40,544 nt of DNA from Bacteroidota bacterium (GTDB lineage Bacteria; Bacteroidota; Bacteroidia; Chitinophagales; Chitinophagaceae): assembly GCA_030706685.1 (NCBI GenBank), contig JAUZOA010000045.1, forward strand, positions 1 through 40,544. The letters run 5' to 3'. Shown here piece by piece: positions 1 to 40,544 of this stretch. Positions within the stretch are counted from its first letter, which is position 1. Each line of letters opens with the position of its first letter. The notes below the pieces were generated by a model. That model was not told where the DNA came from, did not search any database, and worked only from the letters and a program-made list of their open reading frames with translations. Made by a program: the position numbers and the translations under genes.

Positions 1-2582
1 CTTATGTGGTTCATTTGACCAATGCGGCGGGTTGTGATTCAGCAGCAACACTGAACCTGGTTGTCAATGCAACAACGAGCAGTACAACGGATGTAACGAT
101 CTGTTCTAGTGCATTACCATATGTCTGGAACAGCAACAGCTATAATGCAGCGGGTACTTATGTGGTACACCTGACCAATGCGGCGGGTTGCGACTCGGCA
201 GCGACACTGAACCTGGTTGTCAATGCAACAACGAGCAGCACAACGGATGTAACAATCTGCTCCAGTGCCTTACCATATGTCTGGAACAGCAACAGCTATA
301 ATGCAGCAGGTACTTATACAGTTCATTTGACCAATGCAGCGGGTTGTGACTCAGCAGCAACACTGAACCTGGTTGTCAATGCAACAACGAGCAGCACAAC
401 GGATGTAACGATCTGCTCCAGTGCCTTACCATATGTGTGGAACAGCAACAGCTATACGGCGGCAGGTACTTATGTGGTACACCTGACCAACGCGGCAGGT
501 TGTGATTCAGCAGCGACACTGAACCTGGTTGTCAATGCAACAACGAGCAGCACAACAGATGTAACGATCTGCTCAAGCGCCTTGCCTTATGTGTGGAACA
601 GCAACAGCTATAATGATGCAGGAACTTATACAGTTCATTTGACCAATGCGGCAGGTTGCGATTCAGCAGCGACACTGAACCTTACAGTGAATGCAACGAC
701 GAGCAGTACAACCAATGTAACGATATGCTCCAGCGCATTGCCTTATGTGTGGAACAGCAACAGTTATACAGCGGCTGGTACTTATGTGGTTCATTTGACC
801 AACGCGGCAGGCTGTGATTCAGCAGCGACACTGAACCTGACTGTAAATGCGACGACCAGCAGCACGACCAATGTAACGATCTGCTCCAGCGCCTTGCCTT
901 ATGTGTGGAACAGCAACAGCTATACTGCGGCTGGAACTTATACAGTTCATTTGACCAATGCAGCGGGTTGTGATTCAGCAGCGACACTGAACCTTACAGT
1001 GAACGCGACAACCAGCAGCACGACCAATGTAACAATCTGCTCTAATGCACTGCCATACGTCTGGAACAATCAAGAATATATTTCAGCAGGCAGTTATGAT
1101 GTGCACTTTACCAATGCGGCAGGTTGCGATTCTATTGCTACTCTTGTATTAAATATCAATACAACCCCGCCGGCGCCAACAATCAGCGCGAGCGGAGCAA
1201 CGACATTCTGCCAGGGAGGAAGCGTAACGCTTACATCCAGCCAGGTAAATGGTAATTTATGGAGTACCGGGGAGACAACGCAAAGTATTGTAGTAAGCAC
1301 ATCCGGTAGTTATACAGTATCATATACTTCACCCAATGGATGTACGTCGGATATATCATCTCCCACAGCAGTAATAGTGAATGTTCCGACGAGCAGCACG
1401 ACCAATGTAACGATCTGCTCCAGCGCATTACCCTATGTCTGGAACAGCAACAGTTATACTGCAGCGGGAACTTATACAGTTCATTTGACTAACGCGGCAG
1501 GTTGTGATTCAGCGGCGACATTGAATCTGGTTGTCAATATAGCCACCAGCAGCACAACCAATGTAGCCATCTGTTCCAGCGCCTTACCCTATGTGTGGAA
1601 CAGTAACAGCTATACTGCAGCGGGTACTTATACAGTTCATTTGACGAACGCGGCAGGTTGTGATTCGGCGGCAACGTTGATCTTAACAGTCAACCAGGCT
1701 ACTGTGTCTACAACAACGATCACCAACTGTGACAGCTTTATATGGAATGGTACAACCTATACGACATCGGGTACTTATGTGGTTCACCTCGCCAACGCGG
1801 CCGGATGCGATTCAACAGCAACATTAATATTGACGATCAATCACAGTACCAGCAGTACAACCGATGTAACAGTATGTACCAATAATTTACCGTATATCTG
1901 GAACAACGACACCTTGTCTGAAGCGGGTACATATGTAGTTCACCTGGTGAATGCCGCGGGCTGTGACTCAACCGCGATGTTGAACCTGACGGTAAACGTA
2001 ACACCCACTTTGTCGGGCAGTTTAACAGGGTCGGTCTTAACCGGGAACTCGTTTACTTATACCCCGACAAGCTTTACATCAGGGACAACGTTTAACTGGT
2101 CACGCGCGGCAGTAACGGGTATAACCAATGCGGCTGCAAGCGGTACAGATAATATCAATGAGGTATTGGCATTGGATAATCCATTAGGCTCCTCCGTCAA
2201 CACCACTTATGTTTACACGTTAAATGCCAATGGTTGCAGTAACATACAGAATCTTGTAGTGACGGTGAACCCCTCAGGTGGAAAGACAGCTTTGACCCCT
2301 GTGTCATTACAACCGACCGACACATTGAGCGGCTTAACACTGAATGTAACCGCCATGCCTAACCCAACCACTTCTTCCTTCAACCTGGTCATAAAGAGTA
2401 ATAAGGAAGGACCGGTAACGGTGAGAGTAATGGATCATTTCGGGGTGATGGTAGAAAATCATGAAAAGATTGCATCCAATACGACGCTCAGTATGGGTTT
2501 TGGATGGTCAGGAGGAGTTTATTATGCTGAAGTGATACAGAATGGCAAGCGAAAAGTAATTAAGCTCATCAAGACAAACTGA
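1..2582 (+). CDS. T9SS-sorted surface protein with 52-residue tandem repeats (5' partial)
   Basis: The reading frame is open at the left edge of the window (first full codon at base 3), so the true start and signal peptide are missing. The visible 858 residues are mostly a 52-residue repeat with the core ICSSALPYVWNSNSY, then AGTY.VHLTNAAGCDSAATL. Each unit has two cysteines, one in TICSS and one in AAGCDS, that could form a disulfide. An Ig-like insertion with its own cysteine pair (about 1155-1385) interrupts the eighth unit, and degenerate units follow. A second Ig/PKD-like domain covers about 1998-2275. The last ~75 residues (from MPNPTTSSFNLV to the end) are a typical type A T9SS C-terminal sorting domain, closely resembling the tails of the next three genes. 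The protein is therefore probably exported through the outer membrane and anchored or released at the cell surface. An adhesin or matrix role is a guess; no catalytic domain is seen in this part. Confidence 0.85.
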   Translation, partial: YVVHLTNAAGCDSAATLNLVVNATTSSTTDVTICSSALPYVWNSNSYNAAGTYVVHLTNAAGCDSAATLNLVVNATTSSTTDVTICSSALPYVWNSNSYNAAGTYTVHLTNAAGCDSAATLNLVVNATTSSTTDVTICSSALPYVWNSNSYTAAGTYVVHLTNAAGCDSAATLNLVVNATTSSTTDVTICSSALPYVWNSNSYNDAGTYTVHLTNAAGCDSAATLNLTVNATTSSTTNVTICSSALPYVWNSNSYTAAGTYVVHLTNAAGCDSAATLNLTVNATTSSTTNVTICSSALPYVWNSNSYTAAGTYTVHLTNAAGCDSAATLNLTVNATTSSTTNVTICSNALPYVWNNQEYISAGSYDVHFTNAAGCDSIATLVLNINTTPPAPTISASGATTFCQGGSVTLTSSQVNGNLWSTGETTQSIVVSTSGSYTVSYTSPNGCTSDISSPTAVIVNVPTSSTTNVTICSSALPYVWNSNSYTAAGTYTVHLTNAAGCDSAATLNLVVNIATSSTTNVAICSSALPYVWNSNSYTAAGTYTVHLTNAAGCDSAATLILTVNQATVSTTTITNCDSFIWNGTTYTTSGTYVVHLANAAGCDSTATLILTINHSTSSTTDVTVCTNNLPYIWNNDTLSEAGTYVVHLVNAAGCDSTAMLNLTVNVTPTLSGSLTGSVLTGNSFTYTPTSFTSGTTFNWSRAAVTGITNAAASGTDNINEVLALDNPLGSSVNTTYVYTLNANGCSNIQNLVVTVNPSGGKTALTPVSLQPTDTLSGLTLNVTAMPNPTTSSFNLVIKSNKEGPVTVRVMDHFGVMVENHEKIASNTTLSMGFGWSGGVYYAEVIQNGKRKVIKLIKTN
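6..1997 (+). repeat. 156-bp tandem coding repeats (about 11.5 units)
   Basis: Units start at 6, 162, 318, 474, 630, 786 and 942 with an exact 156-bp period. A unit at 1098 carries an Ig-like insertion; further units start at 1476, 1632 (shortened to 147 bp), 1779 and 1935 (partial). The first seven differ by only a few bases each, whereas the last three have drifted. From the second unit on, the codon after AGTY alternates GTG, ACA, GTG, ACA, GTG, ACA, hinting at duplication of two-unit (312-bp) blocks. The array continues past the left edge. Confidence 0.95.
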
Positions 2583-2589
2583 TAAAAGG

Positions 2590-2615
2590 TGGCCCTGAAA
2601 GGGGCCATTTTTTTT
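2590..2615 (+). terminator. Rho-independent terminator after the repeat protein
   Basis: Seven bases after the stop codon, TGGCCC (2590-2595) pairs with GGGCCA (2602-2607) around a six-base loop, followed at once by eight T residues (2608-2615). Confidence 0.85.
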
Positions 2616-2904
2616 GCTAAATGGATAGTAGCAGGCGGGAAGACGAGAACAGGTAAATAGTACAACTACGGTGAATTACAAGTGTATAACATTACCTGTA
2701 ATTTTTTTTCAAGTATTTGAGATTCATGTTATTTAATTATGTAATTTTCCTGCCGAAACCAGAAGTCCCCTTGAGCCGCTAGGCTTCAAAAAACATCCGA
2801 AGTAATATCCTTTCGTTGGCCACACCAAAGTAGTAATATCCTTTCTAAAGAACTTGGGGAAAAGCACCTCTGAATTTTTTTATTATTAAACTATTGAATT
2901 CGTC
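2616..2904 (+). other. Intergenic region upstream of the dimethylformamidase-like gene
   Basis: This stretch has no convincing ORF. It holds a second possible transcription stop: ACAGGTAA (2649-2656) is an exact inverted copy of TTACCTGT (2692-2699), followed by a T run (2702-2709), but the 35-base loop makes this weak. GGGAAGACGAGAA near 2638 resembles the GGGAAGACGGGAA seen near 24583. The most notable content is the duplicated TAATATCC motif at 2803 and 2834, listed separately. I found no clear TAnnTTTG promoter. Confidence 0.5.
2803..2853 (+). promoter_or_regulatory. Shared upstream motif, two copies (gene 2)
   Basis: TAATATCCTTTC occurs at 2803-2814 and again at 2834-2845, 31 bp apart. 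The second copy continues into TCTAAAGAAC and lies about 70 bp before the start codon. The same motif stands upstream of the next two T9SS-cargo genes (8870 and 14747), which makes a common regulator or leader function plausible. The binding factor is unknown. Confidence 0.5.
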
Positions 2905-5900
2905 ATGGTACGAACCCTCTTGTCATCTGCTTGCAGGAAAGGATTGTTTGCACTTTTCTTTACCTTCATCCTTTGCGGCATTGTTAATGCCCAAAACCCT
3001 ATCGTAACTGAAAATGCCCTCGCCGGTACTCCCAAAGCAACATGGGATATCAGTGGTGCAGGCGATCTTACGATACAAGGATTTGCTACAGACTTAAGCG
3101 TTAATAAAGGACAAACGGTCCATTTCAAAATTGACGTTACTCCAGCGGCTTCTTACACTATCACCATCTATCGGCTTGGTTATTACCAGGGTAATGGCGC
3201 CAGGCTTATTGCCAGCCTTGGTACTTTTGCAGGCACTTCCCAGGGTAATGGACTCTATGACGCCAGTACAGGGTTGCTGGATTGCTCTCCCTGGACCGAA
3301 TCCGCGAGCTGGGCTGTTCCGTCTACCGCGGTTTCCGGACTTTATATTGCAAAACTTACAAAAACAGGTGGCGGTTCGAGTCATATTCCATTTATTGTTC
3401 GTGATGATGCTTCCACTTCGGATATACTTCTTAAAACCTCGGACAATACCTGGCAAGCGTATAATGCTTATGGTGGTAATAGTCTTTATGTGGGATCTAC
3501 TTCTTTTTCTAATGGCCACGCGGCCAAGGTAAGTTTGAACCGTCCTTATATTACACGTAGTGGCGGCGGCGGCGGCGGTGTTGCGCAAGACTGGTTTATG
3601 AATGCTGAGTATCCCATGATCAGGTGGCTGGAAAGAAACGGTTATAACATTTCCTATACTACTGATATGGATATGGACAGGAGCACGACTCCTATTACGC
3701 CATCCATACATAAGGTGATTATCTCTTCGGGTCACGATGAATATTGGTCATTGAATGAAAGAAACAAATTTGAAAATGCAATGGCGGCAGGAGTACACCT
3801 TGCATTTTTCAGCGGCAACGAAGTTTACTGGAAAGTAAGATGGGAAAATAATAACCGGACATTGGTTTGTTATAAAGAAGGATCACAGGGTGAGAATGTA
3901 TGCGGAGGTAAATGTGATCCTACTTCTGCATGGACCGGTTTATGGAGAGACGGGGCTCTTTATGATGCGGGTAAACCCGAAAATGGATTGACGGGGCAGA
4001 TTAGCTGGAGCGATGTGAGCGCAGCGATAACCGTTACGGGCGCTTATAAGAGTCTTCATTTCTGGCGGGGAACAAGTGTTGCCTCTCTCTCGGCAAGCGG
4101 ATCGGTTGCATTTACCGCCGGCACACTTGGTTATGAGTGGGACTTCCGGCAATGGTCAGAAATCTATCCGCACGGCCAGATAGCATTATCCAGTCAAACA
4201 GTTAGCGGAAAGGAATACAGGTTATCCTTATATCGTCATCCAAGTGGCGCTCTGGTTTTTGGAGCAGGTACGGTTCAATGGGCATGGGGATTGGACAATA
4301 TACATGACAATGGAAGCGCTGCTGCCAATAAGGACATGCAACAGGCAACGGTGAACTTATTCGCGGATATGGGTGTACAGCCGGCAACCTTAATGTCGGG
4401 ACTTACACTGGCTTCTGCTTCGACGGATTTTACAGCTCCTGTTGTCAAGATCACATCACCCGCTAACAGCGCTTCTTTAGCTGTTAATAATACGGTAACG
4501 ATCACCGGCACTGGCAGCGATGCAGGCGGAGTAGTGGCAGGCGTTGAAATATCTGTTGATGGAGGAGCGACCTGGCAATTAGTGAATGGAACTACAAGCT
4601 GGACTTATTCGTGGACGCCGACTTTACCGGGCGCCGCTACGATTAAAGTCCGGGGTTTTGATGACAGTGGTAATATGAGTGTGCCGGGTGCATCGGGATC
4701 TTCCAATAATATTAATGTTACCATTACCGGTAGTAATCCAACTTGTCCCTGTACTATATTCCCTTCATCTGTTACTCCCGTGAATCCACTGGATTTTGAT
4801 GGACAACCTCTGGAACTCGGTTTGAAATTCCGTTCTTCCCAGGCAGGTTATATTACCGGTATCCGTTTCTGGAAAGGCGGAGCTGCTAATAATGGTACCC
4901 ATATCGGTCATTTGTGGAGCAATACAGGTACCAAACTTGGAGAAGCAACTTTTACAGGGGAAACTTCTTCCGGCTGGCAGACAGTAACATTTGCAAGCCC
5001 TGTTCCCATTGTGGCCAATACTACTTATGTTGCTTCTTATTTCAGCCCTTCAGGATATTATTCAAGCAGTAATCCCTTCTTTAGCGCCCCGATAACGAAT
5101 GGTTATCTTACTGCATTGGAGGATGGCCAGGAAGGGCCTAACGGCATATATATTTATACTTCAACGGGTGCATTCCCCGGGAATAATTATCAATCAACTA
5201 ATAATTGGGTAGATGTTGTGTATAACCCAACCTTTACTCCCGATACCACTCATCCTGCGGTTAGTATTACGGCGCCCGTAGCAGGTAACGTTTCAGGTAT
5301 TGTAAATGTGACTGCCAATGCTACTGACAATATCGGTGTAGCGGGTGTACAATTCCTGCTCAATGGCGCCAATCTTGGTTCAGAAGTTCTTACTGCACCA
5401 TTTACTACTTCGTGGAATACGACAACAGTCGTTAATGGTACGTATACATTAACTGCCCGTGCCCGTGACGGAGCAGGAAATACGACCACATCAGCCGGGG
5501 TAATTGTTACTGTCAACAATGTGCCCGATACCACGCGGCCCACTGTTTCTATTACCGCACCTGCGGCAGGAACTGTTTCAGGTAATGTCACTATCAGCGC
5601 CAATGCTTCTGATAACGTTGGCGTGGCAGGTGTACAATTTTTATTGAACGGAGCTGCTATAGGGGCGGAAGATGTTGCTGCGCCTTATTCTATTTCCTGG
5701 AGCAGTTTTACGGTAGCCAATGGAACTTATACCTTGACAGCCCGTGCCCGTGATGCAGCCGGTAATACAACTGTATCAGCCGGGGTTGTTATTACTGTCA
5801 GCAATAGCAGCAACCTGATTGTGGCGCTTCCTTTAAATGAGGGAACAGGTACTGCCACAGCAGATTTTTCAGGCAATAATCATAACGGTACACTGAGCGG

Positions 5901-8640
5901 CGCGACATGGACAACAGGAAAATATGGACAGGGTGTGAGCCTGAATGGCACCAGTAATTATATCAATATCCCGGATCATACTGATTTCACTCTTGATCCG
6001 GCGCAAAGCTATACATGGAGCGGCTGGGTTAAGAATACCAGTTTTAAAGAATGGAGCTGCGTATGGAGCCAGACCGTTGACGGCAATAATTTCTTTTACT
6101 TCTATGCACATACATCTACTGACCCCGATGGCGGTCCTGTAACCAATGGTGTATCGGTATATTGGTGGACCAGCGGCGGAACCAATAAGATAGGCGCCCA
6201 TAGTTCTGATAATGTTTTAACATTGGGACAATGGAGTCATATCGCCGTTACCTATGACGCAAGCCAACCGCAGAATAACCGCTTCACTATCTATGTAAAT
6301 GGTGTGGATGTAACGGTGAGAACAGATATTGCTTCAACAGGTACGATCACAGCGATCGACCCAACTAATATCCGCATTGGTTCAGATCAGCCTTATGGCG
6401 AATATCTTACCGGTGCAGTTGATGAAGTAAGATTTTACAAAAGACTTCTTTCAGCGGCAGAGGTACAGACTGATATGAATTCACCTATTGCGCCTGATGT
6501 TACGCCTCCGACTGTATTATCCGTTTCCCCGCTGAGCGGGGCTACAGGTGTCAGCACGAGTGCGGCCGTTTCAGCTATCTTCAGTGAAGCCCTCAATGCT
6601 TCTACTGTAAGCGGAACAACATTCCAGTTGCGCGATGCTTCCAATACACTGGTCACGGCTACGGTTACTTATAATGCGGCTACCAATACAGCTACTTTAA
6701 CGCCATCAGCCGCGCTCTCCAATTCAACCGTGTATACGGCAACGATCACCGGGGGGGCATCAGGAGTTAAAGATATTGCAGGCAATGCGCTGGCAAGCAA
6801 CTTTACCTGGTCATTCACTACTGTTGCCGCCGATGTTACGCCTCCGACTGTATCATCTGTTTCCCCGCTGAGCGGGGCTACGGGTGTTAGCACGGGTACT
6901 GCTCTTTCAGCTATCTTCAGTGAAGCCCTCAATGCTTCTACTGTAAGCGGAACGACATTCCAGTTGCGCAATGCTTCCAATACACTGGTCACGGCTACGG
7001 TTACTTATAATGCGGTTACTAATACAGCTACTTTAACACCATCAGCCGCGCTCGCCAATTCAACCGTATATACCGCAACGATCACCGGAGGCGCCTCAGG
7101 AGTTAAAGATATTGCGGGTAATGCGTTGGTAAATAACTTTACCTGGTCGTTTACCACCGTTGTCGGTGATACTATTCCTCCAAGCGTATCATCTGTTTCA
7201 CCGGTTAATGGAGCAACGGGTGTAAGTACCGGCACGACGGTTATTGCTAATTTCAGTGAAGCGGTTAACGCCTCCACAGTAACGACATCTACCTTCCAGT
7301 TAAAAGATGCGGGTAATAATGTTGTAGCGGCGACCGTCGCTACGGTATCCGGCCAGTCTACATTGACGCCATCATCATCACTTGTTTCAGGAACACTCTA
7401 TACAGCTACCATCACAGGAGGCGCTTCCGGAGTTAAAGACTTAGCCGGTAATGCCCTGGCCAGTAATTTCAGTTGGTCATTTACTACCGCGGTGGCGGAT
7501 ATTATTCCTCCAACGGTATCATCTGTTTCACCGGCAAATGGAGCAACAGGTATAAGTATCGGTACAACTGTTTCGGGAATATTCAGCGAAGCCATGACGG
7601 CTTCTACTATTAGTAGTTCGACTATTCAATTGCGTGACGCTTCCAATACATTGGTAACCGCTACGGTTACTTATAATGCGGGTACATTGACAGCGACATT
7701 AACTCCGTCTGCCGCACTGGCTTATTCCACCACCTATACGGCCACCATCAAAGGAGGTGCTTCGGGTGTGAAAGACGCTGCGGGCAATGCTCTCGCGAGC
7801 GACTTTAGCTGGTCATTCACTACAGTTGCGGCGCCACCTGTTACAGTGAGTATATTTCCGGCTACGAGTACGCCAACAGACCCGGCAGATAATGATGGAT
7901 TGGCAATTGAAGTCGGGGTCAAATTCCGTGTTACGCAAGCGGGATTTATTACAGGCATCCGCTTCTATAAAGGCGCCGCCAACACCGGCACCCATATCGG
8001 CCATATATGGAGCAGTACGGGTACCAGGCTGGGAGAAGCAACATTTACGGGTGAAACGGCTTCGGGTTGGCAACAGGTATTATTTGCCACACCTGTTGCA
8101 GTGGCTACCGGAACTACTTATATCGCTTCTTATTTCAGCAGCGCGGGTTATTATGCGGCTTCTAATCCTTACTTCACTACGGCAGTCGTCAATGGCCCGT
8201 TGCGCGCATTGGCAGATGGTGAAGATGGTAGTAATGGAGTTTATATATATGCGACAGCCTCTGCCTTCCCCAATCTTAGTTACCAGTCCAGTAATTATTG
8301 GGTGGATGTAGTATTTACTACCAGCCTGAGCGGGAGGATGTCAGGTCATCAGCCAACACAGCAATTGCCTGCGGGAGAAACGGAGGCGAAGAAACTGGTT
8401 GTAAAAATTTCACCCAACCCCTCATCGTCATCCTTTAAGTTGATTGCAATGAGTGATGATAAAACGCCGGTGACGGTCAGGATAATTGATATGTCCGGAA
8501 GAGTACTGGAAAATTATGTGAAAGTAGTGCCCAATAGTCTGTTGAGGCTGGGTGAGACGTGGACAACGGGTACTTATTTTGCCGAGGTGGTACAGGGTGA
8601 TCAGCGAAAAGTAATAAAGATTATTAAAGTAAATCAATAA
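2905..8640 (+). CDS. Secreted multidomain protein: dimethylformamidase-beta-like, DUF4082 and LamG modules, T9SS tail
   Basis: The protein has 1911 residues and a clear signal peptide (hydrophobic stretch about 13-27, ending VNAQ). In order: about 30-495 resembles the C-terminal catalytic domain of N,N-dimethylformamidase beta subunits (motifs RLGYYQGNGAR, SGHDEYWS, FFSGNEVYWKVRW, GAGTVQWAWGLD); 510-605 is an Ig-like module; 613-775 is DUF4082-like (ELGLKFR, GYITGIRFWKGG, GHLWSNTGTKLGEATFTGE); 779-968 is two Ig-like modules; 971-1189 is a LamG/concanavalin-like lectin fold; 1196-1642 is four SbsA-type Ig-like repeats; 1647-1802 is a second DUF4082-like module; 1831-1911 is the T9SS type A sorting domain. 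Family knowledge suggests hydrolysis of a C-N bond for the first domain, but substrate and activity are not shown. The lectin and DUF4082 parts suggest binding to an extracellular polymer. No strong terminator directly follows the gene. Confidence 0.85.
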   Translation: MVRTLLSSACRKGLFALFFTFILCGIVNAQNPIVTENALAGTPKATWDISGAGDLTIQGFATDLSVNKGQTVHFKIDVTPAASYTITIYRLGYYQGNGARLIASLGTFAGTSQGNGLYDASTGLLDCSPWTESASWAVPSTAVSGLYIAKLTKTGGGSSHIPFIVRDDASTSDILLKTSDNTWQAYNAYGGNSLYVGSTSFSNGHAAKVSLNRPYITRSGGGGGGVAQDWFMNAEYPMIRWLERNGYNISYTTDMDMDRSTTPITPSIHKVIISSGHDEYWSLNERNKFENAMAAGVHLAFFSGNEVYWKVRWENNNRTLVCYKEGSQGENVCGGKCDPTSAWTGLWRDGALYDAGKPENGLTGQISWSDVSAAITVTGAYKSLHFWRGTSVASLSASGSVAFTAGTLGYEWDFRQWSEIYPHGQIALSSQTVSGKEYRLSLYRHPSGALVFGAGTVQWAWGLDNIHDNGSAAANKDMQQATVNLFADMGVQPATLMSGLTLASASTDFTAPVVKITSPANSASLAVNNTVTITGTGSDAGGVVAGVEISVDGGATWQLVNGTTSWTYSWTPTLPGAATIKVRGFDDSGNMSVPGASGSSNNINVTITGSNPTCPCTIFPSSVTPVNPLDFDGQPLELGLKFRSSQAGYITGIRFWKGGAANNGTHIGHLWSNTGTKLGEATFTGETSSGWQTVTFASPVPIVANTTYVASYFSPSGYYSSSNPFFSAPITNGYLTALEDGQEGPNGIYIYTSTGAFPGNNYQSTNNWVDVVYNPTFTPDTTHPAVSITAPVAGNVSGIVNVTANATDNIGVAGVQFLLNGANLGSEVLTAPFTTSWNTTTVVNGTYTLTARARDGAGNTTTSAGVIVTVNNVPDTTRPTVSITAPAAGTVSGNVTISANASDNVGVAGVQFLLNGAAIGAEDVAAPYSISWSSFTVANGTYTLTARARDAAGNTTVSAGVVITVSNSSNLIVALPLNEGTGTATADFSGNNHNGTLSGATWTTGKYGQGVSLNGTSNYINIPDHTDFTLDPAQSYTWSGWVKNTSFKEWSCVWSQTVDGNNFFYFYAHTSTDPDGGPVTNGVSVYWWTSGGTNKIGAHSSDNVLTLGQWSHIAVTYDASQPQNNRFTIYVNGVDVTVRTDIASTGTITAIDPTNIRIGSDQPYGEYLTGAVDEVRFYKRLLSAAEVQTDMNSPIAPDVTPPTVLSVSPLSGATGVSTSAAVSAIFSEALNASTVSGTTFQLRDASNTLVTATVTYNAATNTATLTPSAALSNSTVYTATITGGASGVKDIAGNALASNFTWSFTTVAADVTPPTVSSVSPLSGATGVSTGTALSAIFSEALNASTVSGTTFQLRNASNTLVTATVTYNAVTNTATLTPSAALANSTVYTATITGGASGVKDIAGNALVNNFTWSFTTVVGDTIPPSVSSVSPVNGATGVSTGTTVIANFSEAVNASTVTTSTFQLKDAGNNVVAATVATVSGQSTLTPSSSLVSGTLYTATITGGASGVKDLAGNALASNFSWSFTTAVADIIPPTVSSVSPANGATGISIGTTVSGIFSEAMTASTISSSTIQLRDASNTLVTATVTYNAGTLTATLTPSAALAYSTTYTATIKGGASGVKDAAGNALASDFSWSFTTVAAPPVTVSIFPATSTPTDPADNDGLAIEVGVKFRVTQAGFITGIRFYKGAANTGTHIGHIWSSTGTRLGEATFTGETASGWQQVLFATPVAVATGTTYIASYFSSAGYYAASNPYFTTAVVNGPLRALADGEDGSNGVYIYATASAFPNLSYQSSNYWVDVVFTTSLSGRMSGHQPTQQLPAGETEAKKLVVKISPNPSSSSFKLIAMSDDKTPVTVRIIDMSGRVLENYVKVVPNSLLRLGETWTTGTYFAEVVQGDQRKVIKIIKVNQ
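6490..7830 (+). repeat. Four tandem SbsA-type Ig-like (Big_5) coding repeats
   Basis: Four units of about 330-336 bp encode the pattern PPTV.SVSPL.GATGVS ... FSEAL.AST ... GGASGVKD.AGNAL ... F.WSFTT. Units 1 and 2 are nearly identical in DNA, including an identical hairpin (CCCCGC-TGA-GCGGGG) at 6527-6541 and 6863-6877. Similar units occur in the next gene. Confidence 0.85.
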
Positions 8641-8926
8641 CTGTATTATTCAGAATAAATGGGTTGTCCCGAAAAGTCGGAGAAGAAAAACTTTCCGCAA
8701 TGACGCAAGGAAAAAGAATTAGTAAGATAAATTCCAGGCGTTGCGTCTTAGCGCCGCTGTGAGATTTTTTCTGATTTTTTTGGACAGCTTTATGAAGGTT
8801 TAAAAGTATCAATAACCCAAACATAATTGGGTTTTGATCCCGAACCAGTAATGCCCCGTTTTTAACGCTCAATATCCTCTAAAGAACCACGGGCTTTTGA
8901 TTATTATCAATATTCAACCACCTAAC
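8641..8926 (+). other. Intergenic region with degenerate inverted repeats
   Basis: No gene is supported here. CGCAATGACGCAAGG (about 8697-8711) is an imperfect inverted copy of GCGTTGCGTCTTAGCGC (about 8738-8754), the 'gcgtctttgcg' kind of intergenic repeat familiar from many bacterial genomes. Further on, AACCCAA (8814-8820) and TTGGGTT (8827-8833) form a seven-base-pair hairpin with a short T tract, a weak terminator candidate for the preceding gene. The TAATATCC-type motif follows at 8870. Confidence 0.45.
8849..8886 (+). promoter_or_regulatory. Shared upstream motif (gene 3)
   Basis: CAATATCCTCTAAAGAAC starts at 8870, 57 bp before the chosen start codon. It matches the second motif copy upstream of the previous gene apart from a two-base deletion. 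A poorer half copy, TAATGCCCCG, lies 21 bp upstream at 8849. Confidence 0.45.
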
Positions 8927-11900
8927 ATGGCACAGAAGTTTTTCTATTCAAGTCGTATGAAACAAGTTTTTTTATTGTTTCTGTCACTTGCGTCATTTGG
9001 TTTTTCGTTTGCTCAAACCTCGATATTCCCATCAACATCTGTTCCGGCTATTGTTGCCGATAATGACGGGACGCCGATCGAACTGGGGCTTAAATTCCGT
9101 GTTACCACCGCAGGTTATATAACGGGCATTCGTTTTTATAAGGGCGCCGCCAACACAGGTACCCATATCGGTCATTTATGGAGCAGCACGGGTACCAAGC
9201 TGGGTGAAGCGACTTTTACCGGTGAAACAGCATCGGGCTGGCAACAAGTCTTATTTGCCACCCCGGTGGCTGTAGCCATTAATACAACTTATGTCGCCTC
9301 TTATTTCAGCAGCGCGGGCTATTATGCAGACAATACCCGCTATTTTACCACTGCTACGGTAAATGGCCCCCTTCGTGCGCTGGCAGACGGTGAGGATGGA
9401 GTCAATGGCGTATATATCTATACAACGGCATCTGCTTTTCCTGTTAATAGCTACCAGTCAAGTAATTACTGGGTAGATATTGTTTATGCTACCACGATTG
9501 GCCCTGATGTAACGCCACCGACGGTAACATCTGTGTCGCCGGTCAATAACGCTACAGGAGTAGCTGTCAGTAGTCCTGTTTCAGCCATTTTCAGTGAAGC
9601 GCTTACTGCTTCCACTGTAACTAATTCAACTTTTCAATTAAAAGATGCGGCTAATAATATTATTGCAGCAACTGTTACTTATAATGCCACTACTAATACA
9701 GCTACATTGACTCCATCGGCGGCCTTATCAAGCTCAACGGTCTATACTGCAACGATTACCGGGGGCACTTCGGGTGTGAAAGATCTTGCGGGCAATGCGC
9801 TGGCAAGCAACTTTACCTGGTCATTCACTACTGCTGATATTATTCCTCCAACAGTGTCGTCTGTTACGCCGCTCAATGGTGCAACCGGCGTGAGTGTCAG
9901 CACTGCCGTTTCCGCGATCTTCAGTGAAGCCATGACTGCTTCTACTATAAGCGGGACAACTTTTCAATTACGTAACGCTTCCAATACATTGATCACGGCT
10001 ACTGTTACTTATAATGCCACAACTAATACAGCTACATTGACTCCATCGGCAGCCTTGTCCAGTTCAACGGTTTATACGGCAACGATCACGGGAGGCGCTT
10101 CGGGTGTGAAAGATCTTGCGGGCAATGCGCTGGCAAGCAACTTTACCTGGTCATTCACTACGGCTGATATTATTCCCCCAACAGTATCATCCGTTTCACC
10201 TGTAAATGGCACTACCAACGTAAGCCCCACTACTGCTGTTTCAGCCATCTTCAGCGAAGCGATGACTGCATCCACGATAAGCGGCACTACATTCCAGTTG
10301 AAGGATGCATCTAATACATTAATTACAGCTACCGTTACCTATAACGCAGCTACCAATACAGCTACATTGACTCCATCGGCGTCGCTGGCCGGTTCAACTG
10401 TATACACTGCAACGATCACAGGAGGCGCATCGGGTGTAAAAGACCTTGCAGGCAATGCGTTGGTAAATAATTTTGTTTGGTCGTTTACTACGGGAGTTGT
10501 TGATCTTACACCTCCAACTGTTTCATCTGTTTCACCGGCGAATGGTGCAACAGGAGTAAGTCTCAGTACTACTGTTTCAGCGATCTTCAGTGAAGACATG
10601 ACCGCTTCTTCTATAAGCGGCACAACATTCCAATTGCGGGATGCTTCTAACACATTAATCACTGCTACTGTTACCTATAATGCTACCAGCAGGACAGCTA
10701 CGTTGACCCCATCGGCTGCGCTGGCAGGTTCAACGGTGTATACGGCAACGATCACAGGAGGCGCATCAGGCGTCAAAGATCTTGCAGGCAATGCATTGGT
10801 CAATAATTTTGTTTGGTCATTTACAACATTAACCCCGGATGTTACGCCTCCAACGGTATCATCTGTTACACCGGTTAGCGGCGCTACCGGCGTAAGTCTC
10901 AGCACTACTGTAACGGCCATCTTCAGTGAAGCGATAACCGCGTCTACGATAAGCGGTACTACTTTCCAATTGCGTAACGCAGCGAATACATTGATCACCG
11001 CCACAGTTACTTATAACGCGGCTACTAATACCGCCACTTTAACGCCATCGGCAGCATTGGTCAACTCAACTGTATATACGGCAACGATCACAGGAGGGGC
11101 ATCAGGCGTCAAAGACCTTGCAGGCAATGCAATGGTCAATAATTTTGTCTGGTCATTTACTACGCTTGCCGATGTGATACCTCCGACGGTTACATCTGTT
11201 TCCCCGCTGAGCGGGGCTACTGGCGTAAGTGTCAGTACGGCTGTTTCAGCGATTTTCAGCGAAGCGATGACTGCCTCTACCATAAGTGGAACAACATTCC
11301 AGTTGAAAAACGCATCCAATACATTAATAACAGCTACCGTTACTTATAACGCTGCTACCAATACAGCCACATTGACCCCATCGGCCGCGTTGGTCAATTC
11401 AACTGTATACACTGCAACCATTACAGGAGGCGCTTCAGGTGTGAAGGATGCGGCAGGTAATGCATTGGTCAATAATTTTACCTGGTCATTTACTACCGTC
11501 AGCGCCTCAGCGCCTACGTCTACCATATTCAAACTGACGGATGCCCCGACTACACCGCTCGATAATGATGGAGCCCCGATTGAGCTTGGCGTAAAATTCC
11601 GGACAACCCAGGCCGGGTTTATAACAGGTATTCGTTTTTATAAAGGAGCAGGTAATACCGGTACACATATAGGACATTTATGGAGCAGTACCGGAACAAA
11701 ACTTGGCGAAGCTACCTTTACGGGTGAAAGCGCTTCCGGCTGGCAGCAGGTATTATTCACTACACCTGTTCCTATTACAACCGGTGTTACTTATGTGGCT
11801 TCTTACTTTAGCCCCAATGGATATTATGGGTACACCAATCCTTATTTTACAACGGCGGTTACGAATGGCCCTTTGACTGCTTTGGCCAATGGACAAGACG

Positions 11901-14455
11901 GAGGTAATGGTGTGTATAGTTATTCAGCCACACCGGCATTCCCGGTCAGTACTTTCCAGACAAGCAACTATTGGGCTGATGTTGTATTTACCACCAGCGC
12001 AGGCCCCGATACAATTCCACCTACCGTGCTATCTGTTACACCGGCAAATGGGGCTACAGGCGTTAGCGCCACAAGTTCTCTTATCGGCGTATTCAGTGAA
12101 CCGGTGGATGCTACGACCATAAACAGTTCAACAGTGGAAGTGCGTGATGCGTCCAATACGCTGGTGCCGGCTACGATTACTTATACAGCCGCCACCAATA
12201 CGGCCACCTTAACGCCAACTTCTACGCTTGCTTATAAAGCTATATATACCGCAAAAATTAAAGGAGGAGCAGCCGGCGTTAAAGATGTAGCGGGTAATGC
12301 ATTGGTCGCTGATTATACCTGGACATTCACTACTTCCGATCCTCCGCCGACAGAAGGACCGGGCGGACCGATATTGGTTGTCAGTACTTCCACCAATCCA
12401 TTCAGCCGTTACCCGGTTGAAATACTCAGGGCGGAAGGATTAAATGAATTTGCTGCGGCGGATATTTCCACGGTAACCGCAACGATGCTGAATAATTATG
12501 ATGTAGTGGTATTGGGAGAAGTAACGGTTACGGCCGCGCAGGTAACCATGCTGACCAACTGGGTCAATGCAGGAGGTACGTTGATTGCCTTTAAACCCAG
12601 TTCCTTATTAGCTCCTTTATGCGGGTTATCAGCTGCAGGGGGAACACTGGCCGATAAATATTTATTGGTGAATACGGCTTCTGGCCCTGGTGTGGGTATC
12701 GTTAATCAAACCATTCAATTTCATGGTACGGCCAACCTGCATACATTAAATGGGGCCACGAGTCTTGCAACACTTTATTCCAGTGCAACAACCGCTACGA
12801 CTAATCCGGCTGTGACAACGATCAACGCAGGAACAGGTAAAGTCATTGCCTTTACTTATGACCTTGCTAAATCTATCGTATATACAAGGCAGGGCAATCC
12901 TGCGCAGGCTGCAACAGAGACAGACGGGCAAACACCGATCAGGCCGGACGATCTCTTTTACCCAAGTTATGTGGACCTGAATAAAGTGGCCATTCCCCAG
13001 GCAGATGAACAACAGCGCCTGTTGGCCAATATTATTATTCAATCCAATCTTAACAGGAAGCCGCTTCCAAGATTCTGGTACATGCCCAATGGATATAAAG
13101 CTGCTGTTGTTTATGCCCTCGATGACCATGGTACATCATCCGGGACACCCGATATATTTGATAAAATGATCGCCAACAGTCCTGCAGGCTGCTCTCTTAG
13201 TAATTGGGAATGTTATCGCGCAACATCCTGGTTCTATGTGGGCATACCTCTTACCAATAGCCAGGCGGTGGCATATAATTCACAAGGATTTGAAATGGGG
13301 GTCCATGTTCAAAATGGTTGTGGTAATTTCAGTTCATTTGCGGACCTGGATGCCAATTATGTTAATCAATTACAGCAGTTCCAGGCGACCTACCCGGGAA
13401 TACCGCAGCAAACGACACACCGCTTCCATTGTTTGGTATGGAGTGATTGGCTGACACAGGCAAAAGTTGAATTGTCGCACGGGATGCGCTTAAGCCTCGA
13501 CTATTATTATTGGCCGCCGACATGGGTCAATGGACGACCGGGTATGTTTACGGGATCCGGTATGCCAATGCGTTTCGCTGATACGAATGGGGATATGATT
13601 GATATTTACCAGGGAGTATCGCAACTCGTCAATGAAAATGGGATTGATTATGCTGTTGATGTAAATACTGTACTGGATAACGCTCTTGGAGCACAGGGAT
13701 ACTATGGCTTCTTTGGAACGCATGATGACTACCGGGATGTAACATTCTCCAATACGGTAATCGCTTCCGCGAAAACCCGTAATGTTCCTATTATTTCCGT
13801 CAAACAGGCTTTGACCTGGCTGGATGCACGTAATAGTTCTTCCTTTGGCAATATGACCTGGAGTAATAACCAGCTTACTTTCTCAGTTACGGCAAACAGC
13901 AACGCGAATAAAATACAGGCTATGTTGCCGTTTAATGCCGGAACCGGCCAGTTAATTTCAATTACGCTCAATGGAAGTTCAGTAGCTTTTACTACGCAAA
14001 CGATCAAAGGAATGCAATATGCGTTCTTCTCACCGCTTACCGGGACGAATACTTATGTCGCCACTTATGGTGTAGTGGGTGGAAGAGTTGCCTCGCAACC
14101 CGTTGTAATTGCTCAACCGCAACAGACATCTTCACCGGCAACTGCCCAAACATTACCGGACGCTGGTAAAACAACAGCTCAGAAAGCACAGGAAGAAACC
14201 TCCCGGGTGAAATTGGATGTCAGTGTGATCCCGAATCCCGCTTCTTCTTACTTTAACCTGGTTATTGTTACTACTGAAATGAACCCTGTGACGGTAAGAG
14301 TAACAGATATGTTTGGCAGAGTGATAGAAACTCACGAAAAGATTACCACTTCCGGTATTTTACGGTTAGGCTATACCTGGGCCGCAGGAAATTATTTTGC
14401 GGAAGTGATAGAAGGCGATCAGAGAAAAGTTGTGAAGATGATTAAGGTAAATTAG
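8927..14455 (+). CDS. Secreted DUF4082/Ig-repeat protein with amidotransferase-like and deacetylase-like module, T9SS tail
   Basis: I chose the ATG at 8927 over an in-frame TTG at 8897 because it gives MAQKFFYS plus a hydrophobic signal sequence ending FAQ, matching the MAKKFLYS start of the next gene; length 1842 residues. Order: DUF4082-like (33-188); six SbsA-type Ig-like repeats (about 193-858); second DUF4082-like (863-1023); seventh Ig-like (1028-1137); a class I amidotransferase/ThuA-like fold (about 1145-1365; EILRAEGLNEF, NNYDVVVLGE, WVNAGGTLIAFKPS); then about 1378-1635 resembling a divergent CE4 polysaccharide deacetylase, with YALDDHG, GFEMGVHV and THRFHCLVWSDW as candidate metal sites; then the T9SS sorting domain (about 1763-1842). 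Export to the cell surface is well supported. Carbohydrate binding or de-acylation is inference, because the canonical CE4 HxxxH motif is not evident. Confidence 0.85.
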   Translation: MAQKFFYSSRMKQVFLLFLSLASFGFSFAQTSIFPSTSVPAIVADNDGTPIELGLKFRVTTAGYITGIRFYKGAANTGTHIGHLWSSTGTKLGEATFTGETASGWQQVLFATPVAVAINTTYVASYFSSAGYYADNTRYFTTATVNGPLRALADGEDGVNGVYIYTTASAFPVNSYQSSNYWVDIVYATTIGPDVTPPTVTSVSPVNNATGVAVSSPVSAIFSEALTASTVTNSTFQLKDAANNIIAATVTYNATTNTATLTPSAALSSSTVYTATITGGTSGVKDLAGNALASNFTWSFTTADIIPPTVSSVTPLNGATGVSVSTAVSAIFSEAMTASTISGTTFQLRNASNTLITATVTYNATTNTATLTPSAALSSSTVYTATITGGASGVKDLAGNALASNFTWSFTTADIIPPTVSSVSPVNGTTNVSPTTAVSAIFSEAMTASTISGTTFQLKDASNTLITATVTYNAATNTATLTPSASLAGSTVYTATITGGASGVKDLAGNALVNNFVWSFTTGVVDLTPPTVSSVSPANGATGVSLSTTVSAIFSEDMTASSISGTTFQLRDASNTLITATVTYNATSRTATLTPSAALAGSTVYTATITGGASGVKDLAGNALVNNFVWSFTTLTPDVTPPTVSSVTPVSGATGVSLSTTVTAIFSEAITASTISGTTFQLRNAANTLITATVTYNAATNTATLTPSAALVNSTVYTATITGGASGVKDLAGNAMVNNFVWSFTTLADVIPPTVTSVSPLSGATGVSVSTAVSAIFSEAMTASTISGTTFQLKNASNTLITATVTYNAATNTATLTPSAALVNSTVYTATITGGASGVKDAAGNALVNNFTWSFTTVSASAPTSTIFKLTDAPTTPLDNDGAPIELGVKFRTTQAGFITGIRFYKGAGNTGTHIGHLWSSTGTKLGEATFTGESASGWQQVLFTTPVPITTGVTYVASYFSPNGYYGYTNPYFTTAVTNGPLTALANGQDGGNGVYSYSATPAFPVSTFQTSNYWADVVFTTSAGPDTIPPTVLSVTPANGATGVSATSSLIGVFSEPVDATTINSSTVEVRDASNTLVPATITYTAATNTATLTPTSTLAYKAIYTAKIKGGAAGVKDVAGNALVADYTWTFTTSDPPPTEGPGGPILVVSTSTNPFSRYPVEILRAEGLNEFAAADISTVTATMLNNYDVVVLGEVTVTAAQVTMLTNWVNAGGTLIAFKPSSLLAPLCGLSAAGGTLADKYLLVNTASGPGVGIVNQTIQFHGTANLHTLNGATSLATLYSSATTATTNPAVTTINAGTGKVIAFTYDLAKSIVYTRQGNPAQAATETDGQTPIRPDDLFYPSYVDLNKVAIPQADEQQRLLANIIIQSNLNRKPLPRFWYMPNGYKAAVVYALDDHGTSSGTPDIFDKMIANSPAGCSLSNWECYRATSWFYVGIPLTNSQAVAYNSQGFEMGVHVQNGCGNFSSFADLDANYVNQLQQFQATYPGIPQQTTHRFHCLVWSDWLTQAKVELSHGMRLSLDYYYWPPTWVNGRPGMFTGSGMPMRFADTNGDMIDIYQGVSQLVNENGIDYAVDVNTVLDNALGAQGYYGFFGTHDDYRDVTFSNTVIASAKTRNVPIISVKQALTWLDARNSSSFGNMTWSNNQLTFSVTANSNANKIQAMLPFNAGTGQLISITLNGSSVAFTTQTIKGMQYAFFSPLTGTNTYVATYGVVGGRVASQPVVIAQPQQTSSPATAQTLPDAGKTTAQKAQEETSRVKLDVSVIPNPASSYFNLVIVTTEMNPVTVRVTDMFGRVIETHEKITTSGILRLGYTWAAGNYFAEVIEGDQRKVVKMIKVN
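9504..11500 (+). repeat. Six tandem SbsA-type Ig-like coding repeats
   Basis: Units recur about every 330 bp. The stretch 9781-9834 is repeated almost base for base at 10111-10164 and closely matches about 6775-6828 in the preceding gene, which suggests recent duplication or gene conversion. The CCCCGC-TGA-GCGGGG hairpin found twice in the preceding gene is also present at 11202-11216. Confidence 0.85.
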
Positions 14456-14477
14456 ATACAATTCACGGGGTTAGTAT

Positions 14478-14506
14478 AAAAAAGCTCCCGCCCGGGGGCT
14501 TTTTTA
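14478..14506 (+). terminator. Rho-independent terminator
   Basis: AAAAAAGC, one bulged T, then CCCG pairs with the following GGGGGCTTTTTT around a short C-rich loop, 23 bases after the stop codon. The T run completes a standard intrinsic terminator. Confidence 0.8.
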
Positions 14507-14881
14507 TTTAAAAAATTTCGCCGAATTGATATAGATCAAACAATGGAGGACTGTAAAAATCATTTAAATAAAGCGGGAGCAGCCGGTGAGCAGTTTGGTT
14601 TTTTTGTTCCCAATCAGGGCCCTTCGCCGGCCTTTTTTTGAAAATATAATTAGGATAGCGTTGTCCGCAAATAAATTTTACCTAACTTCCCCTAATATCG
14701 GGCGAAAGCCTTTTTTTTAATATCCTCTGCTGAGATTCCTGTTTTTTAATATCCTTCTAAAGCACTTCATTTCCAGGTTGCCTTAAACGGGCATTGATTA
14801 TTTTTTGCTATCCATTCCAATGAACTACTTCCGGCGTCCCGGCATCCTATTTTTTTTTATATTAAAACCCCTGAATTCTTT
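14507..14881 (+). other. Intergenic region upstream of the third DUF4082 gene
   Basis: About 375 bp without a supported ORF. CGCCGGCC followed by seven T residues near 14628-14640 may be a second, weaker stop, but the pairing partner (CCGGTGA near 14584) is distant. TAATATCGGGCGAAAG near 14692 and two TAATATCC motifs follow. No clear promoter was seen. Confidence 0.4.
14718..14764 (+). promoter_or_regulatory. Shared upstream motif, two copies (gene 4)
   Basis: TAATATCCTCT at 14718 and TAATATCCTTCTAAAGCAC at 14747 lie 29 bp apart, repeating the two-copy arrangement upstream of the gene at 2905. The second copy is 135 bp before the start codon, further away than in the other two genes. Confidence 0.5.
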
Positions 14882-17800
14882 ATGGCAAAGAAATTCTTGT
14901 ATTCCGGCCAACTGAAGATAGCCTTATTTGTATTGATCTTATCGGCGTTTTTTACTTCGCCATTTTCTCCAAAAACCATTTTTTCTTCAACAAGTGTTCC
15001 CTCTATTCCCTTGTATGATGCCGGGATGCCGATTGAAGCAGGTGTTAAGTTCCGGGTGACGCAGGCAGGTTATATCACCGGTATTCGTTTTTATAAAGGA
15101 GCAGGTAATAGAGGAACTCATATTGGCCATTTATGGGGCAAGGACGGCACAAAGCTGGCGGAAGCAACTTTTACCGGTGAAACAGCCTCAGGATGGCAAC
15201 AGGTATCTTTTGCTGCACCAGTTGCTGTTGTTGCAGGCACTACTTATGTCGCTTCTTACTTCAGCAGCTCAGGTAATATTGCACTCAGTTATCACTATTT
15301 TACTTCGGCTGTTGCGAATGGCCCTATCCGGGCATTAGCGGATGGGGAAGAGGGAGGCAATGGCGTATACACTACTGCCGCGGCAACACCAGCTTTTCCA
15401 ACCAGTACGATCCCATCGGCTAATTTCTGGGTAGATGTTGTATTCAGAGCGGGTTCAGATGGAAGCGGCGATCTTACAGCTCCAACTATTGTATCTGTTT
15501 CGGCGGTAAACGGGGCGTCGAATGTAAATATCAATACGGCTCCATCAGCTAATTTTAATAAAGCAATGAATGCTTCCACTATCAACAACTCAACAATTGA
15601 ATTGCGAAATGCATCCAATAATGCAGTCATTGCTTCCACCATTACTTATAACACTGTCATCCATACTGCAACAGTAATGCCTTTGACGGCATTGGCTAAT
15701 TCAACCCAATACACTATCCGGGTCAAAGGTGGCTCATCCGGCGTCAAAGATGTGGCAGGGCTGGCTATGATAAAAGATTATGACTGGACATTTACCACGG
15801 CAGATCCGCCATTACTATCCCCGGCTGAAGGGCCCGGCGGCCCGATATTAGTGATCAGTACAAGCTCCAATCCGTTCAGTCGTTATACAACCGAAATATT
15901 GAGGGCAGAAGGATTGAATGAATTTGCTGCTGCCGATATTTCGGCTGTCACTGCAGCGGTATTGAATAACTATGACGTAGTGATATTGGGAGAAATGACA
16001 ATGACGGCAGGACAGGTTGCCCTGCTTACCAACTGGGTCAACGCCGGCGGTACATTGATTGCCTTTAAACCATCCTCATTATTGACACCGTTACTGGGAA
16101 TAGCCAACACCGGCGATGCGTTAAATGATAAATATTTATTGGTGAATACTTCAACAGAGGCTGGGGCCGGTATCGTCAACCAGACCATTCAATTCCATGG
16201 CTCAGCCAACCTGTACACATTGAAGGGGGCTACAAGTATTGCTTCACTTTACTCGGATGCCAATACCGCTACCAATTTTCCCGCCGTGACATCCCGGAAT
16301 GTTGGTACAAATGGCGGCAGGGCTGTTGCTTTTACGTATGATCTTGCAAAGTCAATAATCTATACAAGACAGGGGAACCCTGCATGGACGGGTCATAAAA
16401 GAGACCGGCAAAAAGATCCGATCCGTCCGGATGATCAATTCTTTCCTGATTGGATAGATTTTAATAAAATAGCCATTCCCCAGGCTGATGAGCAACAGAG
16501 ATTGTTGGCTAATATCATTTTGCAAAGCAATCTTCATCGCAAACCATTGCCAAGATTCTGGTACCTGCCAAGGGATCTGAAAGCAGTTATTGTGATGACC
16601 GGCGATGATCATAATAATAACGGAACAGAGGGTCGTTTCAACCACTACAAGACACTGGGACCTAATACAGCGCAAGATGTGACAGACTGGAGAGCTATAA
16701 GAGGTACCTCTTATATGTATCCCGGTACACCTATAACCAACGAGCAGGCAATGGCTTTTGAATCGGAAGGTTTTGAAATAGCCCTGCATCCAACCACGGG
16801 CTGTGTTGATTATACAGCGACATCATTGCGAAATGATTTTACTATACAACTTGGACAATTCACTTCCCGTTACCCGGGTCTTTCACATTCAGTTACCAGC
16901 AGGACCCATTGTTTAGCCTGGAGTGATTGGTCGTCCACACCCAAAATCGAATGGCAAAAAGGTATCCGCCTGGATCTGACCTATTATTACTGGCCGGAAG
17001 CCTGGATGCAGAATCATCCCGGTATGTTTACCGGTTCGGGAATGCCGATGCGATACGCCGACACGGATGGTTCGCTTATTGATGTTTACCAGGCGGCGAC
17101 GCAAATGACGGATGAAACAAATATGGATTATACATCTTTTTGTAATTCCCTGTTGGATAAAGCGCTTGGAGCTGAAGGGTATTACGGAGTTTTCACCGCC
17201 AATATGCATAATGATTTCAATCCAAGCCCCGGTTCTGATGCGATCATAGCAGCCGCGAAGGCAAGGCGGGTACCGGTAATATCAGCCAAACAATTGCTGA
17301 ACTGGCTGGAAGGAAGAAACAATTCTTCCTTCGGTCATATAATATGGAGCAATAATCATCTTAGTTTTACTGTGACAGCACGAACTGATGCCCCGAACCT
17401 GAAAGCCATGTTGCCGCTTTATTCCCAGGGAGGGCGCCTGGTATCCATTCAGCGGGATGACAACCCGGTTACCTTCACCACGCAAACGATCAAAGGGTTG
17501 CAGTATGCTTTCTTTGCGCCTGTAACAGGAACCAACACCTATATTGCAATCTACAGTAACAATGATGGAACTGTAACTCCCAGGTCAAAAGAAACAACGA
17601 CAGGAATAGTCAAAACAAGCGCAGGAGCGGGTTCAGGAAAAACTTTGCCGGTTTCAAAATTATTTGTCAATGTGATGCCCAATCCTGGTATTAATTATTT
17701 CAACCTGGTCATCAAAAGCAACGATGCGAACCCCGTGACGGTAATTGTAAAGGATCTGTTTGGACGGGTAATGGAAAAACATGAAAGGGTAAGCTCTGCA

Positions 17801-17902
17801 GGGATCCTGAGAGTGGGTGAGACCTGGACAGCAGGAACTTATTTTGCAGAAATAATCCAGGGCGATCAGAAAAAAGTGCTGAAACTTATTAAAGCGAATT
17901 AG
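14882..17902 (+). CDS. Secreted DUF4082 protein with amidotransferase-like and deacetylase-like module, T9SS tail
   Basis: This 1006-residue protein is a compact paralogue of the preceding gene: signal sequence (about 1-29), one DUF4082-like module (about 30-190), one SbsA-type Ig-like module (200-307), amidotransferase/ThuA-like fold (about 316-540; EILRAEGLNEF, NNYDVVILGE), deacetylase-like domain (about 559-810) and T9SS sorting domain (about 927-1006). The putative catalytic sites read VMTGDDHNNNG, GFEIALHPTTGC and SRTHCLAWSDW, so the acidic pair and two histidines seen in the paralogue are kept. It lacks the long Ig-like stalk, so the two proteins may put the same activity at different distances from the cell. 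The substrate is unknown. It ends with a strong terminator and is probably monocistronic. Confidence 0.85.
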   Translation: MAKKFLYSGQLKIALFVLILSAFFTSPFSPKTIFSSTSVPSIPLYDAGMPIEAGVKFRVTQAGYITGIRFYKGAGNRGTHIGHLWGKDGTKLAEATFTGETASGWQQVSFAAPVAVVAGTTYVASYFSSSGNIALSYHYFTSAVANGPIRALADGEEGGNGVYTTAAATPAFPTSTIPSANFWVDVVFRAGSDGSGDLTAPTIVSVSAVNGASNVNINTAPSANFNKAMNASTINNSTIELRNASNNAVIASTITYNTVIHTATVMPLTALANSTQYTIRVKGGSSGVKDVAGLAMIKDYDWTFTTADPPLLSPAEGPGGPILVISTSSNPFSRYTTEILRAEGLNEFAAADISAVTAAVLNNYDVVILGEMTMTAGQVALLTNWVNAGGTLIAFKPSSLLTPLLGIANTGDALNDKYLLVNTSTEAGAGIVNQTIQFHGSANLYTLKGATSIASLYSDANTATNFPAVTSRNVGTNGGRAVAFTYDLAKSIIYTRQGNPAWTGHKRDRQKDPIRPDDQFFPDWIDFNKIAIPQADEQQRLLANIILQSNLHRKPLPRFWYLPRDLKAVIVMTGDDHNNNGTEGRFNHYKTLGPNTAQDVTDWRAIRGTSYMYPGTPITNEQAMAFESEGFEIALHPTTGCVDYTATSLRNDFTIQLGQFTSRYPGLSHSVTSRTHCLAWSDWSSTPKIEWQKGIRLDLTYYYWPEAWMQNHPGMFTGSGMPMRYADTDGSLIDVYQAATQMTDETNMDYTSFCNSLLDKALGAEGYYGVFTANMHNDFNPSPGSDAIIAAAKARRVPVISAKQLLNWLEGRNNSSFGHIIWSNNHLSFTVTARTDAPNLKAMLPLYSQGGRLVSIQRDDNPVTFTTQTIKGLQYAFFAPVTGTNTYIAIYSNNDGTVTPRSKETTTGIVKTSAGAGSGKTLPVSKLFVNVMPNPGINYFNLVIKSNDANPVTVIVKDLFGRVMEKHERVSSAGILRVGETWTAGTYFAEIIQGDQKKVLKLIKAN

Positions 17903-17926
17903 AGACCAGCGGTTTTCCGTTTAGTG

Positions 17927-17955
17927 AAGAAGCCTTCCGGAGGCTTCTTTTATTT
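17927..17955 (+). terminator. Rho-independent terminator
   Basis: AAGAAGCCT (17927-17935) and AGGCTTCTT (17941-17949) form a perfect nine-base-pair stem with a five-base loop, followed by a T-rich tail. On the other strand no T tail follows, so it mainly serves the + strand gene. Confidence 0.85.
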
Positions 17956-17974
17956 ATTATGGACACGATCCTTG

Positions 17975-18376
17975 TCACAATTGTTGTATTACCTGCATGA
18001 TGTCATTTCTTCCCCAGTGATCAACATATTTCCCGTCTTTTAGCCTGACAATATCTATTACGTTCATGGTTACACTCTTTCCTGTAGCGGCATGTCCCAT
18101 GATTTCACCTGAGTGAACCGCATGGATTGTTTTACGGGTGGCTACCAGATCATTCTCCGCGATTTGTTCATGAATTTCTATATGCAAACCGGAAAACCCT
18201 TTATGAATCATATCCACGAATTGAATTAACCCGCTTACATCTTTCGGAAAATTGCCGGCGGCTGTATGGTTGGTGAAAGAATCGGCAACAATTTCTTTCA
18301 GCACTTCCTTATTCCCGGTTTCCAAAAACTCCCGGTTGAAACGAATCACTACTTTTTTGTTGTCTTCTGTTGTCAT
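17975..18376 (-). CDS. SnoaL-like ester cyclase family protein
   Basis: The ATG at 18376 gives 133 residues starting MTTEDNKK; an in-frame TTG at 18421 would add 15 residues and run to within six bases of the upstream gene, and is less likely. The sequence has the SnoaL/NTF2-like look of one small alpha+beta barrel (NHTAAGNFPKDVSGLIQF, IHEQIAENDLVATRKTIHA, IVRLKDGKYVDHWGRND). Proteins of this family include polyketide cyclases and many uncharacterised small enzymes; substrate cannot be read from sequence. It is the last gene of the - strand catabolic operon, about 50 bases after the fused hydrolase-dehydrogenase, and may be co-transcribed with it, though its link to that pathway is unclear. 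Confidence 0.75.
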   Translation of the reverse strand: MTTEDNKKVVIRFNREFLETGNKEVLKEIVADSFTNHTAAGNFPKDVSGLIQFVDMIHKGFSGLHIEIHEQIAENDLVATRKTIHAVHSGEIMGHAATGKSVTMNVIDIVRLKDGKYVDHWGRNDIMQVIQQL

Positions 18377-18427
18377 ATTTATCAGGTAAAAAATATTATT
18401 GAATTTCAGCACAGGGATCAAAACTGG

Positions 18428-20509
18428 CTAAGCTTTCAAATGATATCCCTTTGGTTTTACAAAGGCACGCAGACCGGCATGGGAGAGGGTTATGCCAAAG
18501 CCTGAATGTTTTCTTCCGCTCCAGGGTAATGCGGCGCTGACCCTGTCGCAGCAATTCCAGTAACCGGTTCCTGCATTTATTTGTTGTAAAATAGCCTCAG
18601 CTCTTTTTTTATCCGAGCTGTAAACGGAAGCGGTTAAACCATATTCTGTGTCCTCCATAAGTTGTATCGCTTCTTTATCATTTTTGACTTTCATGATACC
18701 GATAACCGGCCCGAAAGATTCATCTTTCATCACACTCATGGTATGATTCACATTCACCAGCACTGTTGGTTCAAAAAAATACCCTTTACTATTTATCTTC
18801 TTTCCCCCCGTAAGAATAGTGGCTCCTTTGCTTTTGGCATCCTCCACCTGCTTTTCCAAAACAGCCAATTGATCCTTCCTGCTGAGCGGTCCAATATAGG
18901 TTCCTTCTTCCGTCGGTGACCCGATTTTCCAGGATCTTACTTCTTTCACAAACTCATCAATATACCTGTCATATACTTTTTCATGAACATAAATTCTTTC
19001 GACAGCGCAGCAACTTTGCCCGTTATTATAAAAAGCGCCATCGGCCGTACCGGCTGCTACTGCTTTTATGTCTTTTATATCGTCCGCGACATAAAGGGGA
19101 TCCTTACCACCCAGTTCGCACTGGCAGGGAACCATTTTCGGCGCTATTTTTTCATAAATGTATTGGCCGGTTTTGTAAGACCCGGTGAAATAATAGCCAT
19201 CAAAAGGAAGCTCAAGCAATAACTCTCCTGTATCTTTTGCGCCAATGGCAACCTGGAAAATATCGCCGGGGATGCCGGCCTGCTTTAATAATTTTTCAAT
19301 GTCCAGCCCGGTCAACACAGCATATTCAGAAGGCTTATACATAACCGCGTTACCGGCCAGCAGCGCCGGCACAAAGACATTCACACCCACGAGATAAGGG
19401 TAGTTCCAGGCTGATATATTGCAAATGACACCAAGCGGCTCATAGGAAATTTTTTCTTCCATGCCATTACTGCTGCTCATCGTTTCATCGGATAAATATT
19501 TCTCCGCGTTATCCGTCAGCCATTTTATTCTTGCCCTGGCCCCGTTTATTTCATTCCGGGATTGTTGCAACGGTTTCCCTACTTCCGAAGTAAGTGTTGA
19601 AGCAAGTCGTTCAATGTTTTCTTCCAGCAGCAAAGAGAATTTTTTTATTATCTCTGTTCTTTCCCGCAAGGATTTCTTTTGCCAGCCTGGTTGTGCTGCT
19701 CTTAATAAACTTATTTTTTTTTGCAGGCTGTCCTTATTGTCTTCATTTAAATTCGCTATTACTTCCCCGGTAGCCGGGTTGATGACAGGAAGTTTTTTCA
19801 TGGTTGTTTCCCTGGCGGATGACAGGAATTGTCTTTTAAGGTTTTCAGAAAAGGGATTGTGCTCTTTGTTTTTCATCCTTTCCGGGTGCCATTGCACGCA
19901 GAGCATAAAAGCTTTGCCGGTCTTATCTTTGAATTCAAGACCTTCAATGATCCTTTCATCGTCATCGTCATAGGCATTTGGCTGCAGGTTCTCGCCGATG
20001 CCCGCCGGATCGATAGCCTGGTGATGTGCGCTGTTTACATGGCCTGAAGAAGAACCGGCAACCTTGTAAAGTAATGTATCGTTACCGGCAACGATCGTAT
20101 GCTCCTTGTCGGCTTCTTCTTTGCGATGTCGCTCATTGCCGCTGTCAAGATCCTGTATCAACTTGCCCCCCTGTAATACATTTATTAATTGCATTCCCCG
20201 GCATATTCCAAGCACGGGGAGAAGGTTTAATTGCGAATACCTGTAAATTTTTTCTTCAAAATAATCCCGGTCCGGCTCAAACGAATGAGGGCTGTTTTCA
20301 TAACCGGTTCCCCCGTTATAGAATGAAGGATGAATATCAATACCCCCTGTAAGAACAAAACCGTCACATTGATAAATATCAGTGGTATTGTTTTTCTCAA
20401 AGGAGAGTTCGAGCAGTTCAAGATCATCCTGCAGGTCCTGCGGCGTGAACCAATTCCAGTAATTTTGAAACAAGGTTTTGGTAAAGCTGATACCGATTCT
20501 CTTCTTCAT
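18428..20509 (-). CDS. Fused gamma-glutamyl hydrolase (peptidase C26) and aldehyde dehydrogenase
   Basis: One uninterrupted 693-residue frame carries two enzymes. Residues 1-230 are a class I glutamine amidotransferase-type hydrolase of the C26/PuuD family, with nucleophile Cys103 in GICRG and His208/Glu210 in QWHPE. Residues 237-693 are a full-length aldehyde dehydrogenase (PuuC/GabD-like): Asn369 in SAWNYP, Lys392 in YKPSE, the GSYKTG cofactor loop, Glu465 in CELGGKD and catalytic Cys500 in NNGQSC. In known gamma-glutamyl-amine pathways these are separate proteins acting in successive steps (aldehyde to acid, then hydrolysis to free glutamate). Met237 begins MKKLPVINPATGE, exactly where a stand-alone dehydrogenase would start, so the fusion may have arisen by loss of a stop codon, and internal initiation is possible. 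It follows the alcohol dehydrogenase gene by three bases. Confidence 0.9.
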   Translation of the reverse strand: MKKRIGISFTKTLFQNYWNWFTPQDLQDDLELLELSFEKNNTTDIYQCDGFVLTGGIDIHPSFYNGGTGYENSPHSFEPDRDYFEEKIYRYSQLNLLPVLGICRGMQLINVLQGGKLIQDLDSGNERHRKEEADKEHTIVAGNDTLLYKVAGSSSGHVNSAHHQAIDPAGIGENLQPNAYDDDDERIIEGLEFKDKTGKAFMLCVQWHPERMKNKEHNPFSENLKRQFLSSARETTMKKLPVINPATGEVIANLNEDNKDSLQKKISLLRAAQPGWQKKSLRERTEIIKKFSLLLEENIERLASTLTSEVGKPLQQSRNEINGARARIKWLTDNAEKYLSDETMSSSNGMEEKISYEPLGVICNISAWNYPYLVGVNVFVPALLAGNAVMYKPSEYAVLTGLDIEKLLKQAGIPGDIFQVAIGAKDTGELLLELPFDGYYFTGSYKTGQYIYEKIAPKMVPCQCELGGKDPLYVADDIKDIKAVAAGTADGAFYNNGQSCCAVERIYVHEKVYDRYIDEFVKEVRSWKIGSPTEEGTYIGPLSRKDQLAVLEKQVEDAKSKGATILTGGKKINSKGYFFEPTVLVNVNHTMSVMKDESFGPVIGIMKVKNDKEAIQLMEDTEYGLTASVYSSDKKRAEAILQQINAGTGYWNCCDRVSAALPWSGRKHSGFGITLSHAGLRAFVKPKGYHLKA

Positions 20510-20512
20510 GGT

Positions 20513-21661
20513 CTATAGGGCTTTACTGTACAAATTTCTGAAATCTTCCCGGCTTACCGGTTTGGGATTATTGGGATGCGCGAAATCAGCAATGGCCAAA
20601 TCAGCCAATGGCTCAATATGTTCCTGTTTTACACCAATATCCTTTAGCTTATGGGGTATATTAATTTTTGAATTCAGATCAAACAGGTAGTTGACTACCG
20701 ATTGCCCGGTTTCTTCTTTCAATTCCAGCGTTCGGGCTATTCGCCTGAACTTGTCTTCAGCTCCGGCGATATTAAACTCCATACCGTAAGGAATATTGAC
20801 GGCATTGGCCAATCCATGATGTGTGTCCAATAAAGAAGACAGGGGATGCGCCAGGGAATGTACCACTCCCAAACCTTTTTGAAAAGCGACTGCTCCCATC
20901 AATGAAGCGATCAGCATTTTACTTCTTGCATCGGGATCGGGTTTATTCACTGCTTTCTCTAACGACTGGTTGATTAATGAAATGCCTTCGAGGGCAATTC
21001 CCTCACATAATGGATGGGGCATTTTGGCGAGATAGGCTTCCATGTTATGTGTCAACGCGTCCATACCGGTAGCAGCAGTAATAAAGGGAGGAAGGTCCAT
21101 GGTCAGTAAAGGATCAGCGAAAACAATTTTGGCCAATAGTTTTGGTGAAAAAAGAATTTTCTTCTGGTGAGTTTCATCATCCGCAATGATAGCGCTGCGG
21201 CCTACTTCGCTCCCTGTACCGGCTGTAGTAGGGATGGTGATGAAGTGCGGGACATCCCGGGTGATATAAATATCGCCGCCGATAAGATCATCGTATTTGA
21301 AAAGGTCTTCCCGGTGATTAATTCTTAACACGATCGCTCTTGCCACATCGAGAGCAGCGCCTCCCCCGATACCTATTATCGAATCCCTTTTTGAAGCATC
21401 ATATACATCCGTGCCCTTATAGACGTCTGACTTTACCGGGTTTTTATGTATACCGGAAAAAACTTCCGTTGAAATATTTTTTTTGCTGAGATCAGTAATG
21501 ATTATTTTGAAAAAATCAAGTTGCGAAACGGTTCCATCAGTAACAATCAAAGGTTTGGATAAATTATTTTTTACCAGGTAATCGCCCAGTTCTTTACTGG
21601 AGCCGGCTCCAAAACGGATGGTGGTGGGGAAATTATATTGATAGACTTTGTCGAAGGTCAT
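20513..21661 (-). CDS. Iron-containing alcohol dehydrogenase
   Basis: A 382-residue group III (Fe-type) NAD(P)-dependent alcohol dehydrogenase of normal length. The nucleotide-binding GIGGGAALD is present, as are the expected metal ligands: Asp and His in TGMDALTHNMEAY, His in VVHSLAHPL and His in DTHHGLANA. GTGSEVG is the usual substrate-side motif. It lies between the gamma-glutamyl ligase gene (55 bases upstream) and the fused hydrolase-aldehyde dehydrogenase (3 bases downstream). This position suits oxidation of the hydroxyl group of a gamma-glutamylated amino-alcohol to its aldehyde. That substrate is inference from context; the family also includes butanol, lactaldehyde and methanol dehydrogenases. 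Confidence 0.9.
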   Translation of the reverse strand: MTFDKVYQYNFPTTIRFGAGSSKELGDYLVKNNLSKPLIVTDGTVSQLDFFKIIITDLSKKNISTEVFSGIHKNPVKSDVYKGTDVYDASKRDSIIGIGGGAALDVARAIVLRINHREDLFKYDDLIGGDIYITRDVPHFITIPTTAGTGSEVGRSAIIADDETHQKKILFSPKLLAKIVFADPLLTMDLPPFITAATGMDALTHNMEAYLAKMPHPLCEGIALEGISLINQSLEKAVNKPDPDARSKMLIASLMGAVAFQKGLGVVHSLAHPLSSLLDTHHGLANAVNIPYGMEFNIAGAEDKFRRIARTLELKEETGQSVVNYLFDLNSKINIPHKLKDIGVKQEHIEPLADLAIADFAHPNNPKPVSREDFRNLYSKAL

Positions 21662-21715
21662 TTTGTTTGATATTGTTTATTCCGTTAAACCCTTAAACGA
21701 ACATATCATACCGGC

Positions 21716-23074
21716 CTAAATAATTTCAAAATAACGCTTATACTCCCAATCCGTCACCGCTTTCAAATGCTGCCTCCATTCCCATTCTCTTGTTTGCGTA
21801 AAATGTTCAACAAATGCAGCGCCGAATAGTTCTTTGGCTACTTTCGAATCCTTCATCTGTTGGGTCGCTTCCATCAATGTAGAAGGTAAAACGCCATGGG
21901 AATAATTCTTATAACCGTTACCGGCTGTAGCCGGTTGCTTTAATTTCAATTTATTTTTTATTCCGTATAAACCCGCGGCGAGACAACCGGCCATCGCGAG
22001 GTAAGGATTCACGTCGGAACCGACAACCCTTGTCTCCAACCTGCATGATTTACTACTGCCCGCTAAAATACGCAATGCTACTGTCCGGTTATCCATTCCC
22101 CATGTCAGCGTAGTAGGAGCCCAGGCGCCTTCTACCAGTCTTTTATAACTGTTAATGACAGGAGCGAATAGTGGAAGGATATGCGGTAAACAATATAACT
22201 GCCCGGCTACATAACTTTTCATCAGGTCACTCATCTTTCCTTTATCTTTTTCATCATAAAAAAGATTTTTCTTTCCTGCCTTATCCCATAAACTCTGGTG
22301 AACATGACCGCCGCAACCGGGAAGATTCTCATTGATCTTTGCCATGAAAGTAGCCAGGATGCCATGTTTGTAAGCGATCTCTTTGACGGCTGTTTTAAAT
22401 AGAACAGCCCTGTCGGCTGCTTCTGTAATGCCGGCATAAACAATGGCCGCCTCGTAAGTGCCGGGTCCTGTTTCCGTATGCAAACCTTCCAGGGGCACAT
22501 TGAATTTCTTCAATAATTCAAAAAGATCGGAGAAATATGCATTTTCCAAAGAACTGCGAAGAATAGAGTAACCAAACATGCCGGGAGTAAGCGGCGTTAA
22601 ATTTTTAAACTGTTTTTCATTAGCGCTGATTGGCGTTTCGGCAAAATTGTACCATTCAAACTCCTGGGAAAACAGGGCAGAGTAGCCTAGTTGATGGGCT
22701 TCATTCCTTACTTTCTTCAATAATTGTCTTGGGCAAACAGTTGATGGGTTCCCTTTTTCATCAGTCAGTTCACCGAGAAAGAAAGGCAAATCATTTTCCC
22801 AGGGAATTTGCCGGAATGTATTTATATCCAGCACGGCAGGAGCATCCGGGTAACCGGTATGCCAGCCGGTGAATTGTACATTATCATAGGTTACATCTCC
22901 CGCATCCCACCCGAATATCACATCACAGAAACCCAGGCCATTTTCGATCACCGAAAGAAATTTCTCCGCCGAGATATATTTTCCCCGCAGTACCCCGTCA
23001 ATATCCGTGAAGGCGATCTTTACCTTTTGTGAAGGGTGATCTTTAACGTGCTGGATAATTTCTTTGGTATTCAT
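21716..23074 (-). CDS. Glutamine synthetase-like gamma-glutamyl-amine ligase
   Basis: The ATG at 23074 (MNTKEIIQHVK) gives 452 residues; the frame extends 28 codons further upstream into an intergenic repeat and is unlikely to be translated there. Glutamine synthetase landmarks are present: FTDIDGVLRGKYIS near the N-terminus, the QEFEWYNF glutamate cluster, GPGTYEAAI, GCGGHVHQSLW and NSYKRLVEGAWAP...WGMDNR. The DG..RGK start is typical of the PuuA/GlnA3/GlnA4 branch, which ligates glutamate to amines rather than ammonia. With an ethanolamine-type permease next to it and an alcohol dehydrogenase after it, gamma-glutamylethanolamide synthesis is the best guess; putrescine or another amine is the alternative. 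ATP-dependent and cytosolic by family knowledge. Confidence 0.85.
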   Translation of the reverse strand: MNTKEIIQHVKDHPSQKVKIAFTDIDGVLRGKYISAEKFLSVIENGLGFCDVIFGWDAGDVTYDNVQFTGWHTGYPDAPAVLDINTFRQIPWENDLPFFLGELTDEKGNPSTVCPRQLLKKVRNEAHQLGYSALFSQEFEWYNFAETPISANEKQFKNLTPLTPGMFGYSILRSSLENAYFSDLFELLKKFNVPLEGLHTETGPGTYEAAIVYAGITEAADRAVLFKTAVKEIAYKHGILATFMAKINENLPGCGGHVHQSLWDKAGKKNLFYDEKDKGKMSDLMKSYVAGQLYCLPHILPLFAPVINSYKRLVEGAWAPTTLTWGMDNRTVALRILAGSSKSCRLETRVVGSDVNPYLAMAGCLAAGLYGIKNKLKLKQPATAGNGYKNYSHGVLPSTLMEATQQMKDSKVAKELFGAAFVEHFTQTREWEWRQHLKAVTDWEYKRYFEII

Positions 23075-23097
23075 ATTGATACTTTGAATCTGTATTT

Positions 23098-23158
23098 CTT
23101 TATGTCCTTCGTGCTCCTTATAAGTAACACAAAGATCACGAAGAACCACAAAGGGCAC
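23098..23158. repeat. Intercistronic imperfect inverted repeat
   Basis: CTTTATGTCCTTCGTGCTCC (23098-23117) faces a region on the other arm that reads CTTTGTGGTTCTTCGTG on the opposite strand (about 23136-23153). It belongs to the 'cttcgtg/ctttgtg' class of degenerate intergenic repeats seen in many genomes. It lies between the permease and ligase genes of one operon and could form a hairpin in the transcript. Confidence 0.65.
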
Positions 23159-23185
23159 AATGATTTTAAGCCTATAAAATACTAA

Positions 23186-24499
23186 TTATTTGGCGGGTTT
23201 TATTTTAAAAAATTTAAAACAGGCATAGCATATACCCAGTAATAAAAAATAAACCAGCGCCAGTTCCTTATTATAGATCGTCATGACAACAAAGGAAAAG
23301 ACACCTATACATAATGCTGTCAACGGGAAAAGGGGGTACACCGGCACTTTAAAGGGCCGTTCCAGCAAGGGTTCTTTTTTCCGCAGCCGCAACAGCGCGA
23401 TCATCGATACAATATATAAGGTAAGCGCCCCGAATACGGAAATAATGATGATCTCGTCGGTCCTTCCTGTCAGCAGGGCAATGATGCCGATCCCCATATT
23501 TACCAATAATGCGTTGGAAGGAGTTTGAAACCGGGGATGAATCTTCCCCAGGAATTCCGGGGCAAACTTTACTCTTCCGAATTCAAAACTCGATCTTCCT
23601 GCCGCCAGTATGATGCCATGAAAGGAAGCTACCAGTCCAAACAGCCCGATCGTGATCAGCAGGTGATAAAGCAAATGGTTGCTGCCTACAATATGACCCA
23701 AAGCCAATGGAAGCGGGGAGTCGGAAGTATTGCCATCAGGTTTGTATACGATCGCTTCCCAGCCGGCTACGCCCACCGAACTGGCAAAAGTGAGTATACA
23801 GAGAATAACGAGTGTAAGAATAGCCGAGCCAAAACCGAGAAACATGGCCCTTCTTGGATTGATCGCTTCTTCGGCTACATTGGCCACACCTTCGATGGCG
23901 AGGAAGAACCAGATAGCGAAAGGGGTGGCAGCAAAAGCTCCCTGCCAGCCATTCGGGAAAGCATTATGCCGGAGGTTCTTCCATTCAAAATGCGGTAAGG
24001 AAACGCCGGCAAATAATAATAGTTCTCCGACAGCAAGAATAGTAATGGCTAACTCAAACAGGGCTGCCGCCTTCACACCATAAATATTCAATGCGGTAAA
24101 GACAATATAACTAAAGACAGCGATCGCGAGTACCGGTATTTGCGGAAAGAATAAATTAAAATAAGCGCCGATGGCGAATGCAATGGCGGGTGGCGCGAAA
24201 ATGAATTCGATATTTTGCGCCATGCCGGCGATGAATCCCCAGTCTATTCCCAATGCCCGGTTCGCATAATCGAATCCGCCGCCGGCCTTAGGTATCGCGC
24301 AAGCCAGTTCGGTATAACTAAAAGTAAACGTAACATACAGGATGATGATGAAGAAAGTGGCAATAGCCAGTCCCAGTGTTCCTCCTTCTTTCAATCCGAG
24401 ATTCCAGCCAAAATACATGCCCGAGATCACATAGCCTACTCCAAGGCCCCAGAGCATAATAGGGGTGAGTGTTCGTTTGAGTTCGTTGGGTGCTGGCAA
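23186..24499 (-). CDS. APC-family amino acid permease, ethanolamine permease-like
   Basis: A 437-residue integral membrane transporter with about 12 hydrophobic segments. The start is a TTG at 24499; an in-frame stop lies shortly upstream with no ATG between, and the resulting N-terminus (MPAPNELKRTLTP) is the right length before the first helix. The first helix region VGYVISGMYFGWNLGL, followed by KEGGTLG, matches the ethanolamine permease branch of the APC superfamily better than general amino acid permeases; GGGFDYANRALG and EGVANVAEEAINPRRA are further family signatures. It is the first gene of the catabolic operon, and the region upstream (24500-24730) should hold the promoter. The substrate is inferred; related carriers import other small amines or amino acids. 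Confidence 0.85.
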   Translation of the reverse strand: MPAPNELKRTLTPIMLWGLGVGYVISGMYFGWNLGLKEGGTLGLAIATFFIIILYVTFTFSYTELACAIPKAGGGFDYANRALGIDWGFIAGMAQNIEFIFAPPAIAFAIGAYFNLFFPQIPVLAIAVFSYIVFTALNIYGVKAAALFELAITILAVGELLLFAGVSLPHFEWKNLRHNAFPNGWQGAFAATPFAIWFFLAIEGVANVAEEAINPRRAMFLGFGSAILTLVILCILTFASSVGVAGWEAIVYKPDGNTSDSPLPLALGHIVGSNHLLYHLLITIGLFGLVASFHGIILAAGRSSFEFGRVKFAPEFLGKIHPRFQTPSNALLVNMGIGIIALLTGRTDEIIIISVFGALTLYIVSMIALLRLRKKEPLLERPFKVPVYPLFPLTALCIGVFSFVVMTIYNKELALVYFLLLGICYACFKFFKIKPAK

Positions 24500-24583
24500 A
24501 AAGATTATTTGCCTGTAAATATCTTAAAATATTGGAGATAATCAGGCGGAAGATGGAATTGTTGGTAGTGGGTTAGTTTGCCG

Positions 24584-24632
24584 GGAAGACGGGAAGAAAA
24601 AACGACTTGTAAATCAAAACTTGCCGTCTTCC
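24584..24632. repeat. Perfect 9-bp inverted repeat upstream of the permease
   Basis: GGAAGACGG (24584-24592) and CCGTCTTCC (24624-24632) are exact inverted copies with a 31-base spacer. The T-rich tract on the - strand lies inside the spacer rather than after the stem, so this is not a good terminator. It sits between the GCS2 ligase gene and the permease operon and could be a regulatory or repeat-derived element. Confidence 0.5.
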
Positions 24633-24730
24633 AGTCTCACCGGCTATTTCACTACCGATTTTTTGGATACGTAACAAGTGTTCGATCTTAAACCTTCCCG
24701 GTAGATGTCCGGGCCAAAGGAATATTCTTT

Positions 24731-25840
24731 TCACACCCCCGCCAAAAACTGCCCATTAATATATTCCACTACTTTCGTCAAACTCTTTGTCTGTGTAAAT
24801 ACTGCTAATTGCCTGTCAGCGCCCGTGCCCTGTTCCAGCATTTTATGTACATAACCCAAACGGTGGCGGCTGCCAAGATCATCTACCACATCATCTACAA
24901 AATCCAATAGTTCATAGATCAGCACTCTTGTGTTCACCTCTTCTTCCTTACCAAAATCTATCAGGTGGCCATCGATACCATAACGGCTGGCCCGCCATTT
25001 ATTTTCATTCAGCAAAGGGCGGGAATACTGGATGAAGTTCATGTTCTGTGAACGGAGTTTATAGATCTTGGCGCATACCGCCTGGAATAAAGCGGCGATA
25101 GCGATCGTTTCATCCACCGTCATCGGTACATCGCAGATACGGAATTCAACTGTATTAAAGAAAGGATGCACCCGCAGATCCCACCATATCTTTTTAGCAT
25201 TGTCAATACAATTGGTCTTGATCAGCAGTTTGACAAAATTGTCATAGGCTTCAATGCTGTCAAAAGCATCGGGAATACCCGTACGGGGGAATTTATCAAA
25301 TACTTTGGTGCGGAAAGATTTATAGCCCGTTGATCTTCCTTCCCAGAAAGGGGAGTTGGTGCTCAACGCATAAATATGAGGAAGAAAATACCGTGTTGAG
25401 TTGGCGATATGATTGGCCATCTCGCGGGTCTGCATGCCCACATGCACATGCAGGCCAAAGATCAGGTTGCTTCGGGCCGCTTCCTGCAGTTCATTCACGA
25501 TTTCGTTATAACGGGCATGATCGGTGATCAACTGGCTTTCCCAGTGACTGAAAGGATGGGTACCGGACGCGCCCATAGCAAAACCCAGATCTCCTGCTAT
25601 CCCTGCGATGGTCCGGCGAAGGATGGACACATCTTTATGGGCTTCCTCTATATCCTGGCAGATATCGGTGCCTACTTCCACAACAGCCTGGTGCATTTCC
25701 GCCTTTACTTTATCCTTAATCACTTTCTGGCCTTCGTGAACGATCTTCTGTTCATGACTTTTCAGTTCATAGGTCTTTGGATCCAATACCATATATTCCT
25801 CTTCCACGCCGAGAGTAAAACTTTTGTAATTAAGATTCAT
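24731..25840 (-). CDS. YbdK-like carboxylate-amine ligase (GCS2 family)
   Basis: A 369-residue protein of the glutamate-cysteine ligase type 2 family, about the length of E. coli YbdK. The family hallmark LGVEEEYMVLDP is near the N-terminus, followed by EVGTDICQ, GLHVHVGM and STRYFLPHIYALSTNSPFW. These enzymes use ATP to join an amine to a glutamate gamma-carboxyl; YbdK itself has only weak glutamate-cysteine ligase activity and the true substrate of most members is unknown. It is the last gene of a three-gene operon with an ATP-grasp ligase and a Uma2-family protein, starting six bases after the latter stops. A role in making a small gamma-glutamyl peptide or amide is a reasonable inference, as is glutathione-like thiol synthesis. 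Confidence 0.85.
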   Translation of the reverse strand: MNLNYKSFTLGVEEEYMVLDPKTYELKSHEQKIVHEGQKVIKDKVKAEMHQAVVEVGTDICQDIEEAHKDVSILRRTIAGIAGDLGFAMGASGTHPFSHWESQLITDHARYNEIVNELQEAARSNLIFGLHVHVGMQTREMANHIANSTRYFLPHIYALSTNSPFWEGRSTGYKSFRTKVFDKFPRTGIPDAFDSIEAYDNFVKLLIKTNCIDNAKKIWWDLRVHPFFNTVEFRICDVPMTVDETIAIAALFQAVCAKIYKLRSQNMNFIQYSRPLLNENKWRASRYGIDGHLIDFGKEEEVNTRVLIYELLDFVDDVVDDLGSRHRLGYVHKMLEQGTGADRQLAVFTQTKSLTKVVEYINGQFLAGV

Positions 25841-25845
25841 AGCAG

Positions 25846-26463
25846 TTATTTGGTAAACATTTCTTCCGTATCAATTATAAGCCCCGGAATGGCTTTACTT
25901 TCAATTTTTTCTTTACCGGCATACATTCTTCCACCCGAAAACTTTCCGTCTTCATCTAATATAAATACAACGAGATTTTCTTCCACCGGGTTTACAACCC
26001 AATATTCTCTCACCCCGGCTTCTTCATAAAGCTCAAATTTCAACTTGACTTCTTTGTGAGAGTTGCCGGGAGATAAAATTTCAACAACGAAGTCTGGCGC
26101 ACCACAGCAACCCTTATCATCAATCTTCGATTCATCACAGATGACACAAATATCAGGTTGAACTACTGTTGTTACTTCATTGTCTTTTTTCCTGTTTTTT
26201 ACAGGTAATCGTACATCAAAGGGGGCTATAAACGGTTTACACTTCTTTTTTTTCAGGAATATTACAATTTCAGCTCCTAAATTTCTAACAACCTCCTGGT
26301 GTTTCGTATTAGGCGCTGAAAGTTTAAATATTTTTCCCCGGAAAAGCTCCAACCTTTCCTCAAAATTCCATCTTAAATAATCGGCATAGGTGTAGATAAG
26401 CGAAGGATCTGGTTCCTCCACTTTGGAATATTCATCGTTTTCTGTATCGTAAACCGTAAACAT
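25846..26463 (-). CDS. Uma2 family (DUF820) putative endonuclease
   Basis: This 205-residue protein shows the Uma2/DUF820 pattern of a PD-(D/E)XK nuclease fold: LRWNFEERLELFRGKIFKLS, QPDICVICD, GAPDFVVEILSPGN and ELYEEAGVREYWVV, with the aspartates and glutamate as likely metal ligands. The start codon overlaps the stop of the ATP-grasp gene in the arrangement TAATG, so translation is probably coupled. Uma2 proteins are multiplied in cyanobacteria and scattered in Bacteroidota, and their role is unknown. Finding one locked inside a ligase operon is odd; it may be a passenger or may have a non-nuclease function. Confidence 0.85.
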   Translation of the reverse strand: MFTVYDTENDEYSKVEEPDPSLIYTYADYLRWNFEERLELFRGKIFKLSAPNTKHQEVVRNLGAEIVIFLKKKKCKPFIAPFDVRLPVKNRKKDNEVTTVVQPDICVICDESKIDDKGCCGAPDFVVEILSPGNSHKEVKLKFELYEEAGVREYWVVNPVEENLVVFILDEDGKFSGGRMYAGKEKIESKAIPGLIIDTEEMFTK

Positions 26464-27413
26464 TATACTAAAGGCATTTTAGTTCCGCTTCTTTTCAGGT
26501 ATTCGCCCCAGGTCAGGTTATCACCTCCATTACTGGTCAATGCTTTTTCAATCGCATAGCTGGCCGCCGTCTCCACCACCCATTCAAAATTATCTTGTCC
26601 CACACTGGCTTTTTCCGCGTCCGGCGCCGGGTTGCAGAAATCAATCGCATAGGGAACGCCATCCCGGATGGCCAGTTCAACCGTATTGAAATCATATCCC
26701 AGGTATTTATTAATGGCAAGTACGATATCCGTCATTAATTGGTGTCGTTCCGGCGAGGGAGAAAAATCAGCGACATAACGAAGATGATGCGGGTTGCGGG
26801 GCTCATAAGGCATGATGCGCACATATTTGCCGCCGATGCAATAGCAGCGATAGTATTCTTCAAATACGATCTCTTCCTGGAGCAGCATCACTAATTGGCC
26901 GGTCTCGCTATGCTTCTGGAAAAATTCCTCAGCGGTATTCAATTTATATACATTTTTCCAGCCACCGCCGGCAAAGGGTTTCATATACGCAGGAAAACCT
27001 ACATAATTAAACATGCCGTCCCAGTCCAAAGGAAAAGCGAGATTGCTGAATGATTCATCGGTGGTATCAGCCGGCAGATCCCTGGAAGGAAGTATGACGG
27101 TTTTGGGAACAGGTACTCCCACTTTTGTCATCAGGCAATTATTGAAATATTTATCATCAGCGCTCCACCAGAATGGGTTATTGATCACTGCCGTTCCCGT
27201 CAGCGCAGCATTTTTCAGCCAGGTACGGTAGAATGGCACATCCTGCGATATACGGTCAATGATGACGGTAAAGCCGCAGGGCTCACCCTGTATCGCCTTA
27301 TCAATCTTCACCGGTTCTGCTACGATGCCCGGTACATTCTTACTGTTTACTCTTGCCATGAAGGCTTCAGGAAACGAGCGTTCCTTCCCGTGCAGAATTC
27401 CAATTTTTTTCAT
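26463..27413 (-). CDS. ATP-grasp domain ligase (glutathione synthetase/RimK-type)
   Basis: The ATG at 27413 (MKKIGILHGKERSFPEAF) gives 316 residues; the frame runs 20 codons further upstream without support. ATP-grasp features are visible: FPAYMKPFAGGGWKNV for nucleotide binding, LLQEEIVFEEYYRCYCIGG, and the metal-binding tail TVELAIRDGVPYAIDFCNP. Such enzymes join a carboxylate to an amine through an acyl phosphate. The gene leads a coupled operon with the Uma2 and GCS2 genes, and a divergent esterase lies across the 27-bp inverted repeat. Two ligases plus a hydrolase suggest synthesis and turnover of a small peptide-like or amide metabolite, but the product cannot be named. Confidence 0.85.
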   Translation of the reverse strand: MKKIGILHGKERSFPEAFMARVNSKNVPGIVAEPVKIDKAIQGEPCGFTVIIDRISQDVPFYRTWLKNAALTGTAVINNPFWWSADDKYFNNCLMTKVGVPVPKTVILPSRDLPADTTDESFSNLAFPLDWDGMFNYVGFPAYMKPFAGGGWKNVYKLNTAEEFFQKHSETGQLVMLLQEEIVFEEYYRCYCIGGKYVRIMPYEPRNPHHLRYVADFSPSPERHQLMTDIVLAINKYLGYDFNTVELAIRDGVPYAIDFCNPAPDAEKASVGQDNFEWVVETAASYAIEKALTSNGGDNLTWGEYLKRSGTKMPLV

Positions 27414-27515
27414 AAAAAAGTATTTTATTGATTTGAATGAGCCGGGCAGGGCAACGGGAACCGGCTTTACCAAATTTATTTTTTCAAGGCCATATAAACA
27501 AATTAACTATTGGGG

Positions 27516-27590
27516 TAGCGCAGGGTTGCCAACCTTACAAAAGCCCTTTTTCAATTGTACAGTTTTTGTAAGGTTGGCAACCCTGCGCTA
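27516..27590. repeat. Perfect 27-bp inverted repeat between divergent genes
   Basis: Bases 27516-27542 are an exact reverse complement of 27564-27590, separated by a 21-base spacer. Each arm has a smaller palindrome, GGTTGCCAACC. It lies about 100 bp upstream of the ATP-grasp start and 20 bp upstream of the esterase start. The structure fits a REP/MITE-like element or a strong cruciform or mRNA hairpin. No transposase is near. Confidence 0.9.
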
Positions 27591-27609
27591 AATCCTTATT
27601 TTTGAGACC

Positions 27610-28422
27610 ATGCAATCGGTAAATGTATCGGGTATCCTGGTCGAAAATACCCATGTCAGATCTGAATACTTACACAGGGAAGTGAAGGTTGATTTTTTTC
27701 TCCCTAAAAATGTCATCAACCCGTCCGATATGAGCCTGCTGCTGATCAATGATGGCCAGGACATGGAAGTACTTGGGCTTGAATCCATACTTACACAACT
27801 TTATGCACAAAACGCGATCCAGCCATTATTGTGTGCTGCCATCCATGCCAATAAGGATAGAAAAAAAGAATATGGGGTAGCAGGTCATCCTGATTACCTG
27901 GGCAGGGGGGCCAGGGCAGGACTTTATACTTCGTTCATCATGGATGAGCTGGTTCCTTTTATCAGGGAAAACTATGCGGTCAATTCCTTTCGTGAAAAAG
28001 CGTTTGCCGGATTTTCCCTGGGCGGATTGATGGCGCTGGATATTGTTTGGAACCATCCCGGTGAATTCCGGAAAGCCGGTATCTTTTCCGGTTCTCTCTG
28101 GTGGCGCAGTATTGATCAGTCAGAAGATGATTATGATGATGATAAGCACCGCATCATGCAACAGCAGATAAGAAAAGGATTCTTTCACCCGGGATTAAAA
28201 TTCTTTTTCCAATGCGGCAATATGGACGAAAAAAAAGACCGTAATAATAACGGTATCATAGATTCTATTGACGATACGCTTGATCTCATAAAAGAACTTT
28301 CAAAGAAAGGATATAGCCGTGAAAAAGATATTCATTATTTGGAATTGCCGGATGGCAGGCACGATGTTCCTACCTGGGGCAGGGCTATGCCGGAGTTTTT
28401 GAGATGGGGATGGGGAGTGTGA
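27610..28422 (+). CDS. Fes/esterase-D-like alpha/beta hydrolase
   Basis: A 270-residue member of the enterochelin esterase/antigen 85-type esterase family (PF00756-like). The nucleophile is Ser136 in GFSLGG, the likely catalytic His is His251 in PDGRHDVPTWG, and an acid may come from the FQCGNMDEKKD region. No signal peptide is apparent, so it is probably cytosolic. Residues 210-222 (DRNNNGIIDSIDD) form an EF-hand/dockerin-like calcium loop pattern, unusual in this family. It is divergent from the ATP-grasp/Uma2/GCS2 operon, and a hydrolytic role linked to the product of those ligases is possible but unproven. It ends in a short TGAGTTGTGAGTTGG tract related to the repeats in the suf operon. 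Confidence 0.85.
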   Translation: MQSVNVSGILVENTHVRSEYLHREVKVDFFLPKNVINPSDMSLLLINDGQDMEVLGLESILTQLYAQNAIQPLLCAAIHANKDRKKEYGVAGHPDYLGRGARAGLYTSFIMDELVPFIRENYAVNSFREKAFAGFSLGGLMALDIVWNHPGEFRKAGIFSGSLWWRSIDQSEDDYDDDKHRIMQQQIRKGFFHPGLKFFFQCGNMDEKKDRNNNGIIDSIDDTLDLIKELSKKGYSREKDIHYLELPDGRHDVPTWGRAMPEFLRWGWGV

Positions 28423-28467
28423 GTTGTGAGTTGGCAAAAGGGCATTCAAGATAAAGAAAGAGAATAT

Positions 28468-29286
28468 TTATTTATTGTTTTTTTCAAAAAGAATTTGGCG
28501 GGTTCTTTTGATTTTTCGTTTGAGTTCTTTTATGAAGAGTGAAGTTGCCAGGGGAAGTGTCCGGAGGTTGATGGAAATATTTTCTGCAAAACCTGCCTGG
28601 TAAGCGATCAGCCAGCCACTGTCATCTTCTCTGTTCCTGTAGCGGCGATGAAGTTTAAAACCTGCAGCAGACAAATAACCGGCAAGCTGTTTTTCAGAAA
28701 ATGTTTCTTCTAAGTATCCATGGTAAAGGATAAGCATGCATTTTACCCGGCGAAGCAGGGCAGGTGCTGTATTAAGCAGGATGCCAAACTCCGCGCCCTC
28801 ACAATTGAATTTGATAAAGTCTATATGCTCTAGATTTTCCAATTCAATAAAATCTCCGAGAGTGATACAGTTCACTATTTCAGATTCTGCTGATACTTCT
28901 TTTGTAATAGTATGACCCCAGTTGCCCAGCACTTTATCATGATATAGCCGGGTAGTACCGGCTTTAGCGGCTACAGCCAGCTGAAAAGTTTTTATATTGG
29001 GCAGGTTATTTGTTTGTACATTTTTTTCCAGCAGTTGGTAAGTTTCAGCACTTGGTTCAAATGAATAAACCTTTCCTGTTGTGAGTTGGCTGGCAGCCAG
29101 CAAAGAGAAACAACCGATATGAGCCCCAATGTCTGCAATAATATGATCAGGCTGTAGCCGGTATTCCGGAACCCCCGGGAAAAAAAGATCATGTTCAAAA
29201 CTTTCATTCAGAACTTCCTCATCAGCGGTCCCGGGCCGGTAGCGGACATGGAACCCCTGTTTTTGTATAATAGAAATAGCAGGCAT
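28468..29286 (-). CDS. FkbM family methyltransferase
   Basis: A 272-residue SAM-dependent methyltransferase of the FkbM type. Motif I reads IIADIGAHIGCFSLLAA (49-65), the acidic ribose-binding residue is Glu77 in YSFEPSA, and the family motif reads FIKFNCEGAE (157-166). In most FkbM proteins the position of Asn161 is Asp (K-x-D-x-EG-x-E), so this copy is slightly unusual. No membrane segment is seen. Members methylate hydroxyls of natural products or sugars; the substrate here is unknown. It has its own promoter-like TATCTTTG box and lies downstream of the sigma-factor operon, so it may be independent of it. Confidence 0.85.
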   Translation of the reverse strand: MPAISIIQKQGFHVRYRPGTADEEVLNESFEHDLFFPGVPEYRLQPDHIIADIGAHIGCFSLLAASQLTTGKVYSFEPSAETYQLLEKNVQTNNLPNIKTFQLAVAAKAGTTRLYHDKVLGNWGHTITKEVSAESEIVNCITLGDFIELENLEHIDFIKFNCEGAEFGILLNTAPALLRRVKCMLILYHGYLEETFSEKQLAGYLSAAGFKLHRRYRNREDDSGWLIAYQAGFAENISINLRTLPLATSLFIKELKRKIKRTRQILFEKNNK

Positions 29287-29303
29287 ATTTGTTCAACGGG
29301 CAG

Positions 29304-29311
29304 CAAAGATA
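29304..29311 (-). promoter_or_regulatory. Bacteroidota-type -7 promoter element for the methyltransferase gene
   Basis: On the - strand the sequence reads TATCTTTG, a perfect TAnnTTTG match, ending 18 bases before the ATG. No clear TTTG -33 element lies at the expected distance. Confidence 0.5.
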
Positions 29312-29394
29312 ACTAAAGGCTAAAAGAAGGTATTGTATAATGGTTACTGGCAGCAACTTTTTTTAAGTTGACATTTTGAAATTGCCGGGATGAA

Positions 29395-29829
29395 TTAATT
29401 ACCAAAGTATTTCAGGTAAAAGAAGTAACCTAAAAAACTCAGGGCAATACTAAAGGCTATGATCGCCAGGGAGTGAATGCCCAAAGGCTGCGTATAATAA
29501 ATAATAGTGAGGCCGGCGCCCAAGCCAGTTAACAGGGCAAACCATTTAATATTGATATGCCTGTCTTCCCCGTCGTTTTTTTGCAAAATGGAGGAGATGA
29601 TATTTTCTGATATTCCTTTATCGATGACCTTATTCTTGAGCCGGTATTCAAAGACCCGTTTCATGACTATCAGGATAAAGAGCATAAATAACGCAATTAC
29701 ACAAATGATAGATACAACCCTGAACACCGGGGTGTCGGACGCCAGGTAGTTTTGCCTGTCATGATCACCCTGGGCATTTAAAGAAATTGCAGTAAGAACT
29801 GCTATGGCTATTGTTATTAATTTTTTCAT
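29395..29829 (-). CDS. Small membrane protein of the ECF sigma operon
   Basis: A 144-residue protein with a signal-like N-terminus (MKKLITIAIAVLTAISLNAQ), a membrane helix at about 36-57 and two closely spaced helices at about 97-113 and 118-140. The middle loop (about 60-95) is charged. It resembles small Bacteroidota inner-membrane proteins encoded beside ECF sigma factors (DUF6249-like, a tentative match). It follows the anti-sigma gene and has its own copy of the ECF-type promoter, so it is probably a target of the sigma factor. Its function is unknown; it could modulate the signal sensed by the anti-sigma factor or be an envelope stress effector. Confidence 0.7.
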   Translation of the reverse strand: MKKLITIAIAVLTAISLNAQGDHDRQNYLASDTPVFRVVSIICVIALFMLFILIVMKRVFEYRLKNKVIDKGISENIISSILQKNDGEDRHINIKWFALLTGLGAGLTIIYYTQPLGIHSLAIIAFSIALSFLGYFFYLKYFGN

Positions 29830-29854
29830 TTTAAAATCATTTATATACTATATC

Positions 29855-29880
29855 AGACGGTCAGTTGGATTAAATGTTGC
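29855..29880 (-). promoter_or_regulatory. ECF-type promoter upstream of the membrane protein gene
   Basis: On the - strand GCAAC (29880-29876) is followed after exactly 16 bases by CGTCT (29859-29855). Elements and spacing are the same as at the sigma gene promoter. The expected transcript start is about 20 bases before the ATG at 29829. Confidence 0.7.
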
Positions 29881-29886
29881 AGTCAA

Positions 29887-30336
29887 TTAATAAAGGTTCA
29901 GGGCTTTCATTTTCTTTTGATAATTTTTATACATATCGATGATAAGAGCTATTAAAATGATACTAACCGTAGTAACTATTAAATAAATACTCAATGGCGC
30001 AATGCCTTCAAAAAGACCGGCCACATAGCTACGATAGATGTATAAAACTGTCCCGGTCAATGCAATTCCAAGCATCACGAACAGGTAGAGGTAAAAATTC
30101 TCCGGCGAACGCTTCGTTTTGGGCGGCGCCAATTGTGCCAGCACCATCTTCTCCAGATTGAAATCAAAAGCAGGCCCCGGCTGCTCCCGGATGCCGGTAA
30201 ACAGTAACTGGTAAGCGGCTACTTTCGATTTACATTCTTCACAGGCTTCAACATGCTCAACGATCTTTGCTTCGCAGGCAGAAATCTCAAGAACATATTG
30301 CTGGATCTCATTATCGGCAGGATGTTTGTCTGTCAT
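29887..30336 (-). CDS. Zinc-binding anti-sigma factor with two membrane helices
   Basis: A 149-residue protein with an N-terminal HVEACEEC stretch (His28, Cys32, Cys35), the H-x3-C-x2-C signature of ZAS-type anti-sigma domains. Two hydrophobic helices follow at about 85-105 and 115-137. By family knowledge the cytoplasmic zinc domain holds the partner sigma factor until a signal, often redox or envelope stress, frees it. The start overlaps the sigma-factor stop by four bases (ATGA), so the two proteins are translationally coupled. Confidence 0.85.
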   Translation of the reverse strand: MTDKHPADNEIQQYVLEISACEAKIVEHVEACEECKSKVAAYQLLFTGIREQPGPAFDFNLEKMVLAQLAPPKTKRSPENFYLYLFVMLGIALTGTVLYIYRSYVAGLFEGIAPLSIYLIVTTVSIILIALIIDMYKNYQKKMKALNLY

Positions 30337-30932
30337 AAATCTTCTTTTTTATAGTTAAGCGACAGGCTGTTTTTTAATGCTTTCCTGGCCCTGAATAAAT
30401 AACTTTTTACGGTTCCTGCCGGCAGCCCGGTTATTTGCCCGATTTCATCATAACTTAATTCTTCGTTGTGATATAAAGTTATCAGCGTTTTATAAACAGG
30501 CGGCAGTTTTTCTATTTCTGTTTTTAAAATGGCGGATAGATCCTTTTGACTAAAAGTATCCGTTTCTGTCCCGGCGTAATTATTTGACACAGCAGGCATA
30601 TCGTCTTCCTCCTCATGGGCTTTGTCAAGGTTACCGGGCAGGATCCAATTTTTTTTCCGGAGATGGTCAAGGCAGGTATTATAACTGATCCGGGTTATCC
30701 AGGTGGAGAGTTTTGATTGAAACTGGAAACTGGGTAGCTTTTTATATGCCTTTAAATAGATATCCTGCGCTATATCTTTCCGGTCTTCAGGATTGCTGAT
30801 CATCTTAAAAACAATTTGAGCGACCATTCTCTCGGTATTTTTTATGACAGAGCCAAAGGCTTGGATATCGCCTCCCAACACCCTATCAACCAGTTGCTTA
30901 TCTGGCCAATTATTCCCGGTATTATTGCTCAC
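30333..30932 (-). CDS. ECF RNA polymerase sigma factor
   Basis: A 199-residue sigma-70 family protein with region 2 (about 25-95; DIAQDIYLKAYKKLPSFQ, LSTWITRISYNTCLDHLRKK) and region 4 (about 135-190; LPPVYKTLITLYHNEELS, IGQITGLPAGTVKSYLFRAR), lacking regions 1 and 3, as expected for an ECF factor. The start is a GTG at 30932. The predicted transcript start from the upstream GCAAC-N16-CGTCT promoter lies within a few bases of this codon, so the message may be nearly leaderless. The anti-sigma gene follows with an ATGA overlap. Autoregulation is strongly suggested by the promoter. Confidence 0.9.
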   Translation of the reverse strand: MSNNTGNNWPDKQLVDRVLGGDIQAFGSVIKNTERMVAQIVFKMISNPEDRKDIAQDIYLKAYKKLPSFQFQSKLSTWITRISYNTCLDHLRKKNWILPGNLDKAHEEEDDMPAVSNNYAGTETDTFSQKDLSAILKTEIEKLPPVYKTLITLYHNEELSYDEIGQITGLPAGTVKSYLFRARKALKNSLSLNYKKEDL

Positions 30933-30941
30933 TTGATGATT

Positions 30942-30967
30942 AGACGGATCAGTGTCCTGAATGTTGC
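30942..30967 (-). promoter_or_regulatory. ECF-type autoregulatory promoter upstream of the sigma gene
   Basis: On the - strand GCAAC (30967-30963) is separated by 16 bases from CGTCT (30946-30942), the classical AAC/CGTC pattern of ECF promoters. The CGTCT element is also part of a perfect inverted repeat, ATTAGACGG (30939-30947) with CCGTCTAAT (30971-30979). Confidence 0.7.
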
Positions 30968-31048
30968 TTCCCGTCTAATATACAATACCGGGCTGTCATG
31001 TGCTATTTATTTATAATTCAGAATAGAGGAATTATAAAAAAGGGCTCT

Positions 31049-31085
31049 GTTTATACTTTTTTGTATAAACAGGTTCGTATCTTTG
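31049..31085 (+). promoter_or_regulatory. suf operon promoter and palindromic operator candidate
   Basis: GTTTATAC (31049-31056) and GTATAAAC (31063-31070) form a perfect palindrome with a six-T spacer. Seven bases further is TATCTTTG (31078-31085), a perfect Bacteroidota -7 element. A -33 element is not obvious; TTTG at 31060 is too close. A repressor bound to the palindrome would block this promoter, and the Rrf2 regulator at the operon's end is the natural candidate. Confidence 0.65.
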
Positions 31086-31090
31086 TAGCG

Positions 31091-32575
31091 ATGAAAACAG
31101 AAACCACACAATTGCATAAGACTAATGGTATGAAAGATGGACTCAGCCCGATAGAAAATGCCGTTTTGAATGATTATAAATATGGGTTTGTAACGGATAT
31201 AGAATCTGATTCAGCTCCCAAAGGTTTGAGTGAGGATATAGTCCGTTTTATATCGGCCAAAAAGAATGAGCCTGAGTGGATGCTGGAATGGAGGCTAAAA
31301 GCTTATCGTCATTGGCTCAAAATGGAAGAGCCCCAATGGGCTAATATTAAGTATCCCGCGATCGATTACCAGGATATTATTTATTATTCTGCGCCTAAAC
31401 AAAAGATCAACCCGGAAAGCCTGGATCAAATTGATCCTGAATTAAGAAGAACTTTTGAAAAGCTGGGTATTTCCTTAGATGAACAGAAACGTCTTACCGG
31501 GGTAGCCGTTGACGCCGTAGTGGATAGTGTTTCTATCGGTACCAGTTTTAAGAAACAATTGTCGGAACTGGGCATCATCTTTTGCTCAATGAGCGAAGCT
31601 ATACAGGAACACCCGGAACTGATAAAAAAGCATTTAAGCTCAGTAGTGCCCATTACTGATAATTATTTTGCAGCGCTGAACGCGGCTGTATTCAGCGATG
31701 GTTCGTTTTGCTATATACCCAGGGGGGTTCGCTGCCCGATGGAATTGTCCACGTATTTCCGGATCAACGCGGAAAATACAGGACAGTTTGAAAGAACACT
31801 TATTGTAGCGGAAGAAGGAAGTTATGTAAGTTATCTCGAAGGCTGTACGGCCCCGATGAGAGATGAGAACCAGTTGCACGCCGCTGTAGTAGAACTGATC
31901 GCATTCGACAACGCGGAGATCAAATATTCCACTGTTCAGAACTGGTATCCCGGCGATAAACAGGGGAATGGAGGCATTTATAATTTTGTAACCAAGCGGG
32001 GTATTTGCCAGGGTATTAATTCCAAGATATCCTGGACACAGGTGGAAACCGGATCGGCTATTACCTGGAAATATCCAAGCGTGATCCTGAAAGGTGATAA
32101 TTCCATCGGCGAATTTTATTCGGTGGCTGTTACCAATAATCACCAGCAGGCGGATACAGGCACCAAGATGCAGCATATTGGAAAAAATACGAAAAGCCGT
32201 ATTGTATCGAAAGGAATTTCCGCGGGTGTCAGCAACAATAGCTACAGGGGCCTGGTGCATGTAAATAAGAAAGCTGTAAATGCCCGGAATTTTTCCCAAT
32301 GCGATTCTCTTTTACTGGGAGACAAATGCGGCGCTCATACATTCCCTTATATCGAAGTAAGAAATAATACAGCCGTGGTGGAACATGAAGCTACTACTTC
32401 AAAGATCGGGGAAGACCAGATATTCTATTGCAATCAAAGAGGTATTGATACAGAAACCGCGGTCGCACTGATCGTTAATGGTTTTGCCAAAGAAGTAATG
32501 AACCAGTTGCCAATGGAATTTGCCGTAGAAGCCCAAAAGCTTCTTGCTATCAGCTTAGAAGGAAGCGTTGGATGA
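31091..32575 (+). CDS. sufB: Fe-S cluster assembly scaffold SufB
   Basis: SufB is the core of the SufBCD scaffold on which iron-sulfur clusters are built in the cytosol. From the ATG at 31091 it has 494 residues; a second ATG at 31130 gives 481, closer to other Bacteroidota SufB proteins and better placed relative to the TATCTTTG box, so either start may be used. Family landmarks are clear: [28 protein letters not shown], the cysteine in [16 protein letters not shown], and the C-terminal [19 protein letters not shown] and [16 protein letters not shown]. It begins the operon sufB-sufC-sufD-sufS-sufE-sufT-bacilliredoxin-Rrf2. Confidence 0.95.
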
Positions 32576-32663
32576 TAAAGTCAGTATTGAGCGGTCAGTG
32601 GTGAATACCTGCTGGCAACTCATTACTCACCATTGACCACTCACCATTGATACAATGACTTTA
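32576..32663. repeat. Degenerate inverted repeat between sufB and sufC
   Basis: Starting at the base after the sufB stop codon, TAAAGTCA (32576-32583) is an exact inverted copy of TGACTTTA (32656-32663). Inside, GGTCAGTGGTGAAT pairs with ATTGACCACTCACC with two mismatches. Much of the 102-base gap could thus fold into one long hairpin. Confidence 0.7.
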
Positions 32664-32677
32664 AATAAAAACTAATC

Positions 32678-33445
32678 ATGCTGACAATTAAAAACCTGCA
32701 GGCAGGAATTGAAGGAAAGAGAATTTTAAATGGGATCAACCTGGATATCAAAGCGGGCGAAGTACACGCGATCATGGGTCCGAATGGCTCCGGTAAAAGT
32801 ACACTGGCATCTGTGTTGGCAGGAAGACAGGACTACGAGGTAACCGGGGGTTCTGTTGAATTCCTTGGGAAAGATCTTTTAGAATTATCCCCCGAAGAAA
32901 GGGCCTGTGAAGGTTTATTTCTTGCTTTTCAGTACCCCGTGGAGATACCGGGTCTGAGTACTACGAACTTTATTAAAACAGCAGTCAATGAAATCCGCAA
33001 ATACCATGGCGAGAAACCATTGGATGCAGTAGGTTTTCTCAGGCTGATGAAAGAGAAAATGGCGCTGATGAATATCGATCAGTCATTGCTCAGCCGGCCG
33101 CTTAATGAAGGTTTTTCAGGAGGAGAAAAAAAGCGGAATGAAATATTCCAGATGGCGATGCTTCAGCCAAGACTGGCCATTCTCGATGAAACCGATTCAG
33201 GCCTCGATATTGACGCCATACGCATAGTAGCCAATGGCGTAAATAAAATACATAGCAAGGAAAACGCCGTGCTGGTTGTTACCCACTACCAGCGTTTACT
33301 CGATTATATCGTTCCTGATTTTGTTCATGTATTGTACAATGGCCGCATTGTAAAATCAGGCACTAAAGAACTGGCGCTGGAACTGGAAGAGAAAGGATAT
33401 GATTTTATAAAGAATGAAATAGATGTCACAGAGCAGGTAGGGTGA
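32678..33445 (+). CDS. sufC: Fe-S cluster assembly ATPase SufC
   Basis: A 255-residue ABC-type ATPase without membrane segments, the energising subunit of SufBCD. The Walker A is GPNGSGKSTLA, the Q-loop region is FLAFQYPVEIPG, the signature is FSGGEKKRNE, and Walker B is LAILDETDSGLDID, all standard for SufC. It lies between sufB and sufD with unusually wide gaps on each side filled by degenerate inverted repeats. Confidence 0.95.
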   Translation: MLTIKNLQAGIEGKRILNGINLDIKAGEVHAIMGPNGSGKSTLASVLAGRQDYEVTGGSVEFLGKDLLELSPEERACEGLFLAFQYPVEIPGLSTTNFIKTAVNEIRKYHGEKPLDAVGFLRLMKEKMALMNIDQSLLSRPLNEGFSGGEKKRNEIFQMAMLQPRLAILDETDSGLDIDAIRIVANGVNKIHSKENAVLVVTHYQRLLDYIVPDFVHVLYNGRIVKSGTKELALELEEKGYDFIKNEIDVTEQVG

Positions 33446-33527
33446 ATGGTGAGTGGTGAATGGTCAATAATCAGGCACTCATTCACAACTCACTACTGAC
33501 AACTCACCTCTCACCAATAAGAACCCA
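33446..33527. repeat. Degenerate inverted repeat between sufC and sufD
   Basis: The gap is built of GGTGAATGGTGAGTGG-type words followed by their approximate inverse (CACAACTCACTACTGAC, AACTCACC). It belongs to the same family as the sufB-sufC gap and the tail of the esterase gene near 28420, and could fold into a long imperfect hairpin. Confidence 0.65.
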
Positions 33528-34844
33528 ATGAACAATATCATAGAAAATTATAAAGAGCATTTTGACCGGTTACAATCGTCGCCTACAAGCAATGCTATGT
33601 CTGTTCTGGCTGCTGTGCGGCAGAATGCATTTAATGCTTTCAGCAAGATGGGTATCCCTACTGCCAGGCATGAAGAATGGAAATATACACGCATCGGCAG
33701 TTTGTTTAATGCTGAATTACAATTCCCCGCAAACCTGCTGCCATCCATTGAAGCGGAATTGGAAGCCATACGTTTGCCGGGTTATGAACAGGCCAATGAA
33801 TTGGTTTTTGTGAATGGATATTTTAACTCTTCTCTTTCCCGTATTCGTTCCGCGGAATTGATCACGCTAACGATGGAAGAAGCTGCAGCAGGTGAATACA
33901 AGGATTTTGTCCTGCGGTACCTGGGCGACAGCAGCCGTTATTTAAAAGACGGCATCAATGCGCTCAATACAGCATTTACGCAGGGAGGTGTTTTTCTTCA
34001 TGTTAAAAAAGGACAGGCAATTGAACATCCTGTTTACATTTATAATATTACTGATGCCAGAACGGCTGCTATCCTGGCGCAGCCGCGAAGCCTGGTGCAT
34101 ATCGGCGAAAATGCGCAGGTGCAACTGGTAGAAACGTATTCAACGATCGGAATAGCCGATAGCTTCACCAACCAGGTAATGGAAGTAGTGATGGAAAAAG
34201 ATTCCCTGGTGGAATATTACAAAATACAAAACGATGCCAGCCATGCCAGCCTGGTCAGCACTACTCATTTCCTGCAAACCGGTAAAAGCTATTTGCATAC
34301 GGTCACCATTTCGCTCAATGGGGCTATCGTGCGGAATAACCTGAATGTTATCCTGGAAGCGGAGCATTGTGAAGCGCATTTATATGGACTGTATTTCCAG
34401 GGAGGTAAAAGCCATATCGACAACCATACCATTGTAGACAATGTAAAGCCCAATTGTTTCAGTAACGAATTATATAAGGGAATCCTGAATAATGAAGCTT
34501 CAGGAGTGTTTAATGGAAAGATTTTTGTACGGCCGCAGGCACAGAAAACAAATGCCTACCAGTCTAATAAAAATGTATTGCTTTCTGATGCGGCCAGTGT
34601 AAATACCAAGCCGCAATTGGAAATATTTGCTGATGATGTAAAATGTTCACACGGTTGTACGGTAGGACAATTGGATGAAGAGGCATTATTCTACCTGCGA
34701 TCGAGGGGTATCAGCGAGAAGATCGCGCGTTTCTTAATGATCCGCGCCTTCGCTGCCGATATACTGGAGCATATAAAACCGGCGCCGATCCACGCTTATG
34801 TTGAACAACTTATTTCAGAACGTTTGGAATTTCATATACTATGA
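33528..34844 (+). CDS. sufD: Fe-S cluster assembly protein SufD
   Basis: SufD is the SufB paralogue that completes the SufBC2D complex and helps iron acquisition. The 438-residue product has the N-terminal helical part (RHEEWKYTRIGSLFNAE) and the conserved C-terminal SufBD core (NALNTAFTQGGVFLHVKKG, KTNAYQSNKNVLLSDAA, FADDVKCSHGCTVGQLDE, LFYLRSRGISE). Its stop overlaps the sufS start by four bases (ATGA). Confidence 0.95.
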   Translation: MNNIIENYKEHFDRLQSSPTSNAMSVLAAVRQNAFNAFSKMGIPTARHEEWKYTRIGSLFNAELQFPANLLPSIEAELEAIRLPGYEQANELVFVNGYFNSSLSRIRSAELITLTMEEAAAGEYKDFVLRYLGDSSRYLKDGINALNTAFTQGGVFLHVKKGQAIEHPVYIYNITDARTAAILAQPRSLVHIGENAQVQLVETYSTIGIADSFTNQVMEVVMEKDSLVEYYKIQNDASHASLVSTTHFLQTGKSYLHTVTISLNGAIVRNNLNVILEAEHCEAHLYGLYFQGGKSHIDNHTIVDNVKPNCFSNELYKGILNNEASGVFNGKIFVRPQAQKTNAYQSNKNVLLSDAASVNTKPQLEIFADDVKCSHGCTVGQLDEEALFYLRSRGISEKIARFLMIRAFAADILEHIKPAPIHAYVEQLISERLEFHIL

Positions 34845-36091
34845 CTATGACAAGATCTGTTACCATACAGGAAGGCCTGGATGTATATTCCATCCGCAAG
34901 CAGTTCCCGATCCTTGACCGGGAAGTGAAAGGCAGGCGATTGGTGTATTTTGATAACGCGGCTACTTCACAAAAACCACAGTCAGTGATTGACGCGCTGG
35001 TGAATTATTATACAAATTATAACGCGAATATTCACCGGGGCATTCATACCCTTGCCGAAGAAGCAACCGCTGCTTTTGAAGCTACCCGCGATGCGGCAAG
35101 GCAATTCATTCATGCGGCATCCAGGGAAGAAATCATTTTTACCAGGGGAACTACCGAAGGAATTAATCTTGTAGCGTATACCTGGGGCAGGCAAAACATC
35201 AAAGCAGGAGACGAGATCATCATTTCAGCGATGGAGCATCATTCCAATATTGTTCCCTGGCAAATAGTATGCGAAGAAAAGAACGCTGTATTAAAAATAA
35301 TTCCCATCAATGATGAAGGAGAATTATTGATGCCTGAATACGAGAAGATGCTCGGCCCTAAAACAAAACTTGTTTCGATTGTGCAGGTATCCAATGCACT
35401 GGGGACCGTTAACCCGGTAAAGACAATGATTGATGCCGCGCATAAAGCAGGCGCACTCGTGTTCGTAGATGGCGCCCAGTCAACTGTCCATTTGGATATC
35501 AATGTACAGGAAATGGATTGTGATTTTTTTGCTTTCTCGGCTCATAAACTATATGGCCCTACAGGTGTCGGTATATTATATGGTAAAAAGCATTTACTGG
35601 AGAGCATGCCGGTCTTTCAGGGCGGGGGTGAGATGATAAAGGAAGTGACATTTGAAAAAACGATTTATAATGACCTGCCTTATAAATATGAAGCAGGCAC
35701 TCCCAATATAGCGGATACTATTGCGTTCAAAACGGCCCTGGACTTTATTCAGGAAACAGGGAAAGAAAAAATACGGAAGCATGAACAGGAGTTATTGGTG
35801 TATGCGACATCGCAATTAGAACAAATTCCGGGACTGAGGATCATCGGCACGGCACGTGAAAAAACAAGTGTTATTTCCTTTATCATTGATAAGACCCATC
35901 CGCAAGATATAGGGATATTGCTGGATAACCGGGGTATTGCCGTGAGAACAGGCCATCATTGCGCAGAGCCTCTCATGCGGCGATTCGGGATTCCCGGCAC
36001 AGCCAGGGCCTCTTTTGCTGTATACAATACCAAAGAGGAAATTGATGAGCTGGTGACCGGTTTGCAAAAAGTAGTAAAGATGTTATTATAA
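34841..36091 (+). CDS. sufS: Cysteine desulfurase SufS
   Basis: A 416-residue PLP-dependent cysteine desulfurase that supplies persulfide sulfur to SufE. The PLP lysine is Lys236 in FSAHKLYGPTG, the cofactor-stacking histidine lies in SAMEHHSN (about 133), and the catalytic cysteine is Cys374 in RTGHHCAEPLM, in the short-loop arrangement typical of group II (SufS) enzymes. It overlaps sufD and is followed four bases later by sufE, consistent with tight co-expression of the desulfurase and its acceptor. Confidence 0.95.
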   Translation: MTMTRSVTIQEGLDVYSIRKQFPILDREVKGRRLVYFDNAATSQKPQSVIDALVNYYTNYNANIHRGIHTLAEEATAAFEATRDAARQFIHAASREEIIFTRGTTEGINLVAYTWGRQNIKAGDEIIISAMEHHSNIVPWQIVCEEKNAVLKIIPINDEGELLMPEYEKMLGPKTKLVSIVQVSNALGTVNPVKTMIDAAHKAGALVFVDGAQSTVHLDINVQEMDCDFFAFSAHKLYGPTGVGILYGKKHLLESMPVFQGGGEMIKEVTFEKTIYNDLPYKYEAGTPNIADTIAFKTALDFIQETGKEKIRKHEQELLVYATSQLEQIPGLRIIGTAREKTSVISFIIDKTHPQDIGILLDNRGIAVRTGHHCAEPLMRRFGIPGTARASFAVYNTKEEIDELVTGLQKVVKMLL

Positions 36092-36095
36092 TTCA

Positions 36096-36548
36096 ATGAG
36101 CATTGATAATACGATAGAAGCAACAGAAAAGGAAATAGTCGAAGAATTTTCATTATTCGATTCCTGGGATGATAAATACGAATATATTATTGACCTGGGT
36201 AAAAAATTGCCCCCGCTGGAAGAACAATATAAGATGGATGAGAACAGGGTGAGAGGGTGCCAGTCTACAGTATGGCTGGTGGCCGATTATAAAGGAGGCA
36301 AAGTTTTTTTTAAAGCGGAAAGCGATGCGGTGATCGTAAAGGGTTTGATCAGCCTGCTGATACGTGTGTTATCCGGTCATACACCTGCTGAGATCATAGA
36401 GGCCAAACTGGATTTTATCCGCCAGATCGGTATGACCACTCATTTGGCACAAACCCGTTCCAATGGGTTACTGGCTATGGTAAAACAAATGAAGAACTAT
36501 GCGATTGTATTTAAGACGAAAGAAGCGGCGCTTACAGGAAATCAATAG
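36096..36548 (+). CDS. sufE: Sulfur acceptor SufE
   Basis: SufE takes persulfide from SufS and passes it to SufB. The 150-residue product has the family motif RVRGCQSTVWL with acceptor Cys55, and the EYIIDLGKKLPPL helix near the N-terminus. Length and position right after sufS are as expected. Confidence 0.95.
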   Translation: MSIDNTIEATEKEIVEEFSLFDSWDDKYEYIIDLGKKLPPLEEQYKMDENRVRGCQSTVWLVADYKGGKVFFKAESDAVIVKGLISLLIRVLSGHTPAEIIEAKLDFIRQIGMTTHLAQTRSNGLLAMVKQMKNYAIVFKTKEAALTGNQ

Positions 36549-36571
36549 TTATTAAGTAACAATTATTACGG

Positions 36572-36883
36572 ATGAACGAAGAGCAATTAAAAGAAAAAGT
36601 GATAGAATGTTTGCACACGATCTATGACCCTGAAATACCGGTAAATATTTATGAGCTGGGCCTGATCTATGAAATCAATATTTTACCGATCAACAATGTC
36701 CAGATCGTGATGACGCTGACATCGCCGGCTTGTCCTGCCGCGCAGTCAATACCGGTTGAAGTGGATCAGAAGGTAAAACAGGTAGAAGGTGTGAACGATG
36801 TGCATGTAGCGATTACCTGGACGCCGCCCTGGGATAAGAGCATGATGTCTGAAGCGGCGCAATTAGAATTAGGAATGCTTTAA
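36572..36883 (+). CDS. sufT: SufT/MIP18 family (DUF59) Fe-S maturation protein
   Basis: A 103-residue single-domain protein with DPEIPVNIYELGLIYE and TLTSPACPAAQSIP, the hallmarks of the DUF59/MIP18 family; Cys54 is the conserved cysteine. Members act late in Fe-S assembly, helping to load clusters into target proteins. Its position within the suf operon supports a SufT role rather than the phenylacetate-pathway PaaD role. Confidence 0.9.
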   Translation: MNEEQLKEKVIECLHTIYDPEIPVNIYELGLIYEINILPINNVQIVMTLTSPACPAAQSIPVEVDQKVKQVEGVNDVHVAITWTPPWDKSMMSEAAQLELGML

Positions 36884-36893
36884 AAAAATATGT

Positions 36894-37445
36894 ATGGCAC
36901 AAATAAGCCTTAACAGTTTGATGAACAATAATGCGCCAACCTATTCACCCGCGGCCGTACAGCCTTTCAGGGATGAATTGACAGTTGCAGGTTTTACCGA
37001 ATTGCTTACTCCTGCCGGTGTAGATGCTGCCCTGGATCGCGATGATGATAAATTGACCCTTGTGGTATTAAATTCCGTTTGCGGCTGCGCTGCCGGCAAA
37101 GCCAGGCCCGGTGTCCTGGTGTCTATGCTCAATGATACAGTACCTGATCAATATGTTACGGTATTTGCCGGCATGGAAAAAGAAGCAGTCAATCATTTCA
37201 GGGAAAAATACCTGGCAGGTATTACTCCTTCCTCACCCAACATCGCCCTGTTCAGCAACGGCAAATTGGTTCACCTGCTCCAACGCTACCAGGTGGAAGG
37301 AAAAACAGCCGGCGATATTGCGCAGGAATTGATTACAGTGTATAATCGTGCCTGCACGAAAAAAAATACACCGGAAGAGCAGGAGAAATTAAAAATTCAT
37401 ATTGAGAACAAGTACCAGGTGAAAATCGGATCATTGAACGCATAA
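36894..37445 (+). CDS. BrxA/BrxB-like bacilliredoxin
   Basis: A 183-residue member of the BrxA/BrxB (DUF1094) thioredoxin-fold family, with the active site Cys63-Gly-Cys65 in LNSVCGCAAGKARPG. Bacilliredoxins remove low-molecular-weight thiols from protein cysteines in bacillithiol-using bacteria. This copy carries about 35 extra residues at the C-terminus (TKKNTPEEQEKLKIHIENKY) compared with the usual length of about 145. Its place inside the suf operon suggests protection or regeneration of Suf or regulator cysteines. Whether the host makes bacillithiol cannot be judged from this window. Confidence 0.85.
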   Translation: MAQISLNSLMNNNAPTYSPAAVQPFRDELTVAGFTELLTPAGVDAALDRDDDKLTLVVLNSVCGCAAGKARPGVLVSMLNDTVPDQYVTVFAGMEKEAVNHFREKYLAGITPSSPNIALFSNGKLVHLLQRYQVEGKTAGDIAQELITVYNRACTKKNTPEEQEKLKIHIENKYQVKIGSLNA

Positions 37446-37453
37446 TCAGTTAT

Positions 37454-37945
37454 ATGAAAATAACCGCACAGGAAGAATATGGCTTACGCATACTGATACG
37501 CATTGCTGCCTGCAGGGATGAAGAAGGAATGAGTATTCCCCAGTTGAGCGAGGCAGAAGGGCTCAGCAGTCATTACGTGGCCAAATTGACCCGGTTGTTG
37601 CGGATGGAAGGATTCATCAACAGCACCCCGGGCAATAAGGGAGGCTATTCCCTGGCAAAGCCTGCTAAGGAAATTGCTATCCGCAGCGTGCTCAAAGCGC
37701 TGGGCGGAACCATGTTTGATAAAGACTTCTGCGGATCACATGCGGGCGCTTTAAAATTATGCACCAATTCCGTGAATTGTTCAGCCAGGTCCCTCTGGAA
37801 AATGGTCCAGTTTACCGTAGACCGGCTATTGGATAAGATTACCTTGTATGACCTGGCCAATACAGAAAATGAGTCAGCAAAAATCTTAAACGAGTTGCTC
37901 GAGCAAAATGAGGCTTCCCTGGGAAGGGAGAATATACAGTTGTAG
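37454..37945 (+). CDS. Rrf2/IscR-like transcriptional regulator
   Basis: A 163-residue Rrf2-family regulator: N-terminal winged helix (MKITAQEEYGLRILIRIAA, LSSHYVAKLTRLLRMEGF, GNKGGYSLAKP) and a central loop with three cysteines, Cys93, Cys103 and Cys109 (C-x9-C-x5-C), suited to bind a [2Fe-2S] cluster as in IscR and SufR-like repressors. Being the last gene of the suf operon it probably senses Fe-S status and regulates the operon; the perfect palindrome at 31049-31070 is the obvious candidate operator. The first cysteine spacing differs from E. coli IscR (x9 instead of x5). Confidence 0.9.
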   Translation: MKITAQEEYGLRILIRIAACRDEEGMSIPQLSEAEGLSSHYVAKLTRLLRMEGFINSTPGNKGGYSLAKPAKEIAIRSVLKALGGTMFDKDFCGSHAGALKLCTNSVNCSARSLWKMVQFTVDRLLDKITLYDLANTENESAKILNELLEQNEASLGRENIQL

Positions 37946-38183
37946 ACTATTTTATACGCTGTCACCAGTTGCCGGAAATACATTCCTGCCACTAAAAGCC
38001 GGGCATCGGATTTGAAAAAGATCAAATAATCCGGCAATAACAGGTATTTTGCCTCCTTTCAGTATACTTTCTTCACAAACAGTTATTTCATCCCGGTTAA
38101 TTTTTATATTTTCCCTCCTGCCTGCTGTCCCGCATCTTGCACAGGTACAAGAACTGATTTCATCAAGCCATTAAATACTGCTT

Positions 38184-38930
38184 ATGCGTAACATCTGTTC
38201 ATTGCTGCTCATTTTATTTATTGCCGGCCAATGTATGGCCCAGCAAAAAGAGGAAAAAGCTAAACCGGCATTTTCATCGTCAGGAGCCGTAAAATGGAAC
38301 CCGGAGAGTCTCTATTTTGGAAAAGTTGGATTGTCGGGTGAATATAATTTCAAGCATAAAAAATCTGTCACTTTCGGAATGGGTATTCCTTTCAACAAAG
38401 CCCTTACTTACAAGCTGGATAACCAGGACCGGAGCATTTCCATGAAAACCTTTTCGGTAATGGGCGGCTACCGGATGTACATGGGTAAAAAATTTATGAG
38501 AGGCATTTATTTTGAGCCCTACCTGAAATACCTGAAGAATGACGCTTCGATAATTATTAATGCTGATCTGAATGGACGGCCTGTTGATTTTGTAACTACC
38601 AGCAGCTACTCAGGTTTTGGCGCAGGACTGCAGTTAGGCGTTCAATTCATGATTGCCAAAAGAATAGTGTTTGATTTCTTCTTTCTCGGCCCGGAAGCCA
38701 ATTCGGTACATCACCAGGCAGCGATGCATGATATAACTTCTACCAGTCCGTGGAACGCAGCGGATGCCGCAGATGCGCAGCAACAGATTAATGCCAATAT
38801 CGGCGATGTGCCCATTATTGGGAAAAAGCTAAAGGTCACCGTAGATGCAAACGCGAGAACTGTTTCTTCTGACTATAAAGGATTTTTACCGGGATTCAGG
38901 GCCGGCCTGTCTGCGGGTGTCCGGTTTTAG
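38184..38930 (+). CDS. Predicted outer-membrane beta-barrel protein
   Basis: A 248-residue protein with a signal peptide (MRNICSLLLILFIAGQCMAQ), a short charged linker, then alternating hydrophobic/aromatic strands (LYFGKVGLSGEYNF, FSVMGGYRMYMGKKF, GFGAGLQLGVQFM, FRAGLSAGVRF) ending in phenylalanine, the usual mark of an outer-membrane barrel. I do not recognise a specific family; a DUF3575-like or OmpA-type barrel is possible. Residues about 165-205 form a large extracellular loop or plug rich in Ala/Asp/Gln. It probably belongs to its own transcript, 238 bp after the suf operon. Confidence 0.7.
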   Translation: MRNICSLLLILFIAGQCMAQQKEEKAKPAFSSSGAVKWNPESLYFGKVGLSGEYNFKHKKSVTFGMGIPFNKALTYKLDNQDRSISMKTFSVMGGYRMYMGKKFMRGIYFEPYLKYLKNDASIIINADLNGRPVDFVTTSSYSGFGAGLQLGVQFMIAKRIVFDFFFLGPEANSVHHQAAMHDITSTSPWNAADAADAQQQINANIGDVPIIGKKLKVTVDANARTVSSDYKGFLPGFRAGLSAGVRF

Positions 38931-39059
38931 GAGTTGGGACGCATGTTCCAAAAAGAGTATAACGAGTTCAGATTTGAAAGTCTTTTCCGGGCTCTTTGCT
39001 TTCTTTAGCGGGGAGTGTACAACCGGCAGTACCATAACTGTATACTGATAAAGTTACTG

Positions 39060-39093
39060 TGATCATTGTCAAAAAAGTCAATGACAAAGATCA
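39060..39093. repeat. Imperfect inverted repeat upstream of the desaturase
   Basis: TGATCATTGTC (39060-39070) and GACAAAGATCA (39083-39093) pair with one mismatch in eleven around a 12-base spacer, about 60 bp before the desaturase start. It could be an operator; no regulator gene is adjacent. Confidence 0.45.
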
Positions 39094-39150
39094 TTTCCTG
39101 TCGCCTGCCCTGTTATTTATTTTTGATCTGTTTAATAGCTTATCGGAGTT

Positions 39151-39909
39151 ATGGCAATACTCATTTTCTTTGTTGCCCATTGGTATTTGTCTTTGTTTAC
39201 ACAAACTTTTTTTTACCACAGGTACGCATCTCATGGGGCTTTTACCATGAGTAAATCATGGGAGCGGTTCTTTTATATATTCTCTTACATTACGCAGGGA
39301 TCATCCTACATGAGCCCGAGGGCTTATGCCATTATGCACCGCATGCATCATGCTTATACCGATACAGAACTGGACCCTCATTCACCCAGGTATTCAAAGA
39401 ATGTAGTTGCCATGATGATGCGGACCAATAAATTTTACATGGGTATTTACAACAAAACGATGCCGGTAGAAGAGAAATTTATGAAAAATGTTCCTGACTG
39501 GCCGGCATTCGATAAGTGGGCGCTTACCTGGAAATCATCTATCTTCTGGAGCCTTATTTATACGGGGTATTACATACTTTTTGCGACAGCCTGGTGGATG
39601 TACCTGTTAATACCGGTTCATATTTTAATGGGACCTGTACATGGCACGATTGTCAATTGGTTTGCGCATAAATACGGGTACACCAATTTTAAAATGAATA
39701 ATACGTCAAGGAATTTATGGCCGGTAGATATCCTGATGCTTGGGGAGGCCTATCACAACAATCATCATAAATATCCATCCAGTATAAATTTTGGAGGCGT
39801 AAGATGGCATGAAATTGATCCGGTATATCCTATTATCCGCTTGCTGCATTGGCTGGGAGTCATCCATATAAAAAATACTTCACTTAAAAGGATCGAGGTT
39901 GAATTCTGA
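39151..39909 (+). CDS. Acyl-CoA/fatty acid desaturase
   Basis: A 252-residue membrane di-iron desaturase with all three histidine boxes: HRYASH (23-28), HRMHH (63-67) and HNNHH (202-206), plus His173 in NWFAHKYG. Hydrophobic segments around 1-20, 38-50 and 130-160 anchor it in the inner membrane. By family knowledge it introduces a double bond into an acyl chain with oxygen and an electron donor, adjusting membrane fluidity. No fused cytochrome b5 or ferredoxin domain is present, so electrons must come from elsewhere. Confidence 0.9.
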   Translation: MAILIFFVAHWYLSLFTQTFFYHRYASHGAFTMSKSWERFFYIFSYITQGSSYMSPRAYAIMHRMHHAYTDTELDPHSPRYSKNVVAMMMRTNKFYMGIYNKTMPVEEKFMKNVPDWPAFDKWALTWKSSIFWSLIYTGYYILFATAWWMYLLIPVHILMGPVHGTIVNWFAHKYGYTNFKMNNTSRNLWPVDILMLGEAYHNNHHKYPSSINFGGVRWHEIDPVYPIIRLLHWLGVIHIKNTSLKRIEVEF

Positions 39910-40029
39910 ATAAAAGCTATGAAGCTATAAAGCATACCGATTTTATATAATCTTATATATCCTCAGCAAAAGACTTTCGTATGTAGGTGATTATTCAACC
40001 TCCCCGGGTATCCGCCGGTTTGCCTGCTC

Positions 40030-40544
40030 TTAAAAACTTTCCATAACCTGTATCATTTTCTTCCGCATATTTTCATCCGGGAACGGACCATATCCCGCAG
40101 CCATATTATCCATCATATTTTTTGGATCAGATGTTCCCGGGATCACGCAGGTTACAGCGGGATGCGAGAGGATGAATTTTAAGAAGAACTGGCCCCAGCT
40201 TTTTATAGCATAGTCTGTCGCCCACCCCGGAAGTGATTTACCCTGTACCATTTTAAATAGGGACCCTTTTTCAAAAGGCTCATTGATAAGTACGGCAACC
40301 CCCTTGTCCTGTGCTGTTGGCAGCAGGGATCTTTCAGCATTCCGCTGCAGGATGGAATAATTGAACTGAACAAAATCTAATTTCTCTGTTTTAATGACTT
40401 GTTCTAATTGCGCATGAGCAGCGTTTGTATAATGGGTGACGCCAATATAACGAAGCTTACCCTCTTCCTTTAATTTTCGTAAAGTCCTGAGATGAGTTGT
40501 CCAGTCAAGCAGGTTATGTATCTGAAGCAGGTCAATAACCGAAC
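40030..40544 (-). CDS. Aldo/keto reductase, C-terminal part (5' beyond window)
   Basis: The - strand frame is open from the right edge to a TAA at 40030, giving about 171 residues without an internal start requirement. It reads SVIDLLQIHNLLDW, LRKLKEEGKLRYIGVTHY, LDFVQFNYSILQRNAE, QDKGVAVLINEPFEKGSLF and SHPAVTCVIPGTSDPKNM, the second half of a TIM-barrel aldo/keto reductase including the C-terminal NADPH-binding region. The catalytic Asp/Tyr/Lys part lies outside the window. It is convergent with the desaturase. Confidence 0.85.
   Translation of the reverse strand, partial: SVIDLLQIHNLLDWTTHLRTLRKLKEEGKLRYIGVTHYTNAAHAQLEQVIKTEKLDFVQFNYSILQRNAERSLLPTAQDKGVAVLINEPFEKGSLFKMVQGKSLPGWATDYAIKSWGQFFLKFILSHPAVTCVIPGTSDPKNMMDNMAAGYGPFPDENMRKKMIQVMESF

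Follow-up and report, generated by a model that had tools for sequence, protein, structure and literature searches.

Catabolism of ethanolamine through gamma-glutamylated intermediates has been described in several bacteria. According to PMC10132767 (its ref 32), gamma-glutamylation of ethanolamine was demonstrated in Chromohalobacter salexigens and in Agrobacterium, and the same article presents proteomics for the corresponding Phaeobacter operon, which is induced on phosphorylethanolamine. The operon of Phaeobacter sp. MED193 and C. salexigens is given as comprising ETAGA, GETADH, GAADDH, GGAH and EtoVWX (PMC10132767, PMC9397018). The GlnA4 cluster of Streptomyces coelicolor also has a gamma-glutamylethanolamide synthetase, an aldehyde dehydrogenase (ALDH) and an amidotransferase gene, accompanied by a permease in other Streptomyces (PMC6529630). 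Finally, the Ipu pathway of Paenarthrobacter aurescens TC1, whose substrate is isopropylamine, is described as passing via gamma-glutamyl-L-alaninol, with a hydrolase said to act ahead of the oxidation of the alcohol (PMC6776027).

The window studied here, that is the whole stretch of 40,544 nucleotides, carries on its minus strand a co-directional block. As defined from ORF calls and profile searches, it encodes a permease, a ligase of the glutamine synthetase (GS) fold, an Fe-type alcohol dehydrogenase (Fe-ADH) and a C26 hydrolase fused to an ALDH. From its context, this operon very probably serves the catabolism of ethanolamine through gamma-glutamylation. The first-pass annotation had cited a comparable scheme in Streptomyces; such a scheme is indeed in print, but not for Streptomyces alone, the account in PMC10132767 extending to Chromohalobacter, Agrobacterium and Phaeobacter. 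Because publications already describe the route in Chromohalobacter, Phaeobacter and Streptomyces, the operon of the window is a variant. It is not a subtype of the Chromohalobacter/Phaeobacter system, since a C26 hydrolase and an Eat (APC) permease replace the PF05013 hydrolase and the TRAP transporter EtoVWX. It is a Bacteroidota form of this route, leading most likely from ethanolamine to glycine, in which the ligase comes from another lineage, the transporter is of another kind, and the hydrolase and the ALDH form one protein.

The same four reactions are predicted for the Phaeobacter/Chromohalobacter operon and for the window, with a PF00120 ligase, a PF00465 alcohol dehydrogenase and a PF00171 ALDH in common. 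However, the ligase of the window belongs to another clade than ETAGA (33% identity to the Ruegeria ligase), its hydrolase is fused to the ALDH, and the RpiR regulator has no counterpart among the nine window proteins scanned. In the Ruegeria operon (L110), the genes follow one another as they do in the Phaeobacter operon of PMC10132767. In the GlnA4 cluster, a short-chain dehydrogenase (SDR) stands in place of the Fe-ADH; as judged from an Embleya locus and not from S. coelicolor, the ALDH is PuuC-like and the tree places the ligase on the side of ETAGA. The Ipu pathway shares with the window a C26-type hydrolase and provides, in the best trees, the nearest characterised ligase, but it differs by its P450, ferredoxin, reductase and SDR, as well as by its substrate. 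Uncharacterised ligase-ALDH-FeADH-GATase operons of Legionella lytica and Photobacterium encode ligases 43-44% identical to that of the window, in a sister clade; the Ruegeria Fe-ADH and ALDH are 52% and 55% identical to those of Legionella, and 48% and 49% to those of Photobacterium. The stretches fetched for these two operons contain no Eat-like permease, their hydrolase is not fused and, unlike the window, the Legionella GATase domain gives no C26 match.

The first-pass annotation had counted five co-directional genes. Co-direction stands, but the genes are four, since the C26 and ALDH domains, both present as announced (PF07722 and PF00171), share a single ORF of 693 residues and are not separate genes. 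Thus ligase, alcohol dehydrogenase, ALDH and gamma-glutamyl hydrolase are encoded together in the block. Among 80 ligase loci fetched, 56 contain the permease, ligase, ADH and ALDH, and 55 of these 56 keep the same order and strand. Hence, the four-gene arrangement is real, conserved and not due to chance. As for the other 24 loci, some are cut by the end of the contig or of the fetched stretch, and others are truly different. The upstream block encoding YbdK, Uma2, ATP-grasp and esterase proteins was dropped as a part of the pathway (YbdK, ATP-grasp and esterase in 3 of the 80 loci, Uma2 in 4).

The permease gene (23186..24499, minus strand, TTG start) encodes a predicted ethanolamine importer of the Eat type, within the APC family. 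Its score with the ethanolamine permease model TIGR00908 is 437.8 bits, above the curated cutoff of 381.75, which is also passed by eight of nine other permeases scanned from ligase- or EutB-linked loci; the ninth, from Rhizobium (L119), is a different APC type. Moreover, a permease of the same family, 45-49% identical, adjoins EutB in 5/5 EutB loci of related Bacteroidota, where it accompanies ethanolamine ammonia-lyase whereas the window has gamma-glutamylation genes. These three observations place the permease on the ethanolamine side, in agreement with its first assignment and with the grouping check then proposed.

Co-occurrence points in the same direction. Of 59 relatives, 19 have the permease, together with a window-type ligase in 13, an ETAGA-type ligase in one and EutB in five, a single genus supplying seven of the 19, so that the relatives are not independent. 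The 40 permease-less relatives contain no EutB, and only two of them have a ligase, of a divergent class. A Fisher value of 7e-16 ignores kinship and was not taken as a probability. In a sample of the phylum (n=148), the permease is found in six genomes, with a window-type ligase in four, with an ETAGA-type ligase in one and beside EutB in one. Only one of the four EutB genomes of this sample has this permease; EutB can thus occur without it, which counts against the ethanolamine reading. In two genomes, genes are swapped: G036 has the order permease (74% identical to that of the window), ETAGA-type ligase, SDR, ALDH, and G119 the order ETAGA-type ligase, SDR, ALDH, GATase, permease (70%). Both ligases join the Ruegeria ligase clade (support 95/94). 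One transporter type is therefore found next to three enzyme sets, and these gene swaps provide a natural control for substrate assignment. Incomplete loci speak against the reading: G055 has the permease and the ligase with no ADH within the 19 kb read, and G042 has them on separate contigs.

The ligase gene (minus strand; PF00120, 321 bits) likely starts at the ATG at 23074, giving 21716..23074. Its ORF extends to 23158 (GTG), but the alignments with most homologues begin only at residue 23-30, near this ATG. The product would be a gamma-glutamylethanolamide synthetase. The DG..RGK motif noted in the first pass is found as FTDIDGVLRGKYIS. Where E. coli GlnA has the Glu of its GYEAP motif, a residue of the ammonium site in GS-I, the ligase has Trp (GAWAP), and AWAP occurs in 75/80 Bacteroidota ligase matches, the five others not being parsed by the pattern. 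The description 'PuuA/GlnA4-like' proved too specific: the window clade is separate from the PuuA clade as well as from the ETAGA/GlnA4-type one, and IpuC is its nearest characterised relative in the best trees (support 83/76), a grouping that is weak in a later tree (76/66). This position outside ETAGA/GlnA4, nearest to an isopropylamine enzyme, weighs against the ethanolamine reading. The phylogenetic placement proposed in the first pass is compatible with more than one arrangement of the deep nodes: AU tests rejected neither a grouping with PuuA (p-AU 0.272) nor, in a run without row YJN5, a single group with ETAGA/GlnA4 (p-AU 0.163). With the latter value, the tree did not serve as arbiter of the substrate. 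For the final trees and AU tests, 18 Bacteroidota locus rows were taken from the 42 in the first tree, in addition to the window, after deletion of stop signs (three rows had one each); L018, with its 14 stops, was left aside, as were Strep637, Azosp, Shinella, Tsuk, Rhodoc, GlnT_Nostoc and L020. The 20 plasmid reference loci were picked by hand from 60 listed rows of 169 records. The Ruegeria ligase matches PDB 5dm3 (801 bits), presumably the Chromohalobacter enzyme.

The Fe-ADH gene (20513..21661, minus strand; PF00465/PF25137), already recognised in the first pass, encodes a predicted gamma-glutamylethanolamide dehydrogenase. The fused gene (18428..20509, minus strand) has its C26 domain at the N-terminal side (19826..20509; Pfam residues 45-210), a predicted gamma-glutamylglycine hydrolase, and its ALDH domain at the C-terminal side (18431..19801; residues 236-687), a predicted gamma-glutamyl-aminoacetaldehyde dehydrogenase, which may once have started at the in-frame ATG at 19801. 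Both dehydrogenases score better with enzymes of ETAGA operons than with PuuC, FucO or EutG: the Fe-ADH gives 260-276 bits with those of four ETAGA-type operons and 278 with that of Legionella, versus 191 with FucO and 177 with EutG, and the ALDH domain 296-316 bits with six ALDHs of ligase operons versus 211 with PuuC. Against the proposed roles, their best NCBIfam matches are to other enzymes, although under cutoff (4-hydroxybutyrate dehydrogenase, 327/500, and lactaldehyde reductase, 283/523, for the ADH; succinic semialdehyde dehydrogenase, 377/521, for the ALDH). The C26 domain was aligned with PuuD and with three such hydrolases from ligase loci, which located its motifs GICRG and QWHPE. 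C26 is absent from 5 of the 65 loci having the ALDH, another point against the reading. The fusion occurs in 15 of the 80 loci, and also in G010, and the ligase tree implies a minimum of 4-5 changes of the fused state.

In the pathway that we infer, with its substrates, its reactions and its order of oxidation and deglutamylation, ethanolamine would be imported by the permease and joined by the ligase, at the expense of ATP, to the gamma-carboxyl of glutamate. The Fe-ADH would oxidise gamma-glutamylethanolamide to an aldehyde, from which the ALDH domain would make gamma-glutamylglycine, and the attached C26 domain would hydrolyse the latter to glutamate and glycine. Glutamate would be recycled, since it is freed at the C26 step, and glycine could enter glycine cleavage, the P protein of which (GDC-P) is found in the host. 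Any gain from the fusion would belong to this predicted scheme. We put at about even the chances of a more precise model, in which Bacteroidota have a separate lineage of gamma-glutamylethanolamide synthetases, distinct from ETAGA/GlnA4 and placed beside the same Eat permease, and the bifunctional polypeptide of the host converts gamma-glutamyl-aminoacetaldehyde directly to glycine and glutamate.

Other readings may be envisaged. The same chemistry could apply to another small amino-alcohol, such as L-alaninol or 3-aminopropanol; the product would then be alanine or beta-alanine, and ethanolamine no more than a side substrate. The proximity of the ligase to IpuC in the best trees would fit, as would the gamma-glutamyl-L-alaninol intermediate ascribed to the Ipu pathway (PMC6776027) and the C26 domain, closest to the Ipu cluster hydrolase (90 bits) among five compared. 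Nevertheless, the weakness of the IpuC grouping in the later tree, the adjacency of this permease family to EutB in all five loci and its association with ETAGA-type ligases in two genomes make this reading unlikely.

Degradation of putrescine or aminobutanol of the Puu kind would employ comparable proteins, PuuA belonging to the superfamily of the window ligase, PuuC being an ALDH and PuuD a C26 hydrolase, and the PuuA grouping was not rejected. However, the ligase reaches only 210 of the 650 bits required by the PuuA equivalog NF045547 (GGputSyn), no PuuB-like oxidase is found among the genes of the block, which has instead a dedicated alcohol dehydrogenase, PuuC and PuuD give only 211 and 24 bits with the window domains, and the permease exceeds the cutoff of an ethanolamine model. 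The putrescine pathway was rejected on the equivalog score and the lack of PuuB in the block, and this kind of reading is highly improbable. The ligase might also be an auxiliary ammonia-dependent glutamine synthetase in a cluster that is not one pathway. Its Gln-synt_C fold and 236 bits with TIGR00653 (type I GlnA) go this way, but the latter score is below the cutoff of 429, Trp replaces the Glu of GYEAP, a different contig of the host gives two further PF00120 matches, and the operon is conserved. Glutamine synthesis was rejected on the score and the Trp, and it can hardly be retained.

Gamma-glutamylation of imported ethanolamine, followed by two oxidations and the release of glycine and glutamate, is thus the best explanation found, the substrate being deduced from context. 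The view that this route bypasses the eut ammonia-lyase is also supported: EutB gave no match in the host genome (listed as 100% complete, 226 contigs) or in six congeners, and the ammonia-lyase pathway was discarded for the host. Ethanolamine derives from phosphatidylethanolamine, an abundant lipid. If the proposal is true, Chitinophagaceae, Sphingobacteriaceae and related Bacteroidota would use ethanolamine without ammonia-lyase and microcompartment, and many proteins annotated as 'glutamine synthetase', 'Fe-ADH' or 'aldehyde dehydrogenase' would gain a specific, testable role.

The interval 17975..24499 also contains a gene that had escaped the first pass. It encodes a SnoaL-like protein (PF07366), downstream of the fused gene on the minus strand; its ORF spans 17975-18421, with a likely ATG start at 18376 (17975..18376). 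It was dropped as a pathway member, the threshold being reached in none of the 80 related loci. After this last gene, a hairpin read by eye, AAGAAGCCT-ccgga-AGGCTTCTT (17927..17949, minus strand), is a possible terminator between convergent genes.

The operon lies on the minus strand. In transcription order, the permease gene (23186-24499) comes first and that of the glutamine-synthetase-like ligase second (21716-23074); then come an iron-type alcohol dehydrogenase (Fe-ADH, 20513-21661) and one long ORF (18428-20509) in which an aldehyde dehydrogenase (ALDH) is preceded by a C26 peptidase/GATase domain. Beyond them lies a SnoaL-like gene, spanning 17975 to about 18376. From the coordinates, the successive intergenic gaps are of about 111, 54, 3 and 51 bases. 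The co-directional block described in the first-pass annotation is indeed present, with one correction: the hydrolase and the ALDH, listed there as two genes, form a single ORF. Its reading as a route for ethanolamine gamma-glutamylation is well backed by genomic context, ethanolamine being the presumed substrate. The operon is a new form of an already known pathway. GlnA4 of Streptomyces is reported to be a gamma-glutamylethanolamide synthetase, with later steps proposed (excerpts of PMC6529630). PF00120, PF00465, PF00171 and PF05013 are given for C. salexigens (excerpts of PMC9397018), and the pathway was extended to marine Alphaproteobacteria in a study citing the C. salexigens and Agrobacterium work (excerpts of PMC10132767). 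The wider ligase family has been named GoaS (PMC11335346, in part), and the Ipu route is given in PMC6776027 (in part). In the open-access literature, titles and abstract starts revealed no gamma-glutamylation route in Bacteroidota and, among the matches listed, no C26-ALDH fusion. EutB, the ethanolamine ammonia-lyase subunit, has no match in the host or its six congeners, one of which is only 64% complete. The host genome contains the glycine cleavage P protein, and two further PF00120 matches on a different contig.

The ligases of Bacteroidota group in a single clade (100/98), whose sister at 100/99 is a Legionella/Photobacterium/Paracoccus/Rhizobium clade. In the best trees, the isopropylamine ligase IpuC is found next to this pair (92/78, 83/76 and 76/66 in three trees). 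In these trees the ligase, initially described as PuuA/GlnA4-like, falls in a clade of its own, with IpuC as the nearest characterised relative. Since joining this clade to the ETAGA/GlnA4-type rows (p 0.163) or to PuuA (p 0.272) was not rejected, sequence placement alone gives no substrate. GlnA4 was represented in the tree not by an S. coelicolor sequence but by an Embleya locus, where permease, C26, ALDH and short-chain dehydrogenase (SDR) genes surround the ligase. In the window ligase, Trp replaces the glutamate of the E. coli GlnA GYEAP motif, a residue of the ammonium site in GS-I. This Trp is common to IpuC and the Legionella-type ligases, whereas the position is occupied by Phe in the Ruegeria ligase and the GlnA4-like protein of Embleya and by Tyr in PuuA.

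The distribution of the permease is informative on the substrate. The protein, described at first as an ethanolamine-type permease, passes the corresponding model, TIGR00908 (437.8 versus a cutoff of 381.75). It was found in 19 of 59 relatives, accompanied by a window-type ligase in 13, a different ligase in one (G036) and EutB in five. Among the 40 relatives devoid of the permease, none has EutB, and only two (G013, G027) have a ligase match, from a divergent class whose surroundings differ. One relative, G019, combines EutB with a ligase assigned to the divergent class by the tree (L017). In all five EutB loci, the ORF adjoining EutB is the permease (45-49% identity), the second-best permease match in these genomes reaching at most 65 bits; at one of these loci, Pfam confirmed EutB and its partner EutC. 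In the 148-genome phylum sample, six genomes have the permease: four with a window-type ligase, one (G119) with another ligase and one (G154) adjoining EutB. Against the ethanolamine assignment stands its absence from three of the four genomes with EutB in this sample; shell-protein-like genes were recognised by eye in two of those three loci.

In G036, the permease (74% identical to that of the window) precedes ligase, SDR and ALDH, and in G119 a single block contains ligase, SDR, ALDH, GATase and permease (70%). The same ligase and SDR types occur in G174 and G195 without a window-type permease. These four ligases fall within a Thermomicrobium/Ruegeria/Rhizobium/Aminobacter/Paracoccus TOH clade (95/94), that of G036 sharing 45% identity with its Ruegeria counterpart and 48% with one from Thermomicrobium. 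The Ruegeria stretch (RpiR, N-formylglutamate amidohydrolase, TRAP genes, ligase, ALDH, Fe-ADH) has the gene order given for Phaeobacter MED193 in excerpts of PMC10132767, according to which several operon proteins increase on phosphorylethanolamine and the binding protein has a Kd of 7.9 uM for ethanolamine. In Thermomicrobium, the ligase, an SDR-type gene (annotated as glucose 1-dehydrogenase) and a gene annotated as ethanolamine permease stand side by side, and the Aminobacter operon directly borders the bhcRABC genes, to which the annotation assigns glyoxylate catabolism. Thus, with the window-type ligase, the G036/G119 swaps and EutB, three ethanolamine-tied enzyme sets accompany one permease type. 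At L141, two small ORFs, one RES-domain-like by eye, lie between ligase and SDR (4847-5729); this looks like an inserted toxin-antitoxin pair.

In phmmer comparisons, the ALDH domain scores 296-316 bits with six ligase-operon ALDHs, four of them of ETAGA type, versus 211 with PuuC; in the PDB, the fusion scores best with an aminoaldehyde dehydrogenase (265). The ADH scores 260-276 with Fe-ADHs of four ETAGA-type operons, 278 with that of Legionella, 191 with FucO, 177 with EutG and 61 with the other Fe-ADH of the host. The top NCBIfam matches are models of other enzymes, but lie under their cutoffs (4-hydroxybutyrate dehydrogenase for the ADH, 327 against 500; succinic semialdehyde dehydrogenase for the ALDH, 377 against 521). 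The C26 domain scores 90 with the Ipu hydrolase versus 24 with PuuD.

A ligase scan of genome contigs confirmed 109 loci, the best 80 of which were retained. All are titled Bacteroidota except L052 (Beijerinckiaceae), probably a mislabelled bin, with a ligase 72% identical to that of the window. In these best 80 of 109, the permease is present in 66, Fe-ADH in 70, ALDH in 65 and a C26 match above threshold in 61. Permease, ligase, ADH and ALDH occur together in 56 of the 80; 55 of these 56 keep the gene order and strand of the window, and 52 have the C26 match too. Fifteen of the 80 loci have the C26-ALDH fusion and 45 have the two as separate genes; five have ALDH without C26 and 15 are incomplete. 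Cys-Arg-Gly at the nucleophile is kept in all 60 C26 sequences of fused and separate loci (51 by pattern, nine by reading), and a QWHPE-type motif in 59. A quick tree built from 63 ligase rows, 14 of which belong to fused loci, requires at least five changes in fusion state (four counting starred branches alone), and therefore the fusion was gained or lost repeatedly. In L023, among the nearest kin of the window, the 'separate' C26 and ALDH overlap in different frames, which may reflect a frameshift. Five loci (L045, L048, L049, L072, L084) have ligase, ADH and ALDH with no C26 within the fetched stretch; their hydrolase would be encoded elsewhere or be of a differing type. L043 has a fusion 78% and an ADH 88% identical to the window counterparts, and its ligase clusters with Pedobacter and Chitinophaga rows despite this likeness; a mosaic operon or a mixed bin is possible.

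Class-ii ligases (53-64% identical to that of the window; L154-L159, L133, L147, L097, L098) adjoin a conserved protein of about 350 residues and a HAD hydrolase, permease and dehydrogenases being absent. The former protein is kinase-like by eye, and the one scanned had no Pfam match. Ligases of this identity range without a window-type permease beside them occur in 15 of the 148 phylum-sample genomes, 14 in one family; the class-ii neighbourhood was seen in all six read. Upstream of the window operon, a block of YbdK-type carboxylate-amine ligase, Uma2, RimK-like ATP-grasp and esterase genes (24731-27473, minus strand; 27610-28422, plus strand) is found as in L023, L026 and L027; YbdK and ATP-grasp genes recur in the vicinity of EutB in G035 (L129). 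On the other side, 8897-17902 (plus strand) encodes two large, secreted-looking proteins, tandem and alike, the first containing Ig-like repeats of the type 'TVSSVSPANGATGVS'.
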